A stretch of DNA of 64,000 nt from Alteraurantiacibacter buctensis (GTDB lineage: Bacteria > Pseudomonadota > Alphaproteobacteria > Sphingomonadales > Sphingomonadaceae): assembly GCF_009827655.1 (NCBI RefSeq), contig NZ_WTYV01000001.1, positions 682,001 through 746,000 on the forward strand. The letters are read 5' to 3'. The notes beneath the pieces are model-generated. The model saw only the letters and a program-made list of their open reading frames with translations, searched no databases and was not told the DNA's origin. Each line of letters opens with the position of its first letter. The first letter of the stretch is position 1. Below are positions 1 to 64,000 of this stretch, in pieces. The position numbers were made by a program, and so were the translations under genes.

Positions 1-1
1 G

Positions 2-85
2 CGCATGGCCGACCAGGGTGCCGCACCGCAGACCGATCTGCCCACCGTGGCGCGCTATGGTGCCGAGGTGCGCTCGCTCGATTAG
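2..85 (+). CDS. 3' end of an unidentified gene (partial)
   Basis: An open frame enters from the left edge and stops at TAG 83-85. The visible C-terminus ends in YGAEVRSLD and has no motif I recognise. It lies about 70 bases before pheS on the same strand. In many bacteria rplT precedes pheS, but this tail does not resemble the L20 C-terminus. The reading frame could be a chance opening, so the call is tentative. Confidence 0.3.
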   Translation, partial: RMADQGAAPQTDLPTVARYGAEVRSLD

Positions 86-154
86 GGCTTGGGTCCGGGC
101 AACAGGGCGGCTAACAGGCGCGCCTGTTCCCATCGCCTGCCTGCCAGGAAAGCC

Positions 155-1255
155 ATGTCCGATACCGACACCATCCAGACCGACGCCCTTGCCCGCATAG
201 CCGCTGCTGCCGATCCGGCGGCGCTGGAAGCCCTGCGGGTGGAATTCCTGGGCAAGCAGGGCACCATTACCGCCCTCCTGAAGACGCTGGGCCAGATGGG
301 GCCGGAGGAGCGGCTGGAGAAGGCCCCCGCCATCCAGGCCCTGCGTGAAGGCGTGGCCGGTGCCCTGGCGGATCGCAAGGCGGCGCTGGATGCCGCCGCG
401 CTGGAAGCCCGCCTCGCCAGCGAGACGCTGGACCTGACCCTGCCTGCGCCCGATTCTCCGCGCGGCACGGTGCACCCCGTCAGCCAGGTGATGGACGAGC
501 TGGCCGAAATCTTCGCCGACCTAGGCTTCGCCGTCGCCACTGGTCCGGAGATCGAGGACGACTGGTACAACTTCACCGCGCTCAACATGCCCGAAAGCCA
601 CCCGGCGCGGGCCATGCACGATACGTTCTATTTCCCCGATGCGGCTCCCAAGGGTGGCAAGATGCTGCTGCGGACGCACACCAGTCCGGTGCAGATACGC
701 TCGATGATGGCGCACGGCGCACCGCTGCGAATCATCGCCCCGGGCCGCGTCTATCGCAGCGACAGCGATGCCACCCACACGCCGATGTTCCACCAGATCG
801 AAGGGCTGGTGATCGACCGGGACATTCACCTGGGCCACCTGAAGTGGACACTGGAAACCTTCCTCAAGGCCTTCTTCGAGAAGGAGGACATCGTCCTGCG
901 TCTGCGCCCCAGCTATTTCCCCTTCACCGAACCCAGCGTGGAAGTGGACGTTGGCTTCGCCATCGAGAACGGCAAGCGCGTGCTCGGCGGTAGCGGGGAC
1001 GCGCCCGGCCACGGCTGGATGGAGCTGCTGGGCAGCGGCATGGTCAACCGCAAGGTGATCGAGATGTCTGGCCTCGACCCGGACGAATGGCAGGGCTTTG
1101 CCTTCGGCGTGGGCGTCGACCGGCTTGCCATGCTGAAATACGGCATGGATGACCTGCGCGCCTTCTTCGACGGCGATGTCCGCTGGCTGGCGCATTATGG
1201 CTTCTCCGCCTTCGACCAGCCCACGCTGTCCGCCGGTGTGGGAGCACGCGCATGA
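155..1255 (+). CDS. pheS: Phenylalanine--tRNA ligase alpha subunit
   Basis: Catalytic subunit of the cytoplasmic (alpha-beta)2 phenylalanyl-tRNA synthetase, which charges tRNA-Phe using ATP. The 366-aa product has an N-terminal helical tRNA-binding region (about 1-100) followed by the class II synthetase core. Visible signatures are [12 protein letters not shown] near motif 1, [10 protein letters not shown] at motif 2 and the glycine-rich [14 protein letters not shown] at motif 3. I chose ATG 155 because AGGAAA lies just upstream at 146-151 and the protein then begins MSDTDTIQ; the in-frame upstream extension from 89 is Arg/Ala-rich and not family-like. The stop overlaps the pheT start by 4 bases (ATGA), so the two subunits are translationally coupled. 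Identification is secure. Confidence 0.97.
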
Positions 1256-3618
1256 AGTTCTCGCTCGAATGGCTGAAGTACTTCCTCGACACCGATGCCT
1301 CGGTGGCGGAGATCAGTGCTACCCTCAACGCCATCGGCATCGAGGTTGAGGGGATCGAGGATCCGGCGGACAAGCTGGCCGGCTTCCGCGTGGCGCGCGT
1401 GCTCACGGCAAGGCCGCACCCCGATGCTGACAAGCTGCAGGTGCTCACCGTCGATACCGGCGAGGGCGATCCGCTGCAGGTGGTCTGCGGCGCGCCCAAT
1501 GCGCGCGCGGGCCTGGTCGGCGTGCTGGGGACGGCTGGTGCTGTGGTCCCGGCCAACGGCATGGTGCTGAAGCAGAGCGCCATCCGCGGCCAGGAATCGA
1601 ACGGCATGATGTGTTCCACGCGCGAGCTGGAGCTGGGCGATGACCACGATGGCATCATCGAACTCCCTGAGGATGCACCGGTGGGCACGCCTTTTGCCCA
1701 ATACCAGGGCGCCAGCCCGGTGTTCGACGTGGCGATCACCCCCAACCGGCCCGATTGCATGGGCGTCTATGGCATTGCCCGCGATCTGGCTGCGGCGGGC
1801 CTCGGCACGCTGAAGCCGCTGCGCGACGACAAGATCGAGGGGACCTTTCCCTGCCCGGTAGAAATCCGCACTGACGATCCCGATGGCTGCCCGGCCTTCT
1901 ATGGCCGCGTGATCAGGGGCGTGAAGAACGGCCCGTCGCCGGAGTGGATGCAGGCCCGCCTGAAGGCCGCCGGCCAGCGCCCGATCAGCGCGCTGGTCGA
2001 CATCACCAATTACATGATGCTGGCTTTCGGCCGGCCGGCGCACGTCTATGACCTGGCCAAGCTGACCGGCCCTGTGGTTGCCCGCCGCGCGCAAGACGGT
2101 GAGCAGGTGCTGGCGCTGAACGAGAAGACCTACACGCTCGACCGCACCATGACGGTGATTGCCGACGAAGCCGGCGTGCATGACATCGCCGGGATCATGG
2201 GCGGCGAGCATTCCAGCGTGCAGCCCGAGACCACCGACGTGCTGCTGGAAATCGCCTATTTCAATCCGGAAACCATCGGCGTGACCGGCCGCAAGCTAGG
2301 CCTGGCCACCGATGCCCGCACCCGGTTCGAACGCGGGGTGGACCCGGCCTGGCTCGATGGCGGACTGGATGGCCTGACCAGCCTGATCCAGCGGCTGTGC
2401 GGGGGCGAGGCAAGCCACGTCATGCGCGCCGGTTCGCCCCCGAGCGTCGCCAAGGTGGTGCAGTACCACCCGGAACTGACGCAGAAGCTGGGCGGGGTGG
2501 CCGTGGACGAGGCCGAACAGCGCCGCATCCTGGCCGCGCTCGATTTCACCGTCTCGGATGATTGGCAGGTCACCGTGCCGCTGCGCCGGCATGACGTGGA
2601 GGGTGCGCCCGATATCGTCGAGGAAGTGGTCCGCATCCACGGCATCGACAAGGTCGCCAGCGTGCCCCTGCCGCGCGGGGAGGGGGTGGCCCGGCCCACC
2701 GCCACGCCCCAGCAGCAGATTGAGCGCCGCCTGCGCCGTGCTGCTGCCGCGATGGGCCTCAACGAAGCGGTCACCTGGTCGTTCATTTCCGAGCGCGAGG
2801 CCGCTGCCGTGGGTGGCGGGCGCTGGGTGCTGGACAACCCGATCAGCGAGGACCTGAAGGTCATGCGCCCCTCGCTGCTGCCGGGCCTCCTATCGGCCGT
2901 GCAGCGGAACATGGATCGCGGGGCCACCAGCGTGCGCCTGTTCGAGATCGGCCGCCGCTATCTGGAAGATGGCGAGCATCCCACGCTGGTTGGTGTCCTG
3001 GCGGGCGAGCGCGTGGCGCGTGGCTGGAGCCAGGGCAAGGCCGCGCCGTTCGACGCTTTCGATGCCAAGTCGTTGTGCCAGGCGCTGCTGGCCGAGGCGG
3101 GCGCGCCGGTTGACAAGCTGATGGTGATGGAGCCGATCGGCGATGTCTATCACCCCGGTCAGGCAGCCACTCTGCGGCTGGGCCCGAAGAACGCGATTGC
3201 CAGCTTCGGCGCGATCCACCCGGCCACGCTGAAGGCCTTCGGGATCGACGTGCCGGTGGTGGCTTTCGGCATCCACCTCGATGCCATTCCCGCCCGCAAG
3301 AGCGCCGGCTTCGCTCGCCCGCACTTTGCCCCGCCGCCATTGCAGGCGGTGACGCGCGATTTCGCCTTCCTGGTGCCGGCGGACCTGCCGGCGGGGGACC
3401 TGCTGCGCGCGGTGAAGGGTGCCGACAAGGCCAACATCGTTGATGCGCGGATCTTCGACCTGTTCGAGGGGCAGGGCGTGCCGGAAGGGCAGAAGTCGCT
3501 CGCCGTCGAAGTGACGCTGCAACCGGGCGAGACGAGCTACAAGGAGGCCGACCTCAAGGCCATTGCCGACAGGGTGGTGGCGGCGGCGGGCAAGCTGGGC
3601 GGGGAACTGCGTGGCTAG
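1252..3618 (+). CDS. pheT: Phenylalanine--tRNA ligase beta subunit
   Basis: Beta subunit of phenylalanyl-tRNA synthetase, 788 aa, the usual length. It starts [13 protein letters not shown]. It then shows the N-terminal OB-fold EMAP-like tRNA-binding domain (about 40-150), the B3/B4 editing domain including TRFERGVD, the B5 domain, a catalytic-like core, and a C-terminal ferredoxin-fold anticodon-binding domain ([10 protein letters not shown] to the end). It pairs with PheS, which carries the active site, and edits mischarged Tyr-tRNA-Phe. The start overlaps pheS by 4 bases. Confidence 0.97.
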
Positions 3619-3621
3619 CCG

Positions 3622-4029
3622 ATGATCGAGCGCTTTCTCGAGCCCATTCGGGATTGCCTGCTCGATCCGCTGTACGGCTCGTACATGGCGGTGGTCATCC
3701 CGGGTGACCTCGATCCGTTCGAGCGGCATTATGGCGTGTCGATCCATCTCGATGCCGAGCTTCGACTGGCCCGGGCGGGCACCAGCGATGGCGGCGGGAC
3801 ACTGTATTTTGAAGCCGATGATGAGAGCGACGAGGACGAGCAATCCTTTACGATCATCGACATCGATGCAACGGATGTTGCCCGGACACGGGCCATCTTG
3901 CGCCTGCACCTGCCCGAACTCGGCGTGCCCGACGGGACGCTGATCCAGTTCGGCCAGCGCGAAGACCGGCTGGAGCACGGGCAATGGCTGCTTGACCAGC
4001 CGCGTACTGTACCCGATCCGTTTGACTGA
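3622..4029 (+). CDS. Hypothetical acidic protein, 135 aa
   Basis: I do not recognise this family. The product starts MIERFLEPIRDC, has an acidic stretch around residues 68-77 (DDESDEDEQ) and ends PRTVPDPFD. No signal peptide or membrane segment is visible. It begins 3 bases after the pheT stop and ends directly before the ATG of the next gene, so it sits inside a tight + strand run. The predicted protein has ordinary soluble-domain composition, which supports a real gene. No strong ribosome binding site is seen, so coupling to pheT translation is likely. Confidence 0.7.
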   Translation: MIERFLEPIRDCLLDPLYGSYMAVVIPGDLDPFERHYGVSIHLDAELRLARAGTSDGGGTLYFEADDESDEDEQSFTIIDIDATDVARTRAILRLHLPELGVPDGTLIQFGQREDRLEHGQWLLDQPRTVPDPFD

Positions 4030-4899
4030 ATGACCGATCCCATCACCATCACCAGTGGCAACCTCACCGCGCGTATCGATCCGCTGGGGGCAGAACTGGT
4101 TTCGTTGCGCGAAGCCGATGGCCGCGAGCTGATGACCTCCGCCGATCCCGCGCACTGGACCGGCCACGCGCCGCTGCTGTTTCCCATCGTCGGCCGGCTG
4201 AACGGCGACGTGCTGCGGCTGGACGGGCGTGAGTACCCGATGAAGCAGCACGGCTTTGCCCGGCGGCTGGAATGGGAAGTGCTGGGCGCGGGCGAGGATG
4301 CGGTCACTTTCGTGCTGCGCGACAGCGCGACGACGCGCGAGACCTATCCCTTCGCCTTCGACCTGGCGGTGCTTTACGAGCTTGAAGGCACGACACTGAC
4401 CACCACCGTGCGGGTGGGTAATACCGGGCCGGAGGACCTGCCCTTCAGCTTCGGCTTCCACCCCGCCTTCGCCTGGCCCCTGCCGTTCGGGCAACCGCGC
4501 GATGAACACCGCATAACATTTGAGCGCGAGGAAGGTCCCGAGGTTGTCCGGCTTGAGGGTGGTTTGATCGCCACACAGGTTCCCTCGCCCCTGCAGGTTC
4601 GCGATCTGCCTTTGTCGGATGCGCTGTTCACCAACGATGCGTTGGTCTGGGCCCCGGTCGCCTCGCAGGAGGTAACCTACGGAGCCGCTGAAGGCCCGCG
4701 CCTGCGCATCGCCTTTCCGGACACGCCATACTTGGGCATCTGGACCCAGCCTGGCGCGCAGTTCGTTTGCATCGAGCCGTGGCACGGCCATGCCGATCCC
4801 GCGGGTTTCAGCGGCGATTTCCGCACCAAGCCCGGCGTCATCACCCTGCCGCCGGGCGACGAATGGCGCTGCACGATGAGGGTGACGCTGGAGGCGTGA
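4030..4899 (+). CDS. Aldose 1-epimerase family protein, LacX type
   Basis: A 289-aa cytoplasmic member of the galactose mutarotase-like superfamily. It resembles the LacX / hexose-phosphate mutarotase branch (start MTDPITITSGNLTARIDPLG, then LLFPIVGRLNGD and KQHGFARRLEW). The conserved FGFHPAFAWPLP segment carries a family histidine and IEPWHG carries an acidic residue. The family interconverts sugar anomers; the substrate here is unknown. The ATG immediately follows the TGA of the upstream gene. A second, more typical epimerase lies in the sugar locus at 45728. Confidence 0.85.
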   Translation: MTDPITITSGNLTARIDPLGAELVSLREADGRELMTSADPAHWTGHAPLLFPIVGRLNGDVLRLDGREYPMKQHGFARRLEWEVLGAGEDAVTFVLRDSATTRETYPFAFDLAVLYELEGTTLTTTVRVGNTGPEDLPFSFGFHPAFAWPLPFGQPRDEHRITFEREEGPEVVRLEGGLIATQVPSPLQVRDLPLSDALFTNDALVWAPVASQEVTYGAAEGPRLRIAFPDTPYLGIWTQPGAQFVCIEPWHGHADPAGFSGDFRTKPGVITLPPGDEWRCTMRVTLEA

Positions 4900-4917
4900 C
4901 CCGCTAGAGGCGCGGGC

Positions 4918-6441
4918 ATGACGTCCAATCGCCGCACCTTTGCCATCATCTCGCACCCTGACGCGGGCAAGACCACGCTGACCGAAAAGCTGCTGCTGCA
5001 GGGCGGCGCGATCCATCTGGCGGGCGAGGTCAAGGCCCGGGGCCAGGCGCGGCGTGCGCGGTCGGACTGGATGAAGATCGAGCAGCAGCGCGGCATCTCG
5101 GTCACCTCCAGCGTGATGACCTTCGAGAAGAACGGCATCACCTTCAACCTGCTCGACACGCCGGGGCACCAGGATTTCTCGGAGGATACCTACCGCACGC
5201 TGACCGCGGTCGATTCGGCTATCATGGTGATCGACGCGGCCAAGGGCATCGAGCCGCAAACGCTGAAGTTGTTCGAGGTCTGCCGCCTGCGTTCGGTGCC
5301 GATCATCACCTTCGTCAACAAGGTGGACCGTGAAGGACGCGACCCGTTCGAAACGCTGGACGAGGTGGCGGACAAGCTGGCGCTCGACGTCAGCCCGCAG
5401 ATGTGGCCGATCGGCATGGGTGGCCTGTTCGAGGGGCTGCTGGATTTCCGCACCAACGCGGTGGCGCGACCGGAAGGCGCCTCGCGCGAATACCTCGGCA
5501 AGCGCGACCAGGATGCGCCGATCCCCGACCAGTACGCCGAGGAAATCGAGCTTGCGCGCGGCGGCTATCCCGAATTCGACCTCGAAGCCTATCGCCACGG
5601 TGACCTGACGCCGGTTTATTTCGGCTCTGCCCTCAAGAATTTCGGGGTCGAGGAACTGATCGACGCCATCGCCCGCTTTGCCCCGCCGCCGCGTCCGCAG
5701 CCTGCTGGCGATGTCGAGATCAACCCCGACTATAACGAAGTGACCGGCTTCATCTTCAAGGTGCAGGCCAATATGGACCCCATGCACCGTGACAGGATCG
5801 CCTTCATGCGGCAGGTATCGGGCACGTTCAAACGCGGCATGAAGCTGGTGCCATCGGGGCTGGGCAAGCCGATTGCGATCCACAGCCCGATCCTGTTCTT
5901 CGCGCAGGATCGCGAGCTGGCCGATACGGCCGAGGCGGGCGACATCATCGGCATTCCCAACCACGGCACGCTGCGGGTGGGCGATACCCTCAGCGAGAAG
6001 AACCAGGTGCGCTTCACTGGCCTGCCCAACTTCGCGCCGGAAATCCTGCGCCGCATCGCGCTGGTCGATCCGACCAAGACCAAGCAGTTGCGCAAAGCGC
6101 TGGATGACCTGTCCGAAGAGGGCGTGATCCAGGTTTTCTACCCCGAGATCGGCAGCCAGTGGATCGTCGGCGTGGTGGGCCAGTTGCAGCTTGATGTGCT
6201 CGTCTCGCGGCTGGAGGCAGAATACAAGGTGGAGGCGCGGCTGGAGGCCAGCCCCTTTGCCACCGCCCGCTGGCTGAAGGGCAGCGATGCCGCCCTGCGC
6301 ACCTTTGCCGAGTTCAACCGGCCGAACCTGGCCAAGGACCGCGATGGCGACATGGTGTTCATGGCCAGGAGCCCGTGGGACGTGAACTACCAGCAGGAAA
6401 AGAACCCCGAATTGACGTTCAGCGCCACCAAGGAGAGGTGA
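4918..6441 (+). CDS. prfC: Peptide chain release factor 3
   Basis: Translational GTPase that recycles RF1/RF2 from the ribosome after peptide release. The 507-aa product has the canonical G motifs: SHPDAGKTT (P-loop), RGISVTSSV (switch I), DTPGH (switch II) and NKVD (base recognition). The EF-Tu-like domain II and RF3-specific C-terminal domain follow. The LepA/EF-G C-terminal domains are absent, which separates it from related GTPases. It is slightly shorter than the 529-aa E. coli protein, within family range. Confidence 0.95.
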   Translation: MTSNRRTFAIISHPDAGKTTLTEKLLLQGGAIHLAGEVKARGQARRARSDWMKIEQQRGISVTSSVMTFEKNGITFNLLDTPGHQDFSEDTYRTLTAVDSAIMVIDAAKGIEPQTLKLFEVCRLRSVPIITFVNKVDREGRDPFETLDEVADKLALDVSPQMWPIGMGGLFEGLLDFRTNAVARPEGASREYLGKRDQDAPIPDQYAEEIELARGGYPEFDLEAYRHGDLTPVYFGSALKNFGVEELIDAIARFAPPPRPQPAGDVEINPDYNEVTGFIFKVQANMDPMHRDRIAFMRQVSGTFKRGMKLVPSGLGKPIAIHSPILFFAQDRELADTAEAGDIIGIPNHGTLRVGDTLSEKNQVRFTGLPNFAPEILRRIALVDPTKTKQLRKALDDLSEEGVIQVFYPEIGSQWIVGVVGQLQLDVLVSRLEAEYKVEARLEASPFATARWLKGSDAALRTFAEFNRPNLAKDRDGDMVFMARSPWDVNYQQEKNPELTFSATKER

Positions 6442-6472
6442 CAAGGTGCCGGCCGGGCCATAACGTAGGCCT

Positions 6473-7048
6473 ATGGCCGAGTTCTTCGATGAGGTGCTGC
6501 CTGCGCACCGGGCGATGATCGCCGCCCAGCCGGTGTTTTTCGTGGCCACCGCCTGCGCCGAGGGCCGCATAAATCTGAGCCCCAAGGGTTACGATGCGTT
6601 TCGGGTGCTCTCGCCCACCCGCGTTGCCTGGCTGGACCTGGGCGGCTCCGGCAACGAGACCAACGCGCATCTGTTGGCAGATGGTCGCATCACGCTGATG
6701 TTCTGCAACTTCAATCAGCCGGCGCAGATTCTGCGCATCTATGGCCGGGGCGCCCCGGTGCTGCCGTGGGAGCGCGGGTGGGATGAACTGGCGGCCCACT
6801 TCAAGCTGCTGCCGGGAACGCGGCAGATCTTCGATATTGCGGTGGAGGGCGTGCAGACGTCTTGCGGCTATGGCGTGCCGCAGATGAAGCTGGAGCGCGA
6901 GCGGCCCACGCTGGTGAAGCATCATGCGAAGGCTGATCCGCAGGAGTGGGCCTGGAAGCACCGCACCCGACGGCACAGTATCGACGGCCTGCGCACCCGC
7001 ACCACCGATCGCTTCATTGCCGGAACCCTGCCCGAAGGCATGGATTAG
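6473..7048 (+). CDS. Pyridoxamine 5'-phosphate oxidase-family protein
   Basis: A 191-aa protein of the PPOX-like split-barrel flavin-binding superfamily. It begins MAEFFDEVLPAHRAMIAAQPVF-like and contains NLSPKGYDAFRVLS, GGSGNETNAHL and CNFNQPAQILRIYG, typical of the uncharacterised bacterial PPOX-related group rather than of PdxH. The substrate is unknown; some relatives bind F420 or FMN. The next gene starts about 18 bases downstream, so the two are probably co-transcribed. Confidence 0.8.
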   Translation: MAEFFDEVLPAHRAMIAAQPVFFVATACAEGRINLSPKGYDAFRVLSPTRVAWLDLGGSGNETNAHLLADGRITLMFCNFNQPAQILRIYGRGAPVLPWERGWDELAAHFKLLPGTRQIFDIAVEGVQTSCGYGVPQMKLERERPTLVKHHAKADPQEWAWKHRTRRHSIDGLRTRTTDRFIAGTLPEGMD

Positions 7049-7065
7049 ACGTGCTGCCAGCCGCC

Positions 7066-7755
7066 ATGCAGATCACCTTCGCCAGCTATAACATCCACAA
7101 GGCCGTGGGGGTTGACGGTAAGCGCGACGCAGACCGGATCATCCGCGTGCTGCACGAGGTGGGGGCCGATGTTGTCGCCCTGCAGGAGGCCGATCGTCGC
7201 TTCGGCGAGCGCGAGACCGTGTTGCCCCGCGCCTTGCTGGAGGAAGCCCAATGGCAGGTGGTACCTGTCGCCGAGCGCGCCCGCTCGATCGGTTGGCACG
7301 GCAACGCCCTGCTGGTTCGCCGCGGAATCGAGGTGCTCGATGCGGACCGCATCGCCCTGCCGGCGCTGGAGCCGCGGGGCGCGGTGCGGGCCCGCTTGGG
7401 GCTGGAGGGCATGGAATTTTGCGTGGCGGGGATGCACCTTGATCTGTCAGGCCTGCTGCGCAAGCGGCAGATCGAGACCGTGTGCCGGACGATGGACGAA
7501 GCAGGGCCTTGCGTGCTTCTGGGCGATCTCAACGAATGGTCGTTGCGCGGCGGGTCGCTGGCTGCGTTCGGAAAAGGCTGGGAGGTGCTTGCCCCGGGCC
7601 GGTCATTCCCCGGCACCCGCCCGCTGGCCCAGCTCGATCGGGTGGTCCACTCGCCGCACTGGCAGGTCAGCGAGTGCCAGGTGCACCACAGCGCGCTGGC
7701 AGTGGCGGCATCCGATCACCTGCCGGTAAAGGCTTGCCTCACTCTCTCTGCCTAA
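7066..7755 (+). CDS. Endonuclease/exonuclease/phosphatase family protein
   Basis: A 229-aa metal-dependent phosphodiesterase of the EEP superfamily. The fold-specific motifs are in order: FASYNIHKAVG (metal-coordinating Asn), ALQEAD (metal Glu), LLGDLNEW (catalytic Asp/Asn) and ASDHLPV (Asp/His pair). There is no signal peptide. The natural substrate (DNA, RNA, phospholipid or sugar phosphate) cannot be assigned. I chose ATG 7066 because the family's first strand starts immediately; GTG 7051 is an alternative. Confidence 0.85.
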   Translation: MQITFASYNIHKAVGVDGKRDADRIIRVLHEVGADVVALQEADRRFGERETVLPRALLEEAQWQVVPVAERARSIGWHGNALLVRRGIEVLDADRIALPALEPRGAVRARLGLEGMEFCVAGMHLDLSGLLRKRQIETVCRTMDEAGPCVLLGDLNEWSLRGGSLAAFGKGWEVLAPGRSFPGTRPLAQLDRVVHSPHWQVSECQVHHSALAVAASDHLPVKACLTLSA

Positions 7756-7820
7756 ATTTTGGGCACTTGCCCAAGATTCCGGCGCTGCACTGCACCATGA
7801 ATCGCTGCTGAAGAGGTTAA

Positions 7821-8255
<435 letters not shown>

Positions 8256-8269
8256 CAAGGGGTAACACA

Positions 8270-9592
8270 ATGATCCGCAAACTCGTTTACGGCATCGGGG
8301 CGCTCGGTTCGTCCATGCTGATGGCCTCTGCGGCCTTCGCCCAGGAAGTGGCCGAGGCGGTCGCTCCCGTTCCCAACCCGGGCAACAACGCCTGGATGAT
8401 GACCTCCACCGTCCTCGTCCTCCTGATGATCCTGCCGGGCCTGGCCCTGTTCTATGGCGGCCTGACCCGTTCCAAGAACATGCTCTCCACCATGACCCAG
8501 ATCGGCGCTACCGCGGCGCTGGCTATGCTGGTGTGGGTGATGTGGGGCTATGGCCTCGCGTTTGGCCCCGAAGGCAACGAATACATCAGTTGGGGCAAGT
8601 TCTTCCTGGCTGGCGTGACCCCGGATTCGACCGCGGCCACCTTCACTGACGAGGTGATCTCCGAATACGTCTTCATCTCGTTCCAGATGACCTTCGCCGC
8701 GATCACCGCCGCGCTGGTGCTGGGCGCGGTGGTTGAACGGATGAAGTTCGCCGCCACGATGATCTTCGTGATCGTGTGGCTGACCATCGTCTACTTCCCG
8801 ATCGCCCACATGGTGTGGGAAGCCCGCGGCGTGTTCTTTGCCATGGGTGCGCTGGACTTCGCTGGCGGTACCGTGGTGCATATCAATGCCGGCGTCTCGG
8901 CGCTGGTTGCCGCCTTCATCCTGGGCAAGCGTCGTGGCTACCCGACCGAGCCGATGGCTCCGCACTCGCTGACGCTGACCATGGTCGGCACCGGCCTGCT
9001 GTGGGTGGGCTGGTTCGGTTTCAACGCCGGTTCGGCGCTTGAAGCCAACGGTTCGGCCGCCCTGGCCATGATCAACACCTTCGTTGCCACGGCGGCTGGC
9101 GGTATCTTCTGGATGCTGACGGAGAAGCTGATGGGTCACAAGGGATCGGCCCTGGGCTTCTGCTCGGGCGTGATTGCTGGTCTCGTCGCGGTGACGCCGG
9201 CGGCCGGCAACTCCGGTCCGTTCGGTGCCATCGTCCTGGGCGCTGTCGCTTCGATCATCTGCTACTTCTTCGTAGCCAAGGTGAAGCCGAAGCTGGGCTA
9301 TGACGACTCGCTGGATGCCTTCGGCATCCACGGCGTGGGCGGCATCGTCGGCGCGCTGGGCACCGCCATCGTGTTCGCTCCCTCGTTGGGCGGCCCGGGC
9401 GGCGAGGACTACGTGATCGGCGCGCAAATGATGACCCAGATCTTCGCGGTCGTCGCCACCATCGTGGTGTCCACCATCGGTACCGTGATCGCCATCTACA
9501 TCGCCAAGGCGCTGACCGGCCTCCGGGTTTCGGAAGAGGAAGAGGTCAACGGCCTCGACATCTCCGAGCACGGCGAGCGCGCCTACAACTGA
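8270..9592 (+). CDS. amtB: Ammonium transporter
   Basis: Inner-membrane Amt/MEP/Rh channel of 440 aa. An N-terminal signal peptide ends near ASAAFAQ, followed by eleven predicted membrane segments. The pore signatures are visible: GLALFYGGLTRSKN, the first twin-pore histidine in TVVHINAG and the second in AFGIHGVGG. It starts at ATG 8270 after AAGGGG, 14 bases beyond the upstream PII stop. The C-terminal tail (LRVSEEEEVNGLD) is the usual PII-responsive region. The operon places it under nitrogen control. Confidence 0.97.
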   Translation: MIRKLVYGIGALGSSMLMASAAFAQEVAEAVAPVPNPGNNAWMMTSTVLVLLMILPGLALFYGGLTRSKNMLSTMTQIGATAALAMLVWVMWGYGLAFGPEGNEYISWGKFFLAGVTPDSTAATFTDEVISEYVFISFQMTFAAITAALVLGAVVERMKFAATMIFVIVWLTIVYFPIAHMVWEARGVFFAMGALDFAGGTVVHINAGVSALVAAFILGKRRGYPTEPMAPHSLTLTMVGTGLLWVGWFGFNAGSALEANGSAALAMINTFVATAAGGIFWMLTEKLMGHKGSALGFCSGVIAGLVAVTPAAGNSGPFGAIVLGAVASIICYFFVAKVKPKLGYDDSLDAFGIHGVGGIVGALGTAIVFAPSLGGPGGEDYVIGAQMMTQIFAVVATIVVSTIGTVIAIYIAKALTGLRVSEEEEVNGLDISEHGERAYN

Positions 9593-9602
9593 TAACCAGC
9601 TT

Positions 9603-9641
9603 GGCGGGACCGGACCTCCTCTCCTCTCCCCCGGTCCCGCC
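9603..9641 (+). other. Inverted repeat after amtB
   Basis: An 11-base perfect inverted repeat (GGCGGGACCGG and its complement at 9631-9641) surrounds a pyrimidine-rich 17-base loop. No T-run follows, so by itself it is not a standard terminator. It may be an mRNA 3' stabiliser or act with the terminator 35 bases downstream. Confidence 0.6.
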
Positions 9642-9674
9642 TCCAGACGTTCCTCCTGCGAACGCACAAACTTT

Positions 9675-9705
9675 GGGCCGGAGCATCACGCTCCGGCCCT
9701 TTTTT
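9675..9705 (+). terminator. Rho-independent terminator between amtB and second PII gene
   Basis: A perfect 10-bp stem (GGGCCGGAGC with GCTCCGGCCC), a 5-base loop ATCAC and a run of six T (9700-9705). It closes the sigma-54 PII-amtB unit, so the second PII gene needs its own promoter or read-through. Confidence 0.92.
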
Positions 9706-9790
9706 GTTGCCTGCGACGGGGGGAGGTGCCCATGATGCGCGGATCGAAAAGGCCGCGCCTGCCGGCCATGCCAATAGACGGGGGTCATCC

Positions 9791-10129
9791 ATGAAGCTGG
9801 TCATTGCAGTCATCAAGCCCTTCAAGCTCGAAGCCGTGCGCGAGGCGCTGTCGCTTGCGGGGGTGGCCGGGCTTACCGCGACCGAGGCCAAGGGCTTCGG
9901 TCGGCAGAAGGGCCAGACCGAGATCTATCGCGGGGCGGAATATGCCATCAACATGTTGCCCAAGGTGCGGCTGGAAGTCGCCACCAGCGATGAAATGGCC
10001 CCCAAAGTGGTGGAGACGATCCGCAACGCGGCCAACACCGACACGATCGGCGACGGCAAGATCTTCGTCCTGGACCTGCCCGAAGCGATCCGCATCCGGA
10101 CCGGTGAGACCGGAGAGCTCGCGCTCTAG
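9791..10129 (+). CDS. PII nitrogen regulatory protein (second copy)
   Basis: A second PII paralogue of 112 aa, starting MKLVIAVIKPFKLEAVREAL, with T-loop [11 protein letters not shown] (Tyr51) and the same KIFVLDL segment. It closely resembles the copy upstream of amtB; differences are concentrated in the helix around residues 20-35 and the stretch around residues 60-75. It lies after the amtB terminator, so it is probably expressed separately. Nothing visible decides whether it acts as a GlnB (glutamine synthetase control) or as a second GlnK. Confidence 0.92.
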   Translation: MKLVIAVIKPFKLEAVREALSLAGVAGLTATEAKGFGRQKGQTEIYRGAEYAINMLPKVRLEVATSDEMAPKVVETIRNAANTDTIGDGKIFVLDLPEAIRIRTGETGELAL

Positions 10130-10335
10130 GTTCAGGCCGGGGCGGAACCGCGCGCCTGGAGCTAAGCGGTTGCACGCATTCGGTTCGTTCCGACGCAAAG
10201 GCCGGCATCCTGTTGCATTCGCGCAACACAACAGGGGGGCTAGGGCGCAAATCGGCCAAAATGAGCCATTGCCCGGGACGAAACTTCGCCGACCGTTCAC
10301 ATTTCCGTGCTTTGCCCGGGAACGTAAAGGCGACT

Positions 10336-10350
10336 AAGTGATAATCACTT
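10336..10350. promoter_or_regulatory. Palindrome upstream of the outer-membrane protein gene
   Basis: AAGTGATAATCACTT is two perfect 7-base arms around one A, lying 77 bases before the start of the outer-membrane protein gene. Its size and position suit an operator for a dimeric regulator. The rest of 10130-10426 shows no gene and no clear sigma-70 elements to my eye. Confidence 0.4.
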
Positions 10351-10426
10351 TGCATTTGGCCAATTACTGGCGGTTGCCAGAGATTGCGTCAGCAACTATG
10401 AAGCCAATGCAGGTTCAAAGGGGAAT

Positions 10427-11383
10427 ATGAAAATGCGAAAGATAGCGCTCTGCCTTGGCGTTGCGGCAACGGCCCTCGCGGCCCCCGCAATGGCCCGGGA
10501 TGGCCAGGGTTACTTCGGTGTCGATGTCGGTGCCGTTTTCCCGAACGAATATGATTCCACCGTCAATGGCATTTCGGATGCCGTGGTCACCAGCTCGGAA
10601 ACCGGCTGGGAACTGGGTGGCGTGCTGGGTTATGACTTCGGCGTGATCCGTACCGAGCTGGAAGGCTCGTACAAGGAGTTCAATCCGGACGAGATTTCGT
10701 CGCCGGTCGTCGGCCTGCCCGGTGGTGCCGTGGCTGCGCAGAACAACGTCCTGCGTCGCGGCACCTTCGTTGCTGACGGCGAGCATCGCCTGACCAGCGC
10801 TTTCGCCAACGCGCTGCTCGACTTCGGCGGCGATGACAGCATCGGTTTCTCGATCGGTGGTGGTTACGGCCACGTGTGGTTCAATGGCGAGAACGCCATC
10901 GCGTCCACCGGCCCGGGCTACTTCGACGATTCCGATCACACCTGGGCCTGGCAGGGCATTGCCGCTCTGCGCATCCCGGCGAGCGAAAACTTCGACGTCG
11001 GCCTGAAGTACCGTTACCTGAACACCAACGAGTTCGACATCGTTGACTCGCGTGGCCGGGCAACCAGCTTCGACCTGGCGACCCACTCGGCGCTGATCAG
11101 CCTGATCCTGAACTTCGGCGGTGCCGAAGCTCCGCCGCCGCCGCCGCCGCCGCCACCGCCGGAGCCGGAAATCGAGGTGCCGCTGACGAGCGAGGACCTG
11201 ACGGAAGTACCCGAGGTCGACGTGCCGCTTGACGCGGCAAGCACGGCCGCGGCCGATGCTGCCTTCGGGATCGATTTCCCCGATCTGTTCAACGCGCCCG
11301 CCGTGGACAACCAGGGGCTGGTGGACGATCCCGTCACCAGCGGCGGCGAAGGGTCCGAAGAGGAAGACGACAATGCAGGCTGA
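10427..11383 (+). CDS. Outer-membrane beta-barrel protein with polyproline/acidic tail
   Basis: A 318-aa exported protein: signal peptide MKMRKIALCLGVAATALAA ending at AMA. Residues about 25-230 alternate in the manner of an OmpA-like/porin-family barrel (GYFGVDVGAVFP, GVLGYDFGVIRTELEG, GLKYRYLNTNEFD, LISLILNFGG). A run of ten prolines follows, then a glutamate/aspartate-rich tail ending SEEEDDNAG. The peptidoglycan-binding OmpA domain that normally follows the proline linker is missing. Its last 11 bases overlap the start of the CHAT-protein gene, so the two are translationally coupled and probably work together. Exact function unknown. Confidence 0.8.
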   Translation: MKMRKIALCLGVAATALAAPAMARDGQGYFGVDVGAVFPNEYDSTVNGISDAVVTSSETGWELGGVLGYDFGVIRTELEGSYKEFNPDEISSPVVGLPGGAVAAQNNVLRRGTFVADGEHRLTSAFANALLDFGGDDSIGFSIGGGYGHVWFNGENAIASTGPGYFDDSDHTWAWQGIAALRIPASENFDVGLKYRYLNTNEFDIVDSRGRATSFDLATHSALISLILNFGGAEAPPPPPPPPPPEPEIEVPLTSEDLTEVPEVDVPLDAASTAAADAAFGIDFPDLFNAPAVDNQGLVDDPVTSGGEGSEEEDDNAG

Positions 11384-14300
11384 TCGCCCTCGCCGCGCCA
11401 CCATGTTTGGCCGCCTGGCTGCCGGCCTGCTGGCCGTGCTGGCCCCCCTGGCCCTGCCTCAGCAGGCGGCATCACAGAGCGTGGGCCTGCGCGATTCGGT
11501 GCCTATCGGCAGCAACGGCCTTTGCGAGGCACAGATCCAGACCCCGCGCCCGGGACAGGGCCTGTTCGACCGCTCCTACCAGGTCGTCTGCCGCGATGCG
11601 GCGTCCGCCGTAGGCTCGCTGCAGGTGCTGGGCAGCGGCAGCTTCGAGGCCGCCCTGGCCCAGGCGACCGGGGCCGATGCCCAGTGCCGCGATGGAGATA
11701 GCGCCAGCCTGCCCCAGGGCCTCAGCGAAGCGCGCAGCCTGGTCTGCACCCGCCCGGGCAACCCGGTGGAGCGGCTGGTGCTGGTGGGCCGCAGCGGCGG
11801 GCGGATCTATGCCGCCAGCGGCCTTGCCGTCTATCGTGATGCCCTGCGGCTGGGGCTGACCACTCTGGCCACCGACCGGCAGGTGGCCGGCACGGTGGAG
11901 GTGCCGCTGACCCAGGCAGCCGATCCGCAGGCCTTTGCCCGCGCCCAGGCCGAGGCCATTTCAGAGCAGACCGCGCTGGACGAGGCCTATCGCCGGTCCA
12001 ACGCGGGCAACTTTGCCGAGGCGGCGGAATTCTTCACCGTCTCCGCCAGCACGCTGACCGGGCGCAGCGCCACCGAAGCGCAGTTGAACGCCGCCCTGCA
12101 GCAATCGAACCTCGGCAATTTCACGCAAGCCCGCCAGCTCTTTGCCGAGGCTGCCCCCGGCACGCGGACCGATCCCGTGCTGGCCCGCCTGGCGCGCAAC
12201 TATGCCGCGATCGATGCGCTCAACCGCGCCAGCCCCGCCGGCGCGCTGCTGGCGCTGGATACGCCGCTGCCCGAACTGAGCGACAGCGTGGAAGCCAGCC
12301 TGCAATTGCAGATCGACAATGCCCTGTCCGAGCGGCTGGCCGCCGAGAGCGGCGGGGCCCAAGTGGGCGGGCGGCTGACCGTGGCCGAGCGCATCGCGCT
12401 GCTGGATGCCCAGGGCACCTACCTGCGCGCCTCGGCCCTGCGCCGCCAGGGCGACACGGCCAGCGCCGATGCCGCGCTGCGCCAGGCCTATGGTTCGATC
12501 CTGGCGGTGCGCGAGGGGCGCGTGGTGTCCATGCTGTGGCTGCGCGCGCAGATCCTGGGCGAACTGGCCGACCAGGCCGAGAGCCGGGGCAATATCGCCG
12601 AAGCCGAGGCCCTGCACGGCGAAGCTGGGGCCATGGTGGAGCGGACCTATCCCGCCTCCCCCGCCCTCGTCACCGCGCGCGGGCAACTGGCCGGGCTCTA
12701 TGCCCGCACCGGCCGCACGGCGGAGGCCACGGCGCTCTACCGCACCATGGTGGCCGACAGCGAGGGCACCCCGCCCGCCAGCACCCGGCGCCTGTTCGCG
12801 CCCTATTTCCGCCTGCTGGCAGAGCAGGGCACGCAAGCGGCGGCAGCTGACCTGTTCCTGGCCAGCCAGCTTCTCCAGCGGCCCGGCCTGGCGCAGACCC
12901 AGGCCGTGCTGGCGCGCGAGCTATCCGCCGGCAGCGACGAGGCGGCGCAACTGTTCCGCCAGTCGATCAACCTGACCCGCGCGGTTGAAGTGCTGCGCGG
13001 CGAGCAGGCCCAGGCCGCCGACCGGGCCGCGCAGGGCGTGCAAGGGGCCGCGACGCTGCTGGCCGAGAAGACCACCGCGCTGGAGCAGTTGCGCCAGCGG
13101 CAGCTCGAAGTGCAGCAGGCCCTGGCCGCCTATCCCCGCTACCGCGCGGTCAGCGATCCGGCCATGACGCTGGCCAGCCTGCAGCAGGCGCTGCGACCGG
13201 GCGAGGCCTACCTGAAAGTGGTGATGCTGGACGAGTCCGCCTATGCCCTGATGGCCAGCCCCGATGGGGCGCAGGCCTGGCGCCTGTCCGTCCGCCCGGC
13301 GGAGATCACCGCGATGGTCGCCACCCTGCGGGATTCGATCGCGGTTGAGGAAGGCGGCCAGACGATCACCTATCCGTTCGAGATCGCCACCGCGCGCAAC
13401 CTGGCCAAGGCGCTGTTCGGCCCCGCGCTGGATCGGCTGGGTGACGTGCGCCACCTGGTGTTCGAGCCCGATGGCGCCCTCCTCAGCCTGCCGGCCAACC
13501 TGCTGGTAATGGATGACGCCAGCGTCGATCGCTACCTGGCCCGCATCGCGGACCCGGAAGCCGACCCTTATGACTTCCGCGGCACGGCCTGGCTGGGCCG
13601 GGCGATGGAGGTAACCACCGCCGTCTCCCCCGCCGCCTTCGCCTCGGTGCGGCAGGCCCGCGCCTCCGATGCCCGCGGCGAGTACCTGGGGCTGGGCCAG
13701 AACCTGCCCCTGGTACCGGGAAGCACCGCCGCACAGGTTGCGGGAACGCGCGGCGGCGCAGCCGGACCGGATGCGGCCCGCTGCACCTGGGGCAGCGGCA
13801 CCTGGAACAACCCGATCTCCGCTGCCGAGCTGCGCACGGCCAGTTCGCTGCTGGGTGGTGACAGCCGGAGCGTGGAAGTGCTGACCGGCGGCGAGTTCAC
13901 CGACAGCCGCCTGAAGGCGATGGACAATCTCGACGAGTTCCGCATCCTCCACTTCGCCACTCACGGGCTGGTCACCGCGCCGCAACCCGGCTGCCCGCCG
14001 CGCCCCGCGCTGCTGACCAGCTTTGGCGACCAGGATTCGGATGGCCTGCTGACCTTCGGCGAGATCTTCGACCTGTCGCTGGATGCCGATCTCGTCATCC
14101 TCTCGGCCTGCAACACCGCCAGCACCGGGGGCCTTGCGGCCAGCCGCGAGGCGGGCGTGACCAGCGGCGGCGACTTCGCGCTGGACGGGCTGGTGCGTGC
14201 CTTCGTGGGCGCGGGCGGGCGCACCGTGGTCGCCAGCCACTGGCCGGTGCCAGATGACTACAACGCCACCGGCCGCCTGATCGCCGGCTTCTTCCAGGCC

Positions 14301-14435
14301 CAGCCCGGCGTGGCCATCGGCGAGGCGCTGCGCCAGGCGCAACTGGCGCTGATGAACGATGCGGAAACCTCGCACCCGTTCTACTGGTCGGCCTTCGCCG
14401 TGGTGGGTGACGGCGCGGCCGCCCTGCGCCGGTAA
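11373..14435 (+). CDS. Exported TPR-containing CHAT-domain (caspase-like) protein
   Basis: A 1020-aa protein with a probable signal sequence (hydrophobic stretch AAGLLAVLAPLAL, then QQAASQS). An N-terminal unknown region comes first, an alanine-rich helical repeat region consistent with TPRs fills about residues 190-540, and a CHAT domain occupies the last ~300 residues. The CHAT catalytic dyad is intact: His864 in HFATHG and Cys913 in SACNTAS. CHAT domains are clan CD cysteine peptidases related to separase and caspases. Start ATG 11373 follows GAGGAAG; ATG 11403 is possible. The overlap with the upstream barrel gene suggests a paired envelope system. Substrate unknown. Confidence 0.88.
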   Translation: MQADRPRRATMFGRLAAGLLAVLAPLALPQQAASQSVGLRDSVPIGSNGLCEAQIQTPRPGQGLFDRSYQVVCRDAASAVGSLQVLGSGSFEAALAQATGADAQCRDGDSASLPQGLSEARSLVCTRPGNPVERLVLVGRSGGRIYAASGLAVYRDALRLGLTTLATDRQVAGTVEVPLTQAADPQAFARAQAEAISEQTALDEAYRRSNAGNFAEAAEFFTVSASTLTGRSATEAQLNAALQQSNLGNFTQARQLFAEAAPGTRTDPVLARLARNYAAIDALNRASPAGALLALDTPLPELSDSVEASLQLQIDNALSERLAAESGGAQVGGRLTVAERIALLDAQGTYLRASALRRQGDTASADAALRQAYGSILAVREGRVVSMLWLRAQILGELADQAESRGNIAEAEALHGEAGAMVERTYPASPALVTARGQLAGLYARTGRTAEATALYRTMVADSEGTPPASTRRLFAPYFRLLAEQGTQAAAADLFLASQLLQRPGLAQTQAVLARELSAGSDEAAQLFRQSINLTRAVEVLRGEQAQAADRAAQGVQGAATLLAEKTTALEQLRQRQLEVQQALAAYPRYRAVSDPAMTLASLQQALRPGEAYLKVVMLDESAYALMASPDGAQAWRLSVRPAEITAMVATLRDSIAVEEGGQTITYPFEIATARNLAKALFGPALDRLGDVRHLVFEPDGALLSLPANLLVMDDASVDRYLARIADPEADPYDFRGTAWLGRAMEVTTAVSPAAFASVRQARASDARGEYLGLGQNLPLVPGSTAAQVAGTRGGAAGPDAARCTWGSGTWNNPISAAELRTASSLLGGDSRSVEVLTGGEFTDSRLKAMDNLDEFRILHFATHGLVTAPQPGCPPRPALLTSFGDQDSDGLLTFGEIFDLSLDADLVILSACNTASTGGLAASREAGVTSGGDFALDGLVRAFVGAGGRTVVASHWPVPDDYNATGRLIAGFFQAQPGVAIGEALRQAQLALMNDAETSHPFYWSAFAVVGDGAAALRR

Positions 14436-14516
14436 CATGGCCCTCTGAAAGGGTTGAGATTGCGCTCAAGACAGGCTTGCCGTTTGCAGGCCGCCCTGGG
14501 TGCAATATCGCCCCAT

Positions 14517-16631
14517 TCAGCGCCCCCAGTCCTCGTTCGCCCGGGCAATCAGGTACGCATGGATGGCGTTCACATCCTCCTCGCTGACGATGTCGGCGAA
14601 GCTGGCCATGCCCTTGTCCAGGTAGAGCCCCTCGCGCACGATGCGGTTGAACAGGCCGTGGGTTTCGGCGGTCATGTGGCGCAGGTCCTTGACCCCGCCG
14701 ATGGCGTTCTGCCCGTGGCACACGGCGCAGGCCTGGCCGAACAGCTCGCGCCCGCGCGCAACCTGTGCCTCGCTCGCGCGCAAGGGCGGCGGCTCGGGCG
14801 GGGCACTGGCCTGCGGCGGCAACGGAGGCAACTGCCCGGTGCCGCCCAGGCGGAAGACCAGCAGGCGTGCCGGGGCGCGCGGCATCTCGATCCCCGCCCC
14901 GCGCTCGATCTGCGCCGCCCCGCCGCCCCAGCCGGCGTTGATGGCGATGTACTGCACGCCGTCCAGCTCATAGGTGATTGCGCCCGCCACCGGGGCGCTC
15001 TGCGTGGGGTATTCCCACAACTGCTGCCCGGTGCGCGCGTTGAAGGCGGCAAAGGTCTGCCGCGTGGTGCCTTCGAATACCAGGTCGCTGGCGGTCACCA
15101 TCACCCCGCCGTTGCCGTGGCGGGGCAGCGGCACCTGCCAGGCGATCTCGTTGTTCACCGGGTCCCAGGCGGTGAGATAGGCCCGCTCGAGCTCGTTGGC
15201 GTCTGCCAGCAGTTGCGCGGCGTGCGGGTTGCCGAACCCGGCCCAGCCGCTGTTGCTGCGCATCGGCTGTGGTTGCCAGTCCCGCTGCAGGCCATAGACG
15301 AAGGCGCTCTGGTAAGCAGGGAAATAGGCCAGGCCCGTGCGGGGCGAGAAGGCCATGGGGAACCAGTTGTGCGCGCCGCCGGGCCCCGGGGCGACCATGC
15401 GCTGGTCCTCGCCATAGCGCACGATGTCGGCCGTGATCGGCCGGCCATCGGCCTCGAACCCCAGGTTCCAGTTCTGGAACACGTGTGCGCCGGCGTGGAT
15501 GAACTCGCCCGTGGCCCGGTCCAGCACATAGAAGAAGCCGTTCTTGGGGGCCTGCATCAGCACCTGCCGGATGCGCCCGCCGATCTGGAGGTCGGCCTGG
15601 ATCATGGACTGGGTGCAGGTCCAGTCCCACTCCTCGCCGGGGTTCATCTGGTAGTGCCAGCGGTATGCGCCGGTGGTGGCATCCAGCGCCACGATCGAGC
15701 AGACGAACAGGTTGTCGCCCTGGTTATTGGACCGATAGAACCGGGCGTGGGGCACGGCATTGCCGGTGCCGACATAGACCAGGTTCAGCGCCGGATCATA
15801 GGCGATCGCATCCCACGGGTTGGCCCCGCCGCCCAGTTCGCGCCACAGCCCCTCGTCGCTCCAGGTGGCGCGCATCATGGCGTTGACGCCGTCCGATGCC
15901 ACGCCGTCGGGCCGGTCTTCCGGGTTGGGGGTGAGGTAGAACTTCCATTCCTCCGCCCCGGTTTCCACGTTGTAGGCCGAGACGAAGCCGCGCACGCCCA
16001 AGTCGCCGCCGCTCTGGCCCACCACCACCTTGTCGCCGAACACGCGCGGCGCGCCGGTGATGGAATAGGCATAACGGCTGCCATGCTCGAAGGTGCGCGT
16101 GGTCCAGACCGGCTGGCCGGTGCGGCGGTCTAGCGCGATCAGCCGCCCGTCCAGCGTTGCGATGATCACCTTGTCGCCGCTCATCGCCAGGCCCCGGCTG
16201 ACCGGTTCGCAGCAGGCCAGCCGCCCGTATTCACGCGGCGTCTGCGGGTCATAGGTCCACATCACCGCACCGGTGCGCGCGTCATAGGCGGTGGTGATAT
16301 TCCACGAGAGCGTGTTGTAGAGCACGCCATCGGCATAAAGCGGCGTTGCCTCCACCCCGCGATAGGTGTCCAGGTCCGCATACCAGGCCAGGCCAAGCTG
16401 GCCCACGTTCTGCCGGTTCACCTGGGTCAGCGGGCTATAGCGCTGGGCGGTATAGTCGCGCCCGTCGCTGGGCCAATCGCCAGGCGCGGGGTTGGCCAGT
16501 GGATCCGCCGCGCGGGCCGGTGTTGCAGCAGCGATCGGTGCCTGCGCCGTGGCCGCACAGCCCGCAAGCACCAGTGCCAGTACGGTCACCGTGGAACACA
16601 GAACGGCACGCATGTTGCTGTGACCTTTCAT
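14517..16631 (-). CDS. PQQ-dependent quinohaemoprotein alcohol dehydrogenase, lipoprotein
   Basis: A 704-aa periplasmic dehydrogenase oxidising alcohols or sugar alcohols with PQQ and passing electrons to a C-terminal cytochrome c. An eight-bladed propeller fills about residues 50-570 (tryptophan-docking repeats such as GQLGLAWYADL). Vicinal cysteines C140-C141 (LACCEP) match the disulfide under PQQ. A proline-rich linker leads to CAVCH (C635, C638, H639). The signal peptide ends in LAGC (Cys25), a lipobox. The start is ATG 16631 after AAGGG; ATG 16613 is possible. It lies downstream of the SnoaL/lactonase operon, 134 bases away. Substrate unknown. Confidence 0.9.
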   Translation of the reverse strand: MKGHSNMRAVLCSTVTVLALVLAGCAATAQAPIAAATPARAADPLANPAPGDWPSDGRDYTAQRYSPLTQVNRQNVGQLGLAWYADLDTYRGVEATPLYADGVLYNTLSWNITTAYDARTGAVMWTYDPQTPREYGRLACCEPVSRGLAMSGDKVIIATLDGRLIALDRRTGQPVWTTRTFEHGSRYAYSITGAPRVFGDKVVVGQSGGDLGVRGFVSAYNVETGAEEWKFYLTPNPEDRPDGVASDGVNAMMRATWSDEGLWRELGGGANPWDAIAYDPALNLVYVGTGNAVPHARFYRSNNQGDNLFVCSIVALDATTGAYRWHYQMNPGEEWDWTCTQSMIQADLQIGGRIRQVLMQAPKNGFFYVLDRATGEFIHAGAHVFQNWNLGFEADGRPITADIVRYGEDQRMVAPGPGGAHNWFPMAFSPRTGLAYFPAYQSAFVYGLQRDWQPQPMRSNSGWAGFGNPHAAQLLADANELERAYLTAWDPVNNEIAWQVPLPRHGNGGVMVTASDLVFEGTTRQTFAAFNARTGQQLWEYPTQSAPVAGAITYELDGVQYIAINAGWGGGAAQIERGAGIEMPRAPARLLVFRLGGTGQLPPLPPQASAPPEPPPLRASEAQVARGRELFGQACAVCHGQNAIGGVKDLRHMTAETHGLFNRIVREGLYLDKGMASFADIVSEEDVNAIHAYLIARANEDWGR

Positions 16632-16765
16632 CTAATACCCTTAACCCTCAATCTGTTACGCCGGATCTGCCCGACCGTGTGTGTGACCTTTCGCGGGGCC
16701 CGTGTTCCATGACCCTGCCCGGCGACGTGATAGTCCTGCTCGCAACCGCCGGGTGTAGAAAAGCC

Positions 16766-17551
16766 CTATTCCTGCGGCGGCAAGGCGATGGCTTGCGTAC
16801 CGTCCGCCTGCCGCCCCACCCCCAGCGCCTCCATCTGCGCCGCCGTGCCGGGCGGCGCGTGATAGGCGCCCACCGTGCCCACATCGGGCCGGAAAGGCTC
16901 GCCGGTTACCGGGTTGGGATAGTGGAACGGGGCGATGTAATAGGCCGGATAGGTCAGGTAGACCGTGCTGGGCGGCAGGTCCGGCGGCGGGTTGAACTTG
17001 TCGGGCCAGGTGTTGTTGAGCGCGTTCTCCCCCCAGCCCTGCCAGTTGGTGTACATGGTGAAGGGGCCGGTCAGCCGCTTGATGCGCCACACCCCGTCCG
17101 CGCCCTTCTCGAACTCGTCCTCGTAAAGGGGCAGGCCCCAGCCGCCGTTGCTCATCACGAAGGCGCGGCCGCGCAGCCAGCCGGTTTCGCCATCGGGGCT
17201 GGTGTTGACCACGGTCTGGAACTGCATGTGGTTGGCCAGCACGCCGGGATTGGCCCCGTCCGGGCCGAAAGCGGTCTGCATGTATTCCAGCACGCGATCC
17301 CGCCCGACGAAGATGCCCTTGCCGCCGATTTCCAGCGTGGCATCCTCGGCAAACAGGTTGGCAAGATGGGTCCACTGGCCCTTGTCGACGAAGTAGCCAT
17401 AGGCGCGCTGGAGCCGCTCGATCTGGTTCAGGTCTTCCAGCCAGGTAATGCGGGCGTCTAGGGCGTCCAGCGTCCCGTCCACGCCGGTATCCTGCGCGGC
17501 GGCGGGAACGGCTGCGGCAAGTGCCAGACAAGCGAGGATTATCGAACGCAT
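16766..17551 (-). CDS. Secreted SnoaL/NTF2-like protein (third of three)
   Basis: A 261-aa exported protein: signal peptide MRSIILACLALAAAVPAAAQ, then an NTF2-like (SnoaL) alpha+beta barrel. It carries WLEDLNQIERLQRAYGY, the DKGQWTHLANLFAEDA helix, FVGRDRVLEYM and a C-terminal PVTGEPFRPD motif shared with the two upstream paralogues. I chose ATG 17551, which has GGGAGG eight bases upstream; a GTG at 17557 overlaps the upstream stop. It has an extra 30-residue tail beyond its paralogues. SnoaL folds include cyclases, isomerases, dehydratases and lyases, so no reaction can be assigned. Confidence 0.85.
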   Translation of the reverse strand: MRSIILACLALAAAVPAAAQDTGVDGTLDALDARITWLEDLNQIERLQRAYGYFVDKGQWTHLANLFAEDATLEIGGKGIFVGRDRVLEYMQTAFGPDGANPGVLANHMQFQTVVNTSPDGETGWLRGRAFVMSNGGWGLPLYEDEFEKGADGVWRIKRLTGPFTMYTNWQGWGENALNNTWPDKFNPPPDLPPSTVYLTYPAYYIAPFHYPNPVTGEPFRPDVGTVGAYHAPPGTAAQMEALGVGRQADGTQAIALPPQE

Positions 17552-17553
17552 CG

Positions 17554-18261
17554 TCACTCCCTCCCCGCAATATCGTCGCGCGGCTGCACCAGCTCGATCG
17601 GCTGGCCGGTTACCGGGTGCGGATAACTGAACGGCGGAATGTATTGCGCCGGATAGCTGCGATAGACCTCAGTCGGTGGCTCGTCCGGCGGGAACAGGGC
17701 GCTGGGGCCTTCCATCTGCGTGGCGCTGCGCATCCAGCCAAGATCGTAATCGGTCTGCGCCATCGGATAGAAGTGCAGGCTGGATATCAGCCACGTGGCC
17801 CCTTCCTTCACATACCGGTTCTCGTAGACCCCCACGCCCCACTGGCCGTTCACGCCTGGCTCGGCCAGCATGACCATGCCCTGCCAGCGCGCCGTGGCGG
17901 TCTGCCCGTCAGGCGCGACGGTAATGATCGCCTGCAACTGCATGTGGTTGTTGAGGCGGCCGGGCGAGAGGCCTTCCGGGCCGAACAGCAGCAAGGCGCG
18001 CCGGATCCGCTCACGCCCGATATAGACGCCGCGCTGGCCATATTCGAACCGCCCGTTGCGGCTGAACAACGCCGCCACCTGGGTCCACAGGCCCTTGTCG
18101 AAGTAATAGCCATAGGTGGCCTGGAGCAGTTCGATCTGGTCCTGGTCCTCCAGCCGCTCCACCCGCTCGCGCATCTGGGCGAGACGCTGCTCGGGCGTGG
18201 CGCTCTGGGCGAAGGCAGGTTGGGCCAGCGCCAGCGCGATCAGGGCAAGGAGGCGCTTCAC
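17554..18261 (-). CDS. Secreted SnoaL/NTF2-like protein (second of three)
   Basis: A 235-aa exported protein with signal peptide MKRLLALIALALAQPAFAQ and an NTF2-like domain (RLEDQDQIELLQATYGYYF, DKGLWTQVAALFSRNG, GVYIGRERIRRALL). The end PFSYPHPVTGQP is the family's conserved C-terminal motif. It starts at GTG 18261 inside the upstream stop (GTGA, 4-base overlap) after GGGGAGGG. All three paralogues lie head to tail with coupled starts, which suggests subunits or sequential enzymes acting together in the periplasm. Confidence 0.85.
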   Translation of the reverse strand: MKRLLALIALALAQPAFAQSATPEQRLAQMRERVERLEDQDQIELLQATYGYYFDKGLWTQVAALFSRNGRFEYGQRGVYIGRERIRRALLLFGPEGLSPGRLNNHMQLQAIITVAPDGQTATARWQGMVMLAEPGVNGQWGVGVYENRYVKEGATWLISSLHFYPMAQTDYDLGWMRSATQMEGPSALFPPDEPPTEVYRSYPAQYIPPFSYPHPVTGQPIELVQPRDDIAGRE

Positions 18262-18953
18262 TGTACCGCCCTCCCCGTAACCGGATGGGGCGCGCTGAAC
18301 GGCGGCACCTGCACGGCGGGAAACGGCGCGGGGGCGGCGGTAAAGGGCCGGTCCGGCGGGAAATCGACGCTCGCCTGGCTGCGCGCCAGCCCCTCGCCTT
18401 CATCCAGCCGCGCCCACCCTTGGGCATAGGGGGCGACGAAGTTCACGTAGAGGTGCAGCGAGTTGATCTTCCATACCCCGCCCTCGCGAACATAGGTGTT
18501 CTCGTAGATCCCGTCGCGCCATTCGGCGTGGCTGCGATACTGCCCCAGCATCCCCAGGTCGCGCCAGCGGGCCGTGGCGCTCATGGCATCATCCGCCACC
18601 ACGATGGCCGGTTGCAGCGTGACCCATTCGTTGAGCTGGCCGTAGACCAGCCCCTCCTGGCCGCCATGCAGCCGGCGCAGGTATTCCTCGATCCGCTGCG
18701 GCCCCTGGTAGACCCCGTCGGCCCCGATCTCGATCGTGCCATCGGCAGCGAACAGCGTGGCGGCATCGGCCCACAGCCCGCGATCAACATAGAAGCCGAA
18801 GGCGCGCTGCAGGTTGCGGATCGCGCGGCTGCCTTCCAGCACCTCCACCCGGCGGGTGAGCGCGGCCGCCTCGGCCCGGACCTGCGTCTCGCTCATCTGC
18901 GCCACGGCGGGCACGGGCACGGTGAAGAGAATTGCAGCAAGCAGCAGGCGCAT
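18258..18953 (-). CDS. Secreted SnoaL/NTF2-like protein (first of three)
   Basis: A 231-aa exported protein (signal peptide MRLLLAAILFTVPVPAVAQ) with an NTF2-like fold: RVEVLEGSRAIRNLQRAFG, VDRGLWADAATLFAADG, GVYQGPQRIEEYL. The C-terminal PFSAPHPVTGRAVQ matches the motif of the next two genes. ATG 18953 overlaps the lactonase stop by one base (TGATG); an in-frame GTG at 18956 is also possible. Divergence among the three copies is large enough that this is an old duplication. Confidence 0.85.
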   Translation of the reverse strand: MRLLLAAILFTVPVPAVAQMSETQVRAEAAALTRRVEVLEGSRAIRNLQRAFGFYVDRGLWADAATLFAADGTIEIGADGVYQGPQRIEEYLRRLHGGQEGLVYGQLNEWVTLQPAIVVADDAMSATARWRDLGMLGQYRSHAEWRDGIYENTYVREGGVWKINSLHLYVNFVAPYAQGWARLDEGEGLARSQASVDFPPDRPFTAAPAPFPAVQVPPFSAPHPVTGRAVQ

Positions 18954-19900
18954 CACTCACCCCCCGGAATAGCGACGTTGCGGACCACGAACGGCCCCGG
19001 ATCCTGCCCGGCTTGCGGGCCGAACATGAAGCGCAATTTGCCCTCGGGATAGAAGGCGCGGCCGCCCACGGCGGTGACGGCGCTGGCATAGTCGATGCCA
19101 TCGGCCAGCACCGCGATCTCCGCCCGGTCGCCTTCGATGGTGACCAGCGCGATCAGCCCGGCGTTGCCCTCGCTCTGCAGGAAGCGGTTGCCGCCCAGCG
19201 CGCGCAGGCCATCCGGCCCGCCCATCGGGCGCGAGGGGGTCAGCACCGTTGCCCCGGCGAAGTTGCCCGCCGCATCGCGGTTGGCGCGCACCAGGTTGTT
19301 GCGCTGGATGGCGTTGAGGTAAAGCTGCCCGTCCCCGCCCCACACAATCCCGTCAGCCGTCGCGAATTCCGGATCGCGCGCCCACTCGGTGAAAGTTGCA
19401 CCGCCATTGGCCAGCTTGAGGATCCGCCCGCCCATCATCTCGCTGGCATAGACCGCGCCATCGGGGGCCACAGTCATGTCGTTGCACATGGCGGGCCCTT
19501 CAATGGCAAGCGGATAGCTGGCCACCAGCGCGCCATCGGCCAGCCGGAAGCTCTTGATCGCCGGTGCGCCGCCGTCACCCTGCCGGGGATTGGAGCAGAC
19601 CCACAGCAGGCCGCGCCTCTCGTCCGCCAGCACGCCGAACACGGTGGCCAGGCCGTTGGCGACATCGGGCACGATGAACGGCTGCGCCACGCTGTCCCCC
19701 GCCCGCGCGCGGAACACGGTGCCGGGATTGCTGCCGATGTAGATATGGCCCGCCGCATCGCTGGTGATGCTTTCGGGGAACAGCCGCTCGCCCGGTAACA
19801 CGATTTCAGGCGGCGCGGCATCGGGCACGCTGGCGCAGGCGGCAGCGGGGGCCAGCAGCAGGCTGGCCAGCAAAGGCCGCAGGGTGATGGACTTGGACAA
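18953..19900 (-). CDS. SMP-30/gluconolactonase-like exported protein
   Basis: A 315-aa six-bladed beta-propeller of the SMP-30/lactonase type. The N-terminus (SKSITLRPLLASLLLAPAAA followed by CASVPDA) is a signal peptide with a possible but atypical lipobox. Visible propeller pieces are PESITSDAAGHIYIGS, AMCNDMTVAPDGAVYASE (Asn-Asp typical of metal ligands) and TADGIVWGGDGQLYLN. The start is TTG 19900, chosen for GGAGAGGGAG just upstream and the signal peptide it yields. The longer reading frame reaching 20206 overlaps the divergent gene and is not plausible. It leads the operon containing the three SnoaL genes. A hydrolase of a periplasmic sugar or aromatic lactone is the likeliest role. Confidence 0.8.
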   Translation of the reverse strand: MSKSITLRPLLASLLLAPAAACASVPDAAPPEIVLPGERLFPESITSDAAGHIYIGSNPGTVFRARAGDSVAQPFIVPDVANGLATVFGVLADERRGLLWVCSNPRQGDGGAPAIKSFRLADGALVASYPLAIEGPAMCNDMTVAPDGAVYASEMMGGRILKLANGGATFTEWARDPEFATADGIVWGGDGQLYLNAIQRNNLVRANRDAAGNFAGATVLTPSRPMGGPDGLRALGGNRFLQSEGNAGLIALVTIEGDRAEIAVLADGIDYASAVTAVGGRAFYPEGKLRFMFGPQAGQDPGPFVVRNVAIPGGE

Positions 19901-19917
19901 CGGATTCTCCCTCTCCG

Positions 19918-19929
19918 TAACGGCCGTTA
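19918..19929. promoter_or_regulatory. 12-base perfect palindrome before the lactonase operon
   Basis: TAACGGCCGTTA lies 18 bases upstream of the TTG start of the lactonase gene, in the divergent promoter region shared with the Gfo/Idh/MocA gene. It differs from the AGCGCT-centred element found elsewhere in the window, so it may bind a separate regulator. Confidence 0.45.
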
Positions 19930-19986
19930 TAATCGCTTGAGAAGGGGTGGAAAGGCAAACCTTGCGCCGCACGGTATTCTCGCGCA

Positions 19987-20002
19987 ATGTTACCGCTACC
20001 AT
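19987..20002. promoter_or_regulatory. Putative LacI-type operator (site 1)
   Basis: ATGTTACCGCTACCAT matches 14 of 16 positions of the element ATGGTAGCGCTACCAT recurring across this locus. It lies 20 bases before the Gfo/Idh/MocA start and could also influence the divergent lactonase operon. Confidence 0.6.
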
Positions 20003-20021
20003 AATGAGAGGATCGGGAATC

Positions 20022-21206
20022 ATGGACAGGAACGGCCTTTCGCGCCGGCAGGTGCTGGCGGCAGGTGCCGGGGCAACGTTGGCCGCAGCCGGAGCCAGCC
20101 GCGCAGCCGCGCAAGTGCGCGCGGAAGGCACCACGCTGGCAGGCGATTTCACATTCCCCGAGCCACCCGGGCAGCGGATGCGTTGGGCCGTGGTGGGCCT
20201 GGGCAACTATGCCGTGGGCCAGATCATCCCGCGCTTCGGGGACATGCACGCCAGCCGCCTGACCGCCTTCGTCAGCGGCTCTCCCGCCAAGCAGGCCGAC
20301 CTTGGCGCGCGCTATGGCGTCAGCCGGTTCTACAGCTACACCAACTATGACGAGATCGCCGCCGATCCGGAGATCGACTGTGTCTACATCGCCCTCCCCG
20401 TGGGGCTGCACGCCGAATACACGATCCGCGCGCTCAGAGCCGGCAAGCACGTATTGTGCGAAAAGCCGATGGCCTCCAGTGCGGCCGAGGCCGAAGCGAT
20501 GGTGGCCGCCGCCCGCCAGGCGAACAGGCAACTGGGCGTGGCCTATCGCGTGCATTTCGAGCCGAACAACGTGGACGTGCTGCGCCGCATTCGCGCGGGC
20601 GAGCTGGGCACGCTGCGCCACATCAATGCCGACCACGGCTTCAACGCCACTTTCGACTGGCCGCCGCACATCTGGCGGCTGCAGAAGGCACTCGGCGGCG
20701 GCGGGTCGATGTATGACATCGGCATCTATGGCCTCAACACTTCGCTCATGATGCTGCCGGGCGACACGGTGGACTGGGTCAGCGCCACCTACTCCACCCC
20801 GCAGAACGATCCGCGCTTTGCCGAAGTGGAAGGCGCGGTGGAATACCGCCTGCGCATGGCCAGCGGGATCAGCGTGCAGGGCTCGTCCAGCTATTGCTAC
20901 AGTCCCTATTTCAGCCGCCAGTGCTATTTCGGCAGCGCCGCGAGCGCGGCGATGCAGCCCGCCACCACCTATGATGCCAACAGCATCACGATGGACGGCG
21001 GCAACCTGCCCCAGCGCACGTTCCGGGCCGGAGACCCGACCAGCCAGTTCGCCGCGCAGATCGATGCCTTCAGCCGCGCCGCGCGTGCGGGCGTGCCGCA
21101 CCTGACGCCGGGCGAGATGGGCCTCAGGGATATGCGGCTGATCGAGGCGATCTATCGCAGCGCGGATGCCGAGGGGGATCGGGTGATGGTGGGGTTGGCG
21201 GTGTGA
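20022..21206 (+). CDS. Tat-exported Gfo/Idh/MocA-family oxidoreductase
   Basis: A 394-aa NAD(P)-dependent sugar oxidoreductase. The N-terminus carries a twin-arginine signal (GLSRRQVLAAGAGATLAAAG), so it folds with cofactor in the cytoplasm and is exported. The Rossmann motif WAVVGLGNYAVGQ and the family EKP motif (CEKPMASS) are intact. A GFO_IDH_MocA C-terminal domain holds the substrate pocket. The layout resembles periplasmic glucose-fructose oxidoreductase of Zymomonas, which carries tightly bound NADP. Site 1 of the palindromic operator lies directly upstream, linking it to the sugar regulon. Substrate unknown. Confidence 0.88.
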   Translation: MDRNGLSRRQVLAAGAGATLAAAGASRAAAQVRAEGTTLAGDFTFPEPPGQRMRWAVVGLGNYAVGQIIPRFGDMHASRLTAFVSGSPAKQADLGARYGVSRFYSYTNYDEIAADPEIDCVYIALPVGLHAEYTIRALRAGKHVLCEKPMASSAAEAEAMVAAARQANRQLGVAYRVHFEPNNVDVLRRIRAGELGTLRHINADHGFNATFDWPPHIWRLQKALGGGGSMYDIGIYGLNTSLMMLPGDTVDWVSATYSTPQNDPRFAEVEGAVEYRLRMASGISVQGSSSYCYSPYFSRQCYFGSAASAAMQPATTYDANSITMDGGNLPQRTFRAGDPTSQFAAQIDAFSRAARAGVPHLTPGEMGLRDMRLIEAIYRSADAEGDRVMVGLAV

Positions 21207-21301
21207 GGTGAAAGGGCGGATTGGTTAGGAAGCTGCCTGTCCACAGCACCTTCCCGATGCAAGCTACACGATGGTGGGCTCAGCTTTTCAATTGCTGGCG
21301 C

Positions 21302-21520
21302 TCATACCCCCAGCGCACCGAGCGTTGCGCCAAGGATTGCTGACGCAACGCCGAATAGCATGCATCCAATGCTATAGGCAGAGATCAGCCAATAGAGGAC
21401 AGGATTGGTGGATCGCCTGTTCCGCCATTTTGAAAATCGACGGAGATGGTATGCAAACCAACCTAAACCGAAGACAACCATGAACAAGCTTACGATAAGC
21501 CTTCCGACAATCTCATTCAC
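21302..21520 (-). CDS. Small membrane protein, 72 aa
   Basis: A short minus-strand gene starting MNEIVGRLIVSLFMVVFG with two predicted membrane helices (about 7-24 and 42-66) and a basic loop RRFSKWRNRRS between them. GGAGAAG lies upstream at a usable distance. Base composition is visibly less GC-rich than its surroundings. I do not recognise a family. It stands alone between the oxidoreductase and the MFS transporter. Confidence 0.6.
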   Translation of the reverse strand: MNEIVGRLIVSLFMVVFGLGWFAYHLRRFSKWRNRRSTNPVLYWLISAYSIGCMLFGVASAILGATLGALGV

Positions 21521-21628
21521 TCGGGCTTCTCCAGCTCGGCGATCTAAGCGGTATGGCTCATTGCACCTTGTTACCTATGCGCGAAAGGTCCGCAACGGAG
21601 TCGTTTGAAGTGGGCCTGCTCATTCGTT

Positions 21629-21708
21629 CGTCATTGCGAGCGGAGCGAAGCAATCCAGGGCCGCGTACCCCGCGCTGGATTGCTTCGGCCTTTGGCCTCG
21701 CAATGACG
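21629..21708. repeat. Dispersed imperfect inverted-repeat element, ~80 bases
   Basis: CGTCATTGCGAG (21629-21640) is matched by its exact complement CTCGCAATGACG (21697-21708), with further pairing inside (CAATCCA against TGGATTG). Elements of this 'cattgcgag...gcaatcca' kind occur in many copies between genes of sphingomonad and other alphaproteobacterial genomes. It lies just downstream of the transporter gene. No target-site duplication or transposase is visible here. Confidence 0.75.
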
Positions 21709-21722
21709 TGAGGTGATAGTCC

Positions 21723-23033
21723 CTACTCCCCCACCATCCGCGCCGGCTCCATCCTTGGCACCAGTGCCTGGATCACCGCGAAGGCGATCAGGTAGGCCAG
21801 TCCGGCGTAGATCACGATCGGGGTGTAGCTCCCGGTCAGCTCCAGCGTCCACCCGGTCGCCTGGGCGATCAGCATGCCGCCCACCGCGCCGGCCGCACCG
21901 CCGATGCCGGCCACGGTCGCCACGGCGCGGCGGGGGTAGAGGTCGCTGATCATGGCGAAGATGTTGCTGGAAAAGGCCTGGTGCGCGGCCGTGCCGAGGC
22001 CGATCAGCAGCACCGCCGTCAGCGGGCTGGCAACGTCCGCCACACCCACCATTGGCACGGCCAGCAGGGCGGCGCCGAACAGCGTGGCCTTGCGGGCGCG
22101 GTTGACGGTCCAGCCGCGCCCGATCAGGTGCGATGACAGCCAGCCGCCGGCAATCGCGCCGATATCGGCCAGCAGGTAGACCCCGATCAGCGCCGGGCCG
22201 ATAGTGGACAGGATCCCGCTCTCAGCCTTGGGAAACAGGTCCATCCCTTGCGTGGTCTTGAAGAAATCCGGCAGCCAGAACAGGAACAGGTACCACACCG
22301 GATCGGTGAAGAACTTGCCCGCCACGAAGTACCAGGTCTGCCGCTGGCCCAGCGCCTGCTGCCAGCCAAGCGGCTTGCCGGCCACGTCCTCGCCATCCTG
22401 CGTGATCCAGGCACGTTCCTCGTCCGTGACCGAGGGGTGCTCGGCGGGACTGCGGAAGAACCGCAGCCAGCCCCACAGCACCACGAACCCCACCGCGCCG
22501 GTGGCGAGGAAGGCTGCCTGCCAGCCGTATGCCCCGGCAATGCCGATGGCGATGATCGGGGTCAGCACCACGCCCACGTTGGCGCCTGCATTCAGGATGC
22601 CCACGCCCAGCGCCCGCTCGCGCCGGGGGAACCATTCGGCCACCGACTTGACCGCGCCGGGATAAGCCGCCGCCTCCGCCAGCCCCAGCATCAGCCGCGC
22701 CAGCACGAAGGCCAGCACGCTGCGCGCGGCGGCATGGAAGCAGGCGGCAAGGCTCCACAGGGCAAGAGCAATGGCCAGCCCCTTGCGGGTGCCGACCTTG
22801 TCCAGCCAGCGGCCCACCAGCAGCAGCCCCACGGCATAGCTGGCCTGGAAGGCGGTGACGATGTTGGCATAGTCCACCTCGGACCAGCCCAGGTCATCCT
22901 CGATCACCGGCTTCAGCACGCCGATCACCTGCCGGTCGATATAGTTGATGGTGATGACGCAAAACAGCATCGCGCAGATGCCCCAGCGGTAATTGCCGGC
23001 GGGCTTCGCCGGAGTTGCCATCTTGTGGGACAT
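21723..23033 (-). CDS. MFS transporter, hexuronate (ExuT-like) type
   Basis: A 436-aa inner-membrane transporter of the anion:cation symporter branch of the major facilitator superfamily. Twelve membrane segments are predicted. The N-terminal INYIDRQVIGVLKP and RLMLGLAEAAAYPGAVKSVAEWFPRRERALGVG segments are typical of ExuT/GudP hexuronate transporters. The start has GAGAGGGAA upstream. A strong operator copy lies 19 bases before the start. With the GH67 alpha-glucuronidase in the same locus, uptake of glucuronate or 4-O-methylglucuronate is the likeliest role, though no uronate isomerase pathway is present in the window. Confidence 0.85.
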   Translation of the reverse strand: MSHKMATPAKPAGNYRWGICAMLFCVITINYIDRQVIGVLKPVIEDDLGWSEVDYANIVTAFQASYAVGLLLVGRWLDKVGTRKGLAIALALWSLAACFHAAARSVLAFVLARLMLGLAEAAAYPGAVKSVAEWFPRRERALGVGILNAGANVGVVLTPIIAIGIAGAYGWQAAFLATGAVGFVVLWGWLRFFRSPAEHPSVTDEERAWITQDGEDVAGKPLGWQQALGQRQTWYFVAGKFFTDPVWYLFLFWLPDFFKTTQGMDLFPKAESGILSTIGPALIGVYLLADIGAIAGGWLSSHLIGRGWTVNRARKATLFGAALLAVPMVGVADVASPLTAVLLIGLGTAAHQAFSSNIFAMISDLYPRRAVATVAGIGGAAGAVGGMLIAQATGWTLELTGSYTPIVIYAGLAYLIAFAVIQALVPRMEPARMVGE

Positions 23034-23051
23034 CTGCCGTTCCCTCTCCCT

Positions 23052-23067
23052 CTGATAGCGCTACCAT
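23052..23067. promoter_or_regulatory. Putative LacI-type operator (site 2)
   Basis: CTGATAGCGCTACCAT matches 14 of 16 positions of ATGGTAGCGCTACCAT. It lies 19 bases upstream of the MFS transporter start codon, a position suited to repression. Confidence 0.7.
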
Positions 23068-23130
23068 AAGCGAGGCTAGGGTGAGGTCAAGCCAAAGTCC
23101 CCCCTGCTCGAGATGACCGCACGACAGCTC

Positions 23131-24150
23131 TTAGCGTGGCAATCCAGCCGCCCTTCGCAGGTGAGCGCGCATCAGCCGGCCCGCCGGGGTCAGTTGCCCG
23201 TCCCCCCAGCCCCAGGTCGGTGCGCCGGGTTGCAGGGCCGCGCTGGTCTCGTTGCGGTCACCGATCGACCAGGCGAGGTAGGACACACCGTTCCGTTCCG
23301 CCCAGTCCCACCATTCCTGGCTGCTGGCCAGGTCGACCGGCCCGTTGCCGGTGGCTTCCACCACCCCGTATTCGGTGATCATCAGCGCCAGCCCCGCCGC
23401 CAGCGCGGCATCGGCCTTGGCGCGCAGCTCTGCCTTATGGGTCGCGGCGTAGTAATGGAGCGTATAGACCAGGTTGTCGCCCGGCACCGGATCGCGCGCG
23501 GCCATGTCCACGTCCTGGCTCCAGCTTGGGCTGCCCAGCACGATCAGATTGTCGGGATCATGGGCCCGGATCGTCGCCACCATCCGCTCGTGATAAGGCT
23601 TCACATCGCGGCTCCAGTCCACGTTGTCGCGCAGCGGTTCGTTGAAGGGCTCCCAGATCACGTTGGGCAGGTGGCCATAGCGGCGGGCCAGTTCGGCCAG
23701 GAACCGCTCCGCCTCCGCCGGGTGCTGGCGGTGGGCGTGCCAGTCTACGATGACATAGATGCCCTGGGCCACCGCGGCATCGATCACCGTTGCCGCCTTG
23801 GCGATCTCGCGGTCCATGTGGGTGAGGGCACTGTCCTGCCCTTCGGCCGCGATCGCGGCGCGCACCGCGCTCACCTTCCAGTCGCTGGCCAGCCAGGCGA
23901 CGGTCTGGGCATTGTAGTACTGCGGTGCCCATTGCGACCAGAACAGGCTCATCCCGCGCAGCGTTACCGGCTGGCCGTGGCTGTCCGCCACCCGGCCATC
24001 GGCCACGTGCAGCGCACCGTGGCGGGCAACGGGGCTGCCGGCAGGCGCCTGGATTGCGCTGGCAGGCGGGCCAGACGGCGCGGCAACGGGCGCGCAGCCG
24101 GCCAGGGCCAATGCCGAAGCCAGCGCCAGAAGGGTGCCGATCCTTGTCAT
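23131..24150 (-). CDS. GH5-family glycoside hydrolase, lipoprotein
   Basis: A 339-aa (beta/alpha)8 endo-glycanase of family 5, closest in look to the bacterial endoglucanase branch. The acid/base is Glu171 in NVIWEPFNEP and the nucleophile Glu260 in MITEYGV; WSIGDRNE and HYYAATH are further family landmarks. The signal peptide ends LALAGC with lipobox Cys19, so it is probably anchored to a membrane. ATG 24150 follows GAGAGCAGGG. The longer upstream extension is not family-like. Target: beta-1,4-glucan or mixed-linkage/xyloglucan backbone; specificity not decidable. Confidence 0.88.
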   Translation of the reverse strand: MTRIGTLLALASALALAGCAPVAAPSGPPASAIQAPAGSPVARHGALHVADGRVADSHGQPVTLRGMSLFWSQWAPQYYNAQTVAWLASDWKVSAVRAAIAAEGQDSALTHMDREIAKAATVIDAAVAQGIYVIVDWHAHRQHPAEAERFLAELARRYGHLPNVIWEPFNEPLRDNVDWSRDVKPYHERMVATIRAHDPDNLIVLGSPSWSQDVDMAARDPVPGDNLVYTLHYYAATHKAELRAKADAALAAGLALMITEYGVVEATGNGPVDLASSQEWWDWAERNGVSYLAWSIGDRNETSAALQPGAPTWGWGDGQLTPAGRLMRAHLRRAAGLPR

Positions 24151-24193
24151 CCCTGCTCTCCCCCATCGGTCCGGTCCAGGCCGGCATCTCTTG

Positions 24194-24209
24194 ATGGTAG
24201 CGCTCCCCA
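24194..24209. promoter_or_regulatory. Putative LacI-type operator (site 3)
   Basis: ATGGTAGCGCTCCCCA matches 13 of 16 positions of the shared element, with the left half perfect. It lies 44 bases upstream of the GH5 start codon. Confidence 0.55.
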
Positions 24210-24567
24210 TGCCGCTTGTCAGGACCGCAAATTGGCGCATGGGGCGCGATATCGTGGTTAAGGCACTTCGTAACTTTCTCCTTACCGAAGGCCCCGGGGC
24301 AAGTGCCCGACAAGCGTGAAACCGTATCGCCAGACCCCGTGTGACATATCGCCAGCCAGCCGCTGCCCCCGAGAGCAAAAGGTTACGCCCAGCTTATCCA
24401 CAGGTCCGCAGCCCTTAATGCGGCCTGCCAGAAAGGGCGGAATTTTACTCCGCATTAACCATAACCGGAGAGCCTTCTTTCAAACCTGGTGTCTAGAAGA
24501 GGCGATGTCCGAGGGGGAAACCTCGCTTTGGACCGGGTACCGAAGACTACTAAACCAGGAGACTATC
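24210..24567. other. Non-coding region before the Flp genes
   Basis: This 358-base stretch carries no convincing gene; the long open frame running through it into flp has no family-like sequence. It contains a 9-base inverted repeat, TTAATGCGG (24415-24423) with CCGCATTAA (24450-24458), about 110 bases before the first pilin gene. The pilin promoter is presumably near here, but I cannot place -35/-10 boxes confidently. Confidence 0.5.
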
Positions 24568-24738
24568 ATGACCTTCTTCAAGAACATGCTGCGCGACGAA
24601 GCCGGCGCCACCGCCATCGAATACGGCCTGATCGCTGCTCTGGTGGCCGTTGCCGCCATCACCGCCCTCGACAACCTGGGCGACGAGCTGAGCACGACCT
24701 TCTCGACCGTCGACAGCAAGCTCGAGTCGGCTAACTAA
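24568..24738 (+). CDS. flp: Flp/Fap-type pilin (first copy)
   Basis: A 56-aa type IVb Flp pilin subunit. It has the short leader MTFFKNMLRDEAG and the processing-site region GATAIEYGLIAALVAVAAI with the family glutamate and Tyr-Gly, then a hydrophobic helix and a polar tail DELSTTFSTVDSKL. AGGAG lies at the usual distance from ATG 24568. A terminator follows. No tad/cpa assembly genes are in the window, so assembly must rely on genes elsewhere. Confidence 0.93.
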   Translation: MTFFKNMLRDEAGATAIEYGLIAALVAVAAITALDNLGDELSTTFSTVDSKLESAN

Positions 24739-24779
24739 TAGCCGACTGGTCCGGACCTTCCGGGCCAGGCGAAAGATCG

Positions 24780-24810
24780 GGGCGGCAGGGCAACCTGCCG
24801 CCCTTTTCTT
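24780..24810 (+). terminator. Rho-independent terminator after first flp
   Basis: GGGCGGCAGG pairs perfectly with CCTGCCGCCC around a 4-base loop, followed by TTTTCTT. The duplicate flp gene carries a nearly identical terminator, so the duplicated unit includes it. Confidence 0.88.
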
Positions 24811-24972
24811 GTGCCTGCGGACACCGCACCTGGGCCAGGCGCGCAAATCCCTAAAGCCGGTTAAGGAGTTCCCGGGGGCACTTTCTTAATCATGGACCCA
24901 TAATCCTGCCGGTGTCCGGGGCGAAAATCTCGCTGGGACCAAGTACAAGTTACTGTAATCCAGGAGACTATC

Positions 24973-25146
24973 ATGACCTTCTTCAAGACCATGCTGCGCG
25001 ACGAAGCCGGCGCCACCGCCATTGAATACGGCCTGATCGCGGCCCTTGTTGCCGTGGCCGCCATCACCGCCCTCGACAATCTGGGCGATGAGCTGAGCAC
25101 GACCTTCTCGACCGTCGACAGCAAGCTGGAGTCGGCCAACACCTAA
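24973..25146 (+). CDS. flp: Flp/Fap-type pilin (second copy)
   Basis: A 57-aa Flp pilin differing from the first copy at only one internal residue (Thr for Asn at position 6) and by an added C-terminal Thr. The ribosome-binding region (CCAGGAGACTATC) is identical to that of the first copy, showing a recent tandem duplication of the whole transcription unit. The spacer between copies differs more than the genes do. Confidence 0.93.
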   Translation: MTFFKTMLRDEAGATAIEYGLIAALVAVAAITALDNLGDELSTTFSTVDSKLESANT

Positions 25147-25183
25147 CCCGGCCGGTCGGTCCTGCGGGATCGGATTGGTGATC

Positions 25184-25217
25184 GGGGCGGCGGGACAACC
25201 TGCCGCCCCTTTCTTTT
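25184..25217 (+). terminator. Rho-independent terminator after second flp
   Basis: GGGGCGGCGGG pairs with CCTGCCGCCCC with one G-T wobble around a 4-base loop, followed by TTTCTTTTT. It also separates the pilin transcript from the converging GH31 gene, whose stop codon lies at 25223. Confidence 0.85.
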
Positions 25218-25222
25218 TGCCA

Positions 25223-28030
25223 TCAAGGCATTGCCGCACCCGAATAGAGCACGCCGCCCGAGCCTTCCGTTTCGAACACCGGGGCCGGATCGCCGGTGCC
25301 ATCGTGCACCACCACGGTCACCTCGCGCCATTGCGCCATGCCGGGGAAACTGCCCTGCCGCTCGCCCAGCGCCAGCACGCGGGTGGCATCGTGCCAGGCC
25401 AGCGGCACGCGGGCATATTGCCCCTGCGCGTAGCCCATGTCCTCGCCCTGGTCCTCGTACAGGCTGAAGGCTCCATCATCACCGGCGAAGACGTGGACCG
25501 TCAGTGACCCTTGCGGATCCTCGCCGGTGTGCTGCACCAGCGGGCCCATGGGCACGATCGCCCCGGCGCGCACGAACAGCGGCACCCGTTCGCGCGGGGC
25601 GGCAACCGTGATCGTCTGCCCCCCTGCGTGGCGCCGGCCGGTGGCGGCATCGTACCAATCGGTGCCCGCAGGCAGATACACTGTCCGCTGCCGCGCGCCG
25701 AACTCGGTCACCGGGGCGACCATGATGGCGGGGCCGAACATGTACTGGTCATCGATATCCCAGGTGCGGCGGTCGGCTTCGAAATCCATCACCAGGGGGC
25801 GGATGATCGTGCCATCGGCAAAGTGCGTGTCTGCCGCCAGGGTGTAGATATAGGGCAACAGGCGATAGCGCAGGCGGTGGTAGTAAGTCAGGCCCTCCAG
25901 CATCGCCGGATCGCCCGCCGCGATGATCGGCGTCTCGCGCTGGGGGAACTCGCCGTGGCTGCGGAACAGCGGGCTGAAGGCCCCGAACTGGAACCAGCGC
26001 AGATACAGCTCGCGCCATTCGGGCAGGTCTGCCGGATATTCGCGCGAATAGCGGTCCTCCACCGCGAAGCCGCCGATGTCGTGCGTCCAGTTGGGCACGC
26101 CCGCCACGCTGAGGTTGGTGCCCGCGCTGATCTGGTCGCGCAAATCGTCCCACCGCGCCGCCACGTCGCCGCTCCACAGGGCGGAACTGGTGCGCTGGAT
26201 CCCGCCAAAGCCGCTGCGGGTGAGGATGAAAGGCCGCCGCTCCGGCTGCGCGGCACGGAGGCCATTGGCCATCCCCTCGGCGTGGACCAGCGGATAGGAG
26301 TTGAAGATCGCCGCACCCGGCAGGCCGGTGGCCGCACTGGTCATCTGGAACGCCCGTTCCTCCACCGACAGATTGGAGTGCCAGTCCGGCTCGGTCGCGT
26401 CCATCCACCAGGCATCGAAGCCCTGGCCCACCAGCGTATCGCGGATCTGCCGGAAATAGAGATCGCGCGAGGCCGGCACATAGGGATCGTAGAAGGTGTT
26501 GGCATAGCCCGGCCCCACCCAGTCGCGCTGCTGCGCCTCCAGCGGCCGCTGGTACAGCCAGCCCTGCGCCGCCAATTCCGCGCCGTGCTGCGTGGTGGGG
26601 TAGAACTTCGGCCAGACGCTGATCATCACTCGCGCATTGGCGTCGTGAACGGTGCGCACCATGCCTGCCGGATCGGGGAAGCGCACGGGATCGAAGCAGT
26701 GGCAGCCCCACTGGTCTTCTGGCCAGTAGAACCAGTCCTGCACGATGTTGTCGATCGGGATCTGCGCGGCGCGATAGCTGTCCAGCACCCCCAGCAATTC
26801 CGCCTGCGAGGTATAGCGCTGGCGCGATTGCCAGAAGCCATAGGCCCAGCGCGGCATCATCGGTGCCTGGCCCGTGAGGCGGCGGTATCCGGCAATGGCC
26901 CCGTCCATCGTTTCCGCCGGAACCACGTAGTAGTCGATCGCCTTGCCCGCATCGCTGGCAAAGCTCACCGAGTGGCGGTCTGCTTCCGGCAGGGGATCGG
27001 CGTGGTCCAGCGCGATATAGCCCTGGTTGGGGATCCATTCGATGCGCAGGTCCACCGCGCGGCCCCGCGTCAGGTCCAGCTCGAAGTTGTGGTACCAGGG
27101 GTTCCAGTTCTGCCGCCAGCGGTTCAGCACTTCCTCGCCATTGGCGAAAACGCGAACGTAACTGGATGAATAGAGGCGGAACTTGTGCGTGCCGGTGGTG
27201 GTGGGGCGATAGCGGCCGGTCCAGACAACACTCTGCGTTTCCACCGCATTGCCAGCGGTGTTCTGCCCGGTGGTGGCCGCCTCGGTCCGCGCTTTCGCTG
27301 CCTCCGGCCAGCGCGTCTGGTCGCGGATGTACTGGTAATCGATAGTCGGCTCGCGCCGTTCCACCGCCAGTCGGTCACCCAGGAAATAGCTGGCCCGCCA
27401 GTCCAGTTGCAGTCGCTGGTAGGGCCGCGCATCGCCCACGCGGGTGATGCTGTTGTTGTCCCACAGCAGGCCATAGCCGCGCGTGGAGGCCAGGTATGGC
27501 ACGGCGATGGCCATGTTGTGCTGGGCCAGTTCCACATCCTCGCCGTTATAGTTCATCTGCCGGTTCTGGTGCTGGCCCAGGCCATAGAGCCCCTCGTCCG
27601 TCCCGCGGTTGAACTGGACGCGGGTGCTGAGCCAGGGCTGGCCTTCGATGCTCACCGGATCGAGCCGCCGCGCGGGGGCATATTCGTCCAGCAGCACGGC
27701 GCCGGTGCGGTCGTAGACGGTCAAGCGCCCGTCGCTCAGCCCCACCACGGCATGGCCGCTGAACAGGGTCAGGCGGGCGGTCTGTCCCTCCTGCGTGAAA
27801 AGCGGATCGCCATCGGCCTGGCGCACCACCATGTAGCTTTGCGGCACCTGCGCCAGATCGTCAGCCACGCTCACGCGGAAGGTGCCGTCGGCATAGGCCA
27901 GCACGCGCACCTTTTGGCCCGCATCGGTGGTGACGACCATGCCGTGCGGCACCTGCTCCACCGATCCCGCAAACGCGGCAGCGGGCATGGCGGCACTGGC
28001 CAGCAGGGCACAGGCGATGAGGCGCTTCAT
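25223..28030 (-). CDS. GH31 alpha-xylosidase-like enzyme with PA14 insert
   Basis: A 935-aa exported enzyme (signal peptide MKRLIACALLASAAMPAAAFA). Domains in order: N-terminal beta-sandwich (about 25-200), a PA14 module (about 225-345: GRYRPTTTGTHKFRLYSSS, YHNFELDL), the GH31 barrel (about 385-710) and C-terminal sandwiches. The nucleophile is Asp544 in DAWWMDATEPD. GH31 with an inserted PA14 is the layout of bacterial xyloglucan alpha-xylosidases such as Cellvibrio japonicus Xyl31A, which removes xylose from xyloglucan oligosaccharides. It overlaps the upstream GH3 gene by 4 bases, so a paired alpha-xylosidase/beta-glucosidase action is likely. Alpha-glucosidase activity is a less likely alternative. 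Confidence 0.9.
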   Translation of the reverse strand: MKRLIACALLASAAMPAAAFAGSVEQVPHGMVVTTDAGQKVRVLAYADGTFRVSVADDLAQVPQSYMVVRQADGDPLFTQEGQTARLTLFSGHAVVGLSDGRLTVYDRTGAVLLDEYAPARRLDPVSIEGQPWLSTRVQFNRGTDEGLYGLGQHQNRQMNYNGEDVELAQHNMAIAVPYLASTRGYGLLWDNNSITRVGDARPYQRLQLDWRASYFLGDRLAVERREPTIDYQYIRDQTRWPEAAKARTEAATTGQNTAGNAVETQSVVWTGRYRPTTTGTHKFRLYSSSYVRVFANGEEVLNRWRQNWNPWYHNFELDLTRGRAVDLRIEWIPNQGYIALDHADPLPEADRHSVSFASDAGKAIDYYVVPAETMDGAIAGYRRLTGQAPMMPRWAYGFWQSRQRYTSQAELLGVLDSYRAAQIPIDNIVQDWFYWPEDQWGCHCFDPVRFPDPAGMVRTVHDANARVMISVWPKFYPTTQHGAELAAQGWLYQRPLEAQQRDWVGPGYANTFYDPYVPASRDLYFRQIRDTLVGQGFDAWWMDATEPDWHSNLSVEERAFQMTSAATGLPGAAIFNSYPLVHAEGMANGLRAAQPERRPFILTRSGFGGIQRTSSALWSGDVAARWDDLRDQISAGTNLSVAGVPNWTHDIGGFAVEDRYSREYPADLPEWRELYLRWFQFGAFSPLFRSHGEFPQRETPIIAAGDPAMLEGLTYYHRLRYRLLPYIYTLAADTHFADGTIIRPLVMDFEADRRTWDIDDQYMFGPAIMVAPVTEFGARQRTVYLPAGTDWYDAATGRRHAGGQTITVAAPRERVPLFVRAGAIVPMGPLVQHTGEDPQGSLTVHVFAGDDGAFSLYEDQGEDMGYAQGQYARVPLAWHDATRVLALGERQGSFPGMAQWREVTVVVHDGTGDPAPVFETEGSGGVLYSGAAMP

Positions 28031-30330
28031 GGCAGGATCTCCGTGGTGGTGGCCAGGGCGGCGGGCGAAACGGTGCCCCGCGCGGTGCCGGTGATGGTAA
28101 GGGCGGTGCGGCTGCGGATGTCAGCTGAGGACGCGCCGACCATCAGGTCGATCCGCCCCGGCTCGATCACCCATCCGCCCTGCTGCCCCCACAGGGCAAA
28201 CTGCGCGGGGCTGAGGGTGAAGGCCACGCGCTTCGTCTCCCCCGGTTGCAGCGCCACGCGGGCAAAGCCGCGCAACTGCATCACCGGGCGCGAGACGCTG
28301 GCGACGGGATCGCGCATGTAGAGCTGCACCACTTCATCCCCCGCCACAGCGCCGCTGTTGGTGACCGGCACGGTGACCGTAACCGTGCCGCCATCGGCCG
28401 CCACTTCGCCCCGGTCCACGCGTGCCTCGCCATAGGTGAAGCTGGTGTAGCTGAGACCGTGGCCGAAGGCATAGAGCGGGGTTATGGCCAGATCGTGATA
28501 GCGCGTGCTGTCGCGCGACAGGTCGGCATCGGCCGGGCGACCCGTGGGCATCTGGTCATAGGTAAAGGGCACCTGCCCCGTGGCGCGCGGGAAGGTGGCC
28601 GGCAGGCGACCCGCCGGGTTGACCTCGCCCAGCAGCACGCGGGTGATCGCCGGGCCGCTCTCGGTGCCCAGCAGCCAGGTGGCGAGCACGGCATCGGCGG
28701 CGTCATCAACCTCGGGAATGGCCAGCGGCCGCCCGCCCATCAGCACGACCACCAGCGGCTTGCCGGTGGCGGCGACGGCGGCCAGCAGGTCGCGCTGGAG
28801 GCCGGGCAGCGTCAGGTCTGCGCGGCTGCGCGCCTCGCCGGTCAGGTCGAAATCCTCGCCCAGTGCCAGCACGACCACATCCGCCGCGCGGGCGGCGGAA
28901 ACGGCGGCGGCAATGCCGGCCCGGTCCTCGTCACGCGGGCCGATGGCGGGAGTATAGGTGACCTCGGCGCGGGCCGCCTGCAACGCGGCGCGCAGGGTCA
29001 CCATCTCGCCCTCCTGCCCCTGTGCCTTCCAGCTGCCGATGGCGCTGCGGGCATCGTCCGCCAGCGACCCGATCAGCGCCACCCGGCCCGCCGTAGCCGC
29101 CAACGGCAGGACGTTGCCTTCGTTCTTCAGCAGCACGATCGAGCGTTCGGCCACGGTTCGCGCCGCCGCGCGGTGTTCGGGCGAAAGCATCACCGCTGCC
29201 TCGCGCGCACTGTCATGATAGGCATAGGGGTTGGCGAACAGGCCCAGCCGCTCCTTCACCCGCAGAACATTCAGCACCGCCTGGTCCAGCAAGGGCAGCA
29301 GCGCAGGGTCTGCCTCCAGCGCGGCCTTCAGTTCGTTGGCATAGACATCGGCCACCATGTCCATGTCCACCCCGGCGCGCAGGGCGAGCTGGGCTGCATG
29401 GGCGCGGTTCTCGGCCACGCCGTGGGCCTCCAGTTCCTCCAGCGCGCGCCAGTCGCTCAGCAGCAGCCCCTGCCAGCCCCACTCGCCGCGCAGCAGGTCG
29501 CGAAGCAGGGCGGCGTTGGCGGTGGTGGGCACCCCGCCGATGGTGTTGAACGCTGTCATGTAGCTGGCCGTGCCGGCCCGGGCCGCCGCCTCGAACGGGG
29601 GCAGGAAGGTTTCCCGCAGGGACCGTTCGGACAGGTTCGCCTCGGCATAGTCGCGCCCGCCCTCGGCCGCGCCGTATGCCCCGAAATGCTTGGTGCCGGC
29701 GATGATCGTGTCGCAAGCGGCCAGGTCATCGCCCTGGAAGCCGTAAACCTGCGCCTCGCCCATGCGGCTGCCCAGATAGGGGTCTTCGCCCCCGCCCTCG
29801 ACGATGCGGCCCCAGCGCGGATCGCGCGCCACGTCCACCATCGGGGCGAAGGTCCAGTGCAGGCCCGCCGCGCTGGCCTCTACCGCCGCCACGCGGGCGT
29901 GCAGGCGGGCCATGTCAGGGTCCCAGCTTGCCGCTATGCCCAGCGGCACGGGGAAGATCGTGCGGTAGCCATGGACCACGTCCATCGAGAACAGCAGCGG
30001 AATGCCCAGCCGGCTTTCTTCCACCGCCACCCGCTGCAGTTCGCGCAGGGGTTCCGCACCCGCCACGTGGAGGTAGGAGCCGACCTCGCCCAAGCGCACG
30101 CGCTCCAGCTCGTCCGGCCCCAGCCGGCTGTTGAGCGCGCGCTGGCGGCCGCCCATGCGCTGGACCAGTTGGCCGATCTTTTCGTCCAGCGTCATCTGCG
30201 CCAGCAGGGCTTCGGGAGAGCGGTCAGGACGGGTGGCAGGGGCTTGCTGCGCGACAACCTCCATCGGGCCAAACGGTACCGCTAACAGGCACAGGGCCAA
30301 AGCCGTTACACCACCGCGTTTCACCATCAT
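28027..30330 (-). CDS. GH3 beta-glucosidase, BglX type
   Basis: A 767-aa exported GH3 enzyme. It has the N-terminal barrel (TFAPMVDVARDPRWGR), nucleophile Asp293 in LLLSDWRAL, the alpha/beta sandwich, and a C-terminal fibronectin-III-like domain (VPVTNSGAVAGDEVVQLY). The KHFGAYGAAEGGRDY segment is the BglX subtype signature. I start at ATG 30330 (MMVKRGG) because AAGGGG lies directly upstream and the signal peptide then begins properly; ATG 30372 is possible. It probably removes terminal beta-glucosyl residues from xyloglucan or glucan oligosaccharides, alternating with the coupled GH31 enzyme. Confidence 0.9.
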   Translation of the reverse strand: MMVKRGGVTALALCLLAVPFGPMEVVAQQAPATRPDRSPEALLAQMTLDEKIGQLVQRMGGRQRALNSRLGPDELERVRLGEVGSYLHVAGAEPLRELQRVAVEESRLGIPLLFSMDVVHGYRTIFPVPLGIAASWDPDMARLHARVAAVEASAAGLHWTFAPMVDVARDPRWGRIVEGGGEDPYLGSRMGEAQVYGFQGDDLAACDTIIAGTKHFGAYGAAEGGRDYAEANLSERSLRETFLPPFEAAARAGTASYMTAFNTIGGVPTTANAALLRDLLRGEWGWQGLLLSDWRALEELEAHGVAENRAHAAQLALRAGVDMDMVADVYANELKAALEADPALLPLLDQAVLNVLRVKERLGLFANPYAYHDSAREAAVMLSPEHRAAARTVAERSIVLLKNEGNVLPLAATAGRVALIGSLADDARSAIGSWKAQGQEGEMVTLRAALQAARAEVTYTPAIGPRDEDRAGIAAAVSAARAADVVVLALGEDFDLTGEARSRADLTLPGLQRDLLAAVAATGKPLVVVLMGGRPLAIPEVDDAADAVLATWLLGTESGPAITRVLLGEVNPAGRLPATFPRATGQVPFTYDQMPTGRPADADLSRDSTRYHDLAITPLYAFGHGLSYTSFTYGEARVDRGEVAADGGTVTVTVPVTNSGAVAGDEVVQLYMRDPVASVSRPVMQLRGFARVALQPGETKRVAFTLSPAQFALWGQQGGWVIEPGRIDLMVGASSADIRSRTALTITGTARGTVSPAALATTTEILP

Positions 30331-30389
30331 CCATCCCCTTATCGCCAAGGCTTTTGCATTTGCCTTTGACATTGACTGCAGGACTTATG

Positions 30390-30405
30390 ATGTTAGCGCT
30401 CACAT
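30390..30405. promoter_or_regulatory. Putative LacI-type operator (site 4)
   Basis: ATGTTAGCGCTCACAT, 13 of 16 to the shared element and itself a near-palindrome. It sits between two divergent units, the GH3-GH31 pair on the left and the GH3-cupin-jelly roll-GH27 run on the right, so it could control both. Confidence 0.65.
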
Positions 30406-30452
30406 AGTCAAGATTCTCGCCACTGACTCATGGCGGGACGGAGGGGACAGGA

Positions 30453-32984
30453 ATGGTGCGCGTGGGCAGGTGGGCCGTGGTTGGCCTTGCAGGATTGGTT
30501 GTCGGTGCCTGTGCGGGAACCACCGGAACGGCGCGGCAGGCGGCGGCTCCCGTGGCAGCCATTGCGCCGCTGGACGATGGTGCCGGCACCGCCCATCCCG
30601 ATCGCTGGCCGGCCTACGACTATCCCGTGGTGACCCCTGCGGCAGACCAGGCCCGCGTGGCCGCGCTGCTGGCGCGCATGACGCTGGAGGAAAAGATCGG
30701 CCAGCTTGTCCAGGCCGATATCTGCTGCGTCACGCCGGACGAGGTGCGCCAGTTCAACCTGGGTTCGGTGCTCAACGGTGGCAATTCCGGCCCCTATGGC
30801 AATGACCTGGCCCCGGCGCAGGACTGGCTGCGGCTGGCGGACGAGTTCTGGGCCGCCAGCACCGACCGGTCCGATGGCGGCGCGGGCATTCCCGTGATCT
30901 GGGGGACCGACGCGGTTCACGGCCATTCCAACATCATCGGCGCCACCCTGTTTCCGCACAACGTGGGCCTGGGCGCGATGCACGATGCCGCGCTGGTGGA
31001 ACGGATTGGCCGCGCGACCGCGCAGGAAATCCGCGTGACCGGGCAGGAATGGACCTTTGCCCCCACCGTGGCCGTGCCGCAGGACTGGCGCTGGGGCCGG
31101 GCCTATGAAGGCTATTCATCCGATCCGGCGCTGGTCGCCAGCTATGTGGGCGCCATGGTGCGCGGACTGCAGGGGCTGCCTAACAGCCAGAACCTGCTGG
31201 CCGGCCCTTACGTAATCGCCAGCACCAAGCACTTCCTGGCCGATGGCGGCACAGACAACGGCGTGGACCAGGGCGATTCCACCGTCAGCGAGGAAGAGCT
31301 GCGCGATATCCACGGCGCGCCTTATGGCCCGGCCACGGCGGCGGGCGTGGGCACGGTGATGGCCAGCTTCTCCAGCTGGCAGGGCCAGAAGATGACCGGC
31401 AACTATAGCCTGCTGACCGGCGTGCTGAAGGACCGGATGGACTTTGGCGGCTTCGTGGTGAGCGACTGGAACGCCCACGGCCAGGTGGCCGGCTGCACCA
31501 ACGAAAGCTGCCCGCGCGCGCTGCTGGCCGGCGTGGACATGTACATGGCCCCCGATACCTGGCGGCCGATCTGGAACGACCTGCTGGCCCGCGCCCGCAG
31601 CGGCGAAATTCCCCTGGCCCGCATTGACGAGGCGGTAACGCGCATCCTGACGGTGAAGGCACGCCTGGGCCTGCTGGATGCGCCCACCCCGTCTGCCCGC
31701 CCTCTCTCGGGCCAGTGGAACCTGCTGGGGAGCCCCGAGCACCGCGACCTGGCGCGCGAGGCGGTGAGGAAGTCCCTCGTCCTGCTGCGCAACGATGGCG
31801 TGCTGCCGCTGGCTCCCGGCGGGCGCCTGCTGGTAGCCGGTGACGGGGCGGACGACGTAGCGCGCCAGAGCGGGGGCTGGACCCTCACCTGGCAGGGCAC
31901 GGGCCTCAACAACGACCATTTCCCCGGCGCCACCAGCCTGTGGGCCGGCCTGCGCCAAGCGGTGGAAGCCGGTGGCGGCAGCGCCGAACTGTCGCCCGAT
32001 GGCACGTTCACCCAGCGCCCCGATGCAGCAGTGGTGGTGTTTGGTGAGCGGCCCTATGCCGAATTCCAGGGCGACCGGGCCACGCTGGCCCTGGATGCAG
32101 ACCTGACCGGCCCCTATGCCACCATGCAGCGCCTGCGCCAGCAGGGCATTCCCGTGGTGGCGGTCATGATCACCGGCCGCCCGCTCTATGTGAACGAGGC
32201 GCTGAACAGTGCCGATGCCTTCGTGGTCACCTGGCTGCCGGGCAGCGAGGGCGGCCATGGCCTGGCCGACGTACTGGTGGGCGATGCGCACGGGCATCCG
32301 CGGTTTGATTTCACCGGCCGCCTGCCCGCCGCCTGGCCGCGCACGCCGGACATGGCCGATGGCGCACTGTACCCGCGCGGCCATGGCCTCTCCTACTCCT
32401 CCCCCCGCACGGCCTGGGCCGACCTGCCGCTGGTGGCGGTGCAGGGGAGCGACAGCCGCACCTGGTTCTCGGCCGGGGTGCCCGCCAGTTCGTGGTCGCT
32501 CTATGTCACCGATCCCGGTGCGCCGGGCAGCCAGACCCGCGTGACCACTGTGCCCGCCGCCGCACTGGAAGGGCGGGCCCGGATCACCGCCATCGATACC
32601 ACGGTGCAGGAAGGTGCGCGGCGCTTCCAGATCACCGGCGGCGATACGGCGATCTCGCTGGGCAACTTCGACGCGGTGGATATCACCCGCGAGACCAATG
32701 GCGACGTGCTGCTGCTGTTCACCCTGCGCGCCGACCAGGTGCCCGCCAGCCTGGCGCTTGGGATGCGTGCCAGCGATGGCACGCTGGCCACGGTTCCGCT
32801 CACCCTGACAGCCGGCAACCGCTTCGTGCGCTATGGCATGGCCCTCAGGTGCCTGCGCGACAAGGGGATCGACATGGCCAGCCTGGGCGCGCCGTTCATC
32901 CTGACCACGAGTGGTGCGGCGGACCTTTCGCTGGCAGAAGTGCGGCTGGGCACCGACGCGGAGGTCGTGCTGCCCTGCTCATAA
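30453..32984 (+). CDS. GH3 exo-beta-glucanase-like lipoprotein
   Basis: An 843-aa GH3 enzyme of the ExoP / exo-1,3(1,4)-beta-glucanase type. The signal peptide ends VVGAC (lipobox Cys20). The GH3 core carries WGTDAVHGHSN, KHFLADGGTDNGVDQGD and nucleophile Asp338 in FVVSDWNAH, and the extra ~170-residue C-terminal region (about 650-843) looks like a galactose-binding or CBM fold typical of this subtype. ATG 30453 follows AGGGGACAGGA. First gene of a four-gene + strand operon with short gaps (18, 23 and 17 bases). Likely targets are cello- or xylogluco-oligosaccharides at the outer membrane. Confidence 0.9.
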   Translation: MVRVGRWAVVGLAGLVVGACAGTTGTARQAAAPVAAIAPLDDGAGTAHPDRWPAYDYPVVTPAADQARVAALLARMTLEEKIGQLVQADICCVTPDEVRQFNLGSVLNGGNSGPYGNDLAPAQDWLRLADEFWAASTDRSDGGAGIPVIWGTDAVHGHSNIIGATLFPHNVGLGAMHDAALVERIGRATAQEIRVTGQEWTFAPTVAVPQDWRWGRAYEGYSSDPALVASYVGAMVRGLQGLPNSQNLLAGPYVIASTKHFLADGGTDNGVDQGDSTVSEEELRDIHGAPYGPATAAGVGTVMASFSSWQGQKMTGNYSLLTGVLKDRMDFGGFVVSDWNAHGQVAGCTNESCPRALLAGVDMYMAPDTWRPIWNDLLARARSGEIPLARIDEAVTRILTVKARLGLLDAPTPSARPLSGQWNLLGSPEHRDLAREAVRKSLVLLRNDGVLPLAPGGRLLVAGDGADDVARQSGGWTLTWQGTGLNNDHFPGATSLWAGLRQAVEAGGGSAELSPDGTFTQRPDAAVVVFGERPYAEFQGDRATLALDADLTGPYATMQRLRQQGIPVVAVMITGRPLYVNEALNSADAFVVTWLPGSEGGHGLADVLVGDAHGHPRFDFTGRLPAAWPRTPDMADGALYPRGHGLSYSSPRTAWADLPLVAVQGSDSRTWFSAGVPASSWSLYVTDPGAPGSQTRVTTVPAAALEGRARITAIDTTVQEGARRFQITGGDTAISLGNFDAVDITRETNGDVLLLFTLRADQVPASLALGMRASDGTLATVPLTLTAGNRFVRYGMALRCLRDKGIDMASLGAPFILTTSGAADLSLAEVRLGTDAEVVLPCS

Positions 32985-33002
32985 CAGAGAGGATCGCCAC
33001 CC

Positions 33003-34022
33003 ATGCAGCCGGTGGAGGAAATTGCAGCCTGTGACGCCGGCCCTCCCGGACCGGAGTGGTTCGAGCGCGAGGTCAGGCCGCGATACCGCCCCGTGGTATT
33101 GCGCGGAGTGGCGGCGCACTGGCCGCTGGTGCAGGCGGCCGCCCGCTCCCCGCAAGAGGTGATCGGCCAGGTGGTGGCGATGGACAGCGGCGCCCCGGCC
33201 GAGATCATGGTCGCCCCACCATCCGAGCGCGGACGGTTCTTCTACGGTCCCGACATGCGCGGCTTCAACTTCCGACGCGAGAAGGCCCCGCTGGCCCACC
33301 TGGCGCAACACCTGCTGGCCATTGCTGGGGAGGCGGAGCCGATTGGCATCTACGCCGGAGCCGCACCGGCAGACCTGCACGTTCCGCGCTTTTCAGCCAC
33401 CCATCCCCTGCCACTGGTCGACGGTATGGGCGCCACGGCCCGCCTGTGGTTGGGCAATGCCACGCAGGCGGCCACCCATTTCGACCTGTCCGACAACTTC
33501 GCCGTGGTGGTCTGCGGCCGCCGCCGCTTTACCCTGTTCCCGCCCGAGCAGGTGGCCAACCTCTACGTCGGCCCGCTGGACGTGACGCTGGCGGGACAGC
33601 CGGTTTCCATGGCCGATCCGCTTGCCCCCGATCTGGCGCGTTTCCCGCGCTATGCCGAGGCAGAGCCGCACGGCCTGGTGGCGGAGCTTGAGCCGGGGGA
33701 CGCGCTCTACATACCCACCTTGTGGTGGCATCACGTGGCAGCGCAAGATCCGGTCAACCTGATGGTCAATTACTGGCACAACGATGTGCAGCGCGGCGGC
33801 GGCTTCCTGGCCATGGTCCACGCCATGCTGGCCGTGCGCGACCTGCCAGCGCCGCAGCGGGCGGCCTGGCGGGCCTGGTTCGACCACTTCGTGTTCGGGG
33901 ACGATGCGAGCGAGGTCGCCGCCCACCTGCCGCCGCTCGCCCGGGGCGTGACCGGCCCGCCCTCGACCGAGCGGGACGAGCGGATTCGCCGGTTCGTGCT
34001 GCAAGTGCTGGGATCGGGATAA
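33003..34022 (+). CDS. Cupin-like (JmjC-related) protein, first paralogue
   Basis: A 339-aa protein of the cupin-like/JmjC superfamily of Fe(II)/2-oxoglutarate oxygenases. The metal triad looks intact: His159-x-Asp161 (THFDLSDN) and a distal His243 (LWWHHV). RRRFTLFPPEQVANLYVGP and PGDALYIPTLWWH are the family's most conserved pieces. No signal peptide, so it is cytoplasmic. It is clearly paralogous to the cupin at 53223 that accompanies SapC and the halogenase, but sits between a GH3 gene and a secreted jelly-roll protein gene. Protein hydroxylation is the usual activity of this superfamily; the target is unknown. Confidence 0.85.
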   Translation: MQPVEEIAACDAGPPGPEWFEREVRPRYRPVVLRGVAAHWPLVQAAARSPQEVIGQVVAMDSGAPAEIMVAPPSERGRFFYGPDMRGFNFRREKAPLAHLAQHLLAIAGEAEPIGIYAGAAPADLHVPRFSATHPLPLVDGMGATARLWLGNATQAATHFDLSDNFAVVVCGRRRFTLFPPEQVANLYVGPLDVTLAGQPVSMADPLAPDLARFPRYAEAEPHGLVAELEPGDALYIPTLWWHHVAAQDPVNLMVNYWHNDVQRGGGFLAMVHAMLAVRDLPAPQRAAWRAWFDHFVFGDDASEVAAHLPPLARGVTGPPSTERDERIRRFVLQVLGSG

Positions 34023-34045
34023 CCACAAGGGGAGAGGAGGAAACC

Positions 34046-35146
34046 ATGCGCACCCTGATCATCGCCGCCGCCCTGCTGGCTGGCACCGCCCTGCCCGCGC
34101 TTCATCCCGCGCGGGCGCAGGACATCGCAGCCGTGCTGGCGCAGATCGACGAACGCCTGCCAGGCACGCTGATCAACGATCCCACCAGCCTGGAATGGCG
34201 CACCCAGGGGCAACGGCTGCGCGTATCCAGCGTGGTCGATCCGGCCATTCCCGGCGGCGGGGCGGCGGTGCAGTACGAGGTGCGCCGGGCAGGCGCCAAC
34301 CCGTGGGATATGCAGGCCTATATCCCGCTCACGGCCGATATCGCGGCGGGCGAGACGGTCACCTATGGCTTCTGGGCGCGGACGACCAGTGAGGGCGGCC
34401 CGGGCCGGATCCTGGCCCGTGTGCAGCGCGATGCCGACCCGTGGCCCGGCTTTGGCGAGGCAACGTTCGACGTGGGGCCGGAGTGGCGCTGGTACGAGGC
34501 ATCGGCCATTGCCACCATCGCGGTGCCGCAGCGGCAGGCCTTCATCGCGCTGCAACTGGGCAGCCTGGCGCAGGTGGTGGAAGTGGGCCAGGCCTTCGTG
34601 GTCAAGGGCGCGGACCGGATCAACGGCAACGGCGCGCGGCCCCCGGTGGAACTGCCCCCGCAACTGGCCGGGCGCGGCACCCTTATCAACACGCCCTGGC
34701 TCGACGAATGGGTGCTGCAGGGACCGGACACCAGCCGCGCAGGCCGTGCCGAACCGCAGATCTGGCTGGGTCATGCAGTGCAGTTCACCAGTCCTGCCGC
34801 CAGCGCGCAAGCCTGGGACATCCAGGCCAATGTGCCGCTGACGCAGGCGCTGGCCGTGGGCGAGCAGATCGAGATTGCCGTTGCCGCCCGCACCGTCTCC
34901 GCCGCCACGGAGGACGGCAAGGCCCGCATCGGCGTGCGCGTGCAGCAGGCAGCCGCGCCCTACGAAGGCTTTGGCGAGGCGGTCCTGCCTGTCGGTCCCA
35001 ACTGGCAGCTTGTCAGGCTGCGCACCACGGTCACCCGCGAACTGGCGCAGGGCAACGGCGTGGTGGCACTGCACTTTGCGGGCGCGCAGCAGGTGGTGGA
35101 CGTGGGGCCGGTCTACGTGATCCGGCTGGCCCCGGCCGGCCAATGA
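34046..35146 (+). CDS. Secreted protein with two jelly-roll (CBM-like) modules
   Basis: A 366-aa exported protein (signal peptide MRTLIIAAALLAGTALPA, cleavage near ARA). Two repeats of about 150 residues share a pattern. Module 1 has LINDPTSLEWRTQG, NPWDMQAYIPLTADIAAGE and PWPGFGEATFDVGPEWRWYE. Module 2 has LINTPWLDEWVLQGPD, QAWDIQANVPLTQALAVGE and PYEGFGEAVLPVGPNWQLV. This is the look of CBM4/9-like beta-sandwiches. No catalytic motif is visible, so it is probably a carbohydrate-binding accessory protein. AGAGGAGG precedes ATG 34046. It lies between the cupin and GH27 genes. Confidence 0.8.
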   Translation: MRTLIIAAALLAGTALPALHPARAQDIAAVLAQIDERLPGTLINDPTSLEWRTQGQRLRVSSVVDPAIPGGGAAVQYEVRRAGANPWDMQAYIPLTADIAAGETVTYGFWARTTSEGGPGRILARVQRDADPWPGFGEATFDVGPEWRWYEASAIATIAVPQRQAFIALQLGSLAQVVEVGQAFVVKGADRINGNGARPPVELPPQLAGRGTLINTPWLDEWVLQGPDTSRAGRAEPQIWLGHAVQFTSPAASAQAWDIQANVPLTQALAVGEQIEIAVAARTVSAATEDGKARIGVRVQQAAAPYEGFGEAVLPVGPNWQLVRLRTTVTRELAQGNGVVALHFAGAQQVVDVGPVYVIRLAPAGQ

Positions 35147-35163
35147 CGAGGGGGAAAAAGGCG

Positions 35164-36399
35164 ATGACGACGAGGCTATTCGTGAAGGCTGCCCTTCTGG
35201 CAGGCGCCGCGCTGACGCTGCTGCCCCAGGCGGCGCTGGCGCAGAAGGTGGAGGGCCTGGCGCTGACCCCGCCGATGGGCTGGAACAGCTGGAACCACTA
35301 TGGCTGCAACATCGACGAGGCGCTGATCAGGCAGACCGCCGATGCGCTCGTCTCCAGCGGCCTGCGCGATGCGGGCTATGTCTATGTCACGCTGGACGAT
35401 TGCTGGCACGGCACGCGTGACGAACAGGGCAACATCCGCCCCGATCCAGACCGCTTCCCTTCCGGCATGGCGGCGCTGGGGGACTACATCCACGCGCGCG
35501 GCCTGAAGTTCGGCATCTATTCCGATGCCGGATCGATGACCTGCGCGGGTCGCCCCGGCAGCCAGGGCTACGAATTCCAGGACGCGCGCACCTGGGCAAG
35601 CTGGGGCGTGGACTATGTGAAGTACGACTGGTGCAACACCGGCGAAGGGGCCGACCGGCGCAACCCGCGCGAAGCCTACGCCACCATTTCCCGCGCGCTG
35701 GCGGCCAGCGGGCGGCCGATGGTGCTGTCCATCTGCGAGTGGGGTGACAACCAGCCGTGGCTGTGGGGCCGCGCGTCCGGCCACCTGTGGCGCACCACGG
35801 GGGATATCACCAATTGCTGGGACTGCGTGATCGGCCACGGCAACTGGCAGAGCCGGGGGATCCTGCCGATCCTCGACCAGCAGGAGGCGATCCGCGCCCA
35901 TTCCGGCCCGGACGGCTGGAACGATCCGGACATGATGGAAGTGGGCAACCTGCCCACGCTGGCGGAAAACCGCAGCCACTTTGCCCTGTGGGCCATGCTG
36001 TCCGCGCCGCTGATCCTGGGGACCGACGTACCCGCCATGCGGCCGGAGATTGCCGCCATCCTGACCAACCCGCGCCTGCTGGCGATCGACCAGGATGCGG
36101 ATGGCATCGCCGCCTTCCGCTGGATCCGCACGCCGGAGGTGGAGGTGTGGGCCAAGCCGCTGGCCGATGGTGACTGGGCGCTGGCCGTCCTCAACCGCTC
36201 GGGCCAGCCGCAGGCCTTTGCCATCGACTGGAGCCAGCAGTTGCAGGACGGCACCAACCAGCGCGACGGGCAGCTGGCCAGCACCACCTGGGCGATCGAA
36301 GATAGCTGGACCGGGCGCGCGGCGGGCACCACCGCGCAACCGCTCGACCTGCGGCTGGAGCCACGCGACACGGCGGTGTTCCGGCTGCGCCAGCGCTGA
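35164..36399 (+). CDS. GH27 alpha-galactosidase
   Basis: A 411-aa exported alpha-galactosidase (signal peptide MTTRLFVKAALLAGAALTLL ending at ALA). Family landmarks: LTPPMGWNSWNHYGCN, DDCWHGTRDEQG, nucleophile Asp155 in VDYVKYDWCN and acid/base Asp256 in GWNDPDMMEVGN. A small C-terminal beta domain ends VFRLRQR. ATG 35164 follows AGGGGGAAAAAGG; an ATG at 35143 overlapping the upstream stop is possible. It releases alpha-1,6-galactose from galactomannan, galactoglucomannan or xyloglucan side chains. Confidence 0.93.
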   Translation: MTTRLFVKAALLAGAALTLLPQAALAQKVEGLALTPPMGWNSWNHYGCNIDEALIRQTADALVSSGLRDAGYVYVTLDDCWHGTRDEQGNIRPDPDRFPSGMAALGDYIHARGLKFGIYSDAGSMTCAGRPGSQGYEFQDARTWASWGVDYVKYDWCNTGEGADRRNPREAYATISRALAASGRPMVLSICEWGDNQPWLWGRASGHLWRTTGDITNCWDCVIGHGNWQSRGILPILDQQEAIRAHSGPDGWNDPDMMEVGNLPTLAENRSHFALWAMLSAPLILGTDVPAMRPEIAAILTNPRLLAIDQDADGIAAFRWIRTPEVEVWAKPLADGDWALAVLNRSGQPQAFAIDWSQQLQDGTNQRDGQLASTTWAIEDSWTGRAAGTTAQPLDLRLEPRDTAVFRLRQR

Positions 36400-36409
36400 C
36401 GGGCGGGCG

Positions 36410-38080
36410 CTAATCCGCGCCGCTGACCGCGTAGGGGCCCACCACCAGCCCGGTGAACAGCCCGGCGTGGATGCTGGCGAGCGGCTCCACGTTGACCGGC
36501 CCGCCCAGGTCCTGCCAGGCGCCACGGCCCTGGCGATAGGATAGCCGCGCGGCTCCGCCGTCCAGCGCCAGCCGCAGGTCCACCGCCCCGCTGGCGGGCA
36601 GGGGGGCGCTGGCCACCAGTTCGCCGCTCTCGCTGTCCTCCGCCGCATCGCGCAGGCGGGCGACCACCTGCCGCCCGGCCCCGGTGCCTTCCACCCCCAG
36701 CGCCAGGAAGTGCGCCTCGTCCATGAAGGCAAGGAGACCGGCGTGGTCGCCGGCTTCCTGCGGCGCAAAGTCCACCCGCGTGCTGACCGTGGCGGCATGG
36801 TGGCGCACCCGGCGGCCAGTGAAGGCCAGGCGCCCAAGGCTGCCCGCGGCTGCTTCACCCGCCGCCACCCACAGTTCTCCGCCGGAGCGGTCCACGCCCC
36901 ACTGCTGCACCGCGCCGGGGCTGCGCAACCGGATCCATTCGGGGCTCAGCGGACCGGTGAAATCGTCACGCCAGCGGCTCCAGTCCGCCACCGGCCCGGC
37001 GGGCAGGTTGGGCCGGGCGTTGACCGGCGGCAGCGCCTGGCCGGGATCGAGGAAGCGTGGCCAGCCGTCCACCCAGCGCACCGGCAGCAGCCAGGTCTCC
37101 CGGCCCAGCAAGGTCGATTGCCCGGCAAAGGGCCGCGTGGCCAGGAACACGCCCCACCAGGTGCCATCATCCAGTTGCACAAGGTCGGCGTGCCCGGTCG
37201 CCTCCACCCGGTCGGGGCGGTTCGGGTCCATGTTCCGCTGGGTCAGGATCGGATTGACCGGGCCGGGCACATAGGGGCCGGTGACGGAGCGGCTGCGATA
37301 GATGGTCTGCGAATGCTGGTCGGCCGTGCCGCCCTCTGCCGCCAGCAGGTAGTACCAGCCATTTACCTTGTAGATGTGCGGCCCTTCGGCCCACACCGGC
37401 CTGGTGCTGAAGTCCACCCCGCCATCGACCAGCACGGTCCGTTCGCCCACCAGCCGCTGCGCAGCGGGATCGAACTGTTGCAGCCACAGGGCGCGGTGGC
37501 CATCGTATTGCGGCGGCCCGGGCGGGGCATCGTTGTAGACGATCCAGGCCTTTCCATCGTCATCGAAGAACAGCGACGGGTCGATCCCTTCGAACGGCAG
37601 CCACACCGGATCGCTCCACGGCCCCTCCGGCCGATCCGCGCTGATCACGAAGTTGCCCCGGCAATCGATGCAGGTGTTGAGGATCCAGAACTTGCCATCG
37701 TGATGGGTGATCGCGGGGGCAAAGAGACCGCGGTTGGTGCCCATCCCCCCGGTCTCGATCATCCCCGGCCGGTCGATCGCATGGCCCACCAGTTGCCAGT
37801 TCACCAGGTCACGGCTGTGGAAGATCGGCAGCCCCGGCCAGAAGCTGAAGGTGCTGGTGACCAGGTAGAAATCCTGCCCCACCCGCACGATCGACGGGTC
37901 AGGGTGGAACCCCGGCAGCACGGGATTGCGATAGCTTCCCTGTGGGGTCGGCAGCTCGGGGCTGTCGGCGCGGTAATCTACATAATCGAAGCGCGCGGTG
38001 GGGCCGGCGGCGGCGGGACTGGCAGAAACCAGCGTGGCGGCCAGTGCAGCTATCGATGCGGCAATTGTCCTCGATCCCAT
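36410..38080 (-). CDS. GH43 beta-xylosidase/arabinofuranosidase with C-terminal beta-sandwich
   Basis: A 556-aa exported GH43 enzyme (signal peptide MGSRTIAASIAALAATLVSA, then SPAAA). The five-bladed propeller has the inverting triad: base Asp61 (FHPDPSIVR), pKa modulator Asp167 (GIDPSLFFDDDG) and acid Glu232 (WAEGPHIYK). The C-terminal ~190 residues form a concanavalin A-like sandwich of the beta-xylosidase type. Likely action is on xylo-oligosaccharides or arabinosyl side chains. Transcribed away from xylX, with operator site 5 in the shared promoter region. Confidence 0.9.
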   Translation of the reverse strand: MGSRTIAASIAALAATLVSASPAAAGPTARFDYVDYRADSPELPTPQGSYRNPVLPGFHPDPSIVRVGQDFYLVTSTFSFWPGLPIFHSRDLVNWQLVGHAIDRPGMIETGGMGTNRGLFAPAITHHDGKFWILNTCIDCRGNFVISADRPEGPWSDPVWLPFEGIDPSLFFDDDGKAWIVYNDAPPGPPQYDGHRALWLQQFDPAAQRLVGERTVLVDGGVDFSTRPVWAEGPHIYKVNGWYYLLAAEGGTADQHSQTIYRSRSVTGPYVPGPVNPILTQRNMDPNRPDRVEATGHADLVQLDDGTWWGVFLATRPFAGQSTLLGRETWLLPVRWVDGWPRFLDPGQALPPVNARPNLPAGPVADWSRWRDDFTGPLSPEWIRLRSPGAVQQWGVDRSGGELWVAAGEAAAGSLGRLAFTGRRVRHHAATVSTRVDFAPQEAGDHAGLLAFMDEAHFLALGVEGTGAGRQVVARLRDAAEDSESGELVASAPLPASGAVDLRLALDGGAARLSYRQGRGAWQDLGGPVNVEPLASIHAGLFTGLVVGPYAVSGAD

Positions 38081-38143
38081 AAAATCCCTCTCTCTGGCGG
38101 TGCGGAAAGGGTTTGCCCCTTGCCCGCGTGATCTTGCCCGCCT

Positions 38144-38159
38144 ATGGTAGCGCTATCAA
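38144..38159. promoter_or_regulatory. Putative LacI-type operator (site 5)
   Basis: ATGGTAGCGCTATCAA matches 14 of 16 positions of the shared element. It lies 20 bases before the xylX-like start on the right and 63 bases before the GH43 start on the left, so it may control both divergent units. Confidence 0.7.
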
Positions 38160-38179
38160 TGGGGAGGACAAGAGCCACG

Positions 38180-39304
38180 ATGGCCGACAGTCTGATTTCA
38201 ATTCTGCCCGCGGATTACGCTGCGGGACACTTTCTCGGCCGCGCACAGGGACCGGATGGCCCCTGCGTCATCGCGATTCGCGGTGGCCGCCTGTTCGACC
38301 TGACGCAAGACGTGGCCACCAGCGCCGGGGCCGTGGCCCGCAAGGCCTTTGCCGGCGGCACGGATCTTGGCCCGGTGGAAGCCGGCCTGCCCGCCGGCTG
38401 GACACTGCTCTCCCCCATCGACCTGCAGTGCGTGAAGGCTGCCGGGGTTACCTTTGCCCTTTCCGCCATCGAGCGAGTGATCGAGGAACGCGCGCGCGGC
38501 GATGCGGCCAGGGCGGCGGAAATCCGACAGGGGCTGGAAGACAAGGTTGGCGCGGGCATCCGCGCGGTAGTGCCCGGCAGCGCCGAGGCGGCAGAGCTGA
38601 AGGCGGCGCTGATCGCCGAAGGCATGTGGTCGCAGTACCTGGAAGTGGCCATCGGGCCGGACGCGGAAATCTTCTCCAAGTCCCCCGTGCTCTCCACCGT
38701 TGGTGCCGGTGCCCCCATCGGCGTGCGCAGCGATTCGAGCTGGAACAACCCGGAACCCGAGGTGGTGCTGGTGTGCGATGCCCACGGCGAGATCGTGGGC
38801 GCGGCCTTGGGCAACGACGTGAACCTGCGCGACTTCGAGGGCCGCTCCGCGCTGCTCCTGTCCAAGGCCAAGGACAACACCGCCAGTTGCGCCATCGGCC
38901 CGTTCATCCGCCTGTTCGACGATGGTTTCGGCATCGATGACGTGCGCGTGGCCAATGTGGACCTGCTGATCCAGGGGCCGGAGGGCTACCGGCTGGAAGG
39001 CACCAATGACATGGGCCAGATCAGCCGCGATCCCACCGAACTGGTGCGCCAGTGCCTGTCGGAACACCACTACCCGGATGGCTTCGTGCTGTTCTGCGGC
39101 ACCCTGTTCGCGCCGGTTCAGGATCGTGATACGCCCGGCGCCGGGTTCACCCACAAGGTGGGCGACGTGGTCTCGATCAGCTCGCGCCGCATCGGACGGC
39201 TGACCAACACCGTCACCACATCGCGCGATGCCCCGGCCTGGACCATGGGCATCGCAGCATTCATCCGCAACCTGGCCGTGCGCGGCCTGGTTGACCGCAT
39301 CTAA
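38180..39304 (+). CDS. xylX: 2-keto-3-deoxy-D-xylonate dehydratase (FAH family), XylX-like
   Basis: A 374-aa fumarylacetoacetate hydrolase-fold protein starting MADSLISILPADYAAGHFLG. The metal-binding fold region includes EPEVVLVCDAHGEIVGAALGNDVNLRDFEG-type sequence (read from 38755 on) and SKSPVLSTVG. In the Weimberg pathway XylX dehydrates 2-keto-3-deoxy-xylonate to 2-oxoglutarate semialdehyde. Gene order X-A-B-C matches the Caulobacter crescentus xylose operon, which strongly supports this role. ATG 38180 follows GGGGAGGA; an upstream in-frame ATG at 38144 falls inside the operator and is unlikely. Confidence 0.88.
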   Translation: MADSLISILPADYAAGHFLGRAQGPDGPCVIAIRGGRLFDLTQDVATSAGAVARKAFAGGTDLGPVEAGLPAGWTLLSPIDLQCVKAAGVTFALSAIERVIEERARGDAARAAEIRQGLEDKVGAGIRAVVPGSAEAAELKAALIAEGMWSQYLEVAIGPDAEIFSKSPVLSTVGAGAPIGVRSDSSWNNPEPEVVLVCDAHGEIVGAALGNDVNLRDFEGRSALLLSKAKDNTASCAIGPFIRLFDDGFGIDDVRVANVDLLIQGPEGYRLEGTNDMGQISRDPTELVRQCLSEHHYPDGFVLFCGTLFAPVQDRDTPGAGFTHKVGDVVSISSRRIGRLTNTVTTSRDAPAWTMGIAAFIRNLAVRGLVDRI

Positions 39305-39315
39305 CAGGAAATCCC

Positions 39316-40755
39316 ATGACCAACCGAGTCCTGTCGCACTACATCGGCGGCGAATTCACCGGGGCCAGCGATGCGCTGGAAAGCCTCAACCCGTCCGACA
39401 CCAGCGACGTGGTGGCCCGCTTCCCCGACGGCACGGCGGCCGACGTGGCCATGGCCGTGGCGGCTGCCCAGGCGGCCCAGCCCGCCTGGGCCGATGCGTC
39501 GCCCGAAGTGCGCTCGGACCTGCTGGAAAAGATCGCCAGCGCCCTGTTCGCCCGCTCGGCCGAAATCGGCGAGCTGCTGGCGCGCGAGGAAGGAAAGCTG
39601 CGCGCCGAAGGCATCGGCGAGACGCTGCGCGCCGCGCGCATCTTCCGCTATTTTGCGGGTGAGGCGCTGCGCCGCCACGGCCTGACGCTGGAAAGCACCC
39701 GCCCGGGGCTGGATGTGGCCACCTATCGCGAGGCGCTGGGCGTGGTCGGCCTGATCACCCCGTGGAATTTCCCCATCGCCATTCCCGCGTGGAAGGCCGC
39801 CCCGGCACTGGCCTTCGGCAACGCCGTGGTGCTCAAGCCCGCCAACGTCACCCCGGCCATGGCGCACGTGCTGGCCGAGGTGATCCACGAAGCGGGCGTG
39901 CCCGCGGGCGTGTTCAACCTGGTGCTTGGCCGCGGTGACGTGGGCCGGGCGATCGTCGATCATCCCGATGTTACCGCCGTCAGCTTCACCGGCAGCCAGG
40001 GCGTTGGCGCTTCGGTGGGCATGGCCGCGATGAAGCGCGGCGCGCGCGTGCAGATGGAAATGGGCGGCAAGAACCCGCTGGTGGTGCTGAACGATGCCGA
40101 CCTGGCCAAGGCGGTGGCCATCGCGGCGGACGGCGGCTTCTTCCAGACCGGCCAGCGCTGCACCGCCAGCAGCAAGGTGATCGTGGAAGACGGCATCCAC
40201 GATGCCTTCGTGGCCGCCCTGGCCGAGAAGGCCGCCAGCCTGAAGGTCGGCGCCGCGCTGGACCCGGAAAGCCAGGTGGGCCCCGCCAGTAGCGAGAGCC
40301 AGTTCGAGCAGAACCTGAACTATGTCCGCATCGCCTGTGACGAGGGCGGCCGCCTGGCCGGCGGTGGTGACCGGGTTTCCGGCCCCACCCAGGGCTACTT
40401 CATGCAGCCCACCGTGATCGCCGACACCGCGCCCGAAATGCGCATCAACAATGAGGAAGTCTTCGGCCCGGTCGTCTCTACCGTCAGGGCGAAGAATTAC
40501 GAGGAGGCGCTGGCGCTGGCGAATGCCGGCAATTTCGGCCTGTCGTCGGGCATCGTCACGCAATCGCTGGCCAAGGCGCGGCATTTCCGCCGCAACGTCA
40601 AGGCTGGCATGGTCATGGTCAACCTTCCCACGGCCGGGGTTGATTATCACGTGCCGTTCGGCGGCACACGGGGGTCGAGCTATGGCCCGCGCGAACAGGG
40701 TTTCGCCGCGGTCGAGTTCTACACCCAGGTCAAGACTGTTTACACGGGGGATTGA
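39316..40755 (+). CDS. xylA: 2-oxoglutarate semialdehyde dehydrogenase, XylA-like
   Basis: A 479-aa NAD(P)-dependent aldehyde dehydrogenase. Active-site Cys282 (TGQRCTASSK) and Glu248 (QMEMGGKNP) are in place, with the cofactor motif VSFTGSQGVGASVG. It oxidises 2-oxoglutarate semialdehyde to 2-oxoglutarate in the last step of the Weimberg route. Eleven bases separate it from xylX. The name here means the Caulobacter dehydrogenase, not xylose isomerase. Confidence 0.9.
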   Translation: MTNRVLSHYIGGEFTGASDALESLNPSDTSDVVARFPDGTAADVAMAVAAAQAAQPAWADASPEVRSDLLEKIASALFARSAEIGELLAREEGKLRAEGIGETLRAARIFRYFAGEALRRHGLTLESTRPGLDVATYREALGVVGLITPWNFPIAIPAWKAAPALAFGNAVVLKPANVTPAMAHVLAEVIHEAGVPAGVFNLVLGRGDVGRAIVDHPDVTAVSFTGSQGVGASVGMAAMKRGARVQMEMGGKNPLVVLNDADLAKAVAIAADGGFFQTGQRCTASSKVIVEDGIHDAFVAALAEKAASLKVGAALDPESQVGPASSESQFEQNLNYVRIACDEGGRLAGGGDRVSGPTQGYFMQPTVIADTAPEMRINNEEVFGPVVSTVRAKNYEEALALANAGNFGLSSGIVTQSLAKARHFRRNVKAGMVMVNLPTAGVDYHVPFGGTRGSSYGPREQGFAAVEFYTQVKTVYTGD

Positions 40756-40761
40756 GGCCAG

Positions 40762-41547
40762 ATGGCTGATGGAGTGTTGCGGCCGGTAGCGCAGGGGGCA
40801 GTGTACCCCAGCCTTGCGGGCAAGAAGGTAATTGTCAGCGGCGGTGGCTCGGGCATCGGCGAGGGGATCGTCGAGGGCTTTGCGCGGCAGGGCGCGGCAG
40901 TGATGTTCGTGGACGTGGCCGACGAGCTGAGCGAGGCGCTGGTCGCCCGGCTGGCCGATGCCGCCATACCGCCGGTCTATGTCCGGTGCGATATCACCGA
41001 TTGCGCGGACTATGTCGCCAGGATCGAACAGATGATCGGCCAGCTTGGCGGGTGCGACGTGCTGGTCAACAATGCCGCCAACGATGACCGCCACAGCATC
41101 GAGGATGTAACGCCCGAATACTGGGACGAGCGCATGGGGGTGAACCTCAAGCACCAGTTCTTTGCCGCCAAGGCGGTAATCCCGGCGATGAAGGCTGCCG
41201 GCGGGGGGTCGATCATCAACCTGGGTTCGATCTCATGGCACCTGGGCCTGGAAGACCTGGCGATCTATCAGACCGCCAAGGCCGCGATCGAGGGCCTGAC
41301 CCGCAGCCTGGCGCGCGAGCTGGGGCGCGACAACATCCGCGTCAACGCCATCCTGCCGGGCAACGTGCAGACGCCGCGGCAGATGAAGTGGTATTCGCCC
41401 GAGGGCGAGGCCGAGATCGTCGCCGCGCAGTGCCTCGATGGACGCATCCAGCCGGCTGACATTGCCGCCATGGCCATGTTCCTGGCCAGCGACGATGCCC
41501 GCTTCTGCACCGCCCACAACTATTGGGTCGATGCCGGATGGCGCTGA
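40762..41547 (+). CDS. xylB: D-xylose 1-dehydrogenase (SDR), XylB-like
   Basis: A 261-aa short-chain dehydrogenase. Cofactor motif SGGGSGIGEGI, then NNAANDDR, the Ser156/Ser158 region (GSISWH), and the Tyr169-x3-Lys173 pair (IYQTAKAA). The C-terminal segment TPRQMKWYSPEGEAEIVAAQ is characteristic of Caulobacter-type xylose dehydrogenase. It oxidises D-xylose to D-xylono-lactone with NAD. The next gene starts inside its end with a 10-base overlap. L-arabinose could be a side substrate. Confidence 0.9.
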   Translation: MADGVLRPVAQGAVYPSLAGKKVIVSGGGSGIGEGIVEGFARQGAAVMFVDVADELSEALVARLADAAIPPVYVRCDITDCADYVARIEQMIGQLGGCDVLVNNAANDDRHSIEDVTPEYWDERMGVNLKHQFFAAKAVIPAMKAAGGGSIINLGSISWHLGLEDLAIYQTAKAAIEGLTRSLARELGRDNIRVNAILPGNVQTPRQMKWYSPEGEAEIVAAQCLDGRIQPADIAAMAMFLASDDARFCTAHNYWVDAGWR

Positions 41548-42419
41548 CCGTGCCCGTCGCCCGCGTGCTGGATGCCGGCTTCAAGCTGGGTGAGGGCGCG
41601 TGCTGGGACGCGCAGCGGCAGGTGGTCTGGTTCGTCGATATCAAGCGCCACTACCTGTGGGTGCACGATCCCGCCACCGGCAGCAATTCGCGGGCCGAGG
41701 CACCGGGCCAGATCGGCTGGGCGCTGCCGGCGGAAGGCGGCCTGCTGCTGTGCGGCCTGCAGGATGGGCTCTACACCTTCGATCCCGAGGCGCAGGCCTT
41801 CAGCAAGCTGATGGATGTGCCGGGCGAGCCCGCGCACAACCGCCTCAACGATGCCTGCACCGATCCCTGGGGCCGCGTATGGTTCGGATCGATGGACGAT
41901 GCGGAAGCGGAGGCTTCCGGCCGGTTCTATGTGTTCGATCGCGGTGCGATAACGCCCGCTGGGCCCACCGGCATCTCGATCACCAATGGACCCGCCGTCA
42001 GCCCGCAGGGTGACCGGATCTATTTCACCGATACCGTGGGCCAGAAGATCATGGTGGCGGACCTCTCGCCCGCAGGCGTGGGTGAGGCGCGCGAGTTCGT
42101 GAACACCGGCGCGATCTGGCCCGGCGCCTATCCCGACGGGCCGGTGGTGGATGCCGAGGGCCATGTGTGGACCGCGATGTATTTCGGCAGCTGCGTGGCC
42201 CGTTTCAGCCCTGATGGCGTGCTGGAGGCCGAAGTCGAATTCGCCGCGCGCGATATCACCAAGATGTGCCTGGGTGGCGCTGATTTCCGCACGGCCTATG
42301 TCACCACGGCCACCAAGAACCTGGCCGAGGGAGAGGCGGAGCAGTTCCCCGATGCGGGGTGCCTGCTGGCCTTCGATGCCCCGGTGGCGGGTTTCGCCCA
42401 GGCCCGCGTAAAGCTGTAA
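41538..42419 (+). CDS. xylC: Xylonolactonase (SMP-30 family), XylC-like
   Basis: A 293-aa cytoplasmic six-bladed propeller of the SMP-30/regucalcin family. Metal-ligand landmarks: KLGEGACWD (Glu), HNRLNDACTDPWGRVWFGSM (Asn-Asp), and the Asp in YPDGPVVDAEGHVWTA. It hydrolyses xylono-lactone from the upstream dehydrogenase to xylonate. Start ATG 41538 overlaps the xylB end by 10 bases. It has no signal peptide, unlike the exported SMP-30-like protein at 18953. Confidence 0.9.
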   Translation: MALTVPVARVLDAGFKLGEGACWDAQRQVVWFVDIKRHYLWVHDPATGSNSRAEAPGQIGWALPAEGGLLLCGLQDGLYTFDPEAQAFSKLMDVPGEPAHNRLNDACTDPWGRVWFGSMDDAEAEASGRFYVFDRGAITPAGPTGISITNGPAVSPQGDRIYFTDTVGQKIMVADLSPAGVGEAREFVNTGAIWPGAYPDGPVVDAEGHVWTAMYFGSCVARFSPDGVLEAEVEFAARDITKMCLGGADFRTAYVTTATKNLAEGEAEQFPDAGCLLAFDAPVAGFAQARVKL

Positions 42420-42486
42420 CACTTGCCCTGCCGGAGGTGATGCTCCGTTAGAGGGCCGCCTCCCCGTTGAGAGAGGATTGGCCCCG

Positions 42487-44391
42487 ATGCGCCGCATTGT
42501 CACGCTTGCCGCCCTGCTGGCCACCACCCCGGCCCTGGCCGCACCCGATCCCGCCGCCGGATATGGCGACCGCATGGTGCTGCAACGCGGCCAGCCCATC
42601 GTGATCGGCGGCACCGCCGCACCCGGCGGCGAGGTGCGCGGTACGCTGGGGGGCGAAACCGCCACCGCCCGCGCCGATGCCGACGGGGCCTTCCGCCTGA
42701 CCTTCGCGGCCCGGGAGGGCTCGGCCGATCCGCTGACGCTGACGCTGTCTGACAGCACCGGAGAGACCCGCCTGACCGACCTGGTGGTGGGCGACGTGTG
42801 GCTCTGTTCGGGCCAGTCGAACATGGAGCTGTCGGTCTCCCGCGCGCTCAACACCTGGAACGAGCTGCGCATGGCGGCCGATCCGCAGATGCGGCTGCTG
42901 ATGGTCCCCAAGGTCACCGCCGCCGTGGAGCAGGCGGAGTTCGGCGAGCCGGTTCAATGGCGCGCCGCCACCTCGGAAACTGTCGAGCCGTTCTCCGCCG
43001 CCTGCTTCTTCATGGGCAAGCGCCTGCGCGCGGAAAACGGCGTGCCGGTGGGCCTGATCCATGCCAACTGGGGCGGATCGGGCGCGAGCGCCTGGATGAG
43101 CCCTTCCTCCGTTCGGACGCTCTATGGCCCTGAAGCTGCGGACCTGCTGAAGCTGTATCAGCGCGACCCCTTCGCCGCCGCGCAGGCCTTTGTGCCGCAG
43201 TGGTATGACTGGTGGGCCAATGCCGATGGCGGGCGCGAACCGTGGACCGATCCGGACAGCCTGTCCTGGCAACCGATCCCGCGCTTCAGTTTCTGGAACG
43301 AGTGGACCGGCACCGGCCTCGACACCCAGCCAGCCGCCAACGTCTGGCTGCGCCAGCGCTTCACCCTGACTGCCGAGCAGGCGCGCAATCCCGGCACCCT
43401 GGCCATCGGCGCGATCGACGATCTGGACCTGACCTGGGTCAACGGCCAGCCGGTGGGCTATACCTTCGGCTGGGGGGTGGAGCGCACCTATCGCGTGCCT
43501 GCGGACTACCTGCGCGAAGGCGAGAACGAGGTGCTGATCGCCGCCAGCAACAACTGGGACACCGGCGGTTTCTTTGCTGGGCCTGACCGGCTGTTCTTCA
43601 CCGCCGGCAATGGCTCCATCGTGCCGCTGGGGGCAGACTGGCAGTATTCCATCGGCGCGGTCAGCCAGAGGCCGCCGCGTGCGCCGTGGGATGCGATCGA
43701 GGGCATGGGCGTGATGCACAACGCCATGATCGCCCCGCTGGGCCCGATGCGGCTGGCCGGCGTTGCCTGGTACCAGGGCGAGGCCGACGTGGGCAAACCC
43801 GCCTATGACGTGCGCCTGGCGCAACTGTTCCAGGGCTGGCGCCGCCAGTTCGGCGACCAGGCGCGGATGCTGGTGGTGCAACTGGCCAACTATGGCCAGC
43901 GCGTGACCGAACCGGTGGAGAGCGGCTGGGCGACCTTGCGCGAGGAGCAGCGGCAGGCCGTGCTGGCCGACGATAACGCGGCCCTCGTCACCGCGATCGA
44001 CATCGGCGAGCCGAGCGATATCCACCCGGCCAACAAGAACGTCCTTGGCCTGCGGCTGGCCATGGCTGCGCAAGGCGAAGGCCTGCCCATGCCTGTCGCC
44101 GCGCTGACCGGGGGCGAGGTGCCGGAAGGCATGCTGGCGGTAAGCTTCGACGGGGTGGAGGGCAGCTTGCGGACTTATGGCGGCCCCGCCCTCTCGTTCG
44201 AGCTGTGCGGACCGGCGGAAGGATCGTGCCGCTTCGTGCCCGGCACGGCGCAGGACAACGCCGTTTTCCTGCCGCTGGACGGCCAGCCGGTGACCCGTGT
44301 GCGCTATGCCTGGGCCGATGCCCCCGTCACCAACCTCTATGACGAGCGCGACGTGGCCGTGCCCGGGTTCGAACTGATGGTGGGAGAATGA
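42487..44391 (+). CDS. Sialate O-acetylesterase-type carbohydrate esterase
   Basis: A 634-aa exported SGNH-hydrolase (signal peptide MRRIVTLAALLATTPALA). Nucleophile Ser108 lies in LCSGQSNMELS. The distal Asp-x-x-His motif is DIHPANKN. A central ~100-residue beta-sandwich insert (about 285-390) is typical of the two-domain family. Bacterial relatives deacetylate xylan or other acetylated hemicellulose, which fits this locus better than sialic acid. ATG 42487 is preferred; TTG 42478 lies too close to GAGAGAGG. It follows xylC by 67 bases. Confidence 0.88.
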   Translation: MRRIVTLAALLATTPALAAPDPAAGYGDRMVLQRGQPIVIGGTAAPGGEVRGTLGGETATARADADGAFRLTFAAREGSADPLTLTLSDSTGETRLTDLVVGDVWLCSGQSNMELSVSRALNTWNELRMAADPQMRLLMVPKVTAAVEQAEFGEPVQWRAATSETVEPFSAACFFMGKRLRAENGVPVGLIHANWGGSGASAWMSPSSVRTLYGPEAADLLKLYQRDPFAAAQAFVPQWYDWWANADGGREPWTDPDSLSWQPIPRFSFWNEWTGTGLDTQPAANVWLRQRFTLTAEQARNPGTLAIGAIDDLDLTWVNGQPVGYTFGWGVERTYRVPADYLREGENEVLIAASNNWDTGGFFAGPDRLFFTAGNGSIVPLGADWQYSIGAVSQRPPRAPWDAIEGMGVMHNAMIAPLGPMRLAGVAWYQGEADVGKPAYDVRLAQLFQGWRRQFGDQARMLVVQLANYGQRVTEPVESGWATLREEQRQAVLADDNAALVTAIDIGEPSDIHPANKNVLGLRLAMAAQGEGLPMPVAALTGGEVPEGMLAVSFDGVEGSLRTYGGPALSFELCGPAEGSCRFVPGTAQDNAVFLPLDGQPVTRVRYAWADAPVTNLYDERDVAVPGFELMVGE

Positions 44392-45740
44392 GCATGGACC
44401 GGCGCACTCTCCTCGCCACCGGAACCGCAGCGGCGGCAAGCCTGTGGCTCCCCGGCTGTTCCGGCGCTGCGACAAGCGCGGCCCCCGCCTTCATCCGCCG
44501 CGATGGCCAGCGGCTGCTGCTGGGCGAGGCACCCTACCGCGTGGTCGGCGCCAACATGTGGTATGCCGCCTGGCTGGGCGCCAACGCGCCCTATGGCAAC
44601 CGTCCGCGCCTGTTGCGCGAACTGGACCGGCTACAGGCGCTGGGCCTCAACAACCTGCGGATCATGGCGGCGGCCGAAGAAGGCCCGCTGAAGAATTCGA
44701 TCAAGCCCGGCTTCACCCTGCCCGATGGCAGCAGCAATGCCGCGCTGCTGGAAGGGCTGGACTTTGCCGTCGCCGAAATCGGCAAGCGGGGGATGACCTG
44801 CGTGCTGGCGCTCAGCAACTTCTGGGAATGGTCCGGCGGCCTGCAAACCCTGCTGCAACGGGTGACCGGCAGCTATATCGACATGAACGATCCTGCCCAC
44901 CCCTGGCCCGCCTTTGCCGATGCCACGGCTGAGTTCTATGCCAATCCGCAGGCGGTGGAACTCTATCACGCCCATGTGCGCGCGGTGGTGGGGCGGACCA
45001 ATTCGGTCACCGGCCAGCCCTATGCCGCCGATCCTGCCGTGATGAGCTGGCAACTGACCAACGAACCACGCCCCGGCGGCAGCGACGCGGCGATTGCCGA
45101 GCACCGGCAGGCCTACCTCGACTGGATCGCCGGCACCGCCGCGCTGATCCGGGGGATCGATCCCAACCACATGGTCAGCCTGGGGCAGGAAGGCACCCAG
45201 GGGTGCAACGGCGATGCCGGTCTGGTGGCCGCCGCGCACGAGCATGTGGACTACCTCACGGCGCATATCTGGCCGCTCAACTGGGGCTGGGTAACGGGCG
45301 ATGACCTGGCCGGCACCTGGCCCGCAGGGGAGCGGCTGGTAGCGGACTACATCGCCACCCACCGGCAGCTCGCCACGCAAATCGACAAGCCGCTGCTGAT
45401 CGAGGAGTTCGGCTTCCCGCGCGATGCGGAAGGCTATGGCCCGGAAGCCACCACCCAGTTCCGCCAGCGCTATTACCGCACGATCTATGACGCGGTGGAA
45501 CAGAGCTGGCGCGAGAGCGGCCCGATCCAGGGCAGCAACTTCTGGGCCTGGAACGGCGAGGCGCGCGCGGCCCACGAAGACTTCCGCTTCAAGGACGGCG
45601 ATCTTGCCTATATGGGTGACCCGCCGCACGAGCCGCAGGGCTGGTATGGCAATTTCAACAGCGATGCCGCCATGCTCGATGTGATCCGGGCACATGTGGC
45701 GATGAAGTGTGAAGGGTTGCAGGAGCCGTGTCCCGCCTGA
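44388..45740 (+). CDS. GH5 endo-mannanase-like hydrolase
   Basis: A 450-aa family 5 enzyme resembling the GH5_7 beta-mannanase group (VGANMWYAAWLGAN, LGLNNLRIMAAAEEG, LSNFWEWSGG). The acid/base is Glu226 (WQLTNEPRPGG) and the nucleophile Glu340 (LLIEEFGFPR). The N-terminus MSMDRRTLLATGTAAAASLW has a twin-Arg and WLPGC (Cys24), so it could be a Tat-exported lipoprotein. The start overlaps the esterase stop by 4 bases. Likely substrate: beta-mannan or galactoglucomannan backbone, consistent with the GH27 enzyme nearby. Confidence 0.87.
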   Translation: MSMDRRTLLATGTAAAASLWLPGCSGAATSAAPAFIRRDGQRLLLGEAPYRVVGANMWYAAWLGANAPYGNRPRLLRELDRLQALGLNNLRIMAAAEEGPLKNSIKPGFTLPDGSSNAALLEGLDFAVAEIGKRGMTCVLALSNFWEWSGGLQTLLQRVTGSYIDMNDPAHPWPAFADATAEFYANPQAVELYHAHVRAVVGRTNSVTGQPYAADPAVMSWQLTNEPRPGGSDAAIAEHRQAYLDWIAGTAALIRGIDPNHMVSLGQEGTQGCNGDAGLVAAAHEHVDYLTAHIWPLNWGWVTGDDLAGTWPAGERLVADYIATHRQLATQIDKPLLIEEFGFPRDAEGYGPEATTQFRQRYYRTIYDAVEQSWRESGPIQGSNFWAWNGEARAAHEDFRFKDGDLAYMGDPPHEPQGWYGNFNSDAAMLDVIRAHVAMKCEGLQEPCPA

Positions 45741-46603
45741 TCATCGAAACTGCCGACTGGCGCGCCGAAGTGCTGCCTGAAGCGGGCGGCCTGATCGCCT
45801 CGCTCAGCCACAAGGGTGTGGACGTGTTGCGCCCGCTGCCTGCCGGGTCCACCGATCCGCTGGCCGCCGCCTGCTTCCCGCTGGTGCCCTATGCCAACCG
45901 CGTGGCCGGCGCGCAGTTTCCGCTGGCGGGCGACCTTGTCCACCTGCCGCGCAACTTCCTGCCGGAGGAGAGCAACCTCCACGGCTTGGGCTGGCAGAGC
46001 GCGTGGGAGGTGAGCGCACAAGGCACGTTCAAGTGTGCGCTGGAACACCGGTACGAGGGCATCGGCCCCTCGCCGTGGAAGGGCGATATCGCCTGCTGGC
46101 CGTGGGCCTACCAGGCCGACCAGCGGATCATGCTGGGGCCCAAGGGCTGCGCCATCAGCCTGACGCTGACCAATCGCAGCGACATGCCGATGCCGGCGGG
46201 CCTGGGCGTGCACCCCTATTTCCGCCGCCGGCCGGAGAGCCGCGTGCGCTTTGGCGCCGATGCCGTGGCCCTGGTGGACGATGCTCTGATCCCAACGGGC
46301 GAGAATGCGCCTGCCAGCCACTTCGCGGATTTTGCGCGCGGCGCGGCCCTGCCGGACGTGACCATCGACCACTGCTTCACCGGCTGGGACGGCATGGCCA
46401 CGATCACAGATGACCTGGGCACCATCACCGTGATGGCCCGCGGCGCGCCGCACCTGCACGTCTACGCCCCCGCCGATGGCTCTGCCCTGTGCCTGGAACC
46501 GGTCAGCCACCCGCCCGATGCGCTGAACCAGAACCCGGGCGCGATGACCTGCCTGCCGCCGGGTTGCAGCGCCAGCCTGCAGATGTGGGTGATGGTTTCC
46601 TGA
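45728..46603 (+). CDS. Aldose 1-epimerase
   Basis: A 291-aa galactose-mutarotase-superfamily protein. Key pieces are FPLVPYANRVAG (substrate Asn-Arg), NLHGLGWQSAW and GLGVHPYF (catalytic His), DHCFTGWDG (binding Asp-x-x-Phe) and LCLEPVSHPPDA (catalytic Glu). It interconverts alpha- and beta-pyranoses, probably feeding beta-D-xylose or galactose to cytoplasmic dehydrogenases. GTG 45728 follows CAGGAG and overlaps the GH5 gene by 13 bases. Last gene of the xylX operon. Confidence 0.9.
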   Translation: MSRLIIETADWRAEVLPEAGGLIASLSHKGVDVLRPLPAGSTDPLAAACFPLVPYANRVAGAQFPLAGDLVHLPRNFLPEESNLHGLGWQSAWEVSAQGTFKCALEHRYEGIGPSPWKGDIACWPWAYQADQRIMLGPKGCAISLTLTNRSDMPMPAGLGVHPYFRRRPESRVRFGADAVALVDDALIPTGENAPASHFADFARGAALPDVTIDHCFTGWDGMATITDDLGTITVMARGAPHLHVYAPADGSALCLEPVSHPPDALNQNPGAMTCLPPGCSASLQMWVMVS

Positions 46604-46650
46604 TCCCCATATCGTATGGAGGACCGAGCACAGCTTGGCCCCCATACCCT

Positions 46651-48444
46651 TCAGTGGTTATGCCGCGGCAGGCCCTTTTGCGCGGTACCGCGATACTTCA
46701 GGGCAAATTCCATCACCCCGCCCTGGCCAAGCTGTCCGGTTTTTTCGCGGTAGAGTTCTTCCCATGGCGTATTGCTGGCAGGCACCGGCGGAGCCGGTTC
46801 CTCGGCCAGGCGGCGGGCGATTTCGCCTTCGTCCACCAGCGCGTCGCAGCGCGCCCGGTTCAGGTCCACCCGGATCACGTCGCCGTCGCGCAGCCAGGCC
46901 AGGCCCCCGCCAGCGGCGCTTTCCGGCGTGGCGTTGAGCACGGATGGGCTGTCGCTGGTGCCGGACTGACGCCCGTCACCCAGCGTTGGCAGCCACGATA
47001 CGCCGCGCCGGATCATCGCATCGGGCGGCTGCATGTTGACCACCTCGGCGCTGCCCGGCCAGCCGATCACGCCCGCGCCGCGGATCACCAGGATGCAGTC
47101 CTCGTCCACGTTCAGCGCAGGATCGTTGATGCGGTGGTGGTAATCGTCCGACCCGTCGAACACCACGGCGCGCGCCTCGAACACCCCTTCCGCACCGGGG
47201 CGCGAGAGGTAGCGGGTGCGGAATTCCTCGCCGATCACGCTGGTCTTCATGATCGCGAAATCGAACAGGTTGCCCGACAGGACCATGAAGCCCGCGTCGT
47301 GCATAAGCGGATCGGCATAGGGGCGGATCATCTCGCGGTCAGCGCTTTCGCGGCCCGCCACGTTCTCGCCCATCGTGCGCCCGGTGCAGGTGAGGCAATC
47401 GGCCTTCAGCTTGCCCGCCTGCAACAGCTCCCACATCACCGCCGGCACACCCCCGGCGCGGTGGAACCGCTCGCCCAGGTACTTGCCCGCCGGCTGCATG
47501 TTCAGCAGCAGCGGCAGGCGCCAGCCATGTTCGTGCCAGGCACTCAAGGGCAAGTCCACGCCCGCATGCGCCGCCATCGCCTGGATATGCGGCTGGGCGT
47601 TAGACGAACCACCGCAGGCGCTGACCGTGGCAATGGCATTGAGGAAGGCATCTAGCGTCAGGATCTTCGACGGGCGCAGGTCTTCGTGCACCATCTCCAC
47701 GATCCGCCGCCCGGTGCGATAGGCCATCTGCCCGCGCTCGCGATAGGGCGCGGGGATCGCCGCACAACCCGTCAACGACAGGCCCAGCGCTTCGGCCACG
47801 GCGTTCATCGTGCTGGCCGTGCCCATCGAATTGCAGTGCCCTGCACTCGGCGCGCTGCTGGTGGCGCGGTCGAGGAATTCGTCCTCGTCGATCTCGCCCG
47901 CCGCCAGCTTGCGGCGACTGCGCCAGATCACTGTGCCGCTGCCCACCAGCTCGCCTTCGTGCCAGCCGTCCAGCATCGGCCCGCCGGACAGGACGATGGC
48001 CGGGATGTCCACCGTGCTGGCCGCCATGATCTGGCTGGGCGTGGTCTTGTCGCACCCCGTGGTCAGCACCACCCCATCCAGCGGATAGCCGTTGAGCAGT
48101 TCCACCAGCCCCAGGTACAGCAGGTTGCGATCGAGCGCGGCGGTGGGGCGGCGGCAGTTCTCGAAGATCGGGTGGACCGGGAATTCGATGGGAATGCCGC
48201 CCGCGTCGCGGATGCCGTCACGCGTGCGCTTGGCCAGCTCCACGTGGATGCGGTTGCAGGGGGAAAGGTCGCTGCCGCTTTGCGCGATGCCGATGATCGG
48301 CTTGCCGCTGCGCAGTTCTTCCGGAGTGACGCCATAGTTCATGAACCGCTCGAGGTAGAGCGCGGTCATGTCCATGCGGTCAGGGTTGTCGAACCAGTCG
48401 CGGCTGCGCAGCCGGCGAGCGGGACCAGTATTGTCGGCGGACAT
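46651..48444 (-). CDS. xylD: D-xylonate dehydratase (IlvD/Edd family), XylD-like
   Basis: A 597-aa Fe-S dehydratase. Likely [2Fe-2S] ligands are Cys63 (DLSPCNRIH), Cys131 (TTGCDKTTPSQ) and Cys204 (GHCNSMGTAST). The start RSRDWFDNPDRMDMTALYLERF is that of pentonate dehydratases rather than dihydroxy-acid dehydratase. It converts D-xylonate (possibly L-arabonate) to the 2-keto-3-deoxy acid used by XylX. It faces the xylXABC operon tail to tail, so xylD is a separate unit, unlike in Caulobacter. It begins 17 bases after the end of the lacI-like gene and is probably co-transcribed with it. Confidence 0.9.
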   Translation of the reverse strand: MSADNTGPARRLRSRDWFDNPDRMDMTALYLERFMNYGVTPEELRSGKPIIGIAQSGSDLSPCNRIHVELAKRTRDGIRDAGGIPIEFPVHPIFENCRRPTAALDRNLLYLGLVELLNGYPLDGVVLTTGCDKTTPSQIMAASTVDIPAIVLSGGPMLDGWHEGELVGSGTVIWRSRRKLAAGEIDEDEFLDRATSSAPSAGHCNSMGTASTMNAVAEALGLSLTGCAAIPAPYRERGQMAYRTGRRIVEMVHEDLRPSKILTLDAFLNAIATVSACGGSSNAQPHIQAMAAHAGVDLPLSAWHEHGWRLPLLLNMQPAGKYLGERFHRAGGVPAVMWELLQAGKLKADCLTCTGRTMGENVAGRESADREMIRPYADPLMHDAGFMVLSGNLFDFAIMKTSVIGEEFRTRYLSRPGAEGVFEARAVVFDGSDDYHHRINDPALNVDEDCILVIRGAGVIGWPGSAEVVNMQPPDAMIRRGVSWLPTLGDGRQSGTSDSPSVLNATPESAAGGGLAWLRDGDVIRVDLNRARCDALVDEGEIARRLAEEPAPPVPASNTPWEELYREKTGQLGQGGVMEFALKYRGTAQKGLPRHNH

Positions 48445-48461
48445 GGGGGGAGAGTCCTTCT

Positions 48462-49584
48462 TCAGCCTTCCTGCATGCGTGCGCCGCGCGTGGCCAGAGG
48501 CGGCGCGGCATCACTTTCGCGCCGCACCAGGGTATAGGGCAGCGTCTTGGTCTCGGGCTTAACGCGCTCTCCCAAGCGTTTGGCCTTAAGCATGCGGGCG
48601 GCGGCATCCACCGCCCAGGCCGTCATCTGCCGGATCGGCTGACGCACGGTCGTGAGTTCGGGCCAGATCGAGCTGGCCATGTCGGTATCGTCGAAACCGC
48701 AGACGGTGATGTCATTGGGCACGTCAAGATGGCGGCGGTGGGCCACGGCCACGGTGGCGGCGGCCATATCGTCGTTGGAGGCGAAGATCGCGGTGGGGCG
48801 CGGGTTGACCGACAGCAGCTTCTCCGCCCCGTCCATCCCCGAGCGATAGGTGAAGCGGCCCTGCACGATCAGCCGGTCGTCCTTGGGAATCCCCGCATCC
48901 TGCATCGCCGCCAGGTAGCCGTTCAGGCGCCGGTCGGCGGCAATCTGCTCCGGATTGCCGATGATGAAGCCGATGCGTTCATGCCCCAGGCCGATGATGT
49001 GCTTGGTCATGTCATAAGCGGCCTGGAAATCGTCGATCTGCACTTCGCCCTGCGAACCGGCAGCCTTGCCCGATCCGACGGCGATGGAAATGGCATCCAG
49101 CTCGCTCACCAGTTCCAGCACGGATGCATCGTCGCACAGCGGGGGGGGGCAGGATGAAGCCCTGGATGCCGCCTTCGGCCAGGTGCCTGATCAGCGCCTT
49201 GCCATGGGCAACATCGTCGCAGCTTTGCACAACCAGCTGGATATCGCGCCGGTTGGCCTCGTCCAGCGCGCCCATCAGGAATTCGGCCAGGTAGGACGAC
49301 GAGGGGTTGTCGAACAGCAGCGCCACCCGCGCCTGTTCCCCGCCGGCCAGACTGCGCGCGGCGCGGTTGGGGGAATAGTTGAGCCGGGCGATCGCCTCCA
49401 GCACCTGCTCGCGCGTGGCATCCCGCACGTTGCCTTCGCCGTTGATCACGCGGCTGACCGTCATCGGCGAGCAGTTCGCCTCACGCGCGACGTCGGAAAT
49501 GGTGGGCGCGCCGGCACGGCGGCGAGCGCCGCGCTGCTTGCGCCTGTTGTCGGAGGCCCCTTCGTCAACCATCAGATCGCCCAT
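48462..49584 (-). pseudogene. LacI-family regulator, frameshifted at a homopolymer
   Basis: The N-terminal part (49584 to about 49150) has the LacI helix-turn-helix TISDVAREANCSPMTVSRVI and hinge NRAARSLAG. The C-terminal part (about 49139 to 48462) has the periplasmic-binding-protein-like effector domain (IGFIIGNPEQIAADRRL, AIFASNDDMAAATV, TVCGFDDTDMASSIWPELTT). The halves are in different frames. On the coding strand a run of nine C (49141-49149) would restore the expected ILPPPLCDDASVLELV reading if it had eight. Total length 1123 bases is one more than a multiple of three. It may be a true null, a phase-variable switch, or a sequencing error. It is the obvious candidate to bind the shared operator. 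Confidence 0.85.
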
Positions 49585-49590
49585 AGACCC

Positions 49591-49606
49591 ACGATACCGC
49601 TAACAG
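49591..49606. promoter_or_regulatory. Weak LacI-type operator match upstream of the lacI-like gene (site 6)
   Basis: ACGATACCGCTAACAG matches only 11 of 16 positions of the shared element but keeps the central CCGCTA core seen in site 1. It lies 7 bases upstream of the proposed start codon, as for an autoregulatory site. Confidence 0.35.
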
Positions 49607-49661
49607 CAAGCGCCGGTTGGGGCATGATGCACAGCGAAGTTAACCATCGTTACTGTCGGGA

Positions 49662-51725
49662 TCACTGGCCGGGGGCTTCGGGAAAAGCCAGCGAGCGGTA
49701 GTAATCCAGTTCATGTTGCGGCGGGCGCGTGCCCTCGGGCAGCGGCAGGCCGTTGATGCTCTGCCACCAGGCCAGGCTGGCATCGCGCCACCAGCGCGCC
49801 TCGGCCTGCTGGATGACCAGGTTTTCGGCCACGGCACGGAAGCGCTGCGGATCGACGTGGCGTTGCTGCGCGGCCCAGGTATCGGCCATCGCGTCGACTG
49901 CGGCCACGCCGGTGTCATAGCGCCCCACCAGCTCCGCCCAAAGGCTGCGGCCGGACGGCATGGCCTGGTCCCAGCCGACATGGTGGAACCACAGCAGGTA
50001 ATCCGGATCGGCGGCCAGGCCGGCGGCAACCGGAGGGGCATACTGCGCCAGCGCGTTGGAGCCGCTGGCCGTGCGGTCAAACCCGATGCCCTGCCGGTCG
50101 GCGCGGGCGTAGTAACACGGGTTCCACTCCGGCCGCGCCAGGTCGCACACCCAGGGGCCGGGGCCGTAGTGGTGGCCAGTGGCCATCTGGTGCGCCAGGC
50201 CCAGCGGGGTCATGTAATCGACCACCGCCTGCCGGCTGCCCAGCATCATCGGCACGACCGCCTCGACGAATTCCGGCGCGCGGCTGAAGGTCTGCGCGGC
50301 CCACTCGCGCGCGATCTGTTCGCTGGTCAGCGAGGGGTCCCAGGCGAGGCGGCCGAAGGCATACCAGTTGGCCTGGTCGAAATCCGATCCGGTCCAGTTG
50401 CGGTCTGATCCGGTATTGGCAACACCTGCCATGCCCACCGGCTGCACGATCTGCGCCACAGTGCCGCCCCGGCCCGTGTCCGCGTGCAGCACCTCCTCCC
50501 ACATCGGCGCAAGGTAAGCCAGGTGGGTGCCCTGCCCCAGGTATTCCTTGGTGATCTGCGCTTCCAGCATCAGCCGGGTATTGGGCATGGCCCCGAACAT
50601 CGGGTGGAACGGCTCACGCGGCTGGAAGTCGATCGGGCCGTTCTTCACCTGCACGATCACGTTGGGGGCAAACTGCCCGTCCAGCGGCACGAACTCGTCA
50701 AAGGCCTGCATGGCCCGGTCGACATCGTTGTGCTCGGAATAGACGAAGGCGCGCCAGATCACCGTCCCGCGATTGCCCAGCGCTTCGGCCAGCACGTTGG
50801 CCCCGTCTGCGTGGCTGCGGCCATAGTCTTGCGGGCCGGGCTGGCCTTCGGAATTGGCCTTGACCAGGAAGCCGCCGAAATCAGGAATGGCGGCGTAAAT
50901 CTCGTCTGCCTTGGCCCGCCACCAGGCGCGCACTGCGGGATCAAGCGGGTCTGCGGTAGGCAGGCCGCCAATATCGCGGGGCGCACTGAACCGCGCGGAC
51001 AGGAACACGCGGATGCCATAGGGCCGCCAGGCGTCGGCCAAGCGCTTGAGCTTGGCGATATAGCGCGGCTCCAGCATGTAGGCCTGCGCATTCACGTTGT
51101 TCACCACCACGGCGTTGATGCCGATCGAGGCATTGGCGCGGGCATAATCGATCATCCGCTGGTCCAGCCGGTCGGGCAGGTTCCACCAGTCGAAGATTGA
51201 GCGTCCGGCATAGCCTCGCTCAACATGGCCATCGGGATTGTCCCAGTGGTTGAGCATCCTGAGCGGCATGGCGGGGGCGGAGGTGAGGTTGATGGTGCGC
51301 GGGTCGGCACCAAGCGAGAGTTCGCGCAGCAGGGCGTAGGCGCCGTAGAGGCAGGAAATGTGAGACGGTCCGCCGATCCTGATGCCTTGTCTGTCGGTGG
51401 TGACAAAATATTGCTCGCCACCAGTGGGGTGACTGCCGCAATCGATCAGTATGCGTCCATGACCGCCGGGGCGGCTGCGGGCCGGCTCCCCTAACAGGGA
51501 ATGCAAACCGAAGCCCAGTTCCCGGACAGCCGCTTCCAAGGTCGGATTGTCTTCCCGGTTATACAAATCGACCGCAATCTGCGGGTTGAATTCCTCCAAC
51601 CGCTCCAGCGCCTCGCCCTCCAGCGGGGCATAACGCAGCCACAGGTCATACCCGTCCTCCGCCCGCGCCGCGCCGGGCAGCAGGGCCGCCACGGCAAGGC
51701 ACAGCGCGAGCAGGCGGGCGATCAC
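49662..51725 (-). CDS. GH67 alpha-glucuronidase
   Basis: A 687-aa exported alpha-glucuronidase (signal peptide MIARLLALCLAVAALLPGAA). It has the N-terminal beta-sandwich, the (beta/alpha)8 barrel with general acid Glu293 (VKANSEGQPGPQ) and bases Asp366 (NGPIDFQPREPF) and Glu394 (AQITKEYLGQGTHL), then the helical C-terminal domain. The numbering is one residue off the Cellvibrio japonicus enzyme (292, 365, 393). It removes (4-O-methyl)glucuronic acid from the non-reducing end of aldouronic acids. Its start overlaps the halogenase stop by 4 bases, tying the halogenase set to glucuronoxylan use. Confidence 0.94.
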   Translation of the reverse strand: MIARLLALCLAVAALLPGAARAEDGYDLWLRYAPLEGEALERLEEFNPQIAVDLYNREDNPTLEAAVRELGFGLHSLLGEPARSRPGGHGRILIDCGSHPTGGEQYFVTTDRQGIRIGGPSHISCLYGAYALLRELSLGADPRTINLTSAPAMPLRMLNHWDNPDGHVERGYAGRSIFDWWNLPDRLDQRMIDYARANASIGINAVVVNNVNAQAYMLEPRYIAKLKRLADAWRPYGIRVFLSARFSAPRDIGGLPTADPLDPAVRAWWRAKADEIYAAIPDFGGFLVKANSEGQPGPQDYGRSHADGANVLAEALGNRGTVIWRAFVYSEHNDVDRAMQAFDEFVPLDGQFAPNVIVQVKNGPIDFQPREPFHPMFGAMPNTRLMLEAQITKEYLGQGTHLAYLAPMWEEVLHADTGRGGTVAQIVQPVGMAGVANTGSDRNWTGSDFDQANWYAFGRLAWDPSLTSEQIAREWAAQTFSRAPEFVEAVVPMMLGSRQAVVDYMTPLGLAHQMATGHHYGPGPWVCDLARPEWNPCYYARADRQGIGFDRTASGSNALAQYAPPVAAGLAADPDYLLWFHHVGWDQAMPSGRSLWAELVGRYDTGVAAVDAMADTWAAQQRHVDPQRFRAVAENLVIQQAEARWWRDASLAWWQSINGLPLPEGTRPPQHELDYYRSLAFPEAPGQ

Positions 51726-53212
51726 GCGGTGACAGCTCCCGCATAGTCGTCAAGAAACTGCTGGTGCGAAGGCAGCTTGCCCACGTGCCCGGCAATCCCC
51801 TGCGCCAGCGCGGCAAGCGACTGTCCCAGACGCTCCTTGCCGATCATCTGCCCCAGCCCGTGGTGGCCCTGGGGGGTGAGGCCCTGCCCCAGCATCACCT
51901 GCACCCAGCTATCCACGCGGAACAGCTCGTCATTGGCCTGGAAGGCGGTGGCGCTTTCGCGGAACAGGGCGATGCGGCTTTGCAGGCTGCCCGGCAGCGC
52001 CATGTTGCGGCAGTGGTCCCAGAACGGCTCGCCCTCGCGGCTGTTCAGGCAATAGTGCAGCACGATGAAGTCGCGCACCCCTTCCAGCTCGCGGCGGGAA
52101 AGGTCGTTGAACCGGTCGACCAGCGCGGGCGTCACGCCGTTGAACGGGAACAGTTGCGCCAGCCGCGTGACCGCGATCATGATCAGGTGGATCGAGGTCG
52201 ATTCCAGCGGCTCCACGAAGCCGCTGGCAAGGCCGATGGCGACGCAGTTCTTTGCCCAGGTCTTGCGCCGGCTGCCGGAAACATAGCGGATCACGCGCGG
52301 CTCGGTCAGCATCGGGCCGTCGAGCCGGCTCTTGAGCAGCGCCAGCGCTTCTTCATCGCCCAGATGGCTGCTGGCATAGACCAGCCCGTTGCCCACGCGG
52401 GTTTGCAACGGAATCTGCCACTGCCACCCGGCCTTGTGGGCGATGGCGCGGGTGAAGGGCCGCGCGGGGCCGGTGCTATCGGTCTGCACCGCCAGCGCGC
52501 GATCGGTGGACAGCCAGTGGGTCCAGTCCTCGTATCCGGTCTTCAGCGCGCCCTCGATCAGCAGCGCGCGGAAACCGGTGCAGTCGATGAACAGGTCGCC
52601 TTCCACCAGCGCGCCCGATTGCAGCGCCAGCGCGGTGATGAACCCGCTTTCCGGGTCCAGCCTGACCTCAGCAATCCTGCCCTCCACGCGGGTCACGCCC
52701 AGCGGTTCGGCAAACCTGCGCAGGTACTGGCCATAGGCCGTGGCATCGAGGTGGTAGGCATAGTTGAGGGCCTGTTCGCCACCGGTGGCGAACTTGCATG
52801 CTAGCGCCGCCTGCGTCTCCAGGCTGTAGTCCCCGATGTCGCCTGCCACACCCATTGCCCGCGCGGCCAGCCACATGTGCTGGAAATCGGCCAGCCAGGT
52901 GCTGCGGCCCATGGAGCCGAAAGAGTGGAAATAGCGCTCCCCGTCAGCCAGCCAGTTCTCGAAACTGATGCCCAGCTTGAAGCTGGCACCGGTGGCGCGG
53001 ACGAACTCCTGCTCGTCGATCCCCAGGATCTCGTGGAAGCGGCGCGCGGTGGGGATGGTGCTTTCACCCACGCCCACGGTGCCGATCTCGTCGCTTTCGA
53101 CCAGCACGATCTGCACCAACTGGCCCACGGTCCTGGCCAGCATGGCGGCCACCGCCCAGCCCGCCGTGCCCCCGCCCGCGATGACCACCTTCTTCACCGG
53201 TTTGCCAAGCAT
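51722..53212 (-). CDS. Flavin-dependent tryptophan-halogenase homologue
   Basis: A 496-aa flavoprotein of the tryptophan halogenase family. The FAD-binding GGGTAGW (13-19) is intact, catalytic Lys79 (ATGASFKLGISFENW) falls at the same number as in PrnA, the anti-monooxygenase WxWxIP motif is GWQWQIPLQTR, and the Glu of VEPLEST matches PrnA Glu346. All residues for hypohalous acid chemistry appear present. It needs a flavin reductase, none of which is in the window. Homologues beside TonB receptors occur in Caulobacter, Xanthomonas and sphingomonads, and some tested relatives halogenate indole. The real substrate here is unknown and a peptide or protein is possible. Confidence 0.9.
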   Translation of the reverse strand: MLGKPVKKVVIAGGGTAGWAVAAMLARTVGQLVQIVLVESDEIGTVGVGESTIPTARRFHEILGIDEQEFVRATGASFKLGISFENWLADGERYFHSFGSMGRSTWLADFQHMWLAARAMGVAGDIGDYSLETQAALACKFATGGEQALNYAYHLDATAYGQYLRRFAEPLGVTRVEGRIAEVRLDPESGFITALALQSGALVEGDLFIDCTGFRALLIEGALKTGYEDWTHWLSTDRALAVQTDSTGPARPFTRAIAHKAGWQWQIPLQTRVGNGLVYASSHLGDEEALALLKSRLDGPMLTEPRVIRYVSGSRRKTWAKNCVAIGLASGFVEPLESTSIHLIMIAVTRLAQLFPFNGVTPALVDRFNDLSRRELEGVRDFIVLHYCLNSREGEPFWDHCRNMALPGSLQSRIALFRESATAFQANDELFRVDSWVQVMLGQGLTPQGHHGLGQMIGKERLGQSLAALAQGIAGHVGKLPSHQQFLDDYAGAVTA

Positions 53213-53222
53213 CGCATCGCTC

Positions 53223-54269
53223 CTAACGGTTCAGCCGGTTGAGCAGTTGCGCGCGCAGGCGGCGCGCGGTCATGTCGTCCATCGGGCCGAGTGGGCCCCG
53301 GGCGTGCTCGGGCAGGTGGGCTGCGGCCTGCGCGCCATCCCCGAACACGTAGTAATCGAACAGTGCGCGCCACGCCTTCTTCTCTCCCTCTGGCCGGTCG
53401 CGCAGGCTCAGCAGGGCATGAAGCAGGGTGTTGTGCGGCGTATCGATGTGCGACGGAACCGGGTTCCACCAGTAATTGACCATGGCGTTCAGGGGGCCGG
53501 TTGCATCCACCTGGTGCCACCACAGCGCGGGGTAGTAGAGCACATCGCCCGGTGACAGGTCCGCCACCAGCGCCGCCTTCATTGCATCGGCAAAGCGCGG
53601 ATAGCGAGCGAGATCGGGTGCGGCGAAATCGACCATGGTCACCACCTGCCCGCCGGGCGTCGGCTCCAGCGGGCCGGGGTAGAGATTGGCCACCTGGTCG
53701 GGCGGAAACAGCGTGAAACGGCGCTGGCCCACCAGGTTGCACGCCACATTGGCCGACATGTCGTAATGCGCCGCCGCCGTGGTGCGCGTGCCCAGCCACA
53801 GGCTGGCAACCACCGGCTTCACGGCGAAATCGGGATGATCCAGCGGCAGGCGGTTGTCCTGGGCAAAGCCCGGCAGGAACTGCGCCAGGTCGGTCGAGCC
53901 GACATAGATTGCCTCGCTCTCGTCCTGGTCCTGCGTGGCCAGGATCCGGTCAAGCACATCGGCCAGCGGCCCGCGGACGCTGGTGAAGTTGAGGCCGGCA
54001 AGATCGGCCTTGTAGTGGAACCGGCCGCGCACTTCCGGCGGGGCGGTGAACACCGTGACCGGCGCGCCCGTGGCGAAGCGCCGCAGGTAGTCTGCTGCCC
54101 CGCGTGGCCCGCCGTCCAACCCGGCGCGGACGAGCGGCCAGTCTGCCGCCAACCCTTCCAGCACCACCGGCTGCCCGGTGGCAAACAGCTCGTCCCACGG
54201 GATTGCCGCAGGGGATAGGCCCGCCAGCCGGCGCACCGGGGTGCCCCATTCCGGCAGGCCCGCCGCCAT
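53223..54269 (-). CDS. Cupin-like (JmjC-related) protein, second paralogue
   Basis: A 348-aa cytoplasmic cupin-like protein with His168-x-Asp170 (AAAHYDMSANV) and distal His252 (PALWWHQVD), the Fe(II) triad of JmjC-type oxygenases. QRRFTLFPPDQVANLYPGP closely matches the paralogue at 33003. Start ATG 54269 overlaps the SapC stop by one base (TGATG). In this setting the superfamily's usual hydroxylation of a protein side chain is plausible; target unknown. Confidence 0.87.
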   Translation of the reverse strand: MAAGLPEWGTPVRRLAGLSPAAIPWDELFATGQPVVLEGLAADWPLVRAGLDGGPRGAADYLRRFATGAPVTVFTAPPEVRGRFHYKADLAGLNFTSVRGPLADVLDRILATQDQDESEAIYVGSTDLAQFLPGFAQDNRLPLDHPDFAVKPVVASLWLGTRTTAAAHYDMSANVACNLVGQRRFTLFPPDQVANLYPGPLEPTPGGQVVTMVDFAAPDLARYPRFADAMKAALVADLSPGDVLYYPALWWHQVDATGPLNAMVNYWWNPVPSHIDTPHNTLLHALLSLRDRPEGEKKAWRALFDYYVFGDGAQAAAHLPEHARGPLGPMDDMTARRLRAQLLNRLNR

Positions 54270-55021
54270 CAGGCCGCCGCCGCCATGGCCAGCCGCGCCG
54301 CGTGGCGATTGACCAGCGCCTGCACGTTGCCCAGCGACGCCGCGATCATGAAGGCCGATTGCAGGAAGCCCTCGCGGTTCAGCTTCTCCAGCGCCGCCCC
54401 GTCCAGCCCGGCCAGCCGCTCGCGGTCGACCGTAATGGCATTGGCGATGGCGAACACCTCGTGCTCGCCGGTGCGCAGTTCCAGGTTGACCGGGCGCAGC
54501 AGGCCGGCAGCGCTGAAGGCGGCAACCATCGGATCGAGCAATTGGTGGCCCAGCCAGATCGCCCGCAGCACGTCGGCCATTTTCTGCAGGTAGGGCGCCT
54601 GCCCGCCGTGTGGCAGGAACAGCGGTGCCCCCTCCTCTCGGGAGAGGCGCGGATCGGCGAGGTCCACCTGGATCATCGGATCGCCGTTGCCATGCTCGGG
54701 GGCGACGATGCTGAACGGCCCGCGCTGCACCATCAGCGGCACGTGGGCGCTGGTCCAGTTACCTGCCGCGTCAAGGAAGGCGTTCTGCCCCTGCGCCAGG
54801 CCCAGCAGCGCCACGGGGCGGATCTTGCCCTGGCTATCCTCGCGCAGGATGATCGGGAATTCGCGCTGCACGGCTTCGAATTCGGTCGGCAGCACCAGCA
54901 CCTGGTTGACCGCGGAACCTGTCTCCCCCGCCGATCCGGGGCGGATCTTCAGGTCGTGATGGTCGACGTTGTTGAGCAGGACGCTCTCAATCGGAACAGA
55001 CTTGTTCGAAACACTGGCCAT
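54269..55021 (-). CDS. SapC family protein
   Basis: A 250-aa SapC-family (PF07277-type) protein: FPIILREDSQGKIRPVALLG, GQNAFLDAAGNWTSAHVP, GAPLFLPHGGQAPYLQ, LGHQLLDPM. The name derives from the Campylobacter surface-layer locus, but its function is not known. In sphingomonads, caulobacters and xanthomonads it commonly lies with a TonB receptor, a JmjC-like cupin and a tryptophan halogenase homologue, as here. No signal peptide. It is separated from the receptor gene by a strong terminator. Confidence 0.88.
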   Translation of the reverse strand: MASVSNKSVPIESVLLNNVDHHDLKIRPGSAGETGSAVNQVLVLPTEFEAVQREFPIILREDSQGKIRPVALLGLAQGQNAFLDAAGNWTSAHVPLMVQRGPFSIVAPEHGNGDPMIQVDLADPRLSREEGAPLFLPHGGQAPYLQKMADVLRAIWLGHQLLDPMVAAFSAAGLLRPVNLELRTGEHEVFAIANAITVDRERLAGLDGAALEKLNREGFLQSAFMIAASLGNVQALVNRHAARLAMAAAA

Positions 55022-55082
55022 GCCGTCTGGTTACCTTACCCGCGCAATCGGTTGGCCCTGATTGCCACGTCTTGTGGTGATG

Positions 55083-55119
55083 AAAAAGGGAAGGGTTCCT
55101 GTCGCCAAGAACCCTTCCC
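55083..55119 (-). terminator. Rho-independent terminator between receptor gene and SapC
   Basis: An 11-base perfect stem (GGGAAGGGTTC at 55088-55098, GAACCCTTCCC at 55109-55119), 10-base loop, and five T on the minus strand immediately after it. It should stop most transcripts after the receptor gene and leave the SapC-cupin-halogenase-GH67 genes at a lower level unless they have their own promoter, for which there is little room. Confidence 0.9.
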
Positions 55120-55149
55120 CCCTCATTCGTGCCGGATGGCTGGTCCGGA

Positions 55150-58100
55150 TCAGAAGCGGTAGCGGGCGCCCACCAGCACGCGCGGCTCCAGCTCCTGGGC
55201 GAAGAACATCTGGTTCTCGTCACGGCCATAGCTGCGGACCGGTTCGGAGAGGATGTTCACCGCTTCCAGCGAGAACGACACAGCGTCGTTCCAGTCATAG
55301 CTGATGCTGGCGTCCAGCGTGCCGAAGGCATCGAAGAACACCGGGTTGCGGCTGCCCCCGCGGTTCACGCCCGAGAGGAACTTGTCGCGCCAGTTGTAGG
55401 CCACGCGCGCCGAGATCGGACCGGCTTCATAGATGCCGGTGATGTTGAAGCTGTCAGACAGGCCCACCAGCGCGAACACGTCGGTGCCCGGGTTGGAGAG
55501 GATGTCCACGTCAACATCGCCATAGACCTTGGTCAGCGAGCCGCTGACGCCAAAGCCCGTGTCACCGAAGAAGTACTGACCCTGCAGCTCGAAGCCGTGG
55601 ATGTTGCCTTCGCGGTTGTTGATCGGGGTGGAGACTTGGAAGTTGAACAGCGGGTCGGTGGCGTTGGCGATCACGTCGCGCTGGGGCAGGATCGTATCCA
55701 CGAACGCCTGGTTCAGCTGGCCGTTGGCACCAAGGTTGGCCTGGAACTCGGTGGTGGCGGCCGCCACGTTGCCGTTGTTCTTGTCGATCAGCGCAGTCAT
55801 CGTGAACAGGCTGACGTCGCTCAGCACGGCGCCCAGGTTGTTGATCACGTCACGGGCAGCGCCCGACCGCGTGCCGGCAGCGCCGGTGGTGGGATCGCGC
55901 AGGCCGAACAGGTTCTGGTTGATCTGGCCCACGCCCACGAAGTTCGACACGTTCTTCACGAAGAAGGCGGCCGAAACGAAGCTGGTGGGGGCAAAATACC
56001 ATTCCAGCGAGATGTCGAAGTTCTCCGACACCAGCGGCAGCAGGCCGGGGTTGCCCGTGGTGCCACCGGCAACGCCGCCCAGCAGCGTGGGCCGGTCAGG
56101 CGTGTTGGCCGACTGCGAGGCGAACAGGTTGCCATAGTCCGGACGGGCCAGCGTCTTCGAGTACGACACGCGCGCCACCACATCATCCATCGGCTCGATG
56201 CGGAAGTCGATCGAGGGCAGGAAGTTGGTGTACTCGCCCTTGCCGGAGCGCTCGACCAGCGTGGTCGGCACCAGCCTGAGGACGCGGGTGAAATCGTTGT
56301 CCGAATCCCACTCGATCACATCGGGCGCGTTGAACCGCGCAAACGAATTGGTCTGGGTGTTTTCCCACCGCAGACCGGCGACCAGGCCGGCCGGACGACC
56401 GCCCAGTTCACCGCTCCAGTTAAGCTGGGCAAAAGCGGCAAAGATCTGCTCGCCCACCTGGTCGAAATCGCTGCCGCTGACGTTGTTGGGGTTGCCGCGA
56501 CCGGCATAGAGCGGGCCGAACACCTCGGCCAGGTCCACCGCGTTGCCACGGAAGGCCGTTTCGCCGCCAGTCACGTCGTACTTGCTGAACTTGCACGACA
56601 TGCAGAACTCTTCGACCAGGTCGCTGGCGCGGGCGGCAATTTCGCCCACGTTGTTGATGCCCCAGTCACCCAGCGTCTGCTGGGTCTGCACGCGGGCGCT
56701 GGTCATGTTCGAATCGATGTAGCTGGCACCCACGGTGAAGCTGCTGTCGCTGTCGAACTCCCAGTTGAGCGAGCCCATCAACTGGTCCACGCGGTGGCGC
56801 TGGCTGCTGGCATTGGTGCGCAGGATCTGCGTGCCCAGGTCACCAATGTCGAGACGGCCGTTGTTGTTGCCGCGATCGTCGGCCGTGCCACGCACGCCGT
56901 CGGTGCCAAGGCCCGCATCGTTCAGCGTCCAGGCCTGGATCGGCACCGGACCGGAGTAATCGACCGAGTGGCCATCGACTACCGGGGCCCCCATCGAGAA
57001 TAGCGTGGAGCTGGTGCCGTTGCGGGCACCCGGCGTGGACGTGGACAGCGAGTGGTTGCCGTCCAGCATCAGGGTAAAGCCGTCGGCCACTTCCCACTCG
57101 GCGTTCAGGCCATAGGACTGCAGCTCGGTATCGGTGGCGCGGTACTGCTGCTCGAAGCCGATGTCCTTGGTGCCATAGCCGTTGCCTTCGGCAATCCTGA
57201 TGGCGGTGGGCACGGTGTCGGTGGTGTCGAAGGTGATGGAATCGAACGGGCGGTTGAACCAGTTGGTCTGGTCGGTGCGCTGCTCGCTCTGGTCATTGGT
57301 GACGTACATCGCATCGGCAGTGATGGTCAGGGTCTCGACCGGGCGGAACTGCACGGTGCCGGCCACGTTCAGGCGCTCGCGCTCGAACTCGGAGAAGTGG
57401 TAGCGGCTGTCGTTGGGCACGGCCACCAGGGTATTGGGATCGGCCGGCGCGCCGGTGACCACGGTGGCATTGCCGCGACCCGGGAAGCTGGCATAGGGGG
57501 CCACGTTCCAGGCGTTGGAGGTGGCGCTGATCGAGCTGGAATTGCGCACCTGGTAGGCGCCGAACAGCGAGACTCCGAACATGTCCTCGGCATCCGACCA
57601 GGTCAGCACGCCCGACAGTTCCGGATCGACGCGGAAGTCCTCGTTCGACATGTCGTACAGCGCCTTGGCACCGATGCTGCCGCGCAGGCCCGTGCCGGCC
57701 GCTTCCAGCGGACGCTGGGTGACCACGTTGATCGCCGCACCGATGCCGCCCGAGGGGATCGCGGCGCGGCCGGTCTTGTAGACCTCCAGCCGCTGCACGC
57801 CTTCCGAGGCGAGGTTGTTGAAATCGAACGAGCGGCCGGTGGCGCGGCTGAAGTCCACGTCCTGGTCGCCGCCCACGGTGTTGACGAAGGTGGTGGCGAT
57901 CTGGCGGCCGTTCACGGTCACCAGGTTGAAGGCCGGGCCGAAGCCGCGCACGGTCACCTGGCTGCCTTCGCCGTTCACGCGGCTGATCGACACGCCGGGA
58001 ATGCGCTGCAGCGATTCGGCCAGGTTGGTATCGGGGAATTCACCGATATCCTCGGCCGAGATGGCATCGACCACGCCGTTCTCTTCGCGCTTGATGTTCA

Positions 58101-58278
58101 TCGCGCTTTCAAGGCTGGCGCGCACGCCGGTGACCACGATCATGTCGTCACCCGCATCCTGGGCCAGAACCGGCGCGGCAGCGCCCATGGCGAAGGCGGA
58201 AACGCCGACCGACAACAGCGCCCGGCCGGTCCGACCGGCCACGCGACGACGGGCACCAGAAATGGTGGAACTCTTCAT
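55150..58278 (-). CDS. TonB-dependent outer-membrane receptor
   Basis: A 1042-aa active outer-membrane transporter. After the signal peptide (ending PVLAQ) come the TonB-box-like DDMIVVTGVRASLESAM, the plug domain with IPGVSISRVNGEGSQVTVRG and GAAINVVTQRP, and a 22-strand barrel ending in ARYRF with the terminal Phe required for insertion. ATG 58278 follows AGGGGA. The best operator copy in the window lies 89 bases upstream. Position next to GH67, GH10 and GH3 genes suggests uptake of glucurono-xylo-oligosaccharides; specificity cannot be read from sequence. Confidence 0.93.
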   Translation of the reverse strand: MKSSTISGARRRVAGRTGRALLSVGVSAFAMGAAAPVLAQDAGDDMIVVTGVRASLESAMNIKREENGVVDAISAEDIGEFPDTNLAESLQRIPGVSISRVNGEGSQVTVRGFGPAFNLVTVNGRQIATTFVNTVGGDQDVDFSRATGRSFDFNNLASEGVQRLEVYKTGRAAIPSGGIGAAINVVTQRPLEAAGTGLRGSIGAKALYDMSNEDFRVDPELSGVLTWSDAEDMFGVSLFGAYQVRNSSSISATSNAWNVAPYASFPGRGNATVVTGAPADPNTLVAVPNDSRYHFSEFERERLNVAGTVQFRPVETLTITADAMYVTNDQSEQRTDQTNWFNRPFDSITFDTTDTVPTAIRIAEGNGYGTKDIGFEQQYRATDTELQSYGLNAEWEVADGFTLMLDGNHSLSTSTPGARNGTSSTLFSMGAPVVDGHSVDYSGPVPIQAWTLNDAGLGTDGVRGTADDRGNNNGRLDIGDLGTQILRTNASSQRHRVDQLMGSLNWEFDSDSSFTVGASYIDSNMTSARVQTQQTLGDWGINNVGEIAARASDLVEEFCMSCKFSKYDVTGGETAFRGNAVDLAEVFGPLYAGRGNPNNVSGSDFDQVGEQIFAAFAQLNWSGELGGRPAGLVAGLRWENTQTNSFARFNAPDVIEWDSDNDFTRVLRLVPTTLVERSGKGEYTNFLPSIDFRIEPMDDVVARVSYSKTLARPDYGNLFASQSANTPDRPTLLGGVAGGTTGNPGLLPLVSENFDISLEWYFAPTSFVSAAFFVKNVSNFVGVGQINQNLFGLRDPTTGAAGTRSGAARDVINNLGAVLSDVSLFTMTALIDKNNGNVAAATTEFQANLGANGQLNQAFVDTILPQRDVIANATDPLFNFQVSTPINNREGNIHGFELQGQYFFGDTGFGVSGSLTKVYGDVDVDILSNPGTDVFALVGLSDSFNITGIYEAGPISARVAYNWRDKFLSGVNRGGSRNPVFFDAFGTLDASISYDWNDAVSFSLEAVNILSEPVRSYGRDENQMFFAQELEPRVLVGARYRF

Positions 58279-58366
58279 GACTATCCCCTCACAATGCACG
58301 GCCCGCACGGCCGGCTATTTGCTCTCGATACGACAGGGCCGGTCACGCCAATCGGGATCGATTAGC

Positions 58367-58382
58367 ATGATAGCGCTACCAT
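58367..58382. promoter_or_regulatory. Putative LacI-type operator (site 7, best match)
   Basis: ATGATAGCGCTACCAT matches 15 of 16 positions of the shared palindrome. It lies 89 bases upstream of the TonB receptor start. Confidence 0.75.
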
Positions 58383-58468
58383 ATCTTTAAGACCTAATCG
58401 GTTTATGCGGTGTGTCAATCGGGGTTTTTCGGCGTGATTTAGCATTTCAACGCGAATCATTCTGACTG

Positions 58469-58484
58469 TGTGATCGCTACCACA
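58469..58484. promoter_or_regulatory. CRP/FNR-type half-symmetric site
   Basis: TGTGATCGCTACCACA fits TGTGA-N6-TCACA with one mismatch. It sits midway between the two operator copies, where an activator for either divergent operon could act. It could instead be a decayed LacI-type site, since it shares CGCTACCA with that element. Confidence 0.35.
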
Positions 58485-58628
58485 GTTGCTCGGAGTATTG
58501 GAATTGGCATTCCTGAATCGGGCAACCAGCGACGCTCCGGCGATCCTCGCGGCAGCAAATTCCGGAACCGCCGCACAGACTTGGCTGGCCGGCATGCAAG
58601 GCGGTTGACAAGGCCCCGCCCACACTTG

Positions 58629-58644
58629 ATGATAGCGCTACCAA
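58629..58644. promoter_or_regulatory. Putative LacI-type operator (site 8)
   Basis: ATGATAGCGCTACCAA matches 14 of 16 positions of the shared element and lies 50 bases before the start of the first GH3 gene of the GH3-GH3-GH10 operon. Confidence 0.7.
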
Positions 58645-58694
58645 TGGTCATCCGCGCCAGTCTTCGAGCGCGCGACGGGAGGAGAGGAATCATC

Positions 58695-61133
58695 ATGCGC
58701 AAGCTGCTGCGCGCCACTTTGGCTGCGAGTGTCGGAATCATGGCTCTGGCAGGGCCCCTGGCCCAGCCGGCCGTATCCCAGAGCGCAGCCGCCACCACCG
58801 CCGCTGCCGCCACTGACACCACCGCCCGCCCCCCGGCCGATGCCCCCTACCGCAATGCCAGCCTGCCCACCGCGGTGCGCGTAGCCGACCTGCTCTCGCG
58901 CATGACGCTGGAGGAGAAGGTGGCCCAGATCATCACCGTATGGGATGACAAGGAGGAGATCCAGGCCGCCGACAACACCTTCGATCCGGCCCGCGCTAGC
59001 GCCCGCTATCCCGATGGCATCGGCCAGATCGCCCGGCCCAGCGACATCGGCGGCCCCACCAGCCCGCGTGTTGTGCGGCGGCGCAATATCGAGGATTCGG
59101 TGCAGTACGTGATCGATGCCCAGCGCTGGGCGATCGAGAATACGCGGCTGGGCATCCCGGTGCTGTTTCACGAGGAATCGCTGCACGGCCTGGCCGCGCG
59201 CGATGCTACGGCTTTTCCGCAGGCCATCGGCCTGGCCTCGACTTGGGATCCGGACCTTGTGCGGGAGGTCAACGACCTCATCGCCGCCGAGGTTCGCGCG
59301 CGCGGCGTCCACATGGTTCTCTCCCCCGTTGTGGACGTCGCGCGTGACCCGCGCTGGGGGCGCATCGAGGAAACCTTCGGCGAGGACCCCTTCCTGGTCG
59401 GCGAGTTGGGCGTCGCCTCGGTGGAAGGCCTGCAAGGGGTGGGCACCGATCCGCACATCGGCGAAGGCCAGGTGCTGGCCACGCTCAAGCACATGACCGG
59501 CCACGGCCAGCCCGAAAGCGGCACCAACGTGGGGCCCGCGCCCATCTCGGAACGCACCCTGCGCGAGATGTTCTTCCCGCCGTTCCACGAAGTTGTCCGC
59601 CGCACCGGCATCAGTGCAGTCATGGCCAGCTACAACGAGATCGACGGCATTCCCAGCCACGCCAACGGCTGGCTGCTGAACGACGTGCTGCGCGGCGAGT
59701 GGGGCTACCAGGGCGCGGTCGTCTCCGACTATTACGCCATCGAAGACCTGCAGCGCGTCCACCATATCGCCGGCTCCTACCGCGAGGCGGCGGAAATCTC
59801 GCTGGCCGCCGGCGTGGACGTGGACCTGCCGCAGGGCGCGGGCTTCCAGCACCTGGTCCAGAGCGTGCGCGAAGGGACCGTCAGAATGGAGGCGGTGGAC
59901 CGCGCCGTGGCTCGCTTCCTGACCATGAAGTTCAACGCCGGCCTGTTCGAGAACCCCTGGCCGGACCTGGCCGAGGCGCAGCGCTCCAACATGGCGGAAG
60001 GCGTGGCCCTTGCCCGCCGCGCGGCCGAGCGCAGCCTGATCCTGCTGAAGAACGACAACGCCACCCTGCCCCTGGCCCTGCCCGAAGCCGGTGGCGAGCG
60101 CCCGACAATTGCCGTGATCGGCCCCAATGCCGATGTTGCCCGCCTGGGCGGCTATTACGGCGAACCGCGCGTGGCCGTGTCCCCGCTGGAAGGGATCCGC
60201 GCGCTGGTGGGGGACCGGGCGAATATCGTCCATGCCCAGGGCGTCGAGATCGTCCAGGGTGACAGCGATTGGTGGGACGATCCCGTGGTGCTGGGCGATC
60301 CGGCAGAGAACCGCCGCCGCATCGCCGCCGCCGTGGAAGCCGCGCGCGATGCCGATACCATCGTGCTGTTCATCGGCGATACCGAGAAGACCAGCCGCGA
60401 AGGCTGGGCCGCCAACCACCTGGGTGACCGCACCGATCTTGACCTTGTGGGCGAGCAGAACGAGTTGTTCAGTGCGCTGAAGGCGCTGGGCAAGCCGATC
60501 GTCGCCGTACTCGTCAACGGCCGCCCGCCCAGCTACCCGCTGATCGCGGCTGAGGCCGATGCGATCCTGGAAACCTGGTACGCCGGGGAACAGCAAGGCT
60601 CGGCCATTGCCGATGCGCTGTTCGGCCGCGTCAATCCGGGCGGCAAGCTGCCGGTCAGCGTGGCGCGCGAGGTGGGCCAGTTGCCGATCTTCTACAATTA
60701 CAAGCCCAGCGCCCGGCGCGGCTACCTGTTTGCCGAAGTCAGCCCGCTGTACCCGTTCGGCTTCGGCCTCAGCTACACCACCTTCGCCTTCGGTGCGCCG
60801 CAGCTTTCGGCCACCACAATCCGTGGCGGCGAAGGCGTGACCGTAACCGTGCCGGTCACCAACAGCGGCAGCATGGCGGGTGACGAGGTGGTGCAGGTGT
60901 ATCTGCGCGACAACATCTCCAGCGTCACCCGTCCGGTGAAGGAACTGGTCGGCTTCCAGCGCGTGACCCTGCAACCGGGCGAGACGCGCCAGGTGGCGAT
61001 CACCATTCGCCCCGATGCCTTCGCCCTGTGGAACCGCGAGATGCAGCGCGTGGTCGAACCGGGCGAGTTCACCATCATGGTCGGCCCCAATTCGGCCGAC
61101 CTGACCAGCGTGGCGCTGACGGTGGCTGAATGA
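58695..61133 (+). CDS. GH3 beta-xylosidase/beta-glucosidase-like enzyme
   Basis: An 812-aa exported GH3 enzyme (signal peptide MRKLLRATLAASVGIMALAG). Family pieces: PVLFHEESLHGLAARDAT, SPVVDVARDPRWGRIEETFG, KHMTGHGQPESGTN, nucleophile Asp345 in AVVSDYYAIE, and a C-terminal fibronectin-III-like domain (VPVTNSGSMAGDEVVQVY). The HGQPESG loop groups it with the following GH3 gene and apart from the BglX-like one at 28027. Next to a GH10 xylanase, beta-xylosidase action is most likely. ATG 58695 follows GGAGGAGAGG. Confidence 0.9.
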   Translation: MRKLLRATLAASVGIMALAGPLAQPAVSQSAAATTAAAATDTTARPPADAPYRNASLPTAVRVADLLSRMTLEEKVAQIITVWDDKEEIQAADNTFDPARASARYPDGIGQIARPSDIGGPTSPRVVRRRNIEDSVQYVIDAQRWAIENTRLGIPVLFHEESLHGLAARDATAFPQAIGLASTWDPDLVREVNDLIAAEVRARGVHMVLSPVVDVARDPRWGRIEETFGEDPFLVGELGVASVEGLQGVGTDPHIGEGQVLATLKHMTGHGQPESGTNVGPAPISERTLREMFFPPFHEVVRRTGISAVMASYNEIDGIPSHANGWLLNDVLRGEWGYQGAVVSDYYAIEDLQRVHHIAGSYREAAEISLAAGVDVDLPQGAGFQHLVQSVREGTVRMEAVDRAVARFLTMKFNAGLFENPWPDLAEAQRSNMAEGVALARRAAERSLILLKNDNATLPLALPEAGGERPTIAVIGPNADVARLGGYYGEPRVAVSPLEGIRALVGDRANIVHAQGVEIVQGDSDWWDDPVVLGDPAENRRRIAAAVEAARDADTIVLFIGDTEKTSREGWAANHLGDRTDLDLVGEQNELFSALKALGKPIVAVLVNGRPPSYPLIAAEADAILETWYAGEQQGSAIADALFGRVNPGGKLPVSVAREVGQLPIFYNYKPSARRGYLFAEVSPLYPFGFGLSYTTFAFGAPQLSATTIRGGEGVTVTVPVTNSGSMAGDEVVQVYLRDNISSVTRPVKELVGFQRVTLQPGETRQVAITIRPDAFALWNREMQRVVEPGEFTIMVGPNSADLTSVALTVAE

Positions 61134-63535
61134 GCCATCCGCGCCGCCCCCTCTCTCGTCGCGGGGCCCTGAAGCTGCTGGCGGGCGGCAGCCTGGCCAC
61201 GCTGGCCGTCGCCCATGCCCCGCTGGCCTTCGCGCAAGAGGCCGGGCCGCTGTACAAGAACCCCGCCGCGCCCATTCCGGCGCGGGTGGCGGACCTGATG
61301 GGGCGGATGACCCTGGCGGAGAAGATCCAGCAGATCCGCACCGCCTGGCAGGGCAAGGCGGACATGATTCATGAGCTGACCTTCAACCCGGCCAAGGCCA
61401 GCGCCGCCTTCCCCCACGGGATCGGCCATGTCACCCGCCCCAGCGACAAGCGCGGCGTGCCCGGCATCACCGGTGCGGCGGGCGGCACGGCGGCCCGCTG
61501 GCGCACCCCGCGCGAGACGGTGGACTTCATCAACGCCCTGCAACGCTGGGCGCTGGAGGAAACCCGGCTGGGCATCCCGGTCCTGGTCCACGAGGAATCG
61601 CTCCACGGCTACATGGCCACCGAGGCGACCATGTTCCCCCAGGCGATCGGCCTGGCCGGCACCTTCGATACCGACCTGATGCGCCGGGTGCAGTCGGTCA
61701 TCGCCCGCGAAACCCGCGCCCGCGGCGTACCCTATGTCCTCAGCCCCGTGGTCGATACGGTGCGCGACCCGCGCTGGGGCCGGATCGAGGAATGCTGGGG
61801 GGAATGCCCCTACCTGTGCGCCGAGATGGGCGTGGCCGCGGTGGAAGGGCTGCAAGGCCCCGGCAAATTCGAGCGGCTGGCGGACGACAAGGTCTTCGCC
61901 ACGCTGAAGCACATGACCGGCCACGGCCAGCCCGACAGCGGCAACAACATCAGCCCCGCCTCGGTCTCCGAGCGCGAGCTGCGCGAGAACTTCTTCCCGC
62001 CATTCCGCGAAGTGGTCCGCCGCACCAGTGTGGGCGCGGTCATGCCCAGCTATAACGAGATCGACGGCGTTCCCAGCCATGCCAACGTGTGGCTGCTGGG
62101 CCAGGTGCTGCGCGGCGAATGGGGTTTTGATGGCATCATCGCCAGCGATTACGGCGGGGTCCACGAACTGGCCACGCTGCACCACGTGGCGCGCGACCTG
62201 GAGGATGCCGCGCACCAGGCGCTGCTGGCGGGGGTGGACAGCGAGCTGCCCGAAGGCATGGCCTTTGCCACGCTGGAAGCCGCCGTTACCGCCGGCCGCA
62301 TACCGCAAACGCTGGTGGACCAGGCCTGCGCCCGGATGCTTACCTTCAAGATGCGCGCCGGGCTGTTCGAGAACCCCTATGGCGACTGGCGCAAGACCCG
62401 CCGCCTTACCGGCAATGCGGAGGCCCGCGCGCTGGCGCTGGAAGCGGCCCGCAAGAGCCTGTGCCTGCTGACCAACAAGGACAACGCCCTGCCGCTGGAT
62501 GAAGGCACCATGGGCACCGTGGCGGTGATCGGCCCCAACCACGCGATTGCGCGCCTTGGCGGCTATTCCAGCGTGCCCAAGCAGGCCATCAGCCTGATCG
62601 AAGGCCTGCGCCAGGTGGCCCCGCGCGCCCGCTTCGTTACCGCGCAAGGGGTGTTCATCACCACCAGCGAGGACCGCAGCCAGGACCTGATCTACCTGGC
62701 CGACCGCGAGGAGAACCTGCGCCTGATTGCCGAGGCGGTGGAGGTGGCGCGCGGCGCCGATACCATCGTGCTGGCCATCGGTGATACCGAGCAGACCAGC
62801 CGCGAAGGCTTTGCCGCCAACCACCTGGGCGACCGCACCGATATCGACATCGTCGGCGAGCAGAACGAGCTGGTGGAGGCGCTGGCCGCCTTGGGCAAGC
62901 CGCTGGTCGTCTGCGCCATCAACGGCCGCCCGCCAAGCTGGCCCACCGTGGTCGGCAAGGCCGATGCGATCCTGGAATGCTGGTATCCCGGTCAGGAAGG
63001 CGGCGTGGCCATGGCCGAGGCGCTGCTGGGCCGCATCAACCCCGGCGCCAAGCTGCCGGTCAGCGTGGTGCGCAACGAAGGCCAGATCCCGCTGTTCTAC
63101 AACCGCAAGCCATCAAGCCGACGCGGTTACCTGTTCGACGATGCCGCCCCGCTGTTCCCGTTCGGCCACGGCCTCAGCTACACCACCTTCGAGGTTTCCG
63201 CCCCGCAGGTGGAGCGGACCAGCTTTGCGCCCGACGAGGCGATCACCGTCTCGGTGGACGTGACAAACACCGGCACCCGCGCCGGTGACGAGGTGGTCCA
63301 GCTCTACATCACCCGGCGCGATGTCTCGGTCACCCGGCCGGTGCTGGAGCTGAAGGGCTTCCGGCGCGTGCCGCTGGAGCCGGGCGAAACCCGCCGGACC
63401 AGCTTCACCATCACGCCCGAACAACTGGCTTTCTTCGACAAGGACATGCGCGAGGTGAACGAGCCCGGCCCCGTCACCCTGTCCGCCGGAGCCAGCAGCG
63501 CCAGCCTGAAAACCACGGAGATCACGATCCGATGA
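61130..63535 (+). CDS. Tat-exported GH3 beta-xylosidase-like enzyme
   Basis: An 801-aa GH3 paralogue of the upstream gene with a twin-arginine signal (PLSRRGALKLLAGGSLATLA). Nucleophile Asp340 lies in GIIASDYGGVHEL; SPVVDTVRDPRWGRIEECWG and KHMTGHGQPDSGNN follow the family pattern. Two extra cysteines (ECWGECPYLC) are not in the neighbour. The C-terminal fibronectin-III-like domain is present. It overlaps the upstream and downstream genes by 4 bases each (ATGA), a tightly coupled three-gene unit. Export by Tat rather than Sec hints at different folding needs or timing. Confidence 0.9.
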   Translation: MSHPRRPLSRRGALKLLAGGSLATLAVAHAPLAFAQEAGPLYKNPAAPIPARVADLMGRMTLAEKIQQIRTAWQGKADMIHELTFNPAKASAAFPHGIGHVTRPSDKRGVPGITGAAGGTAARWRTPRETVDFINALQRWALEETRLGIPVLVHEESLHGYMATEATMFPQAIGLAGTFDTDLMRRVQSVIARETRARGVPYVLSPVVDTVRDPRWGRIEECWGECPYLCAEMGVAAVEGLQGPGKFERLADDKVFATLKHMTGHGQPDSGNNISPASVSERELRENFFPPFREVVRRTSVGAVMPSYNEIDGVPSHANVWLLGQVLRGEWGFDGIIASDYGGVHELATLHHVARDLEDAAHQALLAGVDSELPEGMAFATLEAAVTAGRIPQTLVDQACARMLTFKMRAGLFENPYGDWRKTRRLTGNAEARALALEAARKSLCLLTNKDNALPLDEGTMGTVAVIGPNHAIARLGGYSSVPKQAISLIEGLRQVAPRARFVTAQGVFITTSEDRSQDLIYLADREENLRLIAEAVEVARGADTIVLAIGDTEQTSREGFAANHLGDRTDIDIVGEQNELVEALAALGKPLVVCAINGRPPSWPTVVGKADAILECWYPGQEGGVAMAEALLGRINPGAKLPVSVVRNEGQIPLFYNRKPSSRRGYLFDDAAPLFPFGHGLSYTTFEVSAPQVERTSFAPDEAITVSVDVTNTGTRAGDEVVQLYITRRDVSVTRPVLELKGFRRVPLEPGETRRTSFTITPEQLAFFDKDMREVNEPGPVTLSAGASSASLKTTEITIR

Positions 63536-64000
63536 GCGTCGACACGTTCCTGCCCCTCTCGCGCCGCGCGGCGCTGGCCGGCATGGCCGCAATGCCGGTG
63601 GCCGGGGCGCTGGCCGGTGCGGTTCCGGCCATGGCGCAGGGCACCGCCGCAGGCAGCCTCAACGCCGCGGCGCAGCGCACCGGGCGGCGCTGGGGCAGCG
63701 CGGTTGCCTCGAACGATCGCGGCGTTGGCGGATCGGTGCAGAACCCCCGCTATGCCCGGGTGGTGCTGGACGAATGCGGCATCGTGGTGCCGGAAAACGA
63801 GATGAAGTGGCAGGCCACCCGGCCCGGCCCCGAGGCGTTCGATTTCGCGCGCATGGATGCCATCGCCCGCTGGGCGATGCAGAACGGGGTGGCGCTGCGC
63901 GGCCACACCCTGCTGTGGCATCGCCCGCAGTGGTTTCCCGAATGGCTCAACACCTACGATTACGGCGCCAATCCGGTGCGGGAAGCGGAGCGGCTGCTGA
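63532..64000 (+). CDS. GH10 endo-1,4-beta-xylanase (partial, runs off the window)
   Basis: The first 156 codons of a GH10 xylanase. The N-terminus has a twin-arginine-like signal (LPLSRRAALAGMAAMPVAG ending MAQ). Barrel landmarks are GSAVASNDRG, the conserved IVVPENEMKWQATRPGP and LRGHTLLWHRPQWFPEWL, which line the -1/-2 subsites. The catalytic glutamates lie beyond the edge. It cleaves the xylan backbone to oligosaccharides for the GH3, GH43 and GH67 enzymes. Start overlaps the GH3 stop by 4 bases. Confidence 0.92.
   Translation, partial: MSVDTFLPLSRRAALAGMAAMPVAGALAGAVPAMAQGTAAGSLNAAAQRTGRRWGSAVASNDRGVGGSVQNPRYARVVLDECGIVVPENEMKWQATRPGPEAFDFARMDAIARWAMQNGVALRGHTLLWHRPQWFPEWLNTYDYGANPVREAERLL

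Follow-up and report, generated by a model that had tools for sequence, protein, structure and literature searches.

What do a flavin-dependent halogenase and a putative Fe(II)/2-oxoglutarate oxygenase act on when their genes lie between those of a TonB-dependent receptor and an alpha-glucuronidase? This question is raised by a 64,000-nucleotide stretch of the Alteraurantiacibacter buctensis genome, here called the window. We favor the tailoring of a polypeptide, perhaps of the receptor itself: a receptor-linked tailoring module in a LacI-controlled xylan/xylose locus, with the receptor precursor as the likeliest polypeptide, is a tentative reading to which we assign a probability of about 0.3. 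According to a 2020 structure paper (PMC7336383), it is not known what BrvH and the Xcc halogenases act on in nature. The recurrence of such a halogenase with one receptor class, one SapC clade, and a conserved hairpin leaves a short list of possible substrates.

A five-gene row in a putative xylan locus

The initial annotation described five consecutive minus-strand genes, and open reading frame (ORF) coordinates and profile matches bear this out. The row starts with a TonB-dependent receptor of the TonB-Xanth-Caul subfamily (55150..58278, ATG at 58278; 1042 amino acids; TIGR01782, 619.6 bits against a cut-off of 310), followed by a SapC of the module-type clade (54269..55021; 250 amino acids; PF07277, 198 bits against a cut-off of 28.9), a Cupin_8/FIH-like putative Fe(II)/2-oxoglutarate oxygenase (53223..54269; PF13621, 240.8 bits), a flavin-dependent halogenase of the Trp_halogenase family (51722..53212; PF04820, 612.8 bits), and a GH67 alpha-glucuronidase with a GTG start (49662..51725; PF07488, 458 bits; PF07477, 270 bits). 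In the GH67 protein, the middle and C-terminal domains exceed their cut-offs and the N-terminal domain falls slightly below (23.8 against 24.3). By ORF coordinates, the SapC and cupin genes have 1 nucleotide in common, the cupin and halogenase genes are separated by a gap of 10 nucleotides, and the GH67 start lies over the halogenase stop in an overlap of 4 nucleotides. This overlap is what had been described as a fusion to GH67, and a halogenase-GH67 gene fusion is accordingly rejected; no ORF matches two of the four module models.

The surroundings suggest a common regulation with xylan utilization genes. Downstream on the minus strand lie a LacI-family regulator gene (48462..49584) that is divided between two reading frames at a stretch of nine C, and a gene for an IlvD/Edd-family sugar-acid dehydratase (46651..48444). 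A LacI-type palindrome, TGGTAGCGCTATCA, is present upstream of the receptor gene (58368..58381, minus strand), and three further copies were found: at 58630..58643 (minus strand), between the receptor gene and the first of two divergent GH3 genes (58638..61133, plus strand, from its putative start; the ORF opens at 58470); at 38145..38158 (plus strand), between a GH43 gene (36410-38080, minus strand) and an FAA-hydrolase-family gene (ORF 38144-39304, plus strand); and at 23053..23066 (minus strand), upstream of an MFS transporter gene (21723-23033, minus strand). These palindromes appear to tie the module to what looks like a xylan regulon. Induction by glucuronoxylan would fit this arrangement, and the host bacterium is probably xylan-eating.

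Recurrence of the four-gene module and its hairpin

The initial annotation held that such gene sets accompany TonB receptors and called for a genome survey of their co-occurrence, which turned out to be far above chance. We compared the best 80 cupin-anchored loci among the matches listed, a non-random sample ranked by similarity to a window-led cupin alignment. All four module genes are present in 71 of these loci, which are alpha- and gammaproteobacterial; the order receptor-SapC-cupin-halogenase is exact in 64, and a receptor gene lies within 6.5 kb in 78. A separate set of 12 same-family genomes, chosen independently of the module genes, probes the halogenase-receptor link only: 22 of 26 halogenase genes lie within 10 kb of a TIGR01782 receptor gene, against 0.71 expected, with 16 of the 26 coming from the window's genome and a second genome of the same genus. 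These two are also the only ones of the 12 with the full module, and in the window's own genome all four receptors over the cut-off have a halogenase gene within 2 kb. Mirror-tree correlations, computed without a species-tree control, range from 0.78 to 0.85.

On the receptor tree (one of 42 receptors left out), receptors linked to a halogenase group together, with 3 changes of label against 11.9 in shuffles and none of 500 shuffles as low. No halogenase gene occurs within 5 kb of 28 of the 42 TIGR01782 receptor genes, so such receptors function without one.

Apart from the four genes, little is constant. The commonest additional neighbor families in the best 80 loci among the matches listed are LacI (19), GH3 (17), and DUF6445 (13), and no constant fifth gene of at least 150 codons was found among them. 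The flank censuses covered 86 of 118 and 87 of 128 listed genes and, out of 107 and 154 families, showed the 25 most frequent. The flanking glycan enzymes differ by locus (GH3, GH43, GH16, GH9, GH1, GH2, melibiase, GH67). Among the survey loci listed, GH67 adjoins the halogenase in the window and one same-genus genome only; in seven other survey loci it was found, within the flanks fetched, 5.5-8.1 kb from the halogenase gene. We therefore reject GH67 as a module member; it would be a passenger specific to the lineage, through which the breakdown of glucuronoxylan is coupled to the module.

The 128-nucleotide gap between the receptor and SapC genes contains a strong hairpin followed by U5 in the transcript. 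This terminator-like element, a possible attenuator (55083..55119, minus strand), separates the receptor gene from the enzyme genes and weakens the earlier view of a single unbroken operon; the fold of 55060-55140 has a free energy of -40.7 kcal/mol (z -6.0). With sub-stems allowed and dinucleotide shuffles as the null, such a hairpin was detected at 59 of the receptor-side junctions in the best 80 loci among the matches listed, compared to 2.9 in shuffles. At control gene ends, it was seen in 3/94, 4/104, and 9/96 cases; the last are the halogenase ends, the fairer control because what follows a SapC or cupin stop is in most cases coding sequence. Such an element would allow the receptor to be made in excess, while read-through past the hairpin would supply SapC, cupin, and halogenase in lesser, catalytic quantities.

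The conserved receptor/SapC hairpin and the LacI-type palindromes linking the module to the xylan regulon are newly described here. No description of the four-gene set was found among the papers listed from the open PMC literature, subscription journals being mostly outside its scope; terms were checked in PMC1790865, PMC7142613, PMC11337851, and PMC11340318, and queries for SapC with halogenase, DUF6445, PF20043, PF07277, and "SapC family protein" gave no match in the same literature. The Xanthomonas carbohydrate utilization loci (PMC1790865) likewise place a TonB receptor in a plant-carbohydrate locus, and a term search of that text retrieved no mention of halogenase, SapC, cupin, or tryptophan.

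Candidate substrates of the halogenase and the cupin

The catalytic residues named in the initial annotation are all present in the window halogenase: Lys79, the PLEST glutamate (Glu337), and WxWxIP (WQWQIP). Together with GxGxxG, these features place it in the Xcc4156/BrvH group. The three best solved matches are Xcc4156 (6y1w; 545 bits), 9luq (539 bits), and BrvH (6frl; 444 bits); Xcc4156 and BrvH halogenate indole, and the window halogenase, with the same motifs, is known here from sequence alone. Its alignment to 6y1w is ungapped across both substrate-loop regions of the free-tryptophan halogenases (positions from PMC7336383), which predicts short substrate loops and an open site, and its nearest solved relatives would fit a substrate other than free tryptophan.

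The cupin has the HxD...H metal triad that had been reported, as His168, Asp170, and His252. Among 105 cupins (those below 290 amino acids left out), the first two residues are invariant and His252 is kept in 104. Its best solved matches by sequence, distant relatives with the same triad, are the asparaginyl hydroxylase FIH (73 bits) and the arginyl hydroxylase JMJD5 (62 bits), so that protein chemistry would be a natural fit.

One alternative, which we consider rather doubtful, is that the substrate of the enzymes is a small aromatic compound, either imported or host-made, which would be detoxified, tagged, or turned into a halogenated signal. Free indole and indole derivatives are indeed in vitro substrates of Xcc4156 and BrvH, according to PMC7336383. 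However, the glycan enzymes nearby differ between loci, which counts against one glycan-borne aromatic substrate, a proposal of the initial annotation that sits badly with this variation; different arenes at different loci would still be compatible with this variation. Moreover, at three loci (L116, L117, and L121) neither of the two nearby genes scanned singly codes for a carbohydrate-active enzyme, and no constant biosynthetic partner was found among module neighbors of at least 150 amino acids.

It is quite unlikely, in our estimate, that the halogenase fold serves here mainly as a flavin oxygenase, for hydroxylation or as a sink for reducing power or oxygen. A faint similarity to QhpG, a flavin monooxygenase acting on peptidyl tryptophan, points in this direction, at 29.9 bits against the NCBIfam equivalog cut-off of 240, as does a second halogenase-like type with WxWDIG in some modules. 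Against it, Lys79 and Glu337 are kept in all 94 high-scoring halogenases (at least 660 bits and at least 450 amino acids, shorter ones being left out) and WxWxIP in at least 90 of them. Among the lower-scoring halogenases, many with WxWDIG, the lysine and glutamate are kept in 23 of 24 (the exception is L013:10889-12394), and the idea that the second type is an inactive pseudoenzyme was rejected on this count.

Peptide substrates have a precedent. MibH-type halogenases act on tryptophan inside a peptide (PMC8269204), and for BrvH and Xcc4156, too, peptides have been suggested as substrates (PMC7336383, where the identity of Xcc4156 to MibH is given as only 26%). Unlike MibH-type systems, the window module has no known precursor peptide among the ORFs of at least 150 amino acids compared, and within the same size range no invariant additional neighbor gene of the kind expected of a RiPP-type cluster was found.

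SapC may be the recognition or holding factor of the module. Module SapC proteins form their own clade on the SapC tree, in which the module label changes twice compared to 16.4 times in shuffles, with none of 500 as low (two L097 SapC fragments below 140 bits were left out). The AlphaFold2 model is confident (pLDDT 94.6) and has no match in the PDB or BFVD at E <= 0.001 (best E 0.68 and 0.15, respectively); VIA-align gave a best Z of 2.1 over 45 residues, and a profile search of PDB sequences a best E of 0.34. At least one SapC, module or standalone, is present in 98 of 99 same-family genomes. Standalone SapC proteins belong to the same Pfam family (PF07277) but form a clade apart, with neither halogenase nor cupin in their fetched surroundings and nothing constant among their neighbors, the largest neighbor family occurring in seven loci.

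The receptor and its candidate tryptophans

Under the reading we favor, a cytoplasmic halogenase (with FADH2 and bromide or chloride) and the FIH-like oxygenase (with iron and 2-oxoglutarate) would modify side chains of a polypeptide. For the receptor as this polypeptide speaks its constancy (78 of the 80 listed loci) while the flanking carbohydrate-active enzymes vary. A point against it is that the module enzymes have no evident signal peptides, as read by eye, and that the place of the receptor is the outer membrane, so any modification would need to happen before export; the target would then be the receptor precursor, with Trp340, Trp539, Trp657, and Trp963 as candidate sites.

These residues are kept in nearly all of 91 module receptors: Trp340 (57259..57261) in 91, Trp539 (56662..56664) in 90, Trp657 (56308..56310) in 89, and Trp963 (55390..55392) in 88, all encoded on the minus strand. 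At a threshold of 95% of module receptors, 113 positions are conserved, four of them tryptophans. All four tryptophans are rare in unlinked receptors, compared to 19 of the other 109 positions (Fisher p 0.0014, a post hoc value, as the list had already been seen). In the AlphaFold2 model of the receptor (pLDDT 85.7, pTM 0.84), all four lie on the extracellular side, where 56% of barrel residues are read to lie: Trp340 and Trp963 at extracellular ends of strands and Trp539 and Trp657 in extracellular loops. They may merely stack on sugars, and, because the module receptors are related, the shared residues are perhaps due to ancestry.

Loss of these tryptophans was not seen in the four examined modules that lack a halogenase gene at the locus (L120, L156, L159, and L161), whose receptors keep all four (4/4), which counts against receptor tailoring. 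The same observation favors a somewhat improbable alternative, in which the module acts on another polypeptide, such as a partner of the TonB/ExbD type, a regulator, or a peptide encoded elsewhere, with its activity matched to the receptor. Cytoplasmic enzymes suit a cytoplasmic target, and the cupin relatives FIH and JMJD5 work on proteins; yet the lack of a constant fifth gene of at least 150 codons weighs against such a partner.

Should the receptor be the substrate, we would be dealing with a new type of modification in bacterial outer-membrane proteins, and receptor tailoring would amount to genome-encoded protein halogenation across alpha- and gammaproteobacteria. The most specific version, a dedicated pre-export tailoring of sugar TonB receptors by halogenation and hydroxylation, with SapC as the adaptor and an attenuator that determines how much enzyme is made per receptor, is in our view unlikely. 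As to the modules lacking a halogenase gene, three were judged at the locus only, and the genome of L120 holds a halogenase at another locus, L128.

Recurrence of the receptor-SapC-cupin-halogenase module

The minus-strand row of five genes described in the initial annotation was recovered in full, comprising a TonB-Xanth-Caul receptor (TIGR01782; 55150-58278), SapC (PF07277; 54269-55021), an FIH-like Cupin_8 protein (53223-54269), a flavin-dependent halogenase (PF04820; 51722-53212) and a GH67 gene (49662-51725). As that annotation had also claimed, the ORFs from SapC to GH67 overlap or nearly so; the receptor stop is separated from SapC by a 128-nt gap containing a hairpin followed by five T.

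The module formed by the first four genes is real and widespread. In a cupin-anchored survey of the best 80 of at least 583 confirmed candidate loci, SapC, receptor and halogenase were found within 6.5 kb of the cupin in 78, 78 and 74 loci, respectively, and all three in 71. The single-strand order receptor-SapC-cupin-halogenase occurred in 64 of these best 80, and a halogenase stood between receptor and SapC in five; the remaining 11, of which two (L180 and L202) are on short contigs, lack a part or are arranged differently. Full modules among the loci surveyed come from Sphingomonas, Caulobacter, Asticcacaulis, Hyphomonas, Stenotrophomonas, Lysobacter, Rheinheimera, Paraglaciecola and others; the betaproteobacterial Rugamonas locus in this survey lacks SapC.

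A tree of 61 SapC rows from the window, its own genome and other genomes (two L097 fragments were left out) includes 19 from modules, a share that is not a frequency because the 60 SapC loci were hand-picked and weighted toward second SapCs. All 19 fall in one supported clade with a single extra row, L123, and the fetched stretches around the other 41 contain no cupin or halogenase. The module label requires 2 changes on this tree compared with 16.4 in shuffles, none of 500 being as low. The 20-kb stretch around L123 holds no recognised receptor, cupin or halogenase beside its module-clade SapC.

Twelve genomes of the same family, picked without regard to the module, encode 26 halogenases and 42 TIGR01782 receptors. 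Within 1, 5 and 10 kb of a receptor lie 12, 18 and 22 of the halogenases, 16 of the 26 being from two same-genus genomes, against 0.18, 0.42 and 0.71 expected from genome coverage; after merging into clusters, 14 of 18 are within 5 kb. The reverse link fails, with a halogenase within 5 kb of just 14 of the 42 receptors, and the halogenase-linked receptors cluster on a 41-row receptor tree (3 changes versus 11.9, none of 500 shuffles being as low). Halogenases are absent from four of the 12 genomes. Because Cupin_8 occurs in only three and the full module in two, both of the window's genus, the module is a subset of halogenase-receptor pairs. Co-occurrence of the set, for which the initial annotation had proposed a genome survey, exceeds chance, the twelve-genome test bearing on the halogenase-receptor link only. 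No description of the module was found in the open literature searched, of which the longer result lists were partly covered.

Conserved enzymes and their likely chemistry

The catalytic motifs noticed at the outset are retained across relatives. Among 94 halogenase relatives of at least 660 bits, GxGxxG, Lys79 and the PLEST Glu337 are kept in all, and the four positions of WxWxIP in 94, 94, 93 and 90; flavin chemistry without halogenation appears improbable to us. The iron triad HxD...H of the cupin is kept in 104-105 of 105. The best solved matches of the halogenase are Xcc4156, 9luq and BrvH, and its sequence alignment with Xcc4156 is gap-free over both substrate-loop regions of free-tryptophan halogenases, as defined in PMC7336383. 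According to that paper, the native substrates of Xcc4156/BrvH-type halogenases are unknown, free tryptophan is not accepted, and a peptide substrate has been raised. By sequence, the nearest solved chains of the cupin are FIH and JMJD5, both protein side-chain hydroxylases, FIH being an asparaginyl hydroxylase. The predicted SapC model has a mean pLDDT of 94.6. Tailoring of a polypeptide, one of the options first suggested, would be the likeliest job of the module.

DUF6445 (PF20043, assigned on the L200 gene 12557-13246) directly follows a halogenase in 11 of the best 80 of at least 583 cupin loci; these loci, including L200, L198, L212 and L223, are mostly gammaproteobacterial. Some loci carry a second halogenase-like type, marked by WxWDIG, either in the interval from receptor to SapC or next to another receptor; examples in extended modules (L131:10204-11799 and L106:10638-12347) keep the Lys and Glu. 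In the window's own genome, mostly beyond the window end, a second cluster (L013) contains a receptor, two halogenases, Cupin_8 and, at 10889-12394, a degenerate halogenase homologue lacking GxGxxG and the Lys, as well as a further halogenase; a GH10 gene and a sugar-transporter gene accompany them. A lone Cupin_8 gene in the window (33003-34022, plus strand), its triad kept, follows a GH3/ExoP gene (30453-32984) after 18 nt, and neither a halogenase nor a TIGR01782-type receptor is its neighbour. In a colony-morphology gene table for a freshwater Sphingomonas, one hit is in a tryptophan halogenase (PMC11340318).

Glycan context and regulation

By content, the window is a xylan/xylose locus. 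Its glycoside hydrolases are GH67, two divergent GH3 genes, GH43, GH31 and two further GH3 genes. Alongside these are an acetylesterase-family gene, an aldose epimerase, aldehyde and short-chain dehydrogenases, an FAA-hydrolase-family gene, an MFS transporter and an IlvD/Edd dehydratase. The latter set would be in keeping with a Weimberg-type oxidative pentose pathway. Elsewhere in the window, 11229-14435 (plus strand) encodes a CHAT-domain protein with a weak TPR match.

Around 18 modules (17 from the same family, one from the same class; 86 of 118 genes scanned), we counted GH3 9, GH43 4, GH16 3, GH67 2, melibiase 2 and LacI 4, and genes scanned singly added GH1 at locus L118 and GH9 at L128. 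Among the nearest flanking genes of named loci (87 of 128 scanned), the counts were LacI 7 and GH43, GH3, GH2 and GH9 3 each. Given this variety, either the module works with receptors of different glycan specificity or it serves receptors in general. The early proposal of a glycan-borne aromatic substrate is not supported: since the flanking enzymes differ and, among the loci compared, halogenase and GH67 genes are neighbours only in the window and the same-genus L115, a single glucuronoxylan aromatic group is unlikely as common substrate, although different arenes may be used at different loci. Small arenes in general are possible but unlikely substrates.

Glucuronoxylan induction, also suggested initially, is plausible from operator-like palindromes and a LacI-family gene behind GH67. 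The exact palindrome TGGTAGCGCTATCA, which resembles a LacI-type operator, has four copies in the window (before the receptor, in the receptor/GH3-pair and GH43/FAA-hydrolase intervals, and before the MFS gene) and one more in the rest of the genome; in the next cluster, just beyond the window end, the receptor and halogenase genes flank a one-mismatch copy. Of the relaxed form TGNTAGCGCTANCA, the window has four copies and none of 100 shuffles has any; 23 of 287 fetched loci, some being one place fetched twice, contain it, and in several, such as L115, L144, L181, L205 and L220, it is just upstream of the module receptor. The LacI gene (48462-49584) changes frame around a nine-C run (49141-49149), the sole C/G run of at least 8 in the window, which sequencing error and slippage fit equally; the L115 homologue is in a single frame (14829-15953).

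The hairpin region (55060-55140) has a folding energy of -40.7 kcal/mol (z -6.0), which none of 200 shuffles matched. A stem of at least 8 pairs followed by a U-rich run, no more than 200 nt past the receptor stop, was found in 59 of 80 receptor-SapC junctions from two surveys, where dinucleotide shuffles gave an expectation of 2.9, but after only 3 of 94 SapC, 4 of 104 cupin and 9 of 96 halogenase stops. The receptor is therefore probably transcribed mostly by itself, with a limited amount of read-through to the enzyme genes, or else a separate promoter serves these genes. Limited read-through would suit catalysts of an abundant substrate.

The receptor as a candidate target

The likeliest single target of polypeptide tailoring is, putatively, the receptor itself (probability roughly 0.3); other polypeptides are possible but unlikely targets. 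Comparison of 91 module receptors with 27 unlinked ones gave 113 positions conserved in at least 95% of the former, 23 of them rare (<20%) in the latter. These 23 include all four conserved tryptophans, Trp340, Trp539, Trp657 and Trp963 (Fisher p 0.0014, in a test chosen after seeing the list). The predicted model has 22 strands and short periplasmic turns, and our reading of its strand order would place all four on the extracellular side. As the same reading puts 6 of this receptor's 13 tryptophans there, a simple draw would place all four on that side with a probability of about 0.02 (15/715); with all barrel residues as the basis, 56% being assigned to that side, the probability is about 0.1. 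The four may be either sugar-stacking residues or candidate modification targets. Against the latter, four halogenase-less modules examined still keep all four, although the genome of one (L120) holds a halogenase elsewhere, at L128. In L106, with its other halogenase arrangement, two of the four are missing.
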